A stretch of 64,000 bases of DNA, taken from the NCBI GenBank assembly GCA_003194525.1, contig NBIV01000219.1, positions 61,353 to 125,352 of the forward strand. Direction: 5' to 3'. Shown one piece after another: positions 1-64,000 of this stretch. Below the pieces are notes generated by a model. It was not told the DNA's origin. It saw only the letters and a list, made by a program, of their open reading frames with translations, and did not search any database. Position numbers and translations under genes: made by a program. The stretch is from Gracilariopsis chorda. Lineage: Eukaryota; Rhodophyta; Florideophyceae; Gracilariales; Gracilariaceae. The first letter of the stretch is position 1. Every line of letters starts with the position of its first letter.

Positions 1-1020
1 GGCCAGCCCCACTACAATAGAACGTGGATTCGGATGCCCGCCACCCGCCGTCCTTGCTGATCGTCAAGCAACTCACTTCGCCTTCATGCTCCTGGCGCCC
101 CTCCAACACCATCAATTCGCCGCCCGCGTCGTGTATCATCATCACTTTGCGCCCTCGCGCGCAAGACATGTGTCGTCCATTTGAGTTCCATCGCCGTGAC
201 GCTGGGAGTCGTCACCGAACTGCTCAGCGGTGCCAGTCGAATGTGCAAGCTGAATGGATTAATGTTCCACGCGCGCACCGCGCCATCCAAGCACGCTGAG
301 ATAAATCCGCTGTTGTCGTTGATGGCCACGCTCACAAGGCCCTTGCTGTGATCAGTCACGCCGCTTAGCAGCGCACCGCCCGCGTGTCCAGTCGCCAGAA
401 ACCAAGCACATCACGGGAGCATCCACGCTGGATCTTCTCCAACGCCCCAAACCCTGCCGATGTGAGAAAGCCTATACTCGGTTTGAACCACGGCCGTTCC
501 GCAGCGCTCTCGATTTCGTCGACGAACTTGTTTGTTCGTTGACGCTTTTGCGCGTACTCTAGCAGTCGGCCATGTAGGTGGAATGATGCTTCTGAGTGAT
601 TGGGCGCTACAGCCAGCGAGCTGATCCGCACAGCCTTCGCGATCACCTGCAGACATTGAGCAACTGCTGCGGAATGTTTGCTGCCGTGGTCTAACGCACT
701 AAGTGCAACCTCTATGTCGTGGCCCACGCCGTAGATGCTAGCGTTCTGCAAACGCTTAATGATGCATTGTGGCTTGAGCAGTAGCCACATCAACTCGTCC
801 ACATCCTCATTGTCTCGTAACATTGTGCACAGCTCACTTTGGGGACACGCGTCGCACTCGGCTTTCCACCAATTGCGGAAAACATTTGTTCTTTACTCGG
901 TTGCTGAGCGTCATGTATGTTTGATGGGAGCGAGAGACGTGCGGTTTGCACCGCAACGAGTGCAGGGCCATGCGAACGGAACTCTTGGTGGATTTTTGCA
1001 GTAGAGTAAAGGCGAGACAA
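1..1020 (-). pseudogene. Truncated, frameshifted NLR-WD40 paralog
   Basis: Relic of a second receptor of the same family as the intact gene at 1178-5386, in the same orientation just downstream of it. A frame at 823-365 matches the intact protein's linker between the NB-ARC and WD40 parts: shared blocks include ELLWLL/ELMWLL, FQLHGR/FHLHGR and RPWVK/RPWFK. A different frame at 359-84 gives a WD40-like unit (ISACLDGAVRAWNI), and a third frame near 110-1 gives another beta-blade-like stretch before the window ends. Fragments matching the part before the linker are seen at 790-1020. At least two frame changes separate these pieces and no NB-ARC part is present, so I call a pseudogene. It may continue beyond the left edge. 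Confidence 0.75.
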
Positions 1021-1177
1021 GGGTTAGTTGCTAACCCTTTACCACGCTTTGCAGGAAAGTGCGGCTTAGTGATGCAGATAAGTGCGGAGGGTTTGACAAC
1101 TGTCGGAGGTAGATAAGATTGGCAGTTTCTCTCTTTATAGAACATGGTTGATACATTGAGCGAAAAGATGTGAACAA

Positions 1178-4100
1178 TTACACGGAGTGCGTTGCGTGTT
1201 GCACCTGACAAAACGGGACGGACGATGGACCATGCTCCGCAGCAAAGTACTTGTCGCCAACTCGAAACACGGGTGTGTCTGCAGACGCCAGTACTTGCTC
1301 CCGCCCGGCGGCATCGCGCCACATTATTTCCATATTAAGATACCAGCCACGGCGCGTCTCAAGTCGAGCGAGTCCAAAACTGCGCACGGTTTGGGCCCAT
1401 GCGCGGTGACTGGAAGTGATGACGCACTCGGCGCGCGTCGCGTCCCACAGTCGCCCGTAACCGTTCTTATCGACGGACAAGACGCGCGAGCCGTGCGCAT
1501 TCGTCTGCACGTGACGGACCACTGCGCCGTGAACGAGGGCATCGCCGACGGGCTGTGCCGTGTCGACGTCCCACACGCGAACCATGCCGTCGTCTGATGC
1601 GGACACCACTCGTTTGCCATCGGCGCTCCATGCCACGCAATTCACCAACTTTGTATGACCGCGGAGCGGCGGCGCCACTGCTGAACACGTGGTCACGTCC
1701 CAGATCCGAACCGTGCCGTCTCGTCCGCCGGACGCAACTCGAGTGCCGTCGTTGCTCATCGCGCAACACCGAACGGCGCCGGTGGCGCCGCGGAGGCGCG
1801 CAATGACGCGGACACTGCGCGTGTCGAACACAACCAGCGCCCCATCGCCCGGCGCAGCGGCTGCTCGCGTGCCGTCATTGCTCACCGCAACGCACAATGC
1901 GCCCACATCCGTCATCGGCGCACCAACAGCCGCACCGCTGTTCGCGTCCCACACTCGCACAGTTCTGTCGAGTGACGCCGACACAATTCGACTGCCGTCG
2001 CCGCTCAGCGCAACGACATACACAGCACCGGTGTGGCCGCGCAGAGGCTGTCCCACTATTCGTCCGCTCTCCACGTCCATCAACCGAACACACCCGTCAC
2101 CTGACCCGAAAACAGCTCGTGTGCCATGGCCACCGTATGCAAAACTTCCTATTGCGGTTGTGAAGCGTTCGTCGTCGTGCGGCGTCTCCACATTTCTCTG
2201 CACGTCCCACACCCGCACACTGCCGTCCCATGATGCCGAAACAGCCTTTTTGCAGTCTGCGCTCAATACCACATGCGTTACATACCTTGTGTGTCCTCTC
2301 AGCGGTGCGCCCAGCATCTCGCCTCTGACGGCGTCCCACACGCGAACGGTGTGATCATACGATCCAGACACAGCCACTCTTCCGTCGCTGCTTAGCGCAA
2401 CACACCGTACCGCACCCGAGTGTCCTGACATGCTCCGCACTGAATTCTCACTGCTGTTGACGTCCCACACGAGAACCGCACCTCTTGTCGTACCGCACAC
2501 TATTCTCTCTCCATCAGCGCTCACCGCAGCACACCTCACGCCAACGTTCTCCAGCTCTGCAGGCACTGCCAGCCATGTCCCACACCCGCCGTCCCGCACG
2601 TGAATACCGCGCGCCTGAACGCAAACCACTCGTCTCGCGTCACTGCTCACAGCAACGCCTTCAACACTTCCACTTCCCGGGAGTGCGTCAAGCGCATCTC
2701 CGACCGCACCGCTTCCACAGCTTCGCACAGAAACGTTGCCGTCAGGTGAGCCGCAAACAATCTTCGATCCGTCTGCACTTACCGCCAACCATTTCAAAGC
2801 ACTGCGCTCACTTCTCACACGGCTACTTGCTGCTTCTCTTATCGTCCCTTCGCTCTTCCACATTCCGCAACACATATTCCTGAGTGAATCCAATTTACCT
2901 CGCACTCTTCTTTCCTCTGCGGCGACATCAGTTTCATCCACATGCATGCTCACGCGCCGGTCAAGCTTGTATCCGCGATCAATGTCCCACACCAGTATGC
3001 TCCCGTCCTCGTGCCCGGTTATCACCTTCTTCATGTCCTTCGAAAACGCAGCGCAATGACACTTCTGCCTCTCCGTACCAGCTTCATCTTCACCCACACT
3101 GCTTGCAGCAGCGCCTTCCGTCACGCCTTCGGACCGCTTGGTTCCAACAAGTGCATATCGCGTCTGGTTCCCGTACCTTATATCGTACTCGGTCACGAAC
3201 ACGTCTTCTCCGTAAGTGCCGACAAATCGAACCAATTCCTTCCCGTGCGATATGCAGCGCAAGCCGCCAGTCGTCTGAAACGAGTCCAACGCCGCGCCTC
3301 CTGCACCAAGTAAGAATCCGGCCTGAGCCTTCACCCAAGGGCGAGGTGCGTGATGTTCGATCTCTGCTACAAATGCGTTTGTCTTCTTGCACTGTTTTGC
3401 GTACCACACAACACGCCCGTGCAGCTGAAACCAAGCTTCACACGCGTTTCGCGACACGGCACCGCAACTCATCCGAGCCGCGCTACGTATCATGTCCAGG
3501 TACTTCAAAACCGCACCATGCTCCGTACTTGCCTTCTTACTCACCTCCTCGGCGATTCTTACGTCGTCTTCCACACCACTGATACCATACTTCTGCAGCC
3601 GCATCACCACCCATTGCGCTCTTTCCAACAACCATAATAGTTCCTCCGCTTCTCCTGCTCCCTCCAAAACTCGGCACACGTTGTCAACAATGTACCCGTC
3701 GTCTGCCACAGTCCACCACGCTCTGAACAACTGTCGCTTCTCAATCTGTGCCGTCGGCAAATCTGCGCCGTTGACCATCTTTTGCATGTAGTTGTTCGCC
3801 AGAGTTGAAAAGTGCGCCTTCTTTTCGTACCTCTCCGACGCCTTGCGCGTCGCAATGTCCAGCACCAAGTCGTGCAGCTGTACGTAGAATACATTTCCGC
3901 CCTCTAGTGTCATCCGAACAAGCGACACCTCATGCATCTTTTCGGCGGCCTCCCGTGTCTCACGTAAGCTATCCATGTCCCACAGCTTCTGCAGCATCTC
4001 TCCGTAAGCCTTCTGTTGCTTCTTGAGCACGCACAGTGCCCGAAACAACTCTCCAATCTTTCTCTTCGTTACCCTGTCTGTTTCCGAGCTCTCCGACTCT

Positions 4101-5386
4101 AACACTTCGATAGAATTGTCCACAATCAGTCTCAGCGGTCCATACTTCTCTGCACTGCCCTTGAAAATATTATCTTCTTGGGATTGCAAACTGCGATAAT
4201 AAACAGTAAACACATCCTGTTTGTCGCCTTCTCGCTTCTCTTGATGCGTCCATATTGTTGAGCCTGCAATTCCAAGAGCAAGAGGAAGTCCTCCGCATAT
4301 GTCCAGAATACCTGTCAAAGCTTGTCGGTTTGCTGCGCTGAAATCGGCATCACTATCGAATCCAGCATGCGTCAACAACATACGCCGTGCCAGCTCCCCA
4401 TGTGCCTCTTTCTCTTCAAAGCGAACTATTCTGTTAGCTCCTCTCAAAAACCGTTCATCTCTGGTTGTGTATACCAGCAGGCTTTCATCGTGTAACATGG
4501 TACCCAGAACTGTGAAAACGTTCGAGGTTATGCCATTTACCCACCATATGTCGTCAACCACAAACAAGCACTTGCGTCCACGAAACCATGGCGCAGCTTT
4601 ATCAGATGCATCCTGCAGGTATTTCTCGCCACGTATTGTTGCTGCGAGCTGCACATCACCGGTTCTCTCCACAATCCGCGAGATTCCTTTGATGATGTCG
4701 GCAATACCTGCATCGTTTCCGAGCTCAATGTAGAGGAGCCCTCCATGAAATCTGTCCTTGATTTCCGGGACCGTCGCCAGTCCCCTCACAGCGCATGACT
4801 TCCCAACACCTCCCAGGCCAGAAGCCACAACGCCAACAACCATACTGCCACTGCGTTCCAGAATAGCAGCTTTCAGTTTCCCCTCGCAAGTATCCTTATT
4901 TTCGTACTGCAGTGTCAGTCTCGGCGGATTCGGGGGAACATTACTGTTCATCTGAATAGCTTGGTTGTATTCTCTGAGCGCCGGTATCACCGTATCTTTC
5001 AGAAAGCCGCGAAACTCCGCGATATCTTTCTCGTGATTCTTTAGCATCGCGTTTGCCCTTCGGACACGACTGGTTGCGCCAGCATTGCATAGCGTACTAC
5101 TGAGAGCACTTAGATCATTTCTGTTGCTCTCTAGAACAGACTTCATCTCGCCCAGCCTGCCTCGTATGATCTCGTTGCATATGGGTTCACGATCGAAATC
5201 ACGTTGTTCAATCTTCTGAATGAGTTGTAATGCCTTTGTGTACTCATCCCGCAGACGTACGTGCAGTGCAACGCTGTCTTCGGCCAAATCCCTTCTCTCA
5301 AAGTACCGGTTTACGTACAATTCAACCCTGTCAAGTAGTTCGAACGCTCCGGTTATTGTGCTCAGTACTGCACCTGTGGTTTCCAT
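1178..5386 (-). CDS. NLR-type receptor: NB-ARC ATPase with C-terminal WD40 propellers
   Basis: Single uninterrupted frame of 1402 residues. Residues 1-165 are helical and coiled-coil-like with no recognised signalling domain. The NB-ARC (STAND ATPase) has a P-loop GLGGVGKS at 190-197, Walker B LFVVDD at 274-279, an RNBS-B-like LLVYTTRDERF near 303, GLPL at 366-369 and an MHD-like QLHD near 503-506. A helical linker follows to about 700, then at least 11 WD40 units with recurrent SxDGxxVxSxSxDGxVRVWD patterns to about 1340. By family analogy it is a cytosolic sensor: the propellers recognise a ligand and nucleotide exchange in NB-ARC drives oligomerisation. Plant NLRs usually use LRRs, whereas NB-ARC plus WD40 recalls animal APAF1 and fungal or algal STAND proteins. 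A decayed paralog lies directly downstream, suggesting a small tandem family. The start at 5386 is the first Met of the open frame and precedes the helical domain. The ligand is unknown. Confidence 0.93.
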   Translation of the reverse strand: METTGAVLSTITGAFELLDRVELYVNRYFERRDLAEDSVALHVRLRDEYTKALQLIQKIEQRDFDREPICNEIIRGRLGEMKSVLESNRNDLSALSSTLCNAGATSRVRRANAMLKNHEKDIAEFRGFLKDTVIPALREYNQAIQMNSNVPPNPPRLTLQYENKDTCEGKLKAAILERSGSMVVGVVASGLGGVGKSCAVRGLATVPEIKDRFHGGLLYIELGNDAGIADIIKGISRIVERTGDVQLAATIRGEKYLQDASDKAAPWFRGRKCLFVVDDIWWVNGITSNVFTVLGTMLHDESLLVYTTRDERFLRGANRIVRFEEKEAHGELARRMLLTHAGFDSDADFSAANRQALTGILDICGGLPLALGIAGSTIWTHQEKREGDKQDVFTVYYRSLQSQEDNIFKGSAEKYGPLRLIVDNSIEVLESESSETDRVTKRKIGELFRALCVLKKQQKAYGEMLQKLWDMDSLRETREAAEKMHEVSLVRMTLEGGNVFYVQLHDLVLDIATRKASERYEKKAHFSTLANNYMQKMVNGADLPTAQIEKRQLFRAWWTVADDGYIVDNVCRVLEGAGEAEELLWLLERAQWVVMRLQKYGISGVEDDVRIAEEVSKKASTEHGAVLKYLDMIRSAARMSCGAVSRNACEAWFQLHGRVVWYAKQCKKTNAFVAEIEHHAPRPWVKAQAGFLLGAGGAALDSFQTTGGLRCISHGKELVRFVGTYGEDVFVTEYDIRYGNQTRYALVGTKRSEGVTEGAAASSVGEDEAGTERQKCHCAAFSKDMKKVITGHEDGSILVWDIDRGYKLDRRVSMHVDETDVAAEERRVRGKLDSLRNMCCGMWKSEGTIREAASSRVRSERSALKWLAVSADGSKIVCGSPDGNVSVRSCGSGAVGDALDALPGSGSVEGVAVSSDARRVVCVQARGIHVRDGGCGTWLAVPAELENVGVRCAAVSADGERIVCGTTRGAVLVWDVNSSENSVRSMSGHSGAVRCVALSSDGRVAVSGSYDHTVRVWDAVRGEMLGAPLRGHTRYVTHVVLSADCKKAVSASWDGSVRVWDVQRNVETPHDDERFTTAIGSFAYGGHGTRAVFGSGDGCVRLMDVESGRIVGQPLRGHTGAVYVVALSGDGSRIVSASLDRTVRVWDANSGAAVGAPMTDVGALCVAVSNDGTRAAAAPGDGALVVFDTRSVRVIARLRGATGAVRCCAMSNDGTRVASGGRDGTVRIWDVTTCSAVAPPLRGHTKLVNCVAWSADGKRVVSASDDGMVRVWDVDTAQPVGDALVHGAVVRHVQTNAHGSRVLSVDKNGYGRLWDATRAECVITSSHRAWAQTVRSFGLARLETRRGWYLNMEIMWRDAAGREQVLASADTPVFRVGDKYFAAEHGPSSVPFCQVQHATHSV

Positions 5387-5757
5387 CCTTCGCCGAAAAT
5401 AGGTGGTTCAGTGCGGATGCGCAGCAAAACTCCTGGGGAAAGCAATATTCAAGCAGATGCAAGGCGTGCGAATGAGCAGCTGCGCGGAATTTGTCGGAGC
5501 TCGGATTAGACAAGGGCACTGCGGGGCGTGCTAAATGCAAGTGGGACGGCGGAGAAAGAGCTCATTGTGAATTCTTGTGTCTATTTCATGACAGTTGGCA
5601 GGCGAATCATTTTCGCTTTTTGTGGCCGAGACGAGCTTTGTGCCGAAACGATTGGCCTCGCTGTGCCCTTATTGCACAAAATGATGCGCGAATCTGCATG
5701 AGATTATGTGCGAAACAAACGATGCGATTGGTCGTTGACTACGATTTGTTGGAAGAA

Positions 5758-5854
5758 GTGGGGGAAGGGCAAAACTACACGACGTAAATGGTGTAGGCGA
5801 CTCAGCGCGCACTTGCACCAATAAAAAGAGAAAGTCACCAGGCACGTGCCACTG
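5758..5854 (-). promoter_or_regulatory. Conserved block upstream of the NLR gene
   Basis: About 97 bp which, read on the minus strand, aligns with 19823-19919 read on the plus strand at roughly 85 percent identity by eye. The shared core includes ATTGGTGCAA (an inverted CCAAT-type ATTGG), GCGCGCTGA, TCGCCTACAC and TACGTCGTGTAG, followed by a C-rich stretch. It ends about 370 bp upstream of the NLR start and has the same orientation as that gene. I infer a promoter or upstream control module; a short dispersed repeat is the main alternative. Confidence 0.5.
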
Positions 5855-5971
5855 CGCGCCGCGTGTGTGCCCGCGCAACTTGAGATTCTACGGCAGCAAA
5901 CTAAGTGTATCTACTTCAAATATAACCAGCGGGACGTATGCCCAAATCAACGAGTCCAGTCCACATACTCT

Positions 5972-6009
5972 CTCTGCCATAGAAAGCTGCTATGCATCCT
6001 ATGGCAGAG
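5972..6009. repeat. Perfect 11-bp inverted repeat
   Basis: CTCTGCCATAG at 5972-5982 and its exact reverse complement at 5999-6009, separated by 16 bp. It lies in intergenic DNA between the NLR upstream region and an LTR relic. It could be the footprint or terminus of a small element or a transcribed hairpin; nothing decides which. Confidence 0.6.
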
Positions 6010-6218
6010 GCAGTAAGTGCGCAGCTAAAAAGATCTCAAAACTCCCCGTACTTTAATGATTTACACATGTAAAAGTGTAAACGGCCTTCAGCCGTGGGCG
6101 GCGCTGCGCGCCGCGTTGTTTTTGTAGGTGCCTGAATTGATTCCAGTGCTAGCCAATGATGAGAAAGCGCGAAACGTTGCTTTTTGTACCTGGCTGGCAC
6201 TGCAGTCATTATGGAAGT

Positions 6219-7010
6219 TTAGTGCAATACCCGCAAGCGGGACAACACACAAAGACGTTCGGATCTTCCCCTCTGGATGGTAACACAGCAAACGGAGCCT
6301 CTCCGGATGAGCACGACGAAGTCGGGTTTTAAAGCCGAGGCTCACCCTCACGCCAAGCGGGGAGAGTTGAAACAGTAGGATTAGCATCACCACGAATGGG
6401 AAAACAGCCCTTCCAAGGAGTACAAGTCCACGTAAGTGGAAGAAGACGTCACGGGATACCGGCACGAGAGACACGCGTCAGCGGTGACGACCAACCACAC
6501 AAAGGTGTAGAAAACACGAGAGTGGGGTCAGGGAAATACGGAGGATGCCCGATTGGGAGGGACGGGGGTGTGGGCCAACGGGACCACGGAAAAAGGTACA
6601 AAAGAACCCTATACAAGGGCGAGAACACGGCGGTGGTGAATTAAGTGACAAGTGCCCAAGGCGGTGATCATCTTAGTGACGCAGGGTGGATAGGTCTACC
6701 GTTAGTAACACGGCTTTACCTCTGAAGAGCGTAGAAGACTCGCGAAAGTGGAAAAGACTTAGAGCCAAGAACCCTGGTTGGGGAAGTTTACTCAGTGTCA
6801 GGGCGAGGTCGCCGAGCCACTATATAGTGTAGTAATCTCCCTACTGTAGCGTAGATAAACTATAAATAATAAATATAAATTAATAAATGTCCACACTGTG
6901 GTGCCAACCTCCTCCTGACGATCCGTGTCACACGTGGTCCACTCACGCCTTCGGCGGCACACGGCGCATGCACAGGGGTGCACCTGGTGCACAGTGCGGA
7001 TCTGCTGAGG
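6219..7010 (-). mobile_element. Relict LTR of the element B family
   Basis: Diverged but collinear with the 892-bp LTRs of element B (36756-37647 and 48679-49570). Shared stretches include GTGCAATRCCCG near the start, AAGACGTTCGG, TTTTAAAGCCGAGG versus TTTTAAGCCGAGG, GTTGGGGAAGTTTACT, an A/T-rich AAATAAAT run, and a GTGTSACACGTG-type block. No coding sequence of that element adjoins it, so it is a solo or truncated LTR. Ends and target duplication are not recognisable; its right end in particular is approximate. Confidence 0.65.
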
Positions 7011-7657
7011 GCTGAGACACTCGCTAATAGCGGTAGTAATCATAAACACGCGAAAGCGGCAAAAACACCAAGTCCACAGGGCATTGCTGAGTCTTCCTCC
7101 TTGGGGATTGCACTTCAGAGAGTGCCAGCCAGTAAGCAGCAAGCTTTTCTGCTGCTGCTGCTGCTGAATTTTTTAAATGGTAGGGAGGCGTTGCCCCAAA
7201 TGGCAGTTTTGCATGCGCGTAGAGGGGCATACAGGGCAGTTTATTGGCGCAACGCCTCCCGTCAATCAAGAACAACCCCCTCATACGCGTGTAAATCTTT
7301 AAGAGTGGGGGTGTTGAGACAAGTAGAAGCGGCCTTCGGCCGCGGAAGGCGCTGCGCACCGCTGAATAGGGGTGACTTTGGGGGATCTGCAGGCCGCTTA
7401 TGCTCGCTAACGCTCGCAAACGACCTGCAAACCCATGAGGGCCGCGGCGCCGAGAGTGAATATAGAATAGAGTAGCAATTGAGCGCTCGCGCGATTGTGA
7501 TTGGCGGGCACTGCAGTTGTGCATAGAGAGTACAGTGGAATGTAATTGGCTGGCACTTCAGTCATTTACTGTAGTGCCAGCCACTGATACTGTAGTGCCA
7601 GCCACTGAGCAGCAGCGGCAGTCAACGTGCAGGAGCAGCAAATAAGCTTTGAGCTTT

Positions 7658-7676
7658 GCTGCTGATGCTGCTGCTG

Positions 7677-7715
<39 letters not shown>

Positions 7716-7716
7716 A
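7658..7716. repeat. CTG triplet microsatellite within a repeat unit
   Basis: About 19 triplets, mostly CTG with two ATG interruptions near its 5' side, immediately before the CTGAATTTTTT of repeat copy 2. Shorter CTG runs occupy the same position in copies 1, 3, 4 and 5, so the triplet tract is part of the unit and varies in length between copies. Confidence 0.85.
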
Positions 7717-8310
7717 ATTTTTTGAATGGCAGGGAGGCGTTGCGCCAAAAGAGGTTTATGCATGCGCTGAAGAGGGCGTGCGGGCGTGTTTATTGGCGCA
7801 ACGCCTCCGTTCAATCAAGATGTAGGTGCTCATACGCTTGTAAATGGTTATAATGGAAAGACAAGCAGAAGCGGCCTTCGGCCGCGCGGCCTTCGGCCGC
7901 GGGTGGCGCTGCGCGCCGCTGAATTAAGGTAATTTTGGGAGATTTGCAGGCCGTTTCTGCTCGCTATCACTCGCAAACGGCCTGCAAACCAATGAGGGCT
8001 GCGGCGCTGAGAGTGAATACGGAATAGAGTTGCACTGGAGCGCCCGCACGTTGGTGATTGGCTGGCACTGCAGAGTGTATGTCGAGTACAGTAGATTGTA
8101 ATTGGCTGGCACTGCCAAAATAACTGCAGTTCCAGCCACTGTGCAGCGGTGTGGCTGGCACTGCTGCAGTGCCAGCCACTTAGCAGCAGCGGCAGTCAAC
8201 ATGCAGCAGCAGCCAATGAGCTCTGAGCTTTGCTGCTGCTGCTGAATTTTTTGATTGGTTGGGAGGCGAAAATTTGCATGCACTGAAGGGGGCATGCAAA
8301 GCGATTTTTT

Positions 8311-8425
8311 GGCGCAACGCCTCCCGTCAATCAACAACACCCCCCTCATACATGTGTGAATCATTACAGTACGGGGTGGTGTTGAGATGAGGGAGGTGTT
8401 GTTGATTGACGGGAGGCGTTGCGCC
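8311..8425. repeat. 39-bp near-perfect inverted repeat at the array centre
   Basis: Arms at 8311-8349 and 8387-8425 are reverse complements with one mismatch and a 37-bp spacer. They carry the GGCGCAACGCCTCCC arm of the palindromic core plus GTCAATCAACAACAC. This is the point about which the larger array at 7141-9345 switches orientation. Confidence 0.85.
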
Positions 8426-9345
8426 AAAAAATCCCCTTGAACGTCCCCTTCAGCGCGTCCAAAAACCTCGCTTGGCGCGACGCGTCCCTGCCATTAAAAG
8501 AATTGAGCAGCAGCAGCAGTAAAACTCAAACCTTATTGGCTGCTGCTGCATGTTGATCGCCGCAGCTGCTGAGTGGCATGCACCACAACACTGCTACCCA
8601 TCCTACTGCACAGTGGTTAGCACTGTACTCATTTTGGCAGTACCACCCAATTACAATACACTGCACTCTCCATTCAAAACTGCATTATCAACCAATCACC
8701 AACGCTCGGGCACTCTATTGCTACTCTATTCCATATTCACTGTCGGCGCCGCTGCTCTCATTGGACTGCAGGCGGTTAGGGAGCGTTAGAGAGCAAAAGC
8801 GGCCTGCGGAGCACCCAAAGTGACCGTTTTCCAACGGCTCGCAGCGCCGCCCGCGGCCGAAGGCCACCTCTATTTTTCTTCCTACTATAATTATTTATTT
8901 GCGTATAAGGGGGGTTTTCTTAATTAATTGGAGGTAGTGCGCCAATAAACCGCCCTGTATGCCCCTCTACGCGCATGCAAAACTCCAATTTGGCGCAACG
9001 TTTCCCTACCAGTTAAATCATTCAGCAGCAGTAGCAAAGCTGGCTGCTTAGTGGCGGGTGCTCCCATAATGACTGCAGCACCAGCCAGTTACAGAAATCA
9101 ACGTGTCGCGCTTTCCCCTCATTGGCTGGCACTGCAGTCAACTAAGACACATAGAAAAAACCCTACGGCTCCAGATACTGTGAGCGTCGCCCCGTTCTGG
9201 GGTTCTACGAGGGCTATTGCAAGCGCAAGTGAGCAAAGTGCTCGGAGAGCCTCCGAACCCTACTAAATCAACAAAGCTACAAAAACAAAGTGGCTCGCAG
9301 CGCTGTAAACGGCCGAAGGCCGTTCTTACTTTTCAACCGTACCGG

Positions 9346-11450
9346 CATAAAGACTATCCATAACTAACACTACGTCTGCAAAATGTTCTCATTAGAAAAA
9401 GACTATTTAACTGCTTTATAACACAGAAACCGTAAAAGATTACAATAAACATAACGTTTCAGAAATTACTACGTTTTTTACCGACCTGTTTATCCTCAAA
9501 AAACGCGATGGCCAGCATTTTGCTCACTAACGCTTCAAACTTGTTGCACTTGCTTTTCGAAGTAGTCTTGCACTGGCAGCAAGGACTTGACGCTGCATCA
9601 AGCACTCAGACTTTTTTTGATAGTTACGAAGACTTGTGCTTTTAAATTGCAATCTTCTACACTTTCTACTAGCAAATAACGTCCAAAGCTTTTCTTGAAA
9701 TCATCACTTTTATTTCTTTTAATGTGTTAAGATTTTAAAAGGTCTAAAATTCTCTTTCGAATTTCATTTGTGAAAACTGAACACGACAGGGAGAGAAAAT
9801 CGTTTCAGGTTCTGGGAAATATGTTTTAGTCATGACTCTGACTATTCGTAGACACGGTTGTCAATATATCTTTCTGGCCAATATTTTCAAAATGGAAACG
9901 ACAGCTTTTGAGAGTTATATCAACAAATTTATCGATATTATTGAATATCACGTACGCAAGGAGTTTGTTGTAGAAATCGATGTTTCTTTGTCTATGCAAA
10001 AAAACTATCGAGAAAAATAATAAATTTAAATAATTTTCAATATGCAAGCTACACCACTGATGTTAATTTGCAGCAATCCTGCCATCCATTAGGATGTTCT
10101 GAAGAAAGAAAGAAAAAGTTTAGTGGAAAAACTAAGCTTTTTATATTTAACAATATAGTTTCTGTGCTATCGATTGGTTTTGCAATTGGGTGCTCCATTC
10201 AAAACCCTGGATCAGTAGCGAATCTTGATATTATGTATGAACATTTTGAAACTTCTCATGCAGTTGCATTGAATAAAAGAAATTTTGAGAAAAGTACTAT
10301 GGACATTTAATTTTAGGTGATGAGTCCAAAGATTACTAGGCGGTATTTCTGGACAAAGGATGTCAAGGAGCAAAGATATTTTGTAGGTCTATATATCCAG
10401 GAAAGAAGCCAAGGAACGGGTTGCTTAGTTTGAATGTGGAAAATTAAAATAAGAAACTTTCATCGGATCAGATTGTCTTCGAAAATTATTTTGCTCGCTA
10501 GTGCAAGTTGTGTTCTAGTTTATCTTTCAAACTTAGGTGGAACGAAAAACTGTATGAAATAATTTTTAGTTCTTTTCTTGGAATGAAAAACATGCATTTC
10601 ATTTTGCATCCGCTTCAGAATATGTATGAAGGAATTTATGGGCGTGTCGTAAACAGTCCGTTTGCTATAGGGGAGGAATTGGGAAGAATGAGGAGATTGG
10701 CTATTCAGAAATGTCGCGAAAAGAGGCAGCGCCACTTGAACGTTCAGTTTCGTAACATTGCGAGCGATAACAAGACGCTAGATCTTCGTTGTTGATTGGC
10801 GCGTACGTAATTTGCAGTTTTACTTGTGTTTTTAGCTAAATACGCTAGTACTACATTTTTTGATAAGTTTATGCCTAAATAAATTGTTTGCATTACCTGC
10901 AGTGCTGTGCACTACGTTGGCATTAACTCTATATCAACGCAAATTCAAGTTGTTTGCGCTTCAGTTGAGTAGCTGGTTCGTAATCCTAGTAGATACGCAA
11001 ATTCAGGTCATTTCCTTTATCCTGCTCCTTCCGGCAGCCAAGTCAGCACAACGTAGACGCGATGTAAACAGAGACAAGGTTACCGCGGGGCGTTGTAACA
11101 ATGTTTACGAATAGGTGATATATCAGGTACTACTTTCACCATTTCCCGTTCGACAATCCAATTCTACGTTTTACAAGACTCTTGCTTTTCATTCTGGTGC
11201 TTCGTACACGTTTTTGGCTTTTGCATTGACCTACACCATAAAACAGAGCCCAGCGTCTAAATATGTCTATATAATCCCAAACAATGAACTACGACAATTT
11301 TTACGTTGTTTTGGAAGACTCTTCAAAACATCACGCAAATCTGTATCAGCCGTAGTAATGCACATAATAGAGCTTCTTTGTCGTTTTCTAGGACTAGGTA
11401 GCTTGCGTTTTGATCACAAAAGCTAAAAACTAACTTTATGGCTACCTAGC
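9346..11450. other. AT-rich intergenic DNA, no gene recognised
   Basis: Base composition is clearly more AT-rich than on either side. Short open frames (for example 10068-10310 and 10508-10795) have no recognisable motifs and look like chance. The right end grades into the C48-like relic that begins near 11455. Confidence 0.6.
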
Positions 11451-11454
11451 TACA

Positions 11455-11689
11455 GACCTGATTTGAAAACATTGGGCAGTTCAAAATGAACAGTTGTCTT
11501 GATCATGGTACTTTTTATTTCTCTATCTCCACATAGTCATTTCTTTAGAGTTATGATGACAAATTTATTAAACTTATAGAAGGAAAGAAAAGATGAAATA
11601 CCCAGTAAAAACTTGGAAGTGTTCAAGAAGTAGTGTACATTGTAATGATTATTCATGAAGATATACACACGGTTATAGTCTCGTTAATC
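11455..11689 (+). pseudogene. Ulp1/C48-protease-like relic, copy 1, left part
   Basis: In the frame ending at the element A insertion, translated stretches align residue by residue with the minus-strand relic at 17481-19519: IMVLF against IMVPA, then KERKDEIPSKNLEVFKK against KEKKENVPEEDLKVFKK. Several stop codons interrupt it. Element A (TSD TAATC at 11685-11689) inserted just before the codons of the family's His-Trp motif, which is found on the far side of the element at 16652 onward. Confidence 0.65.
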
Positions 11690-11887
11690 TGTACTAGAAT
11701 CATTGTAGTACGAATTTTCACATTGCATTTATTCGAATGGTCGTGAATGTTTGAATTCAGATTCAAACATTCAAGAACGGACGTCTACTGTGGTATAAGA
11801 GGCGAACGTTTAGATTGTTCGAAGTACCAGGAGGGTTAGCCTCCAGTTGTAAAGTCAGTTTAGTTTTGGTAAGAGCCTACTCTTACA
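11690..11887 (+). repeat. 5' LTR of element A
   Basis: 198 bp, begins TGTACTAGAATC and ends CTTACA (TG...CA). It contains a perfect 12-bp inverted repeat with a 4-nt loop: GAATGTTTGAAT at 11745-11756 and its complement at 11761-11772. The 5-bp duplication TAATC precedes it. Confidence 0.95.
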
Positions 11888-11986
11888 TTTGCTAGCATCA
11901 AAGGTACGTTCACAGGAACAAAAAGCGCTTGAAGAATCATAGTTCGTACAAGCCGTAGCCAAAGTGTACCGCAAGAAGAAGAGGGT

Positions 11987-12856
11987 GTGAATGAGGCATC
12001 ACACCTACAGCAGCTCAGCGAAGAGCTTCAAGCGTTGAAGCAATTGGTGCAGACTCAAAGCTCAACGATTGAGACTTTGCAGTCGCAATTGCAGCAGAAC
12101 AATCAGAGGAACGCTTCTGATTCATCCGGTGGATCGCTCAAAGCTCCTCCCGTGCAGACATTTTCGGGAAAGGCGTCTGACAGGACGACGGAAAAGGTGA
12201 CTAGTTTCTTTTACTCTATTAGGAAGTATGGAAAATTATTCAATTACTCAGAGAACAAGATGCTGGACCTTGCCGAATGCCATTTTCAAGATAGAGCGAC
12301 ATCGTGGATGCTGCGTCTAGAAAAAGAAGCTCGAAAGCCATCCAGTCTGGACGAGCTCGAGAGAGCCATGATCGAGGAATTTGTTCCTGCGAATTAGATG
12401 GCCACTGCACGAGTGAAGCTTATGGAGTTTCGTTTGAAGGAGAATAGGTCTATGGATGAGCATATTGCACGATTTGAAGATCTCATAACATTGTGTGGCA
12501 CAAAGAGCAATGAAGCATACATCTATTTCTTTAGTAGTCTTCCGAAGACGTACAAGGGTAAACTTACAGAGAAGTTTCCGACGTCTGAACCGATCGATCG
12601 AACTGGAAGTGTTTCTATGCAGCCAGCATATGACTATGCTAGAACTCTTGAACTGTCATTTAAGCTTGCAGGCGAGTCACAGAGCAGCGCCCAAAAGGAG
12701 CACAGCTCGAGGAAGAATAAGAATAAGGTTGGAAAATACTCCCAGAGTGCAGGGACCTCGAAAGAAGGTTACAGCACTACCAAAGACGGCAACGCTGTAT
12801 CTTGGGGACCAATGAAACGCGGAGAGATTGCTCACTACAGGAGGAATGACAGATGA
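11987..12856 (+). pseudogene. gag of element A, with in-frame stops
   Basis: Capsid-like protein with a Gln-rich coiled coil near the N-terminus, then a retrotransposon gag domain (SGKASDRTTEKVTSFFYSIR, later LEFRLKE-type helices). One frame runs from 11987 to 12856 but is cut by TAG at 12395-12397 between the residues FVPAN and MATARV. After the terminal TGA at 12854 the same frame continues into FKCGKKGWSDPSHSC, a CCHC zinc knuckle whose first Cys position is the stop. Needed for particle assembly; this copy cannot make the full protein without readthrough. Confidence 0.85.
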
Positions 12857-12951
12857 TTCAAGTGCGGCAAGAAAGGATGGAGCGATCCCAGCCACTCTTG
12901 CAGACAAGAACGAGCGGAGGACAAGAGCTTTGATCACCCAAAAAACCAGTA

Positions 12952-15095
12952 ATGCCGCACAACGAGGCGGCGGAAAGAGGCAACTTACAAGAAAAGTCGC
13001 CGTACCTTTCGGCATTGAAGTATGCCGAAGAATACCACTGGATGTACGATGCAATGCTGGCAGGACATCCAGTGAGAACAGTCGTAGATTCGTATGCGTC
13101 TCACAACTTCATGTCAGTAGAAGACGCGAAGAGATTGAATTTGAAGTTGAGGGACGTCACAGGAATAGAGGTTGAACTTGGAGACTCACCGAAGACAAGA
13201 GTACTGGGTAAGACACATGCAGTTTTGAACATCAATGGGTTCATGAGTGAAGAGCCAATTTTGGTCATCAGTATGAAAGAAGAGAGTGTCCTTCCAATAT
13301 TAATAATGGGGAGACCTTGGTTACGAGTGCATAACCCGCTTATTGATTTGAAAACCAACATTCTCAAGGTGAAGCGCAGCAATGGTACTGTGGTAACGAT
13401 AACACCTCGAAGAACCGAGACCAAAACGTCGAACGAGATCTTTCTTAAGCAGATATCGTTGAAGAGGATGTGTAAAGAAGTCAAGAAGGGAAACTGCGAA
13501 CTGTTTGCGGTTCGAGTATCTAAGAACAAAGAGTCGGTTGCGTCAGAGGCAAAGTGCCTTCCTGAGTTTCGAGACGTTCTAGCAGAGTTCGAAGATGTTT
13601 TTAAGGAAGAGTTGCCGGATGAGCTGCCCCCGCCACGCGGAATGGAATTTGAGATTAACCTCATTCCGGGTGCCCAACCTCCTGTCCGACCTGTTATTCG
13701 ACTCTCACCTCGTGAACTACAAGAACTGAAGCGCCAGTTGCAGAAATATCTAGAAAAACGACTTCTAAGACCGTCTTCCTCACCGTACGGAGCTCCAGTA
13801 TTGTTCATCAAAAAGAAGAACGGGGATCTCAGAATGGTTTGTGACTACAGAGCATTGAATAGGATCACTATTACAGATGCAAGTCCTATTCCACTGATCA
13901 ATGACACCATTGACCAGGTGGCAGAAGCTATGATTTTCTCGCAGATTGATTTAATCTGAGATACCATCAGATGAGGCTCAAAGACGAGGACTGTCACAAG
14001 ACGGCTATACGAACACGATATGGATCCTTCGAGTGGAGAGTGCTATGTTTTGGTTTAACTAACGCACCAGCAGCATTTTCGCGTCTGTTAGCACACGTTC
14101 TTCGGGAATTACATGGAGAATGTATGGTTCTTTACTTAGATGACATTCTAATCTACAGTGAGAGCAAAGAAGAGCACAGACGGCATTTGCGAAAGCTGTT
14201 ACATATTTTAAGGAAGCATAAGCTGTACGTCAGACCTAGCAAGAGTAATTTTAGTGCGCCAGAAGTTGACTACCTGGGCTTCAAAATCAACTCGGAAGGA
14301 GTTCATACACAGCAGAGGCTTGTGGAAGCTGTAGAAAAGTGGCCCACTCCGACCTCAGTGAAGGATGTACAGAAGTTCATAGGTCTTGCAAACTTCTACA
14401 GAAAGTTTATGAAAGGTTTTGCGCGAGTTGCGCAACCAATCACCGACTTACTCCGCACGAAGATCTTTAAATGGAGAGATGAACAGAAATATGCGTTTGA
14501 AGAGTTGAAGCGTCGGCTAACAACAGCACCTGTGCTACGTCATCCAACCTTGGAAGAAGTTTTCGTATTGACCACCGATGCGTCAAAGTACGCTGTAGGC
14601 GCAACCTTGGAACAGAAGGGTCAACCTGTTGCATTCCTATCTCATCGACTATCGGAGGCTGAGACAAGGTGGGATACAGGAGACCAGAAATTGTTGGCAA
14701 TTATGATCGCGTTACGAGAATGGTCAGTGTATCTAAAAGATCGCCCATTTATAATACGCACAGATCACGAGCCTATCAAGTACTTGCAGACGAAATCGAA
14801 GCTCTCAGAAAGACAAATGAGATGGCTGGACGAATTACAGTGTTACTCATTCAGAGTGGAGCATCTCAAAGGCTCAAAGAATGGAGCGGCAGATGCCTTG
14901 AGTAGCCTGTATGAATGCCACCCGACATTCAAGGCTCTTCGTTTACACGAGAAGCAATTGCATTTGGCGATTCGAGAGGGTTACGAGAACGATTCTTGGA
15001 CGCAGAACATTCTACTTGTTCTTCGAGATGGTAAGGAACCACCCAACAAGAAAACTGCGATGAACATCAGAAATTATTCCTTCAGGAAGGTCTAA
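12952..15095 (+). pseudogene. protease, reverse transcriptase and RNase H of element A
   Basis: First segment 12952-13959: an aspartic protease whose catalytic triad reads Asp-Ser-Tyr (13087-13095) where the family has Asp-Ser-Gly, then the N-terminal RT fingers (APVLFIKKKNGDLRMVCDYR). A one-base frame change near 13955, inside the conserved SxxDLxxxYHQ block, leads to the second segment 13971-15095. That holds the RT palm with the catalytic YLDD, the connection, and RNase H (TTDASKYAVGA ... RTDHEPIKYL ... GAADALSS). The frame closes at 15095 and continues in another frame toward integrase. The altered triad and the frameshift make it inactive as a polyprotein. Confidence 0.9.
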
Positions 15096-16447
15096 TTTAC
15101 TGGAATGCCAGAGGTACATTAGGGCGTGTAGTTGTTCCAAGATATAGAGATCTTCGAGACACAATAGCGAAAGAGTTCCATCTACCAGGGCATTTTGGTT
15201 GGGAGAAGACATATTTGCTCTGTGCTCAACACTTCTACTGGAAGCGAATGTTCGCAGATATCCAGGAATTTGTCAGAACTTGTCAAGAGTGTTAGTTCAA
15301 CAAAGAGACAAGGGCAATGCAGAGTGGTAAGCTCCAGCCACATCGCGTACCGGATGCCTGTTGGGATGTCGTCTCAATGGATTTTGTGTCAGAGTTTCCG
15401 ATTACTCGAACAGGGAAAGACTCAGTACTTGTTGTCGTTGAGAAACTTTCGAAGAGAGCTATTTTTATTCCGACGAAGAAGACATTGACCTCTATCGAAG
15501 TTGTCCAAATACTGTTCGATCGAGTGTTTTCGAAACATGGTGTGCCTAAGACTATCATTCTGGATAGAGATAAGCTTTTCAAGTCACATTACTTCCAAGA
15601 AATTACCAAAATGATAAGTGTGAACTTGAACATGGCTACCAAGGGACATCCGCAAACGGATGGACAGTCGGAAAACATGATCACAACACTTTCGGCAATG
15701 AGCAGAGGTACTGTACAGAAAACTCCAGAAGATTGGGACTGTGTGTTGAGTGAATTGGAATTTCACTACAACTCGACTCCGAACAAGAGCACAGGAATTT
15801 CTCCGTTTGAAGTTGACTTGGGTCGCGTGCCTGAGTCAGAGCTTTCCAGGACGTTTCCGAAAACGAATTGTGTCTGCCCGGCAGCAGTATACTACTTGGA
15901 AAAGCGACAGGCGTTTTGTTCATTAGCCAAGGGCAATCTTGTAGATGCCATCGCACGGCAGACCTTCTATGCCAACAAGAAACGAAAGCATTTAGCGTTT
16001 AAAGCAGGGGACATGGTGTTGCTGAGGGTAAAGAAGACGAGTGCGTCACAGCAGTCTGGTCTTCCTCAGAACTGGCAACCGAAGTTTATGGGACCATTTG
16101 CCATAAAGGAAGTCATGGGACCAGTGACGTACAAAATTGAACTACCTCCGACGATGAAGAAGGCACATAACGTTTTTCATATCTCCCGATTGAAAAGGTT
16201 CAATCGCAGTGAGGGTGGTCAAAGCTCACTATCGGTAGTGATTGATGCGGAAGGTACTGTGGAACAAGAAGTGATTGCTATTCTTAAGACTCGCAAGCGC
16301 AATCGCAGAAGACAGTACTTGGTACAGTTTGAAGGCGATACTGAGGAAGAAGCAATTTGGATTAACAAGAATGAGTTATCGCACTGTACCGAACTCATCA
16401 AGAAATTTGAAAACTTGCCGCGGTCGTCAAGTCCTAAGAGAGGGTGA
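15096..16447 (+). pseudogene. integrase with chromodomain-like tail, element A
   Basis: The zinc-binding HHCC region lies at about 15170-15295 (HLPGHFG ... TCQEC) and is closed by TAG at 15293-15295. From 15317 the catalytic core is open: Asp in SMDFVSEFP, Asp in ILDRDKLF, Glu in DGQSENM. A GPF/Y module (FMGPFAIKEVMGPVTYKIEL) and then a chromodomain-like tail follow (EQEVIAILKTRKRNRRRQYL to about 16420). Chromodomains in this position define chromoviruses and are known in some families to bind histone marks and steer integration. The tail keeps the strand pattern but lacks some aromatic cage residues, so binding is uncertain. Confidence 0.87.
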
Positions 16448-16448
16448 T
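16435..16448 (+). promoter_or_regulatory. Polypurine tract of element A
   Basis: Purine-rich AAGAGAGGG directly before the 3' LTR, the expected plus-strand primer position. Confidence 0.6.
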
Positions 16449-16646
16449 TGTAATAGAATCATTGTAGTACGAACTTTCACATTGCATTTATTCGAATGGT
16501 CGTGAATGTTTGAATTCAGATTCAAACATTCAAGAACGGACGTCTACTGTGGTATAAGAGGCGAACGTTTAGATTGTTCGAAGTACTAGGAGGGTTAGCC
16601 TCCAGTTGTAAAGTCAGTTTAGTTTTGGTAAGAGCCTACTCTTACA
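16449..16646 (+). repeat. 3' LTR of element A
   Basis: 198 bp, same length as the left copy, with about three substitutions. It carries the same 12-bp inverted repeat (16504-16515 and 16520-16531). TAATC follows at 16647-16651. Confidence 0.95.
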
Positions 16647-16651
16647 TAATC

Positions 16652-16985
16652 ATGTTAAACAGTCATTGGGGTGTATTTGTAGGAAACACATCTTCAATGC
16701 GACACAAAACAGGCATCTTTGAACGGTTTGCTTCGTTGAAAGCTTTATAATGACTGTTGATCGAAGAATTCAAAATGTTTTCTCATTTCTTTTACTTTTA
16801 GTATTGCCGAGGATCAATCGGTACGTGAAATGGTATCAGATAGGACGTACATGCTACAAGTAAAAGTTGCTAAGCGGTAAGGGAACTCGCACATTTTCAT
16901 TTGCTATTTGGTTTCGCCTGCCTCCTTCCTGTGAAACCGAGGAGTGTTGCTTCCGAAGCCCGGGTTTGGCTTCGTGCACTCCTCT
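16652..16985 (+). pseudogene. Ulp1/C48-protease-like relic, copy 1, right part
   Basis: Continues the relic interrupted by element A. The first codons give LNSHWGVFVG, matching ISNSHWGVLVG of the inverse copy; the His-Trp is the hallmark of C48 (Ulp1/SENP, adenain-like) cysteine proteases. Nucleotide similarity to the inverse copy continues through GTTGATCGAAG (16758) and through the stretch around the candidate catalytic Cys (TTTGCTATTTGG, 16902) to about 16980. Stops and frame changes are present. Both copies have GTAGG just after the His-Trp codons, so an intron could explain part of the disruption. Confidence 0.65.
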
Positions 16986-17459
16986 TCGCGAAGCACGGCA
17001 ATCAAATACACCTCCCCTCTCAGAGCATTTCGTGCTATGCAACTCGCAATAGAAAGGATAAAAGTCATCATCTCCACTGGAGTCGCCATACGCCATATCG
17101 TCTTCGCTACCGGTTTCTGCATCGCTTTGAGATAAAGGTCCACTTGAATGCTCTAGGAGGTAGTATGATGAGCTTTTGTAGAACTTGGCTCCCTGGAAGG
17201 GGGGTATGGTCCGAAATATGCATGAAAGACGTACATATTCCCCATTTTTCCGTATATGCTCTTCCCATTCTTGTAGACGGGAGGCTAAAGAGGAGCGAAT
17301 GCCCTCAAACCTCCTTCTCACAACATCATTGGGGCAAAGAAGCTGTTGAGAGGTGTGCGTGTGTATCAGGTCCCGTTCAATTACCCAAAATCTCGCCATT
17401 GGATAGAACTTTGCCCGAAAGTTGGAGCGGCACTGCGACTTGTGCCGCAGACACTGCAA
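16854..17459 (-). CDS. Uncertain ORF, acidic
   Basis: Open frame of 201 codons in the same frame as the ORF upstream of it (17481-18506) and separated from it by one TAG and a few codons. The middle is acidic (SDAETGSEDDMAYGDSSGDD). Its C-terminal third lies antisense to the plus-strand C48 relic and is probably meaningless there. No family recognised. It may be the tail of the decayed gene described at 17481-19519, or chance. Confidence 0.3.
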   Translation of the reverse strand: MQCLRHKSQCRSNFRAKFYPMARFWVIERDLIHTHTSQQLLCPNDVVRRRFEGIRSSLASRLQEWEEHIRKNGEYVRLSCIFRTIPPFQGAKFYKSSSYYLLEHSSGPLSQSDAETGSEDDMAYGDSSGDDDFYPFYCELHSTKCSERGGVFDCRASRRGVHEAKPGLRKQHSSVSQEGGRRNQIANENVRVPLPLSNFYL

Positions 17460-17480
17460 TTTTCTGGTGAGCAGCGCAGA

Positions 17481-19519
17481 CTACCTCGACTTCCTCTTCT
17501 GCAACACTGAGAAGTATTGTAAACCATACAGGTAGCCAAAGTTCTTAGCAATGTAGGCAACCAGTGCAGGGAGGTCAAAGACCTTCTTTAAACCTTTCAG
17601 ATCTGAGACAAGCCTGTCGTTTGACATCGCAAGTTCTTTCTTACACTCACCATCGCCCTGAAGTTTCACGTCAACCCCTGAACGCCTTCCATTGTTTTCA
17701 AATCTCTCTTGGAGGTCTTCCTGAACATCAGTGCATGACCCCGTTTTCTTAGTTCTTCCTTCACACATATTCATTGATGGTAGCTCCATGTGCGGCTTTT
17801 CCTGTATCTGAGCATCAGAACAGGCTGCCAGCTCTATATTCAGCTCTTGAGATTGACCACCATTCTCAGAAGCCTGCTTCTTCTCTTCAATCTGTTTTTC
17901 AGTTTGTGCCTTCACCTCGGAAGGCGCCGCAGTACCCTTCGCTCTTTGTTCAGCTTCAACTTCTACCTGTGCCTGTGCCCGACTGATCGTCTTTGCTGGT
18001 GAATTTCCATCAATTTCCATGTCTACTTCACTACCTTCTCCATTGTGAATCCTTTTCTGCTCCTCTTGTACAACTGATACTCCACCTGCTTCATATTGAC
18101 TTCCAGTTTTCTCATCTAGTGCTCTGTGCACCACCTCAGAGCGCTGTGATACACATCTCTCAATCAATGTGTTCACAATGTCCGCTACAACCAGAGCAGA
18201 ATCAGAAAACTGCACTCGTCGCTTCATGCGAGTCTTCAGAGGTAGACACATCCCACTGCTCTGAACAGAACTTTTGTTCAGCTCATAAACACGCCTTGTT
18301 CGCTGGCTTTCTCGTATAGCACGCGCTTCAGAGTGGCGCGTACCCAAGGGCATTGGCTGAAGATTCGTCTCTCTACAGGGGTCGTTGAAAACATCCACGA
18401 CCTTTCCTTCTCCTGCTTCCCGTTCTCCCAGAACTGTATTCACATCTGTTCCCTCTTCCTTTCCAGCTTCTTCCTTTCCAGTCTGCTTCGCAATGCTCTG
18501 CTCCACGCTTCGTTTCCTACGCTGCCGTTGTTAAACTTCCTTCTTCATGCGAAGGAGTTCTAAACGATGCTCCAACCGGAGCCGTACGACCATTGTTTCA
18601 GTAACAATGTCGGTTTGAAAGAACGCCTTAGCCATGAGTATGTGTAGAATCCGGATTCTAATAGACATCCATCGAATCCTCTCAGTCAAGTCTCGGTTGT
18701 ACCCAGATGCATAGATTCGCTTCGGAATACAGCCGTGGTCTGCACTGAACACGGTGAAAAGGGAAACCACATAGCAACCAGAGCTGTGCAAGTCCTTTTG
18801 TCACTTAACATTTTTTACCTATAGCATGTAGTTCCGCTCCGATATCACCGAACGTAGCACTTAATCTCCTGTGAGGCAAAAGGGAAACAAGAAAGAGAAC
18901 AGTTTCAGGATCCTTCGATCAACAGACATTCCAAGACTACCTCCAAACCAAACCGTTCATCTTTGCGTTCCTCGCGCCGCATTGACAGTTTTCTTCCCTA
19001 CCAAAACACCCCAATGGCTGTTAGAAATGTTCACCGGGATTATAATGGTGTTTATCTCTGCATCAAAATTACCTTTAAAGGTATACATCTTCTTGAAAAC
19101 TTTCAAATCCTCTTCCGGTACGTTTTCCTTCTTTTCCTTGAATGACTTCGATAATCTTGTCAGAATCACTCCAATAGAACATGAGGCAAAAGCTATATGA
19201 ACAGCAGGTACCATGATCAACACAGCAGTTGAGATCAAATTGCTACAAATTTCCGAATTAGGTCTTGAACTGTGTACCAAAAATACCGGTGATGTGTCTT
19301 TGCCTTCTACGATCATTATTCTGGGGATATGGTCCTTGATAACCGCAAAAGAACTTCGAAACTTGCAGGGCCATCGCTAATGCGCATTTGTGTACGATTT
19401 TCAAGATTCTCCCAGAACGACGTAAAGGTTTCATATAGTTCATGTTCTGAAAGAATGTCTACGTAATCAGACGCTTGTGTTTGCTCCATCGCTCTAAGCA
19501 ATAGAACCATACACAACAA
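17481..19519 (-). pseudogene. Ulp1/C48-protease-like gene, copy 2, decayed
   Basis: Reading leftward, a frame near 19519-19316 leads into 19316-18957, which contains INTIIIPVNISNSHWGVLVG, the conserved strand and His-Trp of Ulp1-type cysteine proteases (His codon near 19014). In the same frame at 18791-18531 comes HSSGCYVVSLF, a plausible catalytic Cys segment. Still in that frame, 18506-17481 encodes a 341-residue Glu/Gln/Lys-rich, low-complexity extension. Stops at 18957, 18531 and 17481 separate the pieces although the frame does not change, so this is either point-mutation decay or an intron-containing gene. C48 domains with long tails are common in transposon-encoded proteins (for example KDZ and some MULE elements) as well as in de-SUMOylating enzymes. 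I cannot tell which this was. Confidence 0.6.
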
Positions 19520-19822
19520 ATGTCAGGAAAGGGGATTGAAAAGTAGAGAGAGTCAGAAGTTTTTGAAGGGGTCGTCGAAGGTGTGAAGAAGAACGTAGTA
19601 CCTGACGTATCTGTCATTCTCACACATTTTGACGATGCCGAGCGGTAACTACGACTGAATCTACATGTCATTTACGTTGTGCTGCCTTGGCGGCCGGAGA
19701 GAGCAGGGATAGAGGGATTGCCCTGACTCTGCGGTTCCTACTGGTTGAAATCCAAAATAGGGGCGTATTATTGGCTACAGTAAGATCTCAAGTGGCACGG
19801 GCACTTGTGCAGCTGCAGTTCC

Positions 19823-19919
19823 CCGTGGCACGTTTCCGCTGAGTCTCTCTTATTATTGGTGCAAATGCGCGCTGACTCGCCTACACTATCTACGTCGTGT
19901 AGTTTAGCCCTTTCCCCAG
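19823..19919 (+). promoter_or_regulatory. Homologue of the NLR upstream block, upstream of the BLTP1-like gene
   Basis: Plus-strand match to 5758-5854 read on the minus strand. Core blocks ATTGGTGCAA, TGCGCGCTGA, TCGCCTACAC and TACGTCGTGTAG are conserved in order and spacing. Copia element 1 now separates it from the BLTP1-like start at 25480; without that element the distance would be about 565 bp. Same orientation relative to the gene as at the NLR. The 300 bp before it (19520-19822) hold nothing I recognise. Confidence 0.5.
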
Positions 19920-19961
19920 TGTGACTTGTTCAGGCAGATGCCGGTGGTACGACGGTACAGT

Positions 19962-20242
19962 TGTGAAAACACGTGCAAGAAGCACACGACGCAAGCCGAT
20001 GACGTACAACTGACAAGCGTCGTAGGAGTTTAGAGTACGTGTTTAGTCGATCCCAATAGCCGATAGGTCACCTAGTATCCCTACTTAAGTAAAGCCTACC
20101 CACAAGAGACTCAAGAGGAAGACTCCCGGCAAGGTCTTGTGCCGACTCAGACTATACCACTCCTCAAGTTGTTCACCGGAGAACCCCCCCACACTGCGTA
20201 TACGTGATGGACTTCTCACACTTGAAAGAGGTCCAACCGATA
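19962..20242 (+). repeat. 5' LTR of copia element 1
   Basis: 281 bp, TG...TA termini, preceded by ACAGT. It contains an ATG (20207) in frame with gag, so the gag frame is open across the LTR end. Confidence 0.93.
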
Positions 20243-21346
20243 GTTATGGGCCCAGGGGAGGATCTCTCCCCTAACAACATTTTGGTACCACCAAAACTTC
20301 GTCATGACACTGACAAGTCACAGTGGCGAGAGGCAGTCTTTGAATGGGCGACAAACCTACGCGCTTGCGCCCTAGCAGGCGATAAACGAGCTAAAGGCGC
20401 CGCTGCAACGCTCGGGATGACGCTTTACAGGTCCCTGGAGCTCTCTTGGAAATAAATTGTCAAGAAAGCGGTCAGGACTGGTGAGATCATTCTAGTGTCG
20501 AGCGATGAACACAAAAACATCAATCAACTGCAAGTAGTCAAACAAATTGTCCAGCTTGTGGCACAAGACTCGACGGTAGACAGGCTCAGGAGGGTCGTGC
20601 GACTCTACAAAGAAGTCAACAAGTGTAAGAGGGAACAGGGCGAGTCAATCGCGAATTATCTGGAACGGTTTGCGGGGCCTGCGATGTCCTACTTGAATCT
20701 CACGAACGCAGATGAACACTCTACCGAAAGTCAGAATTTTGCCATTGTCGTGCTACTCAACGCAGGGTTAACTAACCAAACGTTCAGCAACATCATCAGC
20801 AATTTAGTAGTATCACTCAAGTCGAAAGAGGTCACCCAGGCAGAAACCACTCTACTACGAACGGAAAGAATCCGGAAGGTCATTTCCATCCTGAACGAAG
20901 TGCGCACTACAGATCAGAACGACACTCTGAAGTCCAGGATCGACGAGTTAACCAGTAGCCTGGAGTCCGCGATAGGACAGCAGACAGAAGACCAAGAATC
21001 CGGTAGCTCATCGGCGCAAATCGGATTAAGTTACGCGGTAAGAGCCCTGGAGGAAGCCAACCTGAGCGAACAGGAACTCCTTCACCCCCAGAAGAAGGAT
21101 GAGGATGGCGTCCAAACATCTCGTTCATACCTTGCTAAGAAAAACCCAAGGAACAAACGTGCCAAACAAGCAGACAAGTGGGGTCGCAAGGACGAGAAAG
21201 CAGACGAGATTCCAGAGGCAAAGAACGCGCGTTATGATAATGGAAAGGATGAACGCATCCCGGACACCGAGCAGAGAGAGAAAAAACGTGCGAGATGGGA
21301 GAACAAACCCGATTCCAAGGAGAAAAAGAGTTCTTTTTTTCAGTAA
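20204..21346 (+). pseudogene. gag of copia element 1, one internal stop
   Basis: A single frame begins in the LTR (ATG at 20204/20207) or at the ATG inside the primer site (20246) and runs to 21346, with one TAA at 20453-20455. Conserved copia gag features are visible: a helical capsid-like region (LYKEVNKCKREQGESIANYL ... EHSTESQNFAIVVLLNAGL) and a very basic, charged C-terminus. I see no CCHC knuckle. The protein would form the particle shell and bind RNA. The internal stop separates the first 70-80 residues from the rest. Confidence 0.8.
20243..20255 (+). promoter_or_regulatory. Primer-binding site matching initiator tRNA-Met anticodon arm, with embedded ATG
   Basis: GTTATGGGCCCAG directly abuts the LTR. 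Its complement CTGGGCCCATAAC is the anticodon-stem segment of animal-type initiator tRNA-Met, the same site used by Drosophila copia, which primes with a cleaved half-tRNA. The ATG at 20246-20248 is the complement of the CAU anticodon and is in frame with gag. Confidence 0.8.
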
Positions 21347-22884
21347 GGGATTCGGTGAAAGACCCGAATCCCATACTCGACGAAGGAAACCCAAGTTCAT
21401 CTGGGCGAATTTCGTCGGCGATTCTTTTATGCGAAGTGATGGGGATCCTATTCAGACCGGAGAAAGCGAAGCGTCGGTATCAGAGAGGATGGGGCCACCA
21501 GAGCCTCGGCCTACAGCAAGTCGTGTGTTCGTGGACAGTATCATTTCAGGATCGGAACGGGAAGTCAACAGATCTGCACTTTGACCTGTTTAACGACGAC
21601 TCTCCCCTGTCGATTGGAATGGATCTGCAACAATTCAGTTCTACGAACTTCATCGATGACCCGCCCACGCTCACCATTTTGAGACCTACGGACATAGGAG
21701 AAAGATTCGTGCAGCTCTATCTTTCAGGAACCTCACCCTTTGAATTGCGGAGAAGAATCCTAATCGTGCCGACCGTTCACACGATGTTATCGAAAACGCT
21801 AACCAAGTTGCCACCGAAATCATTAGCGAGGCGCCTGCACAGGTTGACGCACGCGCCATACGACGAATTAGTTGCGATATGCGAAAGGGCAGGACACCTC
21901 AGCGCGGAACTGAAAAAGGAAATTAGAAGAATCACGTCAGAATGTCCAGTATGTGCAAAAAGTGGTCCCCCACCTCCTTCCAAGAAAGTCTCCGTCACTC
22001 ATGTGAATCAGGCCTTCAACGTAGAACTTCAGGTAGATTTTACGTTCTTGGAGGTAAGGGGAACGAAGTACACATTGATGCACATGGTTGATACTGGTAC
22101 AGGACTTTCCGAAGGGTCGATCGTGTCCAATCGGGATGCAAACACAATGTGTAGCGTTTTCAATACCGAATGGATGAACAGGCACGGCGAATCCCGTGCC
22201 CTTTCCGCGGATGATGAGTTCAACAATCGCAAAATAGCACGATACTTGAGGAGCAGGGGAATACGGTTCAAGCCACATCCAGCACGGAGGCATAATAAAA
22301 CGGGCATAGTCGAACGCAAAAACGGAGTCGTCAAGAGGATACTCGAGAAGCTGCAGCTTGATCAGACAGAGAGCACCAACGCCGAATTGATATCGAGGGC
22401 AATTTTCCTAGCCAACATGTTCACCGGATCGAAAACGCTCAGCTCGTTCGAGTTAGCACGCGGTTACGCACCGTCAATCCTAGGTACACCTAGACGAATG
22501 GTCACGGAGGAGCTGATGGATGCTTACAAGAAACTAACAGCCACAAGAACGCTCCAGAAACTCCTGAAGGGGCGTAATTACTCTTCGCTCGGCGTGAACG
22601 CTATAAAACCAGGGGACGACGTCCTGTTCTACTACCGCAGTAGCAAACAGAACGAGCCTGACGAGTGGAAGTCAGGCATCGTATCGAGCGTATCCGAGCA
22701 CATCATCGAGGTTCGGAGACCATGGAGTCGGCTGAACTCGAAAGTCGCCGTAGAAGACATCCGACTACGCCCCAACTCTGATTTAGCCAGAGAACTGAGT
22801 GAAGGGTTTATGGAGGACTACATCGATCTGAGGTTGAATGCCGAATCTATCGAGGATATGCCCGAGGATGATGAAGTCTGCTAG
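21295..22884 (+). pseudogene. protease C-terminus and integrase of copia element 1
   Basis: 529-codon frame overlapping the end of gag in another frame. The first part holds the C-terminal half of a retropepsin-like domain (DDSPLSIGMDLQQF). The HHCC integrase finger follows (HRLTHAPYDELVAICERAGH ... CPVCAKSG). The catalytic core has Asp in LQVDFTFLEV, Asp in LSADDEFNN and Glu in GIVERKNGV. The C-terminal region (KPGDDVLFYYRSSKQN ... VEDIRLRP) is a small beta-barrel as in other copia integrases; there is no Tudor-like domain here, unlike copia element 2. Ends at TAG 22884, after which pol continues in a different frame. Confidence 0.87.
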
Positions 22885-23050
22885 AATCTCATGGTAACGA
22901 CAGAGACAGAGATGGACCGCTGTACGCAAAGACCTTGGAGATCACGCGGAAACGATTCTCACTGAAGAATTATTATCAACGCCGACGTCACTCGAGTCCA
23001 GTGAGCGGAAAGTCCTAGAGGACGTAGCGAAGACAATCGGATCGCGCCAA

Positions 23051-24667
23051 GTGACATTAAGAGAGATGCAGTTTGCGCCACCGTGGTTGCTCAAGAAGGC
23101 AATCGAGGAAGAACATGCAGATAATTGGTCGAATGCATACACAGAAGTCGACGAGAAGGAGATTTTGCAGGGGGCAAACGTTATATCATCGCACACCGTT
23201 TTCAAAGTCAAAGAGGACGAGGATCATGTCAGAAAGCTGAAAGCACGGCTCGTGACGCATGGCAATCATGACAATATGAAAGACGAGGTGCGTAAAGACT
23301 GCTCGAACGCAGACATGATCGTCGTCAGACTACTCATTAGTGTCGCTCTCTGCCTGGGATTTTGCTTCGGAGTGGCCGATGTGAAAGGCGCATATTTGCA
23401 GAGTGGGCCAATTCGACGAGAGATATACGTCAGGCCGCCAAAAGAGTTCAAGAAGAAAAAGGGTATCCTGTGGAAACTTACGAAGCTTCCGTACGGAATC
23501 GTTGACGCTGGGAGACAGTGGGCCAAGCGCATAGAGGATTGGATGCTTGGACCTGCCGGCCTAACTCGCGTATTTGGGATAAATCAACTCTTCGTCGGGC
23601 GAACATCTTCGGGAAGGATTTACGTTTTGGTAGCCAAAGTGGTCGACGACCTCCTCGTGGCTGGTTCTAACAGGGCAATAGAGGAGTTCATAAAGAAATT
23701 GGGAACCGAGTTCAACGTCGGAAAGATCCAGATAGAACCGAGGATCACGTTTGCTGGCTGCACGATTGAGCAAGACGATGACGGCAATGTGCTACTTTCC
23801 ATGAAAAAGTACATTAAACAACTGACACCTGCAGCACTGAGCAAAGCCCGCAGGCGCGAGAGATCGGACAAAGCAACCGCAGAGGAAATTCATGAATATC
23901 GTTCGCTTGCTGGCACACTAATGTACCTTGGATCAGCCGTTCTCCCCCAAGCGTCTTTCGTGACTTCGCAGATGCAACAAGAGATTGGAAGGCTGAGAGT
24001 TAGTCATATAATCGAAGCAAACGCGATGCTCGCAGAAGTGATTCAACTCAAACCTGAAATTCGTTTTATAAGGCCTCTCGGAGTGTCAGAAGTTTCACTG
24101 ATAAGTCTATCAGGCGCATCACACGGTAGTGGATCGAACAGTTACGGACAGAAGGGAATTCTAATTGGGCTCAAGATTGAGACGAGCTTTGATGAAGAGC
24201 CCGTGTTTCATCCGCTATACTGGGTTAGCAACAAGCAAAAAAGGGTAACTTATTCTTCATTCGGGGCAGAAATTTTGGCCTGCACCGACGCAGAAGATCG
24301 AGGCATAGATATGAAGTACTCGCTGCAGAACATATACACGTCTATGCAGGTGCCGCATACGATTTTCGTGGACTGAAAAGCCCTTTTTGACACCATAACA
24401 ACGCTTCACGAACCACGCGAGTACCGTTTACGCAAGAAGGTCACATTGTTAAGAGATGCGTTTGAAGCCGGAGAACTCGACTGCTTGACCTGGATTCCCG
24501 GAACGAGCAACATTTCCCACGCTTTGACGAAGCGAAGCGTTAATCACTCGCGTACAATGAACAGGATCCTAACAAGTGGGTATTGGCAAGTCAACACGAA
24601 TGCTGGTATCACCCATCATTCAGAGAATTGGAAGTACGAGATACTACATCGACCGGGGGGTGTGTGA
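23051..24667 (+). pseudogene. reverse transcriptase and RNase H of copia element 1
   Basis: RT begins with the copia-type block KLKARLVTHGNHDNM, then GVADVKGAYLQSGPIRREIY and the active site VVDD (23639-23650) where copia elements usually have YVDD. RNase H follows: LSGASHGSG stands where a catalytic Asp (SDAS) is expected, then YSSFGAEILAC and a terminal segment LTWIPGTSNISHALTKR. A TGA at 24374-24376 splits the RNase H in one frame. A purine run (GGGGGG) precedes the 3' LTR and is the likely polypurine tract. Confidence 0.88.
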
Positions 24668-24943
24668 AAACACGTACAAGAAGCACACGACGCAAGCCGA
24701 TGACGTACAACTGACAAGCGTCGTAGGAGTTTAGAGTACGTGTTTAGTCAATCCCAATAGCCGATAGGTCGCCTAGTATCCCTACTTAAGTAAAGCCTAA
24801 CCACAAGAGACTCAAGAGGAAGACTCCCGGCAAGGTCTTGTGCCGACTCAGACTATACCACTCCTCAAGTTGTTCACCGGAGAACCCCCCCACACTGCGT
24901 ATACGTGATGGACTTCTCACACTTGAAAGAGGTCCAACCGATA
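24663..24943 (+). repeat. 3' LTR of copia element 1
   Basis: 281 bp with about four substitutions from the left LTR. Ends CCGATA and is followed by ACAGT at 24944-24948. Confidence 0.93.
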
Positions 24944-25479
24944 ACAGTACCTGTACAAAATTAGTACCGACGGTAGCGTTCCTGGAGTAGGAACCTATAT
25001 CGCTGTATCTTCTGTGCTTTGGCGCTATGGATCAACGCTCCCCGCGAAAAGTAGGGGTTATCGGCTACCACGAGCTACTGCAGCTACTAGAAAGGTTAGT
25101 CCAAACTTCGAAATGCGAGATTCGGCTGCCGTTCTGCTCTTCACGACGCATGCGCACAGCTCCACTGCCCAGTGACGTGACGGCGCAGCACTTCTGTTGT
25201 CGGTCATCGTTTCGGTTCGGATGCTGTGCTCCGCCTCGCGGGCCGTTGCTAACCCACACTTCCGCTCCGTCCGCGGCCCACCGTCTCTCCAATTCGCCAG
25301 CATTCGTCACTACGACGTCTTTCTTCTGGTCCATGTCGTCTTCTGCCCATGACTTGCGGCGGCCCTTTTCACTCCAGCACCCGCCTTTATTGACCTCCCA
25401 GAAGCCTCCGCCACTTTTCTGCCTCCCCCTTCTCTTGCGCTCTGCATCCCTCTGAAACACACAATCCACCACTTTCAGT

Positions 25480-26772
25480 ATGGGCGCCGAAACGGCGTCC
25501 ATGTCTGCGTCCGCAGACAACTCTTCTCTTTTCCCTTTCATTCCGCTCGTGCTTGCCTCTGTGTTATGGATTATCATCGTTGCCATTATCCTCCCTCGCT
25601 TCTTGGGTCGCATCGTGTCCTTCTTCATCAATCGCGCGCGAGGCGATACACTTCGGATCGTTATGCATTCGATTTACATCTACCCGTTTGCTGGTCGCGC
25701 CGTTGCTCATTCAGTGCGCTACACGGTGCCGAACGGTACCATTGCGGTAGAGCAGTTAATACTCCAGATACGATGGTGGAGAAAATCGCCCAGAGTCAAC
25801 TTCAACCAACTTCTAACCGTAGAGCAACCAGCCACGCTCGATCATGTGGCGCACGCCCAACAAGAAATTGAGAAGGAAAACGCCGCCTTCTTTCTTAAAC
25901 TTCCGTTGTATCGCTTGAGAAGATGGTGGCGTCGAGTCACCGCTTCTCCCGATCAAGATGCGTCCGATGAACCGACCCCTCTTATCTCCGTCATTTGCGT
26001 CGGGCTTCGTACTCGCATGGTTAACTATCAATCCAACTACAAACTTGTTAAGCGCGTACTCCACATGTCTGGAAATGAGTCGAGACTTGACAGCCTTGTC
26101 AATTACGGTGTGCGATCGAGAGACACTCCTAACCCTGATTCCGACGCTACTGTCCCCGCCCGTTCCAGTTCGTCTTCAAGGCCTGACGAATCATCCTCTG
26201 CCTCGTCGTTTTCGTCTGTACAATCAGTGGATGAGAAGCCTTTTGTGGAGCGCCTCCTCGAGCTTACGTCGTTAAGAATCACGCACGGTGCCTTTTATTT
26301 TTGCGACATGGGTGAGTCCCCTCTCGTTCGAATCTCAGTCAAGTCAGCGAAGTTACGCTATATGTACGGTGCACCGGCATGTTCTATAGAGAAGTGCCGA
26401 AAACGCATTCGCATGCGGACATCTGGTCTGAAGATCTCCGTTTCCGATGAAACCTCTGTGAAGAGGGTCACTGAATCATCTAATGCGACAAGAGGTTCAG
26501 CACAGAACCTTAATGGTACCGAACCCCTCGTGAAAAAGGAGGATACTACGAACCGCTTGATACAGCGCGTTTTAGATCACGGGTATAGAGGTATTAGTGA
26601 ACCCCTGTCTGAAACAGGCACAGCTCGCGAACACTCGCATAAGCAGTCGGTAGACCAAAATCTCCGCGGACCGGGAAAAGACGAATTCCGCTACCCACAT
26701 TCCAGAAGAAGGGATGGTGATTTAAACCAACTGTCCGGCAAACTAGACCGTTACCATGCTCTGAGGTACTGA
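25480..26772 (+). CDS. BLTP1-like segment 1: membrane anchor and groove start
   Basis: 430 codons. Residues about 17-40 form one hydrophobic helix (PLVLASVLWIIIVAIILPRF), matching the N-terminal ER anchor. Then LRIVMHSIYIYPFAGRA ... AVEQLILQIRWWRKSP corresponds to the family block in which a strand pair precedes an invariant IxxRWW. PLISVICVGLRTRMVNYQSN and GAFYFCDMGESPLVRISVKS match later conserved strands. A Ser-rich loop near residues 220-245 is variable. The frame closes at 26772, just after the next conserved block starts in another frame. Confidence 0.85.
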   Translation: MGAETASMSASADNSSLFPFIPLVLASVLWIIIVAIILPRFLGRIVSFFINRARGDTLRIVMHSIYIYPFAGRAVAHSVRYTVPNGTIAVEQLILQIRWWRKSPRVNFNQLLTVEQPATLDHVAHAQQEIEKENAAFFLKLPLYRLRRWWRRVTASPDQDASDEPTPLISVICVGLRTRMVNYQSNYKLVKRVLHMSGNESRLDSLVNYGVRSRDTPNPDSDATVPARSSSSSRPDESSSASSFSSVQSVDEKPFVERLLELTSLRITHGAFYFCDMGESPLVRISVKSAKLRYMYGAPACSIEKCRKRIRMRTSGLKISVSDETSVKRVTESSNATRGSAQNLNGTEPLVKKEDTTNRLIQRVLDHGYRGISEPLSETGTAREHSHKQSVDQNLRGPGKDEFRYPHSRRRDGDLNQLSGKLDRYHALRY

Positions 26773-27440
26773 ATGCTGAAACGGCCATCATCGACTACGT
26801 ATTTGACGAACCGGGTGTCGAATCTGCTCGTCCAGAAGAAGTCGTAGGACGAGATGATCATAATCGGGAACAAACAAGCATGGATGTGCGTGAGGATTCA
26901 AATTCCAATACACCGCCAGTGTGCCGTGTGTCAGTGTTGCTGAGAGGTACGTCGCTTTCGTACAATGCACAAGCGAAAGCAGAAATTGAGAAGGTTGTTG
27001 AAAGGCTTCAACCGCCGTTTTACGATCTAGTTCCAGTGGCAAAGAGACTATACACCAGAGAAGGTAAACGGGAAGCAACCGGGATTCAGATTGCCATTGA
27101 CGCCTCTCCGGTGATTTCGAAAGAGAATCAACTACCTTTGATTGCTATACCATTTGATGCGAGGGAAAACAAGTGGAAGGTTCTTAAAGTTACCGGCATC
27201 AGACAGTGGAGTTCGTCAGACAAGAATGGAAAAAACGGAGAACAGGACAAGGAGCCATGCTTTCCTATTCCAAGCAAGTTGCTGTTACATGCCAAAAAGA
27301 TTTCGCTTCGAACAGAAATACCCTACGAATATGGTGCGTCTCAGAAAACAGTTATAACCATGAAAGATATGGAAGCTCGGGTGGAAGGAGTAGTTAATAT
27401 GCCAATCAGCCGTTCACAGCTGACTACCATCAAAAAGTAG
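26763..27440 (+). CDS. BLTP1-like segment 2
   Basis: Open in a second frame from about 26763. It begins with ETAIIDYVFDEPG, a conserved strand-turn of the family, and contains CRVSVLLRGTSLSYNAQAKA followed by beta-rich sequence ending MPISRSQLTTIKK at TAG 27440. The frame change to segment 3 falls at an A5 run (about 27433-27437), so a homopolymer error is a real possibility. Confidence 0.75.
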   Translation, partial: EVLNAETAIIDYVFDEPGVESARPEEVVGRDDHNREQTSMDVREDSNSNTPPVCRVSVLLRGTSLSYNAQAKAEIEKVVERLQPPFYDLVPVAKRLYTREGKREATGIQIAIDASPVISKENQLPLIAIPFDARENKWKVLKVTGIRQWSSSDKNGKNGEQDKEPCFPIPSKLLLHAKKISLRTEIPYEYGASQKTVITMKDMEARVEGVVNMPISRSQLTTIKK

Positions 27441-28822
27441 AGCATACCCCAAGGATCTGGAATGAAGTACATGCTGTTTCCTTCGATATTGTTATGTTGC
27501 AAATGGAGCTTAACTACTTTCCCGACACCCTTCGCATCATTGATGATATTGGTGCCTACTTTAGAGAACATAGTAAGAAACCTGAAAACGTTCGTTACTT
27601 TGTTCCTTACCGGGAAATGGTAAAGATTCGTGCCGAAAACGACTACTGTGTGGTTCTAGCATGCAGCCACGATAACGCGTGGAAGGATATCCAGAACGGT
27701 GTTCCAGATCAATATGGAAAGATCAAATTGTGCGGAAAGAGTTGCGAGTTGACCCTTACTCCAGTCGCAGCATCGTCGTATCGTGATGATTCTTCCGAGA
27801 CTCATTGGTGGTTATCGTTTCCAAATACAACAGGGAAGATTTCTGTCGATGTCTTAGAGACCCCAGGTTCTCTGAGAAAGAGTCAAAAAAAGTCTGAAAT
27901 CGCAGACGGCACTGATGTCAGGGAAGAATTTCTCCGAAAGGGTCGCACTCCTTCTCTTGCACAGCGTATGTTGAGTCAGCTTGAAACGTTTGTAACTCAA
28001 CACGCAAGCACCTCTCTCGAACCTATCTCGCAGAGGAAGCACCGAGTTGTTGAACTTGTATTCCTGACTGCTGGGGAGACGTGTGAATTGTCTGGAAAGC
28101 TGATTACAAGCGATAGCAAGCTGTTCTTGGATAGTCCAAGGCATACCTTTCTCGACGCTGTAAACAAGAGTGAAATGCACTTTAATACGTCCAGCTTGGT
28201 TGTAGAATTGAACCCGCATCACACGACACATGTTTTGAACCTAATTAGGAACTACAGTTCTGGAGGAACTCACACAATCTCTTCAAGAGAAAAGGCCAAG
28301 ACTAATGAAGTGCGAAAAGAAATCGCGACTCGCGTATTGGGTGAAGGCCGGTATCCAGATTTGTCTGAATGTCTCACTATGGGTTTGAGCACGGGTCTAA
28401 TGATGAGCTCAGCAGCATCTGCGAACGCTGAAGATGATATACTTGAACTGCTCTTACGTATTGATTCGCTTCTTGGGCGCATATACGATCTCCCACACTC
28501 GATTTCACCATTCTTAACTGCATCTGACCGTGTCTGCTCACTTGAATGCCACAACTCTGAAGGTGCTTTGCGCTCAAATCTGTTGACTTCAGAATTAACA
28601 TGCCATCCAGATAGAAGGAATGACCAGATATCAATTTTTAGTGGCTACCTTCCATCTCCTGCATCATCTGTGAAGGCAACTGACGCTCTGTATTCCAAGA
28701 AGCTTAATCTCCCAAAGGCCATACTTACGGGTTTTCGTATCTCGAAAAAGACCAATGCGAGTCCGTTCTGGGTTGTTTACGACTCAAATTTGTTTATCAG
28801 TGTGAATGAGCTGAGACTTTAA
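27441..28822 (+). CDS. BLTP1-like segment 3
   Basis: Third frame. Starts around IWNEVHAVSFDIVMLQMELN, then DIGAYFREHSKKPENVRYFV, VPYREMVKIRAENDYCVVLA and KLCGKSCELTLTPVA. These match the BLTP1 region with a conserved FVPY and a stretch of alternating strands. Further on come a Ser-rich insertion and MGLSTGLMMSSAASANAEDD. Closes at TAA 28822; the frame stays the same for the next, poorer piece (28826-29740). Confidence 0.78.
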
Positions 28823-28825
28823 CTC

Positions 28826-31391
28826 TTGGAATACGGTCTCAGATCTACAAACAAGTGTGCTAAGGCATCAATCCCACATCCGTTACACGAGGATCAATCT
28901 GCACTCGCCTGCATACAACCGGTTGATAGCATTCATGTCAGACTACAGCGCAGCAGCCTCTTCATTCTCTCGCCCGCTAGCTCCAGCGCGGTGCAGCGCT
29001 ATGGGCAGCGTTCCTCAAGCATAGAGGGTCACAGAGAAAAGCGCTTATCAGAACATATGCTGCAGGCCTCGGGGCCAACTTTCATTAAGGCAGTCACCTA
29101 GGTTCGCCTTTCAGAAGTACTACGCATGGTTACGTTCTCTTTGGCAACCGAAGTGTTTGCATCAAGTTGCCGTCTCTTGCTTCCTGAAATGACAATTGAT
29201 CGAATAAGCCCGTGGGGTGAAAAAACAGCACCATGGGTAGATGAGACTACCATGAAGGCTCGGGTCTCGCATGCGAGTGAGCTAGAAACGGAACATCCAT
29301 CAAACCTCTTTGAGAAAACAGGAGTTATGAGAAAAGTGGGCGAGATGAAAAGAATTTGGTTGGATATTCTTCTTGGGTTTACACCGTCTATCTGGTCTTC
29401 CAGTATCTCATCGCTTCAAGAGTGGCACGTGATTTTACTTTTCGAGAAGCTAGCACATGTTAAATCTCAATGGGCAGCGCATGGAGTACATTCAATTCGT
29501 GCGAGAGCATTTTCGAAAACAGGGGGTACGAGTATTGACGAAGAGTGGTGGCTTAGTCTATCCAACACAAACAACACATCAAATATAGATACACAATCAA
29601 CAGCGGGCAAGACCCAAAACATTCGTAGAGAGGACATGTCTTTATCTCTTTTCAAGCTCATTGACGCAAATTTGTCTCCACAATGCTTAGAGGTTGCCAA
29701 CGACATCATAATGAGAATGCATGAAAGTTTGTTATACTAGAAAAAGAGTACCTAAATCATTCAAAAGAATCGAAGCGTGAATCACAACGTAGATGAAATA
29801 CTAGACTTATCGGAGCGATATGAACCTATATAGCACCATCAAGTAGAGAGATTCGCTCTCCCAGGCTACCTTACTCGGAGTACAAGAGAGTTCGAGAGTA
29901 AGCAATTGAATTTGATGTTGCTCCCACCTGCAATTATGGATTTGGCAGATCTCGAAGGGTTCTCCAATGCTTGAACAAGCGGGAGTACCTTGGTCATTTC
30001 TGTTCCGTTCGGTTTGCATTTTATGCATTCAATAGAGTTGGAAATTGAAGCCTGTCAGTCGACAAAATGCTTGAATTCATCACGCCCCTCACCATTCTAC
30101 TGTAATATAATAAAGGCTGATGCAAACTGGTACTGAACATCTTTAACAGAACCAGGATCGACACATTGCCGATGACTGGAACAAAGCAGAGCGTCACTCC
30201 ATCAGTGACCTCTGTACTTATACTACTTGTACGGTCGTATGTAATCATATGGAATGGTCGTAATGCTAAGCGGGTGTTATTCTATTACATCTACTCACCA
30301 ATTGATAGATTGTTCGTGAAGAACATCTCCCATGCTTCTATTCCTGCCATTTCTGTTCTATGCCACAGGCATGGCTTGGACGCCTTTGAATTTGGTCAGC
30401 TAAAACCCCTTACCATCATCTTTTGGGATCGAGTTTCTGCCAGAAACAGGAGCCATTAATCACAGGACAACATGTGGTACCATCAAGTAGCCGAACGTCG
30501 TGTTTTGGTGGGAAAACTTTCGTCTGTCCAGCTTGGGTCGGAAGCAGTTCTCTTTTAATGTATTCTCCTTTTGGAAAGGTCTTGTCTGTCGTTATGCTAC
30601 TGGTGAGAATCTTAGCTTTGAGATATACATTACTAACAAAGCTTCGGATGGAAGTGATGGAAAACATATGTGATAAATTGGCATCACCTTCACTCTATGT
30701 TTTTTTTGAGCAGGATTCCTATGACATATACCTAGCTTTCCCTGAAGCCGAAGAGATCGCGACCACCAAGAAAGCCGTATCAAGCTTCTGCATCATGAGG
30801 ACGTCAAACCCTTTGGAATGGAATCTGAGAATACGCGACGTATCGATCAAAGCAGGTCAATGTATTTTACATTCAGAAATATATATGTGAAGATCAGTGG
30901 ACATGAGATGCTGCATATCAATATTCTTCTCTGTAAGAGCGGTTCTTGTGCAACCTCGTCGAATTCTGGAGTGAAATGTGGTGATGAAACAGTTGTGAAA
31001 GCAGCTTTTTGGTGTAGCAACAACCTTCATGACAGGTAGTATTGCAGCTGATGGTCTACGAGTGGTATCCAAAGTTGCCTCACTTGTAGCAAGAACTACT
31101 ACGCTCTTCTCAATTCTCAAGCAAGACTTCGAAGGCAAAGATGATGCTAGAGGGAGTTCATTTACGTTTTCTTCTTCTGCACGTAACAATGGCAAGGATG
31201 TGGACGGCCAGCTGAGGTCTTCCACACGACGATCATCTGAAAACTACAGAGCATCTGGAGACCATCACATGAAGCAGGTTAATGATCGTACAACGACACT
31301 TGGCTCCTATGAATACACGTCCACAGCTTCGAAATATGTCAAGCCCCCGTTCGTCTGTTGGACAATCGAAATGCAATTTCCTGAGCTTTGA
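28826..31391 (+). pseudogene. BLTP1-like segment 4, heavily broken
   Basis: Several short frames in the same strand continue the beta-rich pattern: 28826-29101, 29126-29740, 30423-30890, 30818-31039 and 31029-31391 (SIAADGLRVVSKVASLVART). Between and after them, unopened stretches still read like protein, for example AQFLSDITAHTSETP and VVVINAGETG near 31560-31690, up to about 32160. Identity to the family weakens along the stretch, so the precise domain is not assigned. Confidence 0.55.
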
Positions 31392-32510
31392 CAAAATAGT
31401 GCGGAGTTCGGACTTAGGAAGTTGTGCTCTCCAACATATGCCATGAACAGCATCGCCTAAGATTCAAATACCTAATCGTTATGGATCTAACACGGTGAAC
31501 TCACAGGCAAACCGATCAACGGTTTGCAATCGAAACAATCTCGTGGTGCTAGGGAACTTATGGCCCAGTTTCTGTCTGATATTACTGCGCATACCAGTGA
31601 AACCCCAGGACTAAAGCACATAGACAGCATTGAGACAACAGAGTATCAAGTTGTTGTGGTCATTAATGCCGGGGAAACAGGTCCATCATGATAGCGTGCG
31701 AAACGTATGATCCCAAAACGATTGCACAGCCGGCATTCAGAACAACATTGAAGGTACCCAATGCGTCAGTGGGCAAGGGAAATTTGTCCTCAATTGCTGC
31801 TTGAGAAGAGTTTTGAGGAGTACGTTTCCCAGATCAAAAGGGAAGAGAAGATGCCATATCGACGAAGAAGGGACGTCGATCACAGCTTGTTTGTCCTGGT
31901 TGGCATGGGCACAGAAACGACTTTCTTTTGTTTCCAAACCCAAACTCATGGTTTTTTGCCAAAAACTTTTCCTACCCTTACTATATTTCTATCATTCAAG
32001 AAGGTTGAAGTGCAGCACTTCTGGGGACGAGGTATGCCCAGAAGGAAGCAAATAAGAACAAATATCTTGAAGGATACCGGCGGGGTATTCGTTATGACCC
32101 AACCGTGGTTGACTCTGATGTCTTCCGCGAATCATCCGAGTCTTCAATAGTTCTGCTGGCATCTTCATCGCAGATAAGGTCTTCTAAGGACCCAAGCTGG
32201 GTGCTGACTGGGGCTAGTTCTCGATTTGGAATGACAGCAAACGTTACCTGAGGTCTTTTTCCTCAAAGGTTACCGAAACCCATCGCATTTCATAACTACA
32301 CTTCATGCACGTACCTTGCAGGCAGTCTTGATGTTTCGTAAAAACTTTAGGAAATACATGAAGGCATTCTGGATGGGGTCGTAACAACCAAGCGTTGCAT
32401 ATCCGAAGTAACTCATGCAACCGGATTGATGACACCGTCGTCAGTTGGAATGAAAGCTCTATTCTCAAAACTGGCTGTTATCTGCTCTTCGAGAATTCTA
32501 GAGTCGTGGC

Positions 32511-33430
32511 ATGAATGAACATACAGATATGGACAACGATCTGACTACGGGAGTTGTCGTTGCGAACAACCAAGAGCCACCAGGAGAATCAGCCAAATGG
32601 GTGGGTGTAACACTGGTGACTGGGCTTCCGGGAGCTGCCAAAAGTACACCAATAAGACGCACTCTCATAGAGAGCCATACGCTGAAGATAGTTGTAATCG
32701 AGAATGAATTTGCAGATAGAGCGGCAGTGGGAGAAGCGATAGTGACGCAAGGAGCGGACATTCATTCTTTGGAAGGTTTCATTAAGCTGTCCAACGGGTG
32801 TAATTGGTGCGCGGCGCAGGACGACTTGGGGATGCTCTTCAAAGGTTGTTGGACAAAAAAAGGAGCGCTTTCGATCATGAACTTATCGAGGCTAGTGATA
32901 TGGCAGGTCCCAGTCCCGTGGTGTCTTCTTTCTGGGTGGATGAAGGACTGGACTCTGCACTCTATCTTGATACCGTTGTGGTGGCTGTAGATTTTGTGAT
33001 TTTGCAGCATTTTGTTGATGATGGAGGGACGCGGTTGGTGGCTGGGAAATAAATGGCGATTGCGGATGTGGTGCTACTGAGCAAAATCGACATGTTGCAA
33101 GGTGAAGCAACGCGGAACGAGGGAAACCGTGAATAAGAAAAGGAGCTTATAAGGGTGATTCGGGAGTATGGATGCAAAGCGCAAATTATGCCGACTTCGA
33201 GATGAAACGTGGAGCTATGGAATATGTTCACCATTCACATGTATGACAGTGAAACGACGTTAGGAGATGTTATGCAGAGCGATGGAGATGGACAGAGCCA
33301 TGCCAGACTTGAGTCAATGAGCACGAGGATGGTAACGTTTGAGAACAGGAGTTCTGACGCCGTCAAGTTGGAGCGTGATGTGGGTAGTTTGCTGTGGGAG
33401 AGGGAGCGCAGCGGTGAGGAAGGCGGGGGG
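32511..33430 (+). pseudogene. CobW/COG0523 GTPase relic, interrupted by copia element 2
   Basis: Starts with VTLVTGLPGAAKSTPIRRTL, the CobW P-loop region (family form GFLGAGKTT; the Gly before Lys is Ala here), then KIVVIENEFADRAAVGEAIV and LSNGCNWC, the site of the metal-binding CxCC motif. The frame shifts near 32815 to DALQRLLDKKRSAFDHELIE, ASDMAGPSPVVSSFWVDEGL and a Walker-B-like TVVVAVDF. After a TAA at 33050 the same frame gives ADVVLLSKIDM, the family's NKxD GTPase motif. A C-terminal piece runs from 33209 (MVTFENRSSDAVKLERDVGS, LLWE) to the copia insertion in a G-run at 33430. Such GTPases deliver metals (zinc, cobalt) to target enzymes. Confidence 0.8.
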
Positions 33431-33853
33431 TTAGTAAAGTGGGGTTATACTGGCGTTCAGTGAAGCACCTAAGTTCGGTTAGCTGTACTTGTTTATTGAT
33501 CGGACAAGTAGGGCGGTGCTTGCCTCTGGTTCTCACTACGGTAGTCCGCGAGCTCGGGGCTTAAGTACTCCTGTTGCGTATTACGTTGCACGTTTGCGCC
33601 TCTCGCCACGTACTAACTTAATGCAACCACCGTGTTGTCAGTCTAATTATCATTGCACGGCGCTCTAAGTGCAGTGGTTCATGAGCGAGCTAACGCGTGT
33701 CAACATGACAAGTGTTCATGGCGCATCCATTACTGACAGTCGTCTTGTAAGTCTGCACTAACCAAGCTGTACAGCCTGTTCTGTCAGTCTCCACGCGCTA
33801 GTCTTGCGCATTATCAGCCTGCGTGCGTACTCTCAAACCAATTGCATTCCATA
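33431..33853 (-). repeat. 3' LTR of copia element 2
   Basis: 423 bp. Differs from the 5' LTR by about three substitutions and by lacking a 29-bp tandem duplication. The purine stretch AAGAGGATGAG next to it (33854-33864, minus strand) is the likely polypurine tract. Confidence 0.93.
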
Positions 33854-33875
33854 CTCATCCTCTTAGGAATCAACG

Positions 33876-36755
33876 TTAGCCTGAAGACTTGTTAGACGAA
33901 TTGAACATGGCGTTACCAAAATCCACAGATATCTTACCATCGAATAACATCAACTCCAGACTTTCGCATATCGGGCTATCGCACTTGGTCATTGGGTCTG
34001 CGTAGTTAATCTTGCCAGGAATCCATACCATTCGGTTGATTCTGCGGGTTTCAAACTCATATCTAATCAAAGAGATGTCCCCACGAATAGACCTGTCCGT
34101 TGCATTTCGACAAGTAGACAGCGTACTATATAGGTCCTTCGAATCCACAACGATCCAAAGTCCAACCTGAATTCCAAGGAGAGTGGAAAAAGCCCTTGAC
34201 AAAACTTTTCCTTCGTCTATGGCCTCTCCAGCTGCCAGCGTTTCAGCAGAGCCAATCGATTTGACTGGCCTACGCGACTTGTGGGAACTCCAAGCAACCA
34301 CGTGAATGATAGAATTCAGCTCGAGTTTCCCGAACAGTAATCCCGCAATATATCCTAGCTGTCCGTAGTCTTCGGAGCGACTTGCGTCAGAGAACACTAC
34401 CACTGAAACTTGATACGCCTTGTCTTCGATTGGGCGCACAAATTTAAGCGTCGTGCCCTTTTTCTTAAGACTCTTCAACAGATTAATCTGCGTGATCAGA
34501 TCTTTGACCAGTGGCTTTGGACCCTTCTGCTGTAAGTAGCTTGCTGCATGTGCACAAAACGGAGAAGCAGCGACGCCTAGCCACCCTATACTGCTGTTGA
34601 GAGACCTGAAAGCTGCGAGTTCGATACTGTTTAGGCGACTATCTTGTTCCCTTCTTCTCACACGACTAATCTGTGACGCTTTGTATCCTTGCATCTTATC
34701 TTCGCCGTCAATTGCAGTGGTCATGTCGTGGAACTGGGTCACTACAAGACCGTAGAAATGAATCTTGCCGGGACCATACACAATTGTCCCAAGCTTATTA
34801 CATTTTCCGATTTGTTCGATGACGACGGCCAGGGTAGATCGTTCTCCTCCAAAAAGGATATCGTCCACCACTTTAACGGCAACGACGATGATCTTTCCAT
34901 TGGACTTCTTGTAAAACAGTTGCGGTACGTAGACAAGCTGGTGGAAACCAAAACTGCGAAGAACGTCGTCACTAAACTGCTGCCATTTAGCTCCGGCGTT
35001 AGCTAGCCCATAGGCCGCAGACAAAAGAAGCCAGTAGTGTTGATGACGGTTCTTGCATTCGCGCGGCGGAACCAAGTATACATCTCTCTGGGCTTCGGTC
35101 TGCAAAAACGCGCTCTTGAAGTCGATCTTTGCGAGCGTCCAACTAAAGATAGTGGTTAATGACAGCAATATTCGTATGCCAACTGGTGGGCAAGTCGCTG
35201 AGTCTGTCTTCAGAATGTCCTTGTCACGGTCCTTGTTACCGTGGACGGCAATTCGTGCCTTGAGCGTGAGGGAGTTATCATTGCACCTTTTGACCTTGTA
35301 GAACACATGGCTTGTGACTATGTTTGCGGTCTTGGGCACCTGGGAGACTGCCACATCGCGAACTATTTTCTCGAACGACCGTTCCTCCTTGTCGTAGGCA
35401 TTTTGAGAGGCGTAGGGCGGTAGTCCTTGCGCCTCATGCAGCATGAACTCCCCGTGGCCAAACGCTTTGTAATAGGTCTCGATGAGATTCTTTTCGGAAC
35501 TTTCCAGCTCCTGTCCCGGTGACAACTGCACTTCCCCGGCTTGCATACGATCGGCGTCCTGCGTGCCTGGTTCAGTCTGTGCTTCGGTGGGCGCTTCCTT
35601 GACATAATTCCAGACTTCGTTTTCCAGAGTGAACTTCTCCTTGTCGCCGTCATCGTAGTTAACGGAGAACTTACCTGACTTCTCGTCGTGCTGATGCACA
35701 GTTCCTTCGTAGAACTTCTTGTCGATTGGCCAGTAGACTTCGATTTTCTCCCCGACCTTCGGCAAATTGGGTCCGATACAATCTAGTTCTTCGTCGCTCT
35801 CATGCGTAGCTTGGTTCTGAGCTGCGGCTGAATTGTCTTCTTCGGACTGTGTGTCATTGTCCAAGTCCTGTACAACCTCTTCTAGGTTTCTGTCCAACTC
35901 GTCAATAGCATCTTGCACAGCGGCTGCTAGCTCGTTGTCGCATATTGCGGGCCTAACGTCTTCCATGGCTGCGTTGACTTGCCTTCCTTTCGATCCGGGC
36001 ACGGTAACAGTACGGTTGGCGACATCGTATGCTAGGACTGGCCTGTTTTCGGACCATTTGCCCCGTTTGTCGTGGTGATTCTTCACAAACACTTGGACCA
36101 TATCGCCAACGGCTACCGAGGCTTCTTCGAGTGTCTTCGATCGGAGAATGAGTGTCAGCTTGCGCTTGGCCAGCAACTGTTGGTACGCATCGATGAGATC
36201 CTGCGACAGCAGTTTGGGCAGAGAGCCAGCCTGAACAGGCCTTGCGTAGCCCTTTGCCAGCTCTTGGGCAGACAGTATTTGGCTGCCGTACAGATCGTTA
36301 GATATCCTGATGGCTTGTTGAACGAGCATCTTGTCTGTCCATTCATGCTTGTCGTTCTTCGAAGCTTCCTGCTTTCGCAAGAAAACATCGCGGATGATCC
36401 TGTGCTTAGACTCCAGCACATTCTTGCTGTGTCGGCGCGGGGGTAGCGGTCTGGTACCAATGTCTTGAGTTTGCAAGTACTCCATGAAGACGCTGTTATT
36501 GAAGCCTCTGTCGAAGGCAACCGCCTGCGGCGTCCAAAACGGAGTTACCCAGTGCGCGTCGAACACCAGGATCGCGCGCCACATCGACGTATCTTCGACT
36601 ACAGCACCAACAGAGTAACGGGATGCAGCGTCCATAGCATGCATAACGCAGTACTGATCGAGAAACATGTGGTCCACGCACACTAGATCGTTGAAGGACC
36701 TAGTTATTGCGCTGAGGGACACCTTTCGGCTTGACTTCGGCTTGGCGGTAGTTAG
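33876..36755 (-). CDS. pol of copia element 2: integrase core, Tudor-like domain, RT, RNase H
   Basis: Continues the gag-pol frame left of element B; codons between 36756 and 36854 belong to B's LTR and are not part of it. Integrase core: Asp in LVCVDHMFLDQ, Asp in AVAFDRGFNN, Glu in NVLESKHRII. A small barrel and an acidic linker follow (DLDNDTQSEEDN). A Tudor-like domain at 35601-35762 comes next. RT has SLTLKARIAVHGNKDRDKD, LAKIDFKSAFLQTEAQRDVY and active site VVDD (34860-34871). RNase H keeps VVFSDASRSEDYG, SIGSAETLAAGEA, WIVVDSKDLYS and IPGKINYADPMTK. Stop TAA at 33876. No lesion was found in this part, so before element B landed this copy probably encoded active enzymes. Confidence 0.93.
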   Translation of the reverse strand, partial: LTTAKPKSSRKVSLSAITRSFNDLVCVDHMFLDQYCVMHAMDAASRYSVGAVVEDTSMWRAILVFDAHWVTPFWTPQAVAFDRGFNNSVFMEYLQTQDIGTRPLPPRRHSKNVLESKHRIIRDVFLRKQEASKNDKHEWTDKMLVQQAIRISNDLYGSQILSAQELAKGYARPVQAGSLPKLLSQDLIDAYQQLLAKRKLTLILRSKTLEEASVAVGDMVQVFVKNHHDKRGKWSENRPVLAYDVANRTVTVPGSKGRQVNAAMEDVRPAICDNELAAAVQDAIDELDRNLEEVVQDLDNDTQSEEDNSAAAQNQATHESDEELDCIGPNLPKVGEKIEVYWPIDKKFYEGTVHQHDEKSGKFSVNYDDGDKEKFTLENEVWNYVKEAPTEAQTEPGTQDADRMQAGEVQLSPGQELESSEKNLIETYYKAFGHGEFMLHEAQGLPPYASQNAYDKEERSFEKIVRDVAVSQVPKTANIVTSHVFYKVKRCNDNSLTLKARIAVHGNKDRDKDILKTDSATCPPVGIRILLSLTTIFSWTLAKIDFKSAFLQTEAQRDVYLVPPRECKNRHQHYWLLLSAAYGLANAGAKWQQFSDDVLRSFGFHQLVYVPQLFYKKSNGKIIVVAVKVVDDILFGGERSTLAVVIEQIGKCNKLGTIVYGPGKIHFYGLVVTQFHDMTTAIDGEDKMQGYKASQISRVRRREQDSRLNSIELAAFRSLNSSIGWLGVAASPFCAHAASYLQQKGPKPLVKDLITQINLLKSLKKKGTTLKFVRPIEDKAYQVSVVVFSDASRSEDYGQLGYIAGLLFGKLELNSIIHVVAWSSHKSRRPVKSIGSAETLAAGEAIDEGKVLSRAFSTLLGIQVGLWIVVDSKDLYSTLSTCRNATDRSIRGDISLIRYEFETRRINRMVWIPGKINYADPMTKCDSPICESLELMLFDGKISVDFGNAMFNSSNKSSG
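35601..35762 (-). other. Tudor-like domain inside copia pol
   Basis: About 54 residues between integrase and RT: KVGEKIEVYWPIDKKFYEGT, then HQHDEKSGKFSVNYDDGDKE and KFTLENEVWNYV. The pattern (Gly, xVxVxWPxDxxFYxGxV, YDDGDxExxxLxxExW) is that of PDS5- and related Tudor domains, which bind methylated or other histone tails. It sits after the acidic linker and well before the RT, so it is an added module of the integrase C-terminus. Function as a chromatin-targeting tail is inferred by analogy with chromodomains of Ty3/gypsy chromoviruses. Confidence 0.8.
36751..36755. other. Target site duplication of element B (left)
   Basis: GTTAG, repeated at 49571-49575 on the other side. The 5-bp duplication fixes both ends of element B. 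Confidence 0.95.
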
Positions 36756-37647
36756 TGTGGTGCAATGCCCGGCAACGGGAGAACACCACGAAGACGTTCG
36801 GGATCTTCCTCTCACGAGGTGAACGCAGTAGCAGAGCCCTTCCAGGGGTGACACGACTAGTTCAGTTTTAAGCCGAGGTCAGCCTTCACGACTTGCGTAG
36901 GAAGGGGTAGCTGGCAAACCAGAGAAGCTCCGTCCACACGGTGTATTGCTCCAAGTAAAAGGCATGAGTCCAAACGGTGGCGCACACGACAATGAGTCGG
37001 TGTGAGACGCAGATAGCGGGGGCTATCCAAAAAGGGGAAAAGGAAAAGGAAAAGAAATAGAAAAGTGAGGGAAAAGGGGGCGAATCACAAGAGCGACTCG
37101 ATGGATATCGGCAGGGACGGGTGAAACCGTATACACGGCGAAGCCACAACTGTGAGTAGACTGGTATCCCAGAAATGGATTCTGTTAAGCGAGCAAGGGG
37201 GTTGAACAAACCGTATGCAACGGGATACCTCTCCGTGGTGGAGTCGAGTACCGCCGAAGGCGTGAATGTTCGGAGCCAAGTCCTTGGTTAGACACCCTTC
37301 TTCGGGAAGATTCTAAGCAGGAACACCCTTGTTGGGGAAGTTTACTGAGGTGCAGTGGCGGTTGCCGCTGCACTAAGTACAGTAGACTACCCAGTGTAAT
37401 AACTAAATAAATAAATAAATAAATAGAATATTTCTAACCATGTATCCACTACAGTACCACCACCCGTGTGACACGTGAGCGAGCCGTTGCCACGGCGCAT
37501 TCCGGCTATGCCGTGCACCACGTGTATGCCCACTGTCGCCGCATTGCTCCTGTTCATAACAGTGTAGTAAGTGCCATCCCCGATGTATCGGAAATTATGA
37601 ACCAGTGCCTGGAATCCCCCCCCCCCTTGAGAAGGGCGTGCACAACA
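36756..37647 (-). repeat. 3' LTR of element B
   Basis: 892 bp. The A/T-rich tract of AAAT repeats near 37402-37425 may be a TATA-like promoter region. Ends in TGCACAACA next to the internal region. Compared with the other LTR, about 19 substitutions lie in the first 276 bp and about 2 in the remaining 616 bp. Confidence 0.95.
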
Positions 37648-37668
37648 CATCCCTCTCCTTAGACGGAG
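37648..37668 (-). promoter_or_regulatory. Polypurine tract of element B
   Basis: Minus strand reads AAGGAGAGGGATG up to the 3' LTR, the expected plus-strand priming position. It overlaps a short inverted motif (CTCC at 37655, GGAG at 37665) that recurs at 42251-42264. Confidence 0.55.
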
Positions 37669-37694
37669 CGACAACCTAAACGAGGGGCGGCGCG

Positions 37695-39611
37695 ATGGCA
37701 AACGAACAACGTAAAAACACGGCCTCCTCCGGTGTTCCGGTCAACCAACTGTCAGCCTCAGCGCACTCGACGCGATCTGACTCCACATTCTCCCTCCGTG
37801 TTCACGGCTCGCCTTGCATCCCGAGAATGTCTAACCTTCCTCCCAACCGTCGTCTCCGCTATCACGGTGGCTTCACTGGCTTCCGGTCCGTTCCGCTTCC
37901 GAACAGTTCGGCTCCACCTGCATCGCGGGACCCTTCCTCCCCTCAGCCGGTTCAGAACCCTCCGCCGTCGGCGGCTGCTTCGTGGCAAGGCGCTGCATCC
38001 GGCTATGCCGATCGTTCCATCGCGGGTATCTTCCCAGGGCAGACGCCACCACTGGTGTGGCCGTTTTACGACGCCCTCATCGGGGCAGATCCGAGTACTC
38101 GGCGTGGGTGCCTCATGCTGAGGCATGCGCCCTGGTTCCATCCGCTTGCCGTCCGAGACGAGGATCTCATCGCGTCGTACGCGGATACTGTTAACACCCT
38201 TCCGGGGGACCTGCCTGGCATTGTCACCATGTCCTGGGACTGGCGCCAGCGTATTGCGATCCCGGTTCACCATGTTCGCCGAAATTCGGGGGAGTCCGCG
38301 GTTACCGCGCATGCCGCTTTCGTCCGCGTGGCACACCTCCGGCAACGCCGGGCACCGTTCGAGTTCCCCATCCGGGAGGAGCAGACTTTCGACTTTCTGA
38401 TGTACAGCATTCGCGGGGAGATGGGCTACTGCGACCGCCTTGCGGACTTGGAAACCTTCGCCTGGAGGAACGTTCCGGTTGCCCGGCAGGAAGCCCTGTG
38501 CTGGGTGCGACCCATTCTCCGAGCGGAGTTCCGATTCCTTCCCCGGACTACCCGGTCTGCCTTCTTACAGGACTTCATCCGCGATGAGCGGCGTTGGCGA
38601 GCCCGTTTCGGGTACTTCGTGCCGTATCAGAACACGGAGATCGAGCGCATTGCGGCACGCCACCGACGCGGTCGGTACGTCACCCTCCCTGAGTGGTGGT
38701 CCTCCTTGGAGGTGTGCTGGGGCTGCTTCGTTGAGCTGCCTCCGGTACTCACCTATCTAGGCTCCTCCATGTTGTGGGATCCCCGCTCGGGGCTGTGGTC
38801 CGTCGTCGTTTCTGAGTGGGCCGTCCGCGTTGCGGCGTATATCCTCGCAGAGGCGTATGACCAGTATCGACTCTGGCACATTCAGCCGCGTGTGCGGGCT
38901 GCCATCAGGAGTCTGGACCTGCGTGTCCCCCTTGGGGGTGAAGCGAACGTCAAAGAGATGCTCTCGCTACTCGATTACATCGAGGGTGTGGACTGGACTG
39001 CAGTGCCCCTGGCCAATGCCCAGCGCAATCACTCGCGAAGCGGCTCTGGCCCCGGTCTCGGGCGCAATACCCCGATTGCGGGCGATTACATCTTCTTCGA
39101 TCCCTGGGACTTCCGGGAGCTCACCCGCGCCGAAGCGGAATCATACCGGGATGCCCCGAGAGAGGTACCGGGCGACCATCCGAGAGGCTAGGTCGATGCC
39201 GACGATTATCACCGATCCTACATCGGGGGTGATCCCATGGTGGATAATGATCCGGACGATCCGGTAGATGCCGTCGTGGACGGCAGCGAGGCCGACGGAG
39301 TCGTAGGTGGCGCGGTCGATGGCAGCAACGGGTTCAATTCCGGCCCGGCGGTCCCGACGAGTGCGACTGATCCTCCGGCAATGCCGGTTCCTGCTACAGC
39401 TCCCTCGGTTGCCCCGAGTCCTACTTACCCGGCTATACCGGCTGGTCCGGCAGTTCCGGTGGCGAATGACCCTGGTGGCGTCATCGCGCAGTTCCTCCGC
39501 GAGGTGGGATTGAGCTCCAACGAATTCACCGGTGACATTGCCGCGATGCGGGACACGCTTGCTAGCCGCCCTGGCGGGGGTCCCCCGCCGAGCGGTAACA
39601 ATGGACAGTAG
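37695..39611 (+). CDS. Opposite-strand gene of element B, unknown function, one internal amber
   Basis: Starts 48 bp inside the 3' LTR and runs away from it, opposite to gag-pol. The frame has 638 codons with a single TAG at 39189-39191: residues 1-498 before it and about 140 after. Residues 1-110 are Ser/Pro-rich and disordered. From about 115 to 440 it is compact and unusually rich in Trp, Arg and aromatic residues (LPEWWSSLEVCWGCFVELPP, WDPRSGLWSVVVSEWAVRVA). The tail after the amber is acidic then Ala/Pro-rich (ATDPPAMPVPATAPSVAPSP) and ends Gly/Pro/Asn-rich. I see no signal peptide, transmembrane helix, zinc knuckle or enzyme motif, so it is not an env or a second gag that I recognise. 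No competing minus-strand coding of quality lies opposite. Some plant Ty3/gypsy elements (for example Grande with its gene23) also carry antisense-strand genes. Confidence 0.75.
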
Positions 39612-41074
39612 CTTCCTAGCATGCTGGCATTACCTTGAGATAGATAGATAATCAAGCTTACCCCTGCAAGGGGGTTTCCACAATCCCTTGTGTCATATCT
39701 CCGTCATGGAGCTCCACGCGTCGCGTTGCGCATGATGAATCCGCGTAGCGGCCGCAAGGACATGTGCGACATAAGTCTCTCCATGGGAGCGTAAGTGTCC
39801 CCAGTGGGGTTGGCTTCGCGCCTTCTCCGTGACCACGGTGGATGTCTATCTAGTCATGCATCCTACGAGGGCCGTCCGCATTTGCGGGTGTCTTGCTCAG
39901 CGCGAGGAAGGCCCCCTGGGTAAGTTTCGATCACGTCTTCCCACGCGTCCGCGAGTTGTAGCCACTGTAGTCCACCATCCCGGTCATCCGGTTCGTTCGC
40001 GACTCCGCTCGTGCGGCTCTTGCCCTCTCAGGGCGTCCCCTGGGCATCAGGTTTCGTCTGCACGCGTGCAAGCGAGCCCAGGCGTCCTGGTGCACTCCCC
40101 ATTGGGGCGTATTGACGCTTCGATCACCATCCGCCCGTTACCTGGGAGCGCCCGTTCTCAGCGTATTTCAACTGATAGGGGCCCTCAGTGCTTGCTAACA
40201 ACTCCCTAAGGGAGCATTATCTCAGAACGAGGGAGCTTTCTGCGGGAAATGAGCGGCGTCCAGCGGTCCACACCGGGAATTACCGGGGTCAGACCGGTCC
40301 AAGGCGCGAAACGCGAATAACTTCCGATTCAAGACAGCTGCAGCTTATCCTACTCGTCTGCGTACTCTCGGGATCAAGAACTGTCGAATGAGATCCTGCA
40401 ACCAGGAATTGAGCTCCCAGAAGCGGGTTAGACAAGACCTGTTCAGTAGGGCTTCTTTGAAACCAGTCGAACTGGAAAAGTGCCATAACTTTTGAACCAG
40501 CCGATAAAATCGGAATCTGTCTTCACCGAGGTACTTGGATAGGTCTAAAAGAACCTAGTACAAAACCATTTTGGAAACGGAGGTCAACCGACCAAGTTAG
40601 CCGATTTTTCGGTGGAAGCCGTTCATATGGTACTGTAGAGCCAGAAGTCCCGGTGACGGGGAAGTCTGACCGTAGCCATACGGAGTTGCGCAGCGTGGCT
40701 GCGAGTACACCAGATGTTCTGGGAGCACAGCAGCCGTCGTGAGACAGCAACATCGCCCAGAGATGGGGTACAGTACCGGAGGTCCGGAAACTGACATCCA
40801 TCGTAGATGGTTAGTAGTGTAGATAAAAACTTCAATCCTTGAAAAAGGTGCTGCGTACGAAAACAACACACCGTCATCGATGGGAAAAACCGTGCAAGCG
40901 GGAGCCCTGGAGGGGGGGGGCCTACCAGCTTGCTGGATGAAAAACCATCGGTAGTTTGATCCGAAAAACGATTGCTTCGGCGGCGGCCGACTACGTCGGT
41001 ATAGCCGCAGTGTGCGGGACGTCCCCGAGTGGGAGCGGTCCCAATTCCTTACTTCTCTCATCCGTCGTGACGGT
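39612..41074. other. Element B internal region without a clear gene
   Basis: About 1.46 kb between the opposite-strand gene and the chromodomain. A minus-strand open frame at 40597-41232 overlaps the chromodomain in another frame and shows no motifs. There is a run of nine or more G near 40913. It may hold the convergent 3' ends of the sense and antisense transcripts; no terminator could be recognised. Confidence 0.6.
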
Positions 41075-41530
41075 TTATCCCACTTGGGCGTTACACAGCG
41101 TAGCTGGCGTAGCGGTTCCCGCACGGCGGTGATATTGGACCACTTTGGATCGTGGGAGATGCTCGATAGGCTCCCACGTGTCCCAGTTCGGGTCGTAACC
41201 GTACCAACGGGAGCGGTATTCCAACACGCCATATCCGTTATAACGGTGTCCCACGACTCGCTCGAGAATATATTCTTGGATGAAGACTTCCCGGCCTTGC
41301 CGTGTTGTGGTTACACCGCTTGCGGTGCGCGTGCCCTCATGAGGGAAAATGTCCTGTAACAGGGTATCCGGGTGCCAAGTCCGGTCGACGGCGTCTTCCC
41401 CGCGAGGGGCCGCAGGTCCATCATCGTGGTAATCGGCTTGCACCTTGAGGCGACGAGGTTCATTCCGTGCTGACGGTAGCGCTTGCGCGTGTCCCAGAGG
41501 GGTGCTTCCGTGCTGCACGGTGAATGGCAC
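41075..41530 (-). pseudogene. Chromodomain end of element B integrase
   Basis: A classical chromodomain at 41123-41287: VFIQEYILERVVGHRYNGYG, then LEYRSRWYGYDPNWDTWEPI, HLPRSKVVQYHRR. The aromatic cage positions (Tyr in QEYI, Trp-Tyr in SRWYGY, Trp in DTWEP) are kept. It is in the same frame as the linker and GPF/Y module but cut off by TAG at 41549. Chromodomains of chromoviruses bind histone H3 methylation and guide insertion. Confidence 0.9.
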
Positions 41531-41548
41531 AGGCGGCGCCTCCCTAAT

Positions 41549-42700
41549 CTAAGGTTCACGTGACGTCAGTGACGGTTGGCGGCCATGGGGCGTGGTATGA
41601 TCCGCCTCCCTGTCTAGGGTATCTCCCCACGGTGACGCCGTGCGTTGCGTGTGCGACGCTCCGTGGTCCACGGTGACTTCCTTCTGTAAACTCCCCAGTG
41701 GGGCGTGCGCAGATGGTAGAGAGCCCGGCGACTTGGGTGAAATTTCCCGAATCGGGTTTTCCATGCCGTCCTCGACGGTAGCGCCATCCGGAACGACCGG
41801 TTCGTTACTGGTGATCATACCAGGGTCTACCGAGACGCTCGGATTTCGCGCGCACGATCGCGATGATGCGGAGACTTCCTTCCCCTTCACAGGGCGTGCG
41901 GTCCCGTTATCAACGGTTTGTGCCTTTGCCGAAGCGTCCTCTTCGGTAGATGGCACTCTTGACGAGTCACGGCGTGTGTTCCCCTGCTGGGGCTTGCCAC
42001 TGGCATCCAGCGCAGCTGGTTTAACACCTTCGCGTCCATGTGCGTCCTTCGACGGTGTCGATCGCGACGTGGCCGCTACCGCGGAGGGTTCCGTCACTGA
42101 CGGGGACTGCGCGCCGATGTTGCGAACGGAAGGGGCACTGTCGACGGTGTCCTGCGACTGCGCTGGAGCGCTAGCGTTGCCAATCCGTGTCTCACGGCCT
42201 AAGTCCCGTTGCGACGGCGAATTACCCGCGATAGAGCGGCTTGCTTCCCCCTCCTTAGACGGAGCTACGGGGCGACGAAGACTTCGTGAAGTTACCGTGT
42301 GACGGTGGAAGATCCCGTGTGACGGTAGTTGAGAGCGGCCAGGAAGGCCGTTGTGGTCCGGCGTAGCCGGGTCTTCCGAGGTGAACGGAAGGTCTGAGAG
42401 GCCCCGGGAGGGGTGTGGTAGCACGGTAGGCCGTGTCACCACCGGTGTATCGGATGCAGAGCCATATTCCAGCGTAGGATCCAGCGTAGCTGGTGCAGCC
42501 TCAGTCGAGGGTGGTGGGGCTAGCACGATGCGATCGCGAGATAACCGCTCATTCGCGTCACCCATTTCCACAACCACTGTACCCGTCGTGGCGGAGATAA
42601 CCTTGAAAGGACCATCCGCCACAGGCGAGAGCTTATGGAGCTTCTCCCTTTCAGGGTTGTAATACTCCTTGCGGACGAATACGAAGTCCCCGGAGTTGAT
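41549..42700 (-). pseudogene. GPF/Y module and long low-complexity linker, element B
   Basis: Begins after TAG 42701 with INSGDFVFVRKEYYN and DGPFKVISATTGTVVVEMGD, the GPF/Y beta-barrel of Ty3/gypsy integrases. About 320 residues of Ser/Thr/Pro/Ala-rich, probably disordered sequence follow before the chromodomain. In most chromoviruses the chromodomain follows the GPF/Y within tens of residues, so this spacer is unusually long. It contains repeated SKEGE-type motifs whose DNA forms short hairpins. Confidence 0.8.
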
Positions 42701-43632
42701 CTATTCCGGTTTGCCACCTCGCAAGCGAGCATCGAAATTCCGTTTGTAGACGGCTTGGGCGCGGTCTATCGCCTTCCGCGCTGCGGGTACCAGCTTGGTC
42801 AGCCATGTTTTCCACTTCTGGCGGTAATCCTTCACAGAAGGGAACGCGTCCAACGTAGGTTGGGATTCCAACGCCATTGGCGGGGGTGCCCGTGAAAGGA
42901 CCAACTCGAAAGGGATATTCCGGTAGTCCGGTGTACCTGCGTATTGTACGCAAAGGTCACGGCATCCGTGTAGAGATCCCAGGTCTTGGGGTGGTCAGCC
43001 GTGTAAGCACGGAGAGCTGCGAGCATTGTCCGGTTAAACCGCTCGACCTGCCCATTAGACTGGGGATGATACGTGGTCGTGAAGAGATTCTTCACGTCCA
43101 GTATCCGACAGACGTCCTGGAAAAATCTCGATGCGAACTGTTTCCCGTTGTCGGAGAGTAGCTCCAAAGGAGGTCCGTAGGCAAACACCCAATGCCGCAC
43201 AAAAGCGTGAGCGACCGTGTAGGCGGTAATCCTCTTTAGAGGCACTGTCCGAACTAGTTTCGAGAACTTGTCCGTAATAACGAGTAGGAACTTGTTGCCT
43301 CTCCTGGTAGAGAGCAATGGTCCGAGATTGTCAATTGCGACAAACTCGAGCGGCGCCCTGGCGGGGAATAGCTTCATCCGTTTGTAGTTCTTCCGGAGTT
43401 TGACCCGGTTCTTCGCGCATTGCGTGCAAAACCGCACCGTAGCGTAGCAATCAACCACCATGGCGGGCCAGTAGAAATCCCTGCGAAGGGTTAGATAAAG
43501 CTTCCTCCCACCGGAGTGTCCACCGAGTTTCGGGTAATGCGAAAGATGCAATATCCGCTTCTGTAGCGTGTGTGGTACCACAACTTGTGGGGTAGCCTCG
43601 ACGGTCCTCACGAGGTAACCAATGTCGTTCAC
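42701..43632 (-). pseudogene. Integrase zinc finger and catalytic core, element B
   Basis: HHCC finger: HLSHYPKLGGHSGGRK ... FCTQCAK. Core: Asp in FVAIDNLGPL, Asp in LLSDNGKQF, Glu in SNGQVERFNR. The frame changes by one base near 42940 inside the conserved ISPFEL-type block, then continues (ALESQPTLDAFPSVKDYRQK) to TAG at 42701. Upstream it is in frame with RNase H but separated by TGA 43705. Confidence 0.9.
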
Positions 43633-43704
43633 CCCGAAGGGGAGATTCTCTCCGCCGTTGAGGCGTGCACGTATCCTTGTACAGAAGGGGTCCCCGAATT
43701 GTTC

Positions 43705-44328
43705 TCAGATCATTTCCTCGGTCTCAACCGGTACATAATTTCCCGGTATGGGCTTCTCAGAATCCTCGCTCGAGGCGAGTAAGTCGTCGTATTCAGCGTC
43801 CAATTCCCAGTCTTCTGGCCATTCCGGATCTTCCGGCGTATCTCCGTTCACCATGTAGCACGGTATCTCATCGTGATCCTCATTGGCGAGGGCTTCCCCC
43901 TCCGTGGGCAAACGCGACAGAGCGTCGGCTTGGGTGTTCTTCGCCCCCTTCTTGTAGATGACTTCGAAGTCAAATTCCGCTAAGCGGAGTCTCCACCGCA
44001 TGAGGCGGCCAGATGGATCCGAGATGTTCATCAACCACCTCAATGAGGAGTGATCCGTGTAAACGGTAAAGTGAACTCCCATGAGATAGGGGCGGAGTGT
44101 CGACAAAGCCCAGACAACGGCCAGACACTCCTTCTCTGAAACAGAGTAATTGCGTTCGTGAACGTCTAGCGAACGTGACCAGTACCCAATCGGGTGTCGC
44201 TCCCCGTCCGGGGGGGTCTGGAATAGAGCACATCCGACCTGATGGTCGCTCGCATCCGTGTCCACGGAGTATGGTAGTCCCGGTTTGGGCAATGCCAAGA
44301 TTGGTGCTGAAATGACAGCCTCCTTCAA
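43705..44328 (-). pseudogene. RNase H of element B
   Basis: PYSVDTDASDHQVGCALFQ, SVSEKECLAVVWAL, FTVYTDHSSLRWLM and TQADALSRLP carry the four acidic catalytic positions of RNase HI. It is preceded by a frame change plus stop between 44345 and 44380 that cuts it from the RT, and ends at TGA 43705 before the integrase in the same frame. Confidence 0.92.
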
Positions 44329-44378
44329 GGAGTTGAAAGCAACCCTTTGAGGGGGGTAAGGTGGTCCAGTTTAGGTGG

Positions 44379-46394
44379 TTACCCCTTCCGCAAGAGCGCG
44401 TTGAGAGGAGCTGCAACGTCCGAAAAGTTCGGGATAAACCGTTTGCACACGTTGACCAGCCCTAAAAAGGAGGGCAGTTCCGTTTGAGTACGGGGTTCCT
44501 TCGCCTCCGCGAGGGACTTGACTCGAACGTCTTCGATTGACAACCGTCCTGGACGGATTATGTGCCCAAGATACTTGATGGTGTCAGTGAAAAAATCGCA
44601 CTTCCTCAGCTTGAGGGTAGTTCCTGCGTCACGCAGCACGGTCAACACGTCTCGGACGTGGTCTACATGGTCATCCATGTTGTTCGAGAAGATGATAATG
44701 TCATCCAGGTAGACCAAACAGGTCCGCCACTTAAAGCGGCTCATCAAAATGTCGATGGCCCGCTGAAAGGTGGCGGGTGCGTTGGTTAAACCGAACGGCA
44801 TCCGCTTAAAGCAGTACGATCCTGCATGGCAGACGAAAGCCGTTTTGTCGCGGTCCTCCTCCCGAACAGGGACTTGCCAATATCCCCAATTGGCGTCCAA
44901 TGCTGTGAACACGGTGGCGCTCCCCAGGGAGTCAATACACTCGTCCATACGGGGGATAGGATACGTGTCCCGTACCGACACGGCATTGAGCCGGCGATAG
45001 TCGATACAGAACCGCCAGGTTCCATCGCTCTTTAAGGCCAGTACAACTGGAGATGCCCACGGCGACTGAGCCGGTTCGATAACTCCAGCTCGGAGCATCT
45101 TCTCCACTTGGAACTGTTCTTCTTCCCGAGCCTTCGGTCCTGCCCTGTATGGGGGTTGCGCGACGGGTCCCGTATTCGGCAACACGTCAATCCGATGTTC
45201 GGTTGCATTAAAGTCCCCAAGGGAGCCATCCCACATAGTGGTAAACTCCCGTAACATGTCTCGCAGACGTTGACGGTGTGACTCCGGTACATGACCGAAG
45301 TCAAGGTCTTCCAGAGCCTTGATAGGATCGATTCTATCGTAGCTCGTGGGCACGTGCGTTCCTGTTTCAGGCGTTGATTCCGAGGTGCTTGGCGAATTGT
45401 CCACTGCCGCGGTAGCCTCCTCCCCCTCCTTAGACACGACGACGTCGGAGTTCGAATCCTCTGCGGAGGCAACAATTCCGAGGACATCGGCAGCGGTAGT
45501 CTTCGTAGGAAGCATGGCCAGCGGGTGCGGCGTAACTGATCCAATAACTTGGTTCTTCACCAGATACTGGGGTTTTGTGCCAAGATTGGCGACAAGCAAC
45601 CGGAACGGGACATCCGGAGTCACATTGACAATTCCGTTTGCAACGGCAAGTTGATACTTCTCGTACAACGAGGCAAGGGGTTGCAAAATCCGAACACCGT
45701 GTTGACGGGAATTGACCTGCACCATTACCTGAGTCTCAGGGGGAATAGAAACCGATGCCGCAACGCGGAGCTTCGTAGACTCCCGTGCAGCGGGGGGTGG
45801 TTCCTGCGCGGCAGGTAGCGGAACTTGCTTCTGCGATGCCCGCTTCAGCGGTCGGCGAACAATAGGAACCGTGGTTCCATCCTCGAGTTCTACTGTTCTC
45901 CGGCGTGGCCGGATTGCCTCGATGAATCGGTCACAATAATCACATCCCAGTATAACTGGCGCAGCCAACGACCGACAAACAATAAAGTCGAGCTTCACCA
46001 CGAAAGTGCCCAAGCGTACGACCAAGTCGATGGCACCCACCGTTTTCAACGGATTGTTATTCGCGTCAGCGACGTCCGGAACCGTTGTAGAACGGATGCG
46101 AGACCGCAAGAGCGGGGGTAAAATCGACTCGTCGACAAAGTTTGGGCCAGCACCTGTGTCCAGGACTGAAAGATATCTCACCATAAACTGGTGGCTCAGG
46201 CCAAGGTCAGCGTAAACCTTGTAGTTGCGCTTGGCCATAACCATGATTCTATCCGGGATCCGGTTGTTTCGTACCCGTATCCATGGTCGACGCAAAACAC
46301 CAAGGTGCTTCGAATCCGCGTCAGCGGTGTCTTCCTTTGTCAGGATTTTCACCGGGGAGGGAGGCGGCGGCGCCTCGGCCGTCGTCAACCTCAA
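44379..46394 (-). CDS. Protease and reverse transcriptase of element B
   Basis: 671 codons. Retropepsin with intact VLDTGAGPNFVDES (Asp-Thr-Gly) near residue 76, a second strand with VILGCDYCD, a Ser/Thr-rich connector, then RT: GTWRFCIDYRRLNAVSVRD, VFTALDANWGYWQVPV, PFGLTNAPATFQRA and the active site YLDD in VYLDDIIIFSN, and the connection SFLGLVNVCKRFIPNF. This piece has no internal stop. The upstream gag ends in another frame at 46433, as expected for a programmed frameshift or as decay. Confidence 0.92.
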   Translation of the reverse strand: MRLTTAEAPPPPSPVKILTKEDTADADSKHLGVLRRPWIRVRNNRIPDRIMVMAKRNYKVYADLGLSHQFMVRYLSVLDTGAGPNFVDESILPPLLRSRIRSTTVPDVADANNNPLKTVGAIDLVVRLGTFVVKLDFIVCRSLAAPVILGCDYCDRFIEAIRPRRRTVELEDGTTVPIVRRPLKRASQKQVPLPAAQEPPPAARESTKLRVAASVSIPPETQVMVQVNSRQHGVRILQPLASLYEKYQLAVANGIVNVTPDVPFRLLVANLGTKPQYLVKNQVIGSVTPHPLAMLPTKTTAADVLGIVASAEDSNSDVVVSKEGEEATAAVDNSPSTSESTPETGTHVPTSYDRIDPIKALEDLDFGHVPESHRQRLRDMLREFTTMWDGSLGDFNATEHRIDVLPNTGPVAQPPYRAGPKAREEEQFQVEKMLRAGVIEPAQSPWASPVVLALKSDGTWRFCIDYRRLNAVSVRDTYPIPRMDECIDSLGSATVFTALDANWGYWQVPVREEDRDKTAFVCHAGSYCFKRMPFGLTNAPATFQRAIDILMSRFKWRTCLVYLDDIIIFSNNMDDHVDHVRDVLTVLRDAGTTLKLRKCDFFTDTIKYLGHIIRPGRLSIEDVRVKSLAEAKEPRTQTELPSFLGLVNVCKRFIPNFSDVAAPLNALLRKG

Positions 46395-46432
46395 CTCTGA
46401 GGACGCCTCTCCAAAAGGGGAGACTCCTTCGA

Positions 46433-48575
46433 TTAGTTTCCCTGTGAAGGGGTAGATACGGGGTGCTGCCCCGGTTCCTCGACAACGAGAGCTGACGCCC
46501 GTTGAACGGGAGCTTCCGTTCTCGCGGTGTTGGCCGCATCGCCGAGTGATCGAGCGTTACCCAGATAAGCCAGAACAGTCCGCGCAAGCGGTGTTTGAGC
46601 GAAAGCATTCGGAAAATCCGTCTTAGCACGGAGATACGATGTCATCGGGACGGAATTCTTCTCCAATGGAGTGAGCGCCTCGTAGTTGGAGACTACTTTT
46701 GCCATCTCCCTCAATGAGAGGAGGCACTGTGGTGAGGTGTGCCCGTGCGTATAGCACAAATGGCAAATGACAGGCACTGCTCCGCTTCGCGGCTCTGCAT
46801 TCCGAGTATCAGCAAACCTTCCCGCATTTCGGTTGTCAATCCAACCAGGCCGTTGATTACGGGTGAAGCCGTTTGCAAACGGAACTCGAGGTGCCTGCAT
46901 GCGGTTCTTACCTACGTATAAAACCGTGTCACCCTGAGACGTTTCACGGGTGGACCCCGTCGTCGACGGTAATTCCGTGATCGGAACCGACAGACCGTTG
47001 GCTTGCATAACCTGAACGTTATCGTATCCCTCTTTAAAGGCGTCGTCCCCTATAAGCGAGAGAGAAGGGGAGTTATTCTCCAACATCAACGCTTTCGCGG
47101 CTTTAGACCTGGCAGCAGGAGCACGGGCGCGGAGTGCATCACCCTCAGCTCGAGCAAACTGTACGAGCTCGAGATAGGTGAGCTTCCGTTTCTCCTCCCG
47201 GTGACGGGCGACGAGGCTCTTGATAGCCGGATCAAGTCCATCGATGAACATCGTGCAACGCTCCCCAGCTATTACCACAACGGTGGAAAGCCTTATTCAG
47301 GCGTACCGAGTATTCGGTTTCGAGCTCACCTGAGCGTTGAAGAGTATCTCGCAATGCGAGGATTGCCGACTGAATGGCGGTATTTGTGGCGTATGAGCGC
47401 AACAAATATTGAAGTGCTTCAGGCCAGCAGGTGACTCCTCCTTCGGAGGCTCGCGAGGACCCTCGCACAGAGTTGTACTGGTCCTCGGCGATTCCCCGTA
47501 AGAAATAAGGCAGCGCAATGTAGGGCTGGCCTTCGTTCATTCCGAGAATATCGGCTTCCGCCACGTAGCGTGCGAGGAAATCCAGAACCAAAATGGGGTC
47601 TTCTCCAGTAAAGTACTGGTTGCGGAGTGAAAGTTGCATCCGTTTGATACAGTCTTTCACTCTACCCGTTCCACGGGGGGTACGCTCCAGTGAGGAGTCT
47701 TCCAGCCGATAGTATCGGTACGATAGAAGCTTCCGGTACAAGTTGTTGGTTGGCTTCAACTCCTTGAGACCGGAATGTCTTCTACCCTTCGAACGAGAGC
47801 AAATCCCACCAGCGGTGGTATCAGACGGCTTGAAGCGGGAAGAACGCCCTCGGCGATCACCTTCAGGTTCAGAATCCGAGGAATCGGAGGGATCCGAGTG
47901 GCTCGGTGCAGAATCTGAAGATGTCGACGTGTCCGAATCAGTTCCATACTTCGGTTTCGACTTCCGCTTTTTGCGGCGCTTTCGATCTCCCTTGCGCTCA
48001 TCGCGCTGAGAGGCAATGACCGGCTCCGCCGGACGGGGCTGTACCACGTGAATGGATCGCTCCAACGTCTCCAGACGGTTCCGTACCCGATTGAATCGGT
48101 CTTCAACTCCTTCCACGAAGGCTGCAGGGCTATCAAAGCACTCCAACAATTTTTTGGCGTCTAACCGGAGAATGCGGAGGTCCTCGGCTATATCCTTCAC
48201 AGGATGAGCCTCAACCACGCCTCGGAGAGAGGTAAACTCCCCCACAAGGGTGTTGTGAGCAGCGCGCAAGGCGCGAAGCTGCTCTTCCAGGTGGGATACA
48301 TGGGAGTTGTCAGCCTGCCCGGGTGTCGGGGATTGAACCGCTACAGCGGGAACAGCCATAGACGATCCAGCACCTGGAGACAGGTTTTCCAACAGGGTTG
48401 GCGGAATATTCCGGTCTTCCGGTTGACGACTCGGAGGACGAGGTGGGGCCTTGGTTGCAAGAGTAGAGCCAGCCCGAATTGGGATTCTCGAAGCAACCCG
48501 GTCACCGGGAACAGCGCTGTCACGGGAGCGACTGCGAGTGGTTACAGGTTCGGCATCCGAAGGCTTCCTCGACAT
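46433..48575 (-). pseudogene. gag of element B
   Basis: N-terminal part 48575-47232 (447 codons): a disordered basic head, a coiled coil (HLEEQLRALRAAHNTLVGEF), a Lys/Arg then Ser/Asp-rich stretch (KRRKKRKSKPKYGTDSDTST), and the capsid helices (FTGEDPILVLDFLARYVAEA). A frame change near 47275 leads to 47278-46433, which completes the capsid (ERCTMFIDGLDPAIKSLV) and carries a CCHC knuckle CHLCYTHGHTSPQC. The gag is long for Ty3/gypsy. No start other than 48575 precedes the coiled coil in that frame. Confidence 0.85.
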
Positions 48576-48660
48576 AATGACCCTTCCAGACGGAAAGAAC
48601 CGAAACTTCCGGATAACGGCCTCGAAAGAGGAAACAACACACGATAGTGGTTAAAACTTC

Positions 48661-48675
48661 TAGGTCGGGAGACCA
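48661..48675 (-). promoter_or_regulatory. Candidate primer-binding site of element B
   Basis: On the minus strand TGGTCTCCCGACC begins three bases inside the 5' LTR and starts with the TGG expected for a tRNA CCA end. The segment GGTCGGGAGACC can also fold on itself, so self-priming as in Tf1/sushi elements cannot be excluded. The tRNA is not identified. Confidence 0.5.
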
Positions 48676-48678
48676 CTT

Positions 48679-49570
48679 TGTGGTGCAATGCCCGGCGACG
48701 GGAGAACACCACGAAAACGTTCAGGATCTTCCTCTCACAAGGTGAACGCAGTAGCGGAGCCCTCCCAGGGGTGACACGACTAGTTCAGTTGTAAGCCGAG
48801 GTCAGCCTTCACGACTTGCGTAGAAAGGGGTAGCTGGCAAACCAGAAAAGCTCCGTCCACACGGTTTATTGCTCCAAGTAAAAGGCACGAGTCCAAACGG
48901 TGGTGCACACGACAATGAGGCGGTGTGAGCCGCAGATAGCACAGGCTACCAAAAAAGGGGAAAAGGAAAAGGAAAAGAAATAGAAAAGTGAGGGAAAAGG
49001 GGGCGAATCACAAGAGCGACTCGATGGATATCGGCAGGGCCGGGTGAAACCGTATACACGGCGAAGCCACAACTGTGAGTAGACTGGTATCCCAGAAATG
49101 GATTCTGTTAAGCGAGCAAGGGGGTTGAACAAACCGTATGCAACGGGATACCTCTCCGTGGTGGAGTCGAGTACCGCCGAAGGCGTGAATGTTCGGAGCC
49201 AAGTCCTTGGTTAGACACCCTTCTTCGGGAAGATTCTAAGCAGGAACACCCTTGTTGGGGAAGTTTACTGAGGTGCAGTGGCGGTTGCCGCTGCACTAAG
49301 TACAGTAGACTACCCAGTGTAATAACTAAATAAATAAATAAATAAATAGAATATTTCTAACCATGTATCCACTACAGTACCACCACCCGTGTGACACGTG
49401 AGCGAGCCGTTGCCACGGCGCATTCCGGCTATGCCGTGCACCACGTGTATGCCCACTGTCGCCGCATTGCTCCTGTTCATAACAGTGTAGTAAGTGCCAT
49501 CCCCGATGTATCGGAAATTATGAACCAGTGCCTGGAATCCCCCCCCCCCTTGAGAAGGGCGTGCACTACA
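48679..49570 (-). repeat. 5' LTR of element B
   Basis: 892 bp, same length as the other copy including the C11 run near 49539-49549. Ends TGCACTACA followed by GTTAG at 49571-49575. Confidence 0.95.
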
Positions 49571-51219
49571 GTTAGACACGCTGTACATCTATGGAGGACG
49601 GATTGCAAGTAGTTGTCGACTTGCTCATTCCACAGCATGTTTCTTTCTAACAACATCCTTATGTCTGAGTATGTAGAGTGTCCGCAGAGGTGCTTGTGAA
49701 CTTTGTCCACAATCTTCTTAACATCCTTCCAGGGTTTCTTCGCTACATTGCCTTCTATATGTGCAGAAGCACAAAACATGGATCTCTCGTTATCCCCCGT
49801 TGTACCACTGGTACGAAACGTGAACACCTGGTGGGGTATATATGTGTGCATATCCCAGTCAACAAGCGTGATACTGCCTTGGGTATTCCCGTTAGCATCC
49901 GGTGGGAGAATTAACTTGTTTTGGTTAGCGTTTAATATGTCACAATGACTGGTGACGTTGCGGCCGACTACCCACTGGGACGAACCATCAATGACTAGGT
50001 GTCTGATCTGCACGGTCGTGCCCTGATCCGTTCGGGCTTCCATTAAAACAGAACCAAGTATCTTCTTTGCCGCGCTTCTTTGTTCTCCGCTTCCGTATTG
50101 CCAGTACGGGCGGTCTGCAACAGAATCTGGGATGGGGTCAAGGTCTCCATTCCATTCAGGACACACAAGTTCGGCAATCAACTTCAATTCCTTGGATCCA
50201 ATTCCACTATATGGAGCTCCGTCGTCCAGGAGCGGTTCAGTCCGATTGCTTATTGAGATGATGTCGGTGTTCTTCGAGGCAAATGTGACCATGTTGAACC
50301 TTAGCACGTTCTCCGCGGAGCTTTCCTGCTCAGGAGGGGCGTCGAAGGCTTGAACTCCAGGCTTCAAGGATCCGTCTTCCTTGTGGTCGTTCTTCCAATG
50401 TCCCCACTTGCCACATTTGTGGCACTTAGTCCTTGCCTTGAGTCTGGCAAGCTGCTCCGGCGTTCTTCGTGACCCACTACCCTGTGAGTTTGGTTTTCGC
50501 GACGTGTATCTACTATGTGACGTGTGCTGAGCAGCGTTGCTCGACAGGGCACGGGATGATGAATCTCCGTTTCCGTGTTTCACCTTGTCACATTGCCTCA
50601 GAACGGAGGCGATTGCTTCGTATGAGACGGCCTTGAGATAATCATTCGTGCTCGCGTTCGAAGAAAGACTGGAATATCTTGGAGCCGCATTAGCCAACAC
50701 CGAAACCCTCTGGTTGTTGTCCACATCCGCATTTGCGAGTAGCGCGAAAGCGACCAAGGATTCCGAGAGTTTGGCTTCTGATCCGTGCGCGTTCAGTCGT
50801 GATACTTGCGCTTGGAATCGCGATTCAAAAGTCTTGAAGCTCTCGTTGTGGTTCCTCTTCGTGTTCATCAGGGTCAAGAAATCTTGAAACACTTCTGAGA
50901 CGACGGCGAGCGGAACCCTTTTGTACAGAGCCTGAACAATAGCTTCTGCACCCTGGTCGGAGCGAATCGTACTGTCCGGGATAGCCTTGCATAGATCTCG
51001 AGCGCGTCCGTACAGCTGAGACTGCAGCATGATTCCACGAGCTCCTTTTGCCACCTTGTTACTGTTGGAGTCTGCCGAGGTATCCTGACACGCCTTCCAA
51101 AGGGGAACGGCTTCTGCATACTGCTCCTGATTGCCGCGTCCATCTGTCCACGGAACCGTCCGGATGTCCCACGAAAAGCGCGGCCTAGACGGCAAGTTGT
51201 TAGAGCTTTCTAGGTCCAT
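49571..51219 (-). CDS. gag, protease and integrase finger of copia element 2
   Basis: Start codon ATG at 51219-51217 lies in the primer-binding site, and the codon two upstream is TAA (the last three bases of the LTR), so this is the first usable ATG of the frame. Gag: SWDIRTVPWTDGRGNQEQYA ... capsid helices ... a zinc knuckle CHKCGKWGHWKNDH, whose fourth ligand is His rather than Cys. The protease has LLDDGAPYSGIGSKEL, with Asp-Asp-Gly at the active site, and SSQWVVGRNVT. The integrase finger (HKHLCGHSTYSDIRMLLERN ... HRCTAC) ends where element B is inserted. It continues in phase at 36750. Confidence 0.92.
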
Positions 51220-51222
51220 AAC
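51210..51222 (-). promoter_or_regulatory. Primer-binding site of copia element 2 overlapping the gag start
   Basis: Minus strand GTTATGGACCTAG abuts the LTR end and matches the copia element 1 site (GTTATGGGCCCAG) at 11 of 13 positions. The ATG within it is the gag start. This fits priming by the anticodon half of initiator tRNA-Met, with two mismatches. Confidence 0.7.
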
Positions 51223-51674
51223 TTAGTAAAGTGGGGTTGTACTGGCGTCCAGTGAAGCACCTAAGTTCGGTTAGCTGTACTTGTTTCACCTAAGTTCGGT
51301 TAGCTGTACTTGTTTATTGATCGGACAAGTAGGGCGGTGCTTGCCTCTGGTTCTCACTACGGTAGTCCGCGAGCTCGGGGCTTAAGTACTCCTGTTGCGT
51401 ATTACGTTGCACGTTTGCGCCTCTCGCCACGTACTAACTTAATGCAACCACCGTGTTGTCAGTCTAATTATCATTGCACGGCGCTCTAAGTGCAGTGGTT
51501 CATGAGCGAGCTAACGCGTGTCAACATGACAAGTGTTCATGGCGCATCCATTACTGACAGTCGTCTTGTAAGTCTGCACTAACCAAGCTGTACAGCCTGT
51601 TCTGTCAGTCTCCACGCGCTAGTCTTGCGCATTATCAGCCTGCGTGCGTACTCTCAAGCCAATTGCATTCCATA
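51223..51674 (-). repeat. 5' LTR of copia element 2
   Basis: 452 bp. It contains a 29-bp tandem duplication (unit CACCTAAGTTCGG...TTGTTT near 51256-51313) absent from the 3' LTR, so the duplication arose after insertion or during reverse transcription. Followed by a run of 14 G. Confidence 0.93.
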
Positions 51675-51679
51675 GGGGG

Positions 51680-52159
51680 GGGGGGGGGAATGCAGATATG
51701 GAGGATAAGAGCGCTGGTGGTGATTGCGGACGAAGCGAAAAAGTGGATACTGAAGACGCCATTCTGACAGAGTTCCATGGGAAGGATGCTCCGATGAGTG
51801 TAACATACTTGCTTGACGGATTATTCTTCTCAGCAATCGCGTCTGAAGCAATCACTGCTGCTTTACCACTTGGATTGAGACTATACGGCCACGGATTGCC
51901 TTTGGCCGCACAGACAGGAGGCGCCGCAGAAGTGCTGCGACTCCCACGCTTGTATGCTCGTGGAGCTGAGTGGAGAGAATCGATTGATTTAGATGCCGGT
52001 GATTTTTTATTTCATTATCAGGAACAGAGGGAGAGAATTAACCTGCTTCATGGTATTACATTCGTACGCAATTCACTGCAATATTGGGCTCTACAACTGG
52101 CCAACCCTTCACAGACATTGGCAGTTGAGCTCTTGTGGTGTACTCGTAGCATATTCTGA
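51680..52159 (+). CDS. ORF right of copia element 2, possibly the tail of the interrupted CobW-like gene
   Basis: Open frame of about 160 codons from the G-run to TGA 52159 (NADMEDKSAGGDCGRSEKVD, then ALPLGLRLYGHGLPLAAQTG, RLYARGAEWRESIDLDAGDF). If the copia element and one GGGGG are ignored, it is in the same codon phase as the last CobW-like frame at 33209-33430. I do not recognise a CobW C-terminal domain in it, and the G-run makes the phase unreliable. Otherwise unknown. Confidence 0.35.
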   Translation, partial: GGGNADMEDKSAGGDCGRSEKVDTEDAILTEFHGKDAPMSVTYLLDGLFFSAIASEAITAALPLGLRLYGHGLPLAAQTGGAAEVLRLPRLYARGAEWRESIDLDAGDFLFHYQEQRERINLLHGITFVRNSLQYWALQLANPSQTLAVELLWCTRSIF

Positions 52160-52196
52160 TAGGTTGTAGTTCTGTTTAAAAATAGTTACATGCGAC

Positions 52197-52357
52197 AAAT
52201 GGCGTACACCCACTCCTGCTACAAAACTAACTGCACTGGCGTACCGCCGAAAAGCGTACGCCACTTGCCGATTTCTTCAATACTACCATAATGCTCATTC
52301 TGTCACATTGGTACGCCGTTTATTGTAAGATAGCACTATGTTTGCACATTGGTACGC
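52197..52357. repeat. Short inverted-repeat cluster with GGCGTACC motifs
   Basis: ATGGCGTAC near 52199 and its complement GTACGCCAT near 52348-52356, with further GGCGTACC, GCGTACGCC and TTGGTACGCC copies between (52236, 52254, 52308). It looks like a small foldback or MITE-like sequence just before the remnant of element C. Confidence 0.5.
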
Positions 52358-53437
52358 CATCTGCTGCACTAAAATTTTGCTAGGGGTGGAGAAGGTTCGT
52401 GTAAGCGACTCTTGGGATACTACACACACAGATGCGTTTAACAGAATAATATCCTGGCTGACGTCTGCGACAAAGCTTTCCCTCCCGAAAGAAGGATACC
52501 GAACGTGGCTCTTTACTGATGCTTCTAAAGGGCACTGGGCTGCCATTCTGACGCAGTCACCCGAAGCTGAAGATCGCATACCAGTTCACACTCAAACACA
52601 CGAGCCGCTGTGCTTCCTATCCGGTGCGTTCGGGGGTTCAGCTGAGAGATGGAGCGTCCCAGATACGGAAAAATACGTCATTGTAGAAGCAATGCGCAGG
52701 ATGGACTATCTTTCCGCTGGAAGGGAAACATCAATCTATACGGACCACGCCAAACTCGTGTACATCTACGATCCCTACCGGCAGAATCCTGGAGTGGCAT
52801 GTCATACAGCGAATAAACTAATGCGATGGGCTCTAAAACTGAGTGCATTCCGCTACGTCATCGAGCACGTTCCCGGAGAAAAGAACGTCTGGGCCGACAT
52901 GCTGATTAGATGGGCTGTTGAGCCGAAGAAAACTGTCCATCCATCTAATGTGGGAAGAATAAGCGCACTTATGGAAGCACCAATCAATCCTGGTCTCAAG
53001 AAAGCCTTTGACTGGCCCCCAAGGCAGGAAATCTCGGTATCACAGCACAACCACGCCGCCGAAGCTCCAAGGTCACTCTCCAAGAAAAACAAGCCTTGGG
53101 AACTGAAGTCCGGTCAAGTACGGATACCCGAATCAGATAATCAGCTACGCCTCAGACTGCTTATTGCATCAAACACTAGAATTGGAGGCCATAGAGCTTC
53201 TGAGCCTACGCTGGAATCATTACTCCAACACTTCTGGTGGAAGAATCTTCGAGAAGACACCCAACAGTTCGTAAGTTCTTGTTTTCATTACATTGCAACC
53301 GAGCACGGTTGCACCGTGCCAGGGCCTTTGGGACACACAATGCACGCAAGCAAACCGAACGAGATAATTCACTTCCACTACTGCTACATGAAGAAAGGCG
53401 AAGGGGATTTGGTTTACGTATTGATCGTCAAAGACGA
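52338..53437 (+). pseudogene. RNase H and integrase finger of Ty3/gypsy remnant C
   Basis: 5'-truncated element. RNase H: RTWLFTDASKGHWAAILTQS, EKYVIVEAMRRMDYL, TSIYTDHAKLVYIY, KNVWADMLIRW. Then the integrase zinc region GGHRASEPTLESLLQHFWWK and VSSCFHYIA, and VPGPLGHTMHASKPNEIIHF, an arrangement typical of Ty3/gypsy elements described from oomycetes and related protists. The first catalytic Asp position reads His (HFHYCYM). The frame is open to 53437, where a solo LTR is inserted at CATCT (53438-53442). Confidence 0.85.
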
Positions 53438-53442
53438 CATCT

Positions 53443-53915
53443 TGTGGAGTTCAAGGGTAGTTTGGGCTTCAGAGGGAACCCTGTCTTGGCCTATTGGACA
53501 GTGGTGATCGCGTAGGGTGATGTTGTAATTGTGGTGAATTTGCATGACAGGCCTGGCGAAGATGGAAGTATTATTGAGCATGAATTTGCTTTGTAGGAAT
53601 GATCGAACTGGATACGGACAAGGTTGTAGGTTTGATCCATGCATATGTCTACCTATCTCATGAATGAGTACAGCAATGCATATGCGTTCGTATAGTGCTT
53701 ATGCGCTACATAACTAGCTGTTCTGAGCGCAATAAGATTCCTGCGAAGAAGAACAAGAGTTTAACTTCTGTTTTCATCTACACTACTTTCCGTGCGTCTG
53801 CGCTCCGCGCCTGCCGTACTCTTTTGCGTCTGCTTGTCCCCGCGGACCCCAGCAGCGTACGTCCGAACTACTGCGCATCAGCGTCTTGTGGTTCGAACCA
53901 AACACCCGTTTGATA
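53443..53915. mobile_element. 473-bp solo LTR inserted in remnant C
   Basis: Exactly flanked by CATCT at 53438-53442 and 53916-53920. Begins TGTGGAG and ends GTTTGATA, i.e. TG...TA like the LTRs of copia element 1. Removing it restores the phase of the integrase around it (VKDDI before, SGYVWLKP after). No internal region remains, so it is a solo LTR, probably left by LTR-LTR recombination. Its orientation cannot be determined. Confidence 0.85.
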
Positions 53916-53920
53916 CATCT

Positions 53921-54889
53921 CGGGCTATGTTTGGCTGAAACCTACAGCCGAAGCCGATGCAGAAGCAACAGCAACAATTCTACTGGACTGGTGTGCCTCA
54001 TTCGGAGTGTGAAAATGTTGGATATCGGACAAAGGCATCCATTTCAAGAACAAATTGGTCGAACGTATCGCCGACGCATTGAAGGCCAAGCACCATTTCA
54101 CGCTCCCGTACTGTCCGTGGAGCAACGGTTCGGTGGAAGTTGTAAGCCGGGAACGTCTCAGAATGTCTAGAGAAATACTCTCCGAGTTCCAGCTACCGCA
54201 GACCGCCTGGCCGTCTGTTATCCCACTCATTCAGTCCGCACTCAACAACTCACCGACACGCAGACTAAACGAGAAATGCCTTCTAACGGTATTCACAGGC
54301 TTTCCAGGAGATTAGCCACTTTCTGCCATCATTAAGAACCACAGCTTCAGAAAGGTAGAGTGCGTTAAGACGGAAACGGTAAACGCACTTGAAAACATCG
54401 AGAAGTTGCAAGATTCACTTGAAAAGCAACACCGTGAGTGTGCTGACCATTCAAAGAGGCAGCGAAAGACTGCCGTCTACTCACACAATCGCCGAACCGG
54501 AGTACGTCCAATTAACTTCTGCGAAGCTGAATACGTTCTTCGAGGTGTAATGCAGAAGCACGCTGGATCTAAAAAAAGAATCTAAAATGGCCGGGGCCAT
54601 CTAGAGTAACGACTTGCAGGGATACCTATGTCTTCGAAATAGAGAATCTGCTAAATGGAAGAAAACATGGGTACACGGTCGTCGTTTAAAATATTTCTGT
54701 AACAAGGACTTTGAAGTTACGCAAGAAATCAAAGATCATCTAGCCCAAAAACTGAACGAACTGCTGAAGATCGAAGAATTTAGAGATCTCAGAAGACTTT
54801 CAGCCAAGATACAACTACTTGTTAAATGGAACGGGTTGAGTGACGAAGAAGCCGACTGGGTATCTTTGGATTCTCTTGAACAGGATGTC
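53921..54889 (+). pseudogene. Integrase core and chromodomain of remnant C
   Basis: Continues the integrase: SGYVWLKPTAEADAEATATI, second Asp in WISDKGIHFKN with a frame change around 54018, Glu in WSNGSVEVVSRERLRM. From 54614 a chromodomain-like end: KIEEFRDLRRL, then KIQLLVKWNGLSDEEADWVS, LDSLEQDV. Element D is inserted at ATGTC inside this last segment. Several stops and frame changes lie between the core and the chromodomain. Confidence 0.8.
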
Positions 54890-55153
54890 TGCAACATTTA
54901 AGGTTCAAAGAGGACAGAAAAGCACGTCTAAAGTTCAGGGAAGACGAAACGACACGTCTGAAAGGCTATGACAGAATTGTAAGCCAGTTTACTTGTAATT
55001 ATATGTGGAATCAGTTCAATTAGCACTACCAGCACTGGGCGATAGGGCGCACGGATGTCTACTTAAATGCCGACGCTGTTCTAAAGTTTAGAAAAGGGAG
55101 AGAGGCATCGACCTGTCAGAGAAAAGCTCCAGTAAAGACACCCAGTTCTTGCA
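54890..55153 (+). repeat. 5' LTR of element D
   Basis: 264 bp, TG...CA. TGGTAGCATCGCTGC follows at 55155; its first eight bases match the complement of the 3' end of animal-type initiator tRNA-Met, so it is a candidate primer site. Confidence 0.88.
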
Positions 55154-55170
55154 CTGGTAGCATCGCTGCT

Positions 55171-55990
55171 ATGGAAGCCCCGAATTCTTCTGTGTTGATC
55201 AACTTAAATCCAAACAAGGCGGAGTCGTTCAGTGGCAAGCGTCATTTTCTTGTCGTCAACACATGGCGGTACAAAGTTGAGCAGTATTTTAATTTGGTTC
55301 AGGTGGCCAGCGCAAATGTGATTATCACCGATCTGAACCGCAATTTCTTCGCTACACTTTGTTAACAGGCACGGCTGCGATTTGGTAGCACACTTTGTTG
55401 AGATCTAATGAAACCCCGGAGACATGGGAAGAGTTTGTTGCTGCAATAATTAAAGAGTTTGTACCAGAAGATCACAAACGTCGAGCCCGATATTCGTTGA
55501 GGTCTTGTAAACAGACCGGGTCTGTCGCAGAGTATCTGTCTAATTTCCACAACATAATCACTATTCCGAACGTGAGCAGTAGTGAGAAATGGGACATATT
55601 TGTCAGTGGTCTAAAGCAAAAGATTCAGTTTGAAGTCAGAAAAGCCAACGGTACTCATTTTGAAGAAGCCACTAAGATTGCCATGTCTGTAGAGGCCACA
55701 TTCGCTGGTGTTCCGCTCGCGTTACCCTCAATAGTCTCTACGAATTCTGGTCCAGTACCAATGGAAATTGACAATACAGTGTTTCCACATTCATGGCGTT
55801 CGAAGTAGCGTTTGTTGGATATCCCCAACATTGCATACTTCTAATGTCACAAGCCAGGCTGTCGTCCCTGCAAACACTGCGGAGGAGAGGCACGCCAGGC
55901 CGCTGTTGCAAATATTGAAGCCATGATAGGGGAAGAGAATCGTGATGATGACTTAGTTTCTGATAGTTCGGAAAAGTAAAGTGTTCTTTC
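55171..55990 (+). pseudogene. gag of element D
   Basis: MEAPNSSVLINLNPNKAESF with a start of capsid helices (VNTWRYKVEQYFNLVQ) to a stop at 55365, then 55395-55808 with ETWEEFVAAIIKEFVPEDHK and VAEYLSNFHNIITIPN, the core of the retrotransposon gag family. A cysteine-rich remnant CRPCKHCGGE near 55860 is probably the zinc knuckle. At least three disruptions. Confidence 0.8.
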
Positions 55991-56032
55991 AAAACTAAAA
56001 AGAGCACGTCGAAAGGAATTCTGTATAATAAC

Positions 56033-57674
56033 GTGTCGCCAAACACTTTGAAGGAGAGCGTTCGATATGTCCCTCTCCTAGTCATGGAGGGACAGTTTGA
56101 AGGAATCCCTGCTCGTATACTTAAGGATGACGGGTGTACGTCAAACGTAATCTCATGTGACTTTGCAGAGAAGCATAGAGATAAGTTTGTATTCCGTCCG
56201 GTTTTGGTGGATGTCTGCCATTCAAAGCAGGATTTGCGTGAAATTGCTACTCAGATGGTAGCAAACGGGGAGGTTAGGATTGATACGTATATGTATCGTG
56301 GCAATTGGATCGTGCCCGACGCAAGGTAAGGTGTATTATTGGGCATGCCATGGCATGTGGATTCTAAGCCTGAGACAAATTATCAATCACGTGTTGTTAA
56401 TGTCGAAGGTCACACACTCTCTGCTGAGCTTGCCATGCGTCGAGAACATGTGGTGAAGAAGATGGGTTTCAAGCAGTTTCGTCGCCGACTTCGGCGCCCT
56501 ACGATCGGTACACAAGTGTTTCGCCTTATTCAGGTTTGTACATTGGAGCTAGCATCAGCTTTGACAGCTACTATAGACCATAAGGCCCGGGTACTGAACA
56601 AAGACGATAAGGAGTTACAAGCCATATTACAGGAACATGGGGATGTATTTCAATCCGAGCTTTCAAGTGGATGGCCCCTTGTACGGGACGTTGATCATGC
56701 TATCGAGACTGCATCTGATACACAGTCCCCGCACCGGCCGCTGTACCAGCTTTCCTCCGCTGAGCTAGTTGCTGCACGTGACTATGTGGACAAGCTGCTG
56801 AAGTCTGGAAAATTTGCCCAAGTAAGTCTCCATATGGGGCCCCACTCTTTTTTGTTAAGGAATGTGGTAGAAATTTACGGTGTGTGGTAGACTACAGAGC
56901 TCTCAATCAGATCACATAGCGAAATAGTTCCCCTATACAACGTTGCGATGAGATGTTTGATCGACTAGGGCAGGCGCGCTTCTTCTCCAAACTCGATTTG
57001 AAAACTGGCTTCCACCAGATCCATTTTCGGCCGTCAGATATTGAAAAGACTGCGTTCAATACTAAGTATAGACAGTTTGAATACTTATTGATGCCAATGG
57101 GGCTCTCTAATGCACCAGCAACTTTCCGGTCATTTATGAAACAAGTGATTCCTGATTTCATAGATCGCTTTGTGGTTGTTTATATCGACGATATCTTAGT
57201 CTTCAGCCACACGCGCGAAGAGCATCTCGAACATATTCGGTCCGTTGTTTCCAGATTGCGAGAACATAAGCTGTATGTCACACCGAAGAAGTGTACATTT
57301 ATGGCTTCTGAAACTGATTTTTTTTCGAGTTACGGGTTTACCGTGATGGTATCTCTGTCCATCCAGGAAAGATTGACGTAGTGAAGAACTGGCCACGTCC
57401 TATTAACGTCACCGAGCTTCGCAGCCTCTTGCGTCTTGTGCATTTCTTTCGAAGATTTATCCCGCAGTTTTCACTACGTGCTGCCCCCCTTACTGCCCTT
57501 ACAAAGAAGAATGCAAGTATTCGAGATTGGAGTGATGAAACGGCAGCAGCGTTCGAGAATCTGAAGCAGGCGCGTGTCTCAGCGCCGGTGCTGATCCCCA
57601 GACTGGTCCCGGCCCTTTTGGGTTCACATCGATGCGTCTCAACTAGTTGTCGGGGCTACTCTAACCTAGTTTGA
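56033..57674 (+). pseudogene. protease, RT and RNase H start of element D
   Basis: Protease at 56033-56329 with ILKDDGCTSNVIS (Asp-Asp-Gly) and, after a stop, LGMPWHVD. RT N-terminus at 56339-56890 ends in a stop; the palm resumes at 56953-57381 with ARFFSKLDLKTGFHQIHFRP, LMPMGLSNAPATFRSF and YIDD in VVVYIDDILVFSH; the connection is at 57381-57674 (LRLVHFFRRFIPQF). Numerous frame changes mean no functional enzyme. Confidence 0.87.
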
Positions 57675-59434
57675 CGCTGAAGAACTGGAGCGTGTAATTG
57701 CGTATACTTCGCGCAAGTCGACTTCGCTGAGCAGAATTATACACCCAATGAGCGCGAGATTTTAGGTCTGGTTTTTTCCCTACAGCGCTGTCGTTGTTAC
57801 CTAGAAGGGTTTACTTCTGATTTCTGACAATCAAATGGTGGCCAATTTGTTCACGAAGAAGTCCTTGAACCCCCGGGAAGCGCGTTGGTTGGAGTCATTA
57901 GCTTCATTCAACATCCAAGAGGTTAGCTTAGTTAGTGGCAAGGTGCACGTCCTCGGAGATTCTCTTTCTCGCATGCCCGATCGTTCATGTATTCAGCAGA
58001 TCCAGGTTCTTACTGCGTGTTTTTGCGGAACTCGAAGGAATAATTGCTCAGTACGATTCCAACCAACGTTTTGGACCAATTGTAGCTGCCCTTGACGGCC
58101 AGTGGCCTGAGGACTTCAAGCAGCGAAAACGTCTCGAGGTTCTTCTTCCTTCCTTTTCCAAGGACGTGTGGCGCCTGTTATACAAGGGAAACCTTTTTAT
58201 TCCCGCCCATTGTCGTTGCCAGGTTCTTTCGTTAGCTCATGATTCAAAGGTCGGAGGTCTTTTCGCGTTTTCGAAGACTTTGGCTCGTCTGGCCGAAATC
58301 CATTGGAAGCACAACGCTAAGCAAATTGAGCAGTACTGTGACGGGTGTAGTATTTTTCAGCAGCAGAACGACTCTCACGGGCAGGTTTTGAATGACCTTA
58401 CACCTCTACCAGTTTGGACCCACCGCTGGGGTATGGTGGCTACGGATTTTATTGTGAAGCTTCCCAGAACTGCGCGTGGGTTTGATTCGATTTCAAAGTT
58501 GATAGAACGGTTATCTAGGAGAGTTAGTTTTGTGGCTTGTAATGGGACGCATCAAGTGCCGGATATTGCACGTGCCTTCTTTACGCACATTTTTCCCCAC
58601 CATAGACTCCCTGATTTGATTGCCTCAGACCGTGACGCTCGGTTTTTCTCTGCGTTCTGGAAAGCTCTTATGGACCTTTGTGGGGTTCATACCTGAATTT
58701 CAACTGCCCGTCACCCGCAAACCGATGGGACTTCTGAAGTTATGAATCGAATGGTAGAGAACTACATTCATTGCTTTTGTTCGTTCGAAAACACTGATTG
58801 GGATTTGATTCTTCCGAGTGCAAAGTTCGCGTACAACTCTGTTGTTTCAGATGATCTTGGACTGTAACCATTTCAGGTTGACCTTGGATGGCAACCAAAG
58901 GCATGCTTGGATACCTAGTTCCAGTCAAATACGTCTGTCGAGACGCTTACAGATTTCCGCGAGCGTATGAAAGCTGTCTTGGACGACGCGAAGTACGCCA
59001 ATGAGCTAGCAAAATCCCGCCAAGCTGCGGAAGCGAGTGCGCACTGCCGAGTTACGACCTATACGATAGGCGATCAGGTACGGGTTTTGCGAAATCTCTT
59101 TACGGATGCCTGTTCTAAAGTACAAGCTTCTTCAAAGCTATCGGCGCGACGGTTTGGACCATTCCGAATCTTTGCTGTAGTTTGGAAGAATGCAGTTCGT
59201 TTGGATTTGCCTGCACACATTCGGACGCATCCAGTTGTGCATTTCTCGCATACCAAGCCACATTGGCTACAACCCGATGGTATCCAGCAATCTATGCGCT
59301 ACACACCAGTGCCTGTTTCCGACTCGTCAGAACGGCTGTTTAAGGTTGATCGAATTTTGGCTCATCGCAAGCGAGGGGGTTGTCATCAGTGGTTGACACT
59401 ACTTGAGCAGTCAAATACCCATGATGCGCAATAG
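57675..59434 (+). pseudogene. RNase H remnant and integrase of element D
   Basis: 57700-57960 holds RNase H fragments. 57935-58696 carries the HHCC finger (LAHDSKVGG ... YCDGCSIF) and the core with Asp in VATDFIVKLP and Asp in IASDRDARFF. The Glu segment is in the next frame (HPQTDGTSEVMNRMVENYI, near 58715-58770). 58967-59434 holds the GPF-type module FGPFRIFAVVWKNAVRLDLP and a C-terminal LFKVDRILAHRKRGG that is a weak chromodomain candidate. Stops near 58696, 58866 and 58917. Confidence 0.82.
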
Positions 59435-59560
59435 CAGCCCACAAAGGACTTGTTGACACTGACGGTACTTTAACCATGGCGTTTCGTGACCACATTGTTC
59501 GCCATCAGTTGCTATCACATTTACACTGACGTGGACATCAATCCCTGAAGATTACTATGG

Positions 59561-59824
59561 TGCAACAGTCAAGGTTCAGAGAGGACAGAAGAGCACGTCT
59601 AAGTTTTAGGGAGGACGAAACGGCACGTCTGAAAGGGTATGACACAATTATAAGCAAGTGTGCTTGTAATTATACGTGGAATCAGTTCACTTAACACTAC
59701 CAGAACTGGGTGAAAGGGCGCACAGATGTATAATTAGTGCCGACACTGCTCGGAAGTTTAGAGAAGGGAGAGAGGCATCGACCTGTCAGAGAAAAGCTCC
59801 AGTAAGAAACACTCAGTTGTTGCA
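59561..59824 (+). repeat. 3' LTR of element D
   Basis: 264 bp, same length as the left copy. Followed by ACGTC and then by the rest of the remnant C chromodomain. Confidence 0.88.
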
Positions 59825-59875
59825 ACGTCCCTGTACTACTGAAGGAATACATTGAAGATCTGTGAACGTCAGGAA
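59825..59875 (+). pseudogene. End of remnant C chromodomain
   Basis: Directly after element D the sequence gives VPVLLKEYIEDL then a stop. This is the expected end of the chromodomain segment that breaks off at DV before 54890. It confirms that D inserted into C. Confidence 0.7.
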
Positions 59876-60480
59876 CACAACGAGAGCGCCGAATTGCTCG
59901 TATCATCGACCTGCAATAACCAAATATCGCTCGATTATGGGGGACTGTTGATGATCTGAGCAATTCTCGGAGAGGTATTCTTACGTTTCCGAAAGGGGAA
60001 CGCGATTCAAGTTGAATCGCAGTGTATTGCGTGGTAGATCGCGCAGCGTGCACGCAACCCGCAGAACAGGTTTCAGGTTGAATTGCATAGAATTGCGCGG
60101 CAGACCATGCAATGTACACGTATTGCTGAAAACGTTCAAGCCTCCCAGCATAGGAGAGAGCGCAGTAGAAATAGAATATAAAAGCCGACTCTCAGAGGAA
60201 GAACTCTGGGAGAAGGGGGCAGCCCCAGTAGGACATCTGAGGTCTTTGTGCCTGTTAACTTTGCCCCGACAGGCCTGCGCACCGTCGGCTCTCTCTTCGT
60301 AGCGTATCCGATCAACACCATCTGCTGCAATGGCTATGACTCCGAAGTGGCCCACATGTGCCAACTGCATAGCGCGGCTGGCATTGCACACAAGAATCAA
60401 AGCCACGGTCCCAGCACAGTCAAATCGTCAGACTTGGAGAGCAAGATGCGGTGTAGTTCCCCGTCATGATGTCCCAGTTC
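59876..60480. other. Unassigned region with a two-copy 66-bp degenerate repeat
   Basis: GTTGAATYGC starts at 60011 and again at 60077, each followed by an aligned block (TATTGCGTGGTAGATCGCGC versus GAATTGCGCGGCAGACCATG). The period of 66 bp equals 22 codons. Open frames on both strands cross it, so a coding repeat is possible, but no family is recognised. Confidence 0.45.
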
Positions 60481-61160
60481 AGTAGATAAAGTCGTTATTC
60501 AACTTGAATGACCGATCGATTTGTTTCGTGACGACATGTCAGCATTACTGACTGGTTGAGTCGAAGATGAGGTTTTACTGGAGCCGAGCGGGATGTGGCA
60601 AACTAGCCAACACGGCGCGGGTGCGTTCAAGCGGAAACATTTTGCACACCAGTTACGGATGGCGGAGAATGGGTTGCAGTTTTGATTCGGAGAACGGCTA
60701 GGGATGCAAATTCATATCGCATGTAATGACAATTGAGACATTCTGATTCAAGAAGTCGATGATGAAGGCGTTTCGTGTCTGTCTCAACAGTTCCAAGGAC
60801 AAAAAGAGACTACTTAACTGGAATTACAGTGGCTCACGAACGTGGTCCACCTCCATCTTCATCAACCTCTGCCGCTGTGCTTCCAAGTTTCGTTTTCCTG
60901 GTTCTTATCAATTTCTCAAGCCACTTTTCTTTTCTTGTCTCCCACCCTATCCAACAGTTTCTCCCTGTTTCTTTACATTTAATTGATTGTTTCTACAGCC
61001 TGCAGGGAACGACAAAGAGCTAAATTCACTCGGGCACAACAAGCTACTGCTTGCGCAAGTGCCATCAAATCTTCCCACGTACTACAATTGGGTTGCATGC
61101 CTTTGTGAGAATGGTACTTTAATAGGAGAGAGAAACTGCTGCGCGTTCATAGCAGTCCCG
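60481..61160. other. No gene recognised
   Basis: Short frames only; a pyrimidine-rich stretch at 60850-61000. Nothing supported by motifs. Confidence 0.55.
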
Positions 61161-61189
61161 TAAAAAAAACTACAAAGGTTTGGTTCTGA

Positions 61190-62880
61190 TGATGCTACTG
61201 CGCTTTACAGTTCTGGAGGTGGACGATGGCGTAATAATGTCTGTTATAGACCCTGCAAGCTGATCGTCGTTGTGCAATGACTGAATAAGGTCTTGTAAGT
61301 CAGGCATCTGGTTACTGGGTGAGTGTAGTTGTGGAAGGATGTGGTCTACCCGGCGGCTGAGTGCATCAGATACCACTTAACAGTTTCCAGGGACAAGCTT
61401 GACATCGAACTTATATTTCTGAATCGCATCCAGCCAGCGGCATTGCCCTCCTGCCAGCTTCGGATTTAATTGGAAGAATAAGATTGGGTCATGATCGATG
61501 AGCACGGTGATGCGTCTAATTTACCTCGCAGGTACGGACGTGCGAAGCGCGATCATAGCGGCAAGGAGTTCTTGGTCCCCAGTGTCATAGTTGGACTCTG
61601 CAGAGGACAGAGGTGTGACATGAAAGCGATAGGGTGTCCGACCTGTGAAAGAGTTTCCCTCACAGTGTGTTTAGATACATCTTTAGCGAGCACGGAATGT
61701 TTGTCATGGTCGGCGTGTGCGAGGATTGGTGACTTTTTCAGCGCTTGGTTTGCGTCATCAAAAGCGGATTGTTGCTATGGATACCATTTGAATTTGTGGC
61801 GACGGAGCAGCTCCATAAGCGGCTGCGTAGCAGCAGCATAATCTTTCACAAAACGGCGGTAGAAGTTGGCAAGTCCAACAAAATGTTGGACGTGTTTCAG
61901 CGAATTCAGAGTAGGCCAGTTCTTGTTGACAAAAGTTGATGACAGGTTACGTTCTAATCACTTAAGATGAATTGTGGATTGCAGGAGAATAATATCTTTC
62001 TCTTCTTTATATAGTTACGGAGACTTGAATTGTTCATGTCAAGTTTACAGACCAGTTTGGCCATGAAGTCCTATTTTTTCTCTGCTTAAGGCGAAGTCAA
62101 CAGTCTGCTCAGAGTAAAGGAGAGATATCCAAGTCGTGATCAAGTAACAGTTCTGAATGGAAGAAATGAGGGTTTCTTGCGTAGATACCCCCTCATGTGA
62201 AATCTTGAAACGAGAACATCCACTTGGGCTACTCCGAATGCTCATCTGATGAGCTTCGTGTAGAGCTGGTGATGGTGGCGTGCATAAAGAACATCTCGAC
62301 GATGCTGTCTGTGCTCTTCCAGCGACGTACTGTCGCCGAGCATTTCTTCAGTATACAGCACTGGACAGCTTCCATTCAGATGTCGCAATTTGAGAGCAAT
62401 AAGACGTGGGAATGCAGCTGGTGCATTGCACAGACCAAAGCAAATCACGCGCCACTCGAACGAACCAAACCCGGTTCTATCGCAGTCTTGCAGCAGCCCT
62501 TGCCCTTGATCCTCATTTGGTGATTGCGCCCAGCGAGGTCTATCTGCGAAAAGAATTTTGCTCCTGCGACTTGATCCAGACAGAGCCTCACTGATGAGGG
62601 GCACAGGTGTGGCCTCTGGATTCGTTATCTTGTTCAGTGCACAATATTCGTATACATTTGCCAGCTGTCCTGGCTTCTTCCGTACAGAGAAAACTGATGG
62701 ACCAAATAAAAAAGAGAACGGACGGATGAGTCCCCTTCGAAGGAGCTTATCCAATGTGCTGCGGAAAATCTGGAGGTCCTCGGTTGAGAGCCGAATTACA
62801 GGACGAAAAGGATGTGGTTGGTTGATTTCTAACTTTTGTTTTCGCTTTGGAGGGCAGCTCTTCCTTGAATACATCCGAGG
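61190..62880 (-). pseudogene. Reverse transcriptase and RNase H relic, Ty3/gypsy element E
   Basis: Minus strand from 62874: FRPVIRLSTEDLQIFRSTLD, GSFEWRVICFGLCNAPAAFP, then VLYTEEM where YxDD is expected. Near 61960-61330 unopened sequence reads VQHFVGLANFYRRFVKDYAA and later RNase H blocks, ending with VSDALSRR in the short frame at 61376. Many stops and frame changes. Similar overall to element A's RT. No LTRs of this element were found in the window. Confidence 0.8.
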
Positions 62881-62929
62881 ATTCGTCGACGAGCGGTACC
62901 AGCTCTAGGTGGCATTCAACGACGATGGG

Positions 62930-63980
62930 TGCTAGCTCTGGGTGTCACTCAACGGATGTGGAAGGGTTGAGGCTAAGGCATACAGCCCGGTACCGTTCTG
63001 TTTCACGAGGCGGCGAGGGCCCTTCAAGAAAACAGTCGATACGACAGGCTTCCTTGGGACAGACTGTGACGGAGAAATTTGACGAGAGATTGGACTTGAA
63101 AAATCGAAGCATCTGCGCGCTTGACGGTAAGTTTGTACAGCTCCCAGCCAATTCGGGGATTGAGCAGTGCGTAGCCACTCAGGACCAACCGTGACTAACG
63201 GACGTCCACTGTCCTTGTCATTCATCTAGATGACATACACAGTGACGTGAATCGTATAAGTGCCCAAAGAGATGTATGTCAGTGCCTCAAATAGAATAGG
63301 GAATGTAGTGTTATTGCCTACTTCTGTGAAGGAGAATTCAGACGGCTGCAGTGTCAGATTGCAGGACCGAGCCGAGTTCAGGAAGATGAAGGCATGAGAG
63401 GCAGTAGGATCCAGGTGAAGAGCGACATCCCGGCCGTTGGGAGAAGCTGTAAAAAAGCATCTCGTTTGTGAGATAAGCGTCGATGGCGGAAGTCTTAGGG
63501 TTTGTTTTGAAGCTCAGCCGCGCCGCACGATTGAGTGGCCTGCTTAAATTCTTTGATCTGCCCTTCAATGACCTCGGTACCAAAGCACCAGCTCTGTTCT
63601 CCTACGCGAATGAAAAGGATTGCTCCAAGGTCTTTTCCAAACTTCACACAGCGATCACCGGCGTGGTAGAGGCGGTTTTCGATATCTGCTGACCCCCAGG
63701 ACTCGACATTGGGGTCTTTTCCACTCAGTGCTCGATCGGTGGGCTCGCAGGAAGCGTTATTCTGACTCCGCTGTTTCTCCTCCGGCGGCTTTGATTTTGC
63801 CGAAGTAATTTGTGCACAGTCGCTCCACTTCTCTGGGATATGCGTAGTGCGGAAGTTGTTGTATACCTCGGGCATTGAAGGGCACTGGCCATCAGGGAAG
63901 CGTTCTGACAACTCCTTCGTGACAAGCGTGGGAAGACTCAGCTGAAAGAACTTAAAAGCTTCAGTTACTGGAGTATTGCA
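62930..63980 (-). pseudogene. Probable gag/protease relic upstream of element E pol
   Basis: Minus-strand frames at 63911-63495 (138 codons, FRTTHIPEKWSD ... GDRCVKFGKDLGAILFI) and 63225-62932 lie upstream of, and in the same orientation as, the RT relic. This is where gag and protease would be. I cannot identify catalytic motifs, and the region runs to the window edge. Assignment is by position. Confidence 0.35.
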
Positions 63981-64000
63981 GATGTATATCAGCTTGCGGA

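Follow-up and report, generated by a model that had tools for sequence, protein, structure and literature searches.

A PDS5/RDM15-type Tudor domain follows the integrase in a clade of copia retrotransposons that includes red-algal elements

The choice of insertion site by retrotransposons is understood for few groups. In yeast Ty1/copia, the C-terminal region of the integrase sets the insertion site by binding host proteins and has no reader domain. Copia elements of the CoDi-A type from diatoms have putative chromodomains on their integrases (PMC2774666), and Gypsy-10_Ec32 of Ectocarpus carries a C-terminal Tudor domain and was, to its authors' knowledge, the first transposable element found with one (PMC12477816). 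The Tudor domain of Arabidopsis RDM15 is described as an H3K4me1 reader in its structural report (PMC8184781).

A preliminary description of the locus studied here proposed that a copia element had captured a Tudor-like chromatin reader, and stated that it knew of no described Tudor-type equivalent in copia elements. The second statement stood as far as its literal wording: no Tudor domain in a copia element was found in the literature searched, with most subscription papers and bioRxiv preprints outside coverage, and the joint mentions of Tudor and copia in PMC13269885, PMC9998398, PMC3441728 and PMC7175516 referred to host proteins or to an author's name. It has to be qualified by the kindred readers already published, namely the Tudor domain of a Gypsy element (PMC12477816) and the putative chromodomain of copia elements (PMC2774666).

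Layout of copia element 2 and its surroundings

The window, i.e. the whole 64,000-nucleotide stretch of DNA from the florideophyte red alga Gracilariopsis chorda analysed here, contains the element under study, copia element 2, whose features are collected in Table 1. Its LTRs, a CCHC gag and an integrase preceding an RVT_2 reverse transcriptase place it in Ty1/copia; the CCHC was recognised by motif, the zf-CCHC profile reaching only E 0.099, and the integrase was recognised by fold, with no match to the rve profile. The layouts of Ty3 chromoviruses and of CoDi-A copia were not found, as the integrase lies before RVT_2, a Tudor domain occupies the place of the chromodomain and no Chromo match was listed up to E 10. 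The region after the reverse transcriptase, taken as RNase H by position, had no profile match. The two LTRs are 99.7% identical over 388 bp and 97% identical over 64 bp. A run of G flanks the element on both sides (33425-33430 and 51675-51688), and the LTR ends are not TG...CA.

Table 1. Coordinates in the window of copia element 2, its domains and the codons of the predicted Tudor pocket
Feature	Position	Strand	Remarks
Copia element 2	51674 to 33431	-	LTR to LTR; on contig C219 of a 91.3-Mb genome
5' LTR	51223..51674	-	29-bp internal duplication inside
gag-protease ORF	49477..51222	-	CCHC knuckle, protease region, HHCC motif of the integrase; copia-coded as far as 49571
Nested LTR element splitting the copia frame	36756..49570	-	RVT_1; GTTAG at 36751-36755 and 49571-49575
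Downstream ORF	33876-36878	-	integrase core, integrase C-terminal domain, Tudor, RVT_2; 1000 aa
Integrase catalytic core, first D (residue 69) to E (residue 156)	36411..36674	-	motif positions and fold
Integrase's own C-terminal SH3-like domain, distinct from Tudor	35949..36101	-	model strands 190-240
33-residue helix after integrase C-terminal domain	35835..35933	-	model residues 246-278
Flexible linker, integrase to Tudor	35769..35834	-	low pLDDT (block means 58, 37, 34), model residues 279-300
Tudor domain, ORF residues 374-424	35607..35759	-	7de9_A E 5.7e-11; AlphaFold2 five-strand barrel
Codon of cage Trp (RDM15 W616)	35730..35732	-	
Codon of cage Tyr (RDM15 Y623)	35709..35711	-	
Codon of cage Tyr (RDM15 Y641)	35655..35657	-	
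Codon of Asp (RDM15 D643)	35649..35651	-	monomethylammonium contact in RDM15
Codon of Asp (RDM15 D645)	35643..35645	-	monomethylammonium contact in RDM15
Codon of Glu (RDM15 E647)	35637..35639	-	H3R2 contact in RDM15
Reverse transcriptase (RVT_2)	34815..35348	-	Pfam E 1.3e-18
Conserved region after RT	33879..34508	-	RNase H by position; conserved in related loci
3' LTR	33431..33853	-	

The gag-pol frame had been taken to be otherwise intact, which proved incorrect. It lies in two pieces because another LTR element, with 892-bp LTRs that are 97.6% identical and GTTAG at both flanks, inserted between the HHCC motif and the catalytic core of the copia integrase; the first 41 residues of the downstream ORF are nested-LTR sequence. 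The nested element has an RVT_1 reverse transcriptase and is therefore probably Ty3-type. It is necessarily younger than the copia element around it, yet its LTRs diverge more (97.6% over 892 bp, against 99.7% over 388 bp and 97% over 64 bp), which gene conversion or chance could explain.

Retroviral integrases were the top fold matches for the model of the whole integrase-Tudor region. The second D and the E of the catalytic core (36411-36512, minus strand) are separated by 32 residues; the usual integrase spacing is 35.

The second copia element of the window, copia element 1, has LTRs at 19962-20242 and 24663-24943, an integrase match at 22066-22764 and a reverse transcriptase match at 22988-23908, and is 29% (integrase) and 30% (reverse transcriptase) identical to element 2. 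As the preliminary description had noted, it lacks the Tudor domain: none of the genome-wide Tudor matches falls there, and about 75 residues separate its integrase and reverse transcriptase matches. The window also holds a Ty3 chromovirus (11690-16647, plus strand) with a chromodomain after the integrase (PF00385, E 1.5e-6), so that two kinds of reader-bearing element occur in one window. On the minus strand, a 1409-aa ORF (1178-5407) has strong C-terminal WD40 repeats; we take its N-terminal part to read like a STAND NTPase, a profile that was absent from the best 25 profile rows for this ORF.

Fold and pocket of the Tudor domain

The motif that first drew attention to the segment (YDDGDKE ... 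LENEVW) reads as given on the minus strand, and the span originally noted, 35601..35762, fits the domain as refined in Table 1, between integrase and reverse transcriptase. A search of the PDB matched the RDM15 Tudor chain 7de9_A (E 5.7e-11). The Pfam profile PTM_DIR17_Tudor scored 29.7-29.8 bits on the cut-out domain (cut-off 27.2) and 25.6 bits, below the cut-off, on the whole 1000-aa ORF. In the Tudor alignment, whose 32 rows include two from plants, it matched 31 at E <= 0.01. The AlphaFold2 model formed a five-strand barrel whose best PDB match, at the top of the Foldseek results, was the Arabidopsis RDM15 Tudor (0.6-1.0 A). Thus the structure prediction that had been suggested as a check returned a Tudor barrel, and the proposed PDS5-type relationship was supported by profile, predicted fold and pocket as that of a true PDS5/RDM15-type barrel.

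In RDM15, according to the same report (PMC8184781), W616, Y623, Y641, D643 and D645 contact H3K4me1, and E647 and Q654 contact H3R2. Element 2 has W, Y, Y, D, D, E and E at these seven positions, so that all five methyl-lysine residues and one of the two H3R2 contacts are present (E647 kept, Q654 replaced by Glu). The same pattern dominated 68 copia Tudors from other sources, with, in the order W616 to Q654, W in 67; Y in 61 and F in seven; Y in 68; D in 68; D in 49 and E in 14; E in 67; and E in 62 and Q in two. Six of the seven pocket positions were among the ten most conserved columns of the domain, position 645 lying outside them. Among 16 G. chorda copies, some of them decayed, the three aromatics were complete in 15, D643 was present in 15 and position 645 was D or E in ten and G or Q in six. 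From the sequence, G or Q at this position would weaken the contact specific to H3K4me1, and families with either residue may read something else. Eight partial Tudor matches, three plant rows and P0010 were left out of these counts, the last being the same element as locus L038: P0010 is the G. chorda protein BWQ96_08672, whose reverse transcriptase is identical to that of L038 (contig C206). Judged by its residues and its modelled fold, the Tudor domain of element 2 would most likely read H3K4me1 or a similar mark.

Two other uses of such a barrel were weighed. Tudor domains of SMN, SPF30 and TDRD3 were also among the fold matches, as would suit a binder of methyl-arginine on Gag or host RNA-binding proteins, acting in particle assembly in the manner of SMN or SPF30. 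However, these matches were weaker (Foldseek E 1.4e-3 and worse, compared with 5.0e-6 for RDM15), and the copia Tudors conserve the acidic residues with which RDM15 contacts H3K4me1 and H3R2; arginine binding is therefore improbable. A duplicate of the integrase's own C-terminal domain, binding DNA or integrase subunits and reading no histone, is a similarly poor prospect. Both domains are SH3-like barrels, and a profile comparison aligned them weakly and in part (probability 53.6, 41 columns, 20% identity); the copia Tudor matches RDM15 far better (4.8e-15), and its conserved columns are largely those of the reader pocket, for which a DNA-binding duplicate has no need. We rejected duplication as the main origin on the strength of the RDM15 match set against that weak alignment.

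Distribution and history of the domain

A 78-residue Tudor query gave 35 matches across the G. chorda genome, of which 26 adjoin an integrase or reverse transcriptase match of this copia clade and correspond to 25 elements (contig C153 was matched twice). When 20 Tudor-copia copies besides that of the window were read in sequence, 18 had the integrase ahead of the Tudor in the same orientation, and 19 had the reverse transcriptase, or a piece of it, after the Tudor. Five of the 20 (L026-L030, on C368, C425, C495, C527 and C569) have common flanks and represent one insertion on redundant or duplicated contigs.

In searches with the neighbouring domains the best candidates were scored, so that counts are lower bounds. 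At least 25 of 129 scored reverse transcriptase rows, from at least 23 elements, were at least 47% identical to that of the window, and 21 of these 23 elements had a Tudor match just upstream; at C122 another copia separates the reverse transcriptase from the Tudor match, which lies 9 kb upstream, and C268, matched over reverse transcriptase residues 118-305 only, had no Tudor match. No Tudor was found within 2 kb of the other 104 scored rows (26-38% identical), 15 of which lie on a contig that also has a Tudor match, the rest on contigs that have none. The integrase search gave at least 28 loci at least 41% identical, with a Tudor nearby in 23 and none nearby at C17, C454, C76, C40 and C113.

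Nine Tudor matches were not tied to copia. One, on C272, is a host-type ORF; the others, on C188 (two, on opposite strands), C376, C387, C301, C4:550880, C52 and C131, are of the same Tudor type, several in open frames of 195-242 aa, and no integrase or reverse transcriptase match of this clade lies alongside. It is possible that these copia-free matches are a host gene family or the donor. A further host protein, L041 (C65 near 135315), combines a SET domain with two PWWP stretches and carries at its C-terminus a Tudor that belongs to the same Pfam family (36.0 bits).

Among proteins, residues 330-760 as query retrieved 56 sequences and an alignment-based search 100; the Tudor region alone (residues 366-430) gave one match among nine scored candidates. 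Seventy-nine of the 114 proteins numbered P0005-P0118 cover both the integrase C-terminal domain and the reverse transcriptase, with a Tudor between them in 63 and none in 16. Because these 16 homologues lack it, the Tudor is dispensable in some copia families. The species named among the homologous copia proteins are G. chorda and Agarophyton chilense; Gracilaria domingensis is the probable source of two EukProt entries prefixed IDg. Automatic PF21743 labels already stand on some Tudor-copia proteins in public records. The gap between integrase C-terminal domain and reverse transcriptase has a median of 140.5 residues without the Tudor compared with 135 with it. Tudor-less homologues (e.g. 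P0069, P0071 and P0068) have a low-complexity stretch in its place, with a recurring PSTFDPD-like pattern in several. A regular expression for a motif before the reverse transcriptase, which matched 15 of the 16 Tudor-less rows and 13 of the 63 Tudor rows, was discarded. The linkers of relatives between integrase and Tudor are net acidic.

An integrase-plus-reverse-transcriptase tree was built from 62 rows, with 18 of the 79 spanning proteins omitted for a short reverse transcriptase and the window row added. Tudor-bearing rows occurred in both main branches, the first of which was weakly supported (80/81). Ten Tudor-less rows formed one clade (100/99) within the second branch; P0076 was a further Tudor-less case of weak placement, and P0089, also Tudor-less and long-branched, stood at the root. 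This topology suggests one early gain of the Tudor followed by one or two losses, the rooting resting on P0089. Conservation in other family copies, put forward earlier as a check, was thus found in the 25 genome elements as well as in the homologues, and a capture private to copia element 2 was rejected on both counts. What had been described as capture by one element is better regarded as an ancient trait of a copia clade that at least one sub-branch has since lost. In a separate tree of 86 Tudors over 63 columns, four plant host Tudors grouped together (99/96). Two host Tudors from G. chorda were included as well, the cut covering only half of one, and L031, L032, L035 and L039 were omitted.

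Several of the G. chorda Tudor-copia copies contain stops or disruptions, as would be expected of a decayed passenger sequence. The amino acid sequence of the Tudor, however, changed more slowly than that of the neighbouring linker, with dS in deep pairs near saturation: between the window and L024, dN was 0.38 for the Tudor, 1.10 for the adjoining upstream linker and 0.30 for the integrase (dS 2.05, close to saturation). Within families, nine pairs, not all of them independent, yielded an estimate; Tudor dN/dS was 0.22-0.54, and integrase dN/dS in such pairs was 0.17-0.89, a mix of function and decay as expected. The closest pair, the window and L021, differed in the Tudor by three replacement and no silent changes, too few to judge. 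The alignment score to the RDM15 Tudor was 131, compared with a maximum of 61 in 10,000 shuffles. Given this score, the slower change and the presence of the domain in 63 of the 79 spanning homologues, decay or chance resemblance is hardly credible, and chance resemblance was rejected on the shuffle test and the 7de9_A match.

Proposed function and comparison with known systems

With the predicted Tudor fold, its position, the conservation of its pocket across many families and its clade-wide distribution established from sequences and models, we favour, as the probable though far from certain reading, that the segment is a PDS5/RDM15-type Tudor gained by a copia ancestor and mostly kept as a tethered integrase tail that reads lower-methyl lysine and targets integration. 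The ancestor would have gained a single Tudor long ago, and most sampled relatives would keep it at the end of a flexible tether. Assuming that it stays on the mature integrase, the domain would bind a lower-methyl lysine mark, with H3K4me1 as first choice because of the conserved pocket, and would tether the integration complex to chromatin that bears this mark, as proposed for chromovirus chromodomains. In this way it may help to choose the insertion site of these elements.

A methyl-lysine reader need not steer integration. After processing, the Tudor could remain with the reverse transcriptase or be released, and serve in nuclear retention, particle docking or evasion of silencing; it lies nearer the reverse transcriptase (median 14 residues before it in homologues) than the integrase C-terminal domain (median 59 residues after it), and 16 of 79 relatives manage without it. 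On the other hand, chromoviruses (PMC3605345) and CoDi-A copia (PMC2774666) have their reader at the integrase end, and a reader on the integrase is the simplest use of such a domain. We consider a non-steering role unlikely, but the most serious of the alternatives. Targeting to tRNA genes was addressed with ARAGORN in a bacterial-code setting, a weak test, which found no tRNA in 20 loci with about 2-3 kb of flank.

Returning to the targeting role, the broader proposal that an old, widespread copia clade, comprising red algae and many further sequences, directs its insertion via an integrase-linked Tudor of H3K4me1 type is put forward tentatively, at somewhat less than even chance. If true, it would add a further way for retrotransposons to read histones, one built independently of the chromodomains that Ty3 chromoviruses and CoDi-A copia carry, and the finding suggests that histone readers joined integrases several times. 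The conserved pocket and the solved structural twin allow a concrete and cheap test, with the Tudor-less sister families as a natural control.

In yeast Ty1/copia, too, insertion depends on the C-terminal region of the integrase, as proposed here for element 2, but that region binds host proteins and has no reader domain. The copia Tudor resembles that of RDM15 (PDB 7DE9) in fold, in about 40% identity, and in the three cage aromatics, the two Asp and the Glu for H3R2. RDM15, however, belongs to the host and acts in RNA-directed DNA methylation, and it has Gln at position 654 where the copia domain has Glu; the copia Tudor is part of a polyprotein, after the integrase. Gypsy-10_Ec32 is likewise an LTR retrotransposon with a Tudor, but it is a brown-algal Ty3/Gypsy element with a yellow-green algal homologue, whereas the present elements have the copia order, are red-algal and carry the Tudor inside the polyprotein. 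CoDi-A copia has in common a chromatin-reader domain at the C-terminus of a copia integrase, which there is a putative chromodomain rather than a Tudor. Ty3 chromoviruses also place a reader after the integrase, but theirs is a chromodomain, and their reverse transcriptase precedes the integrase.
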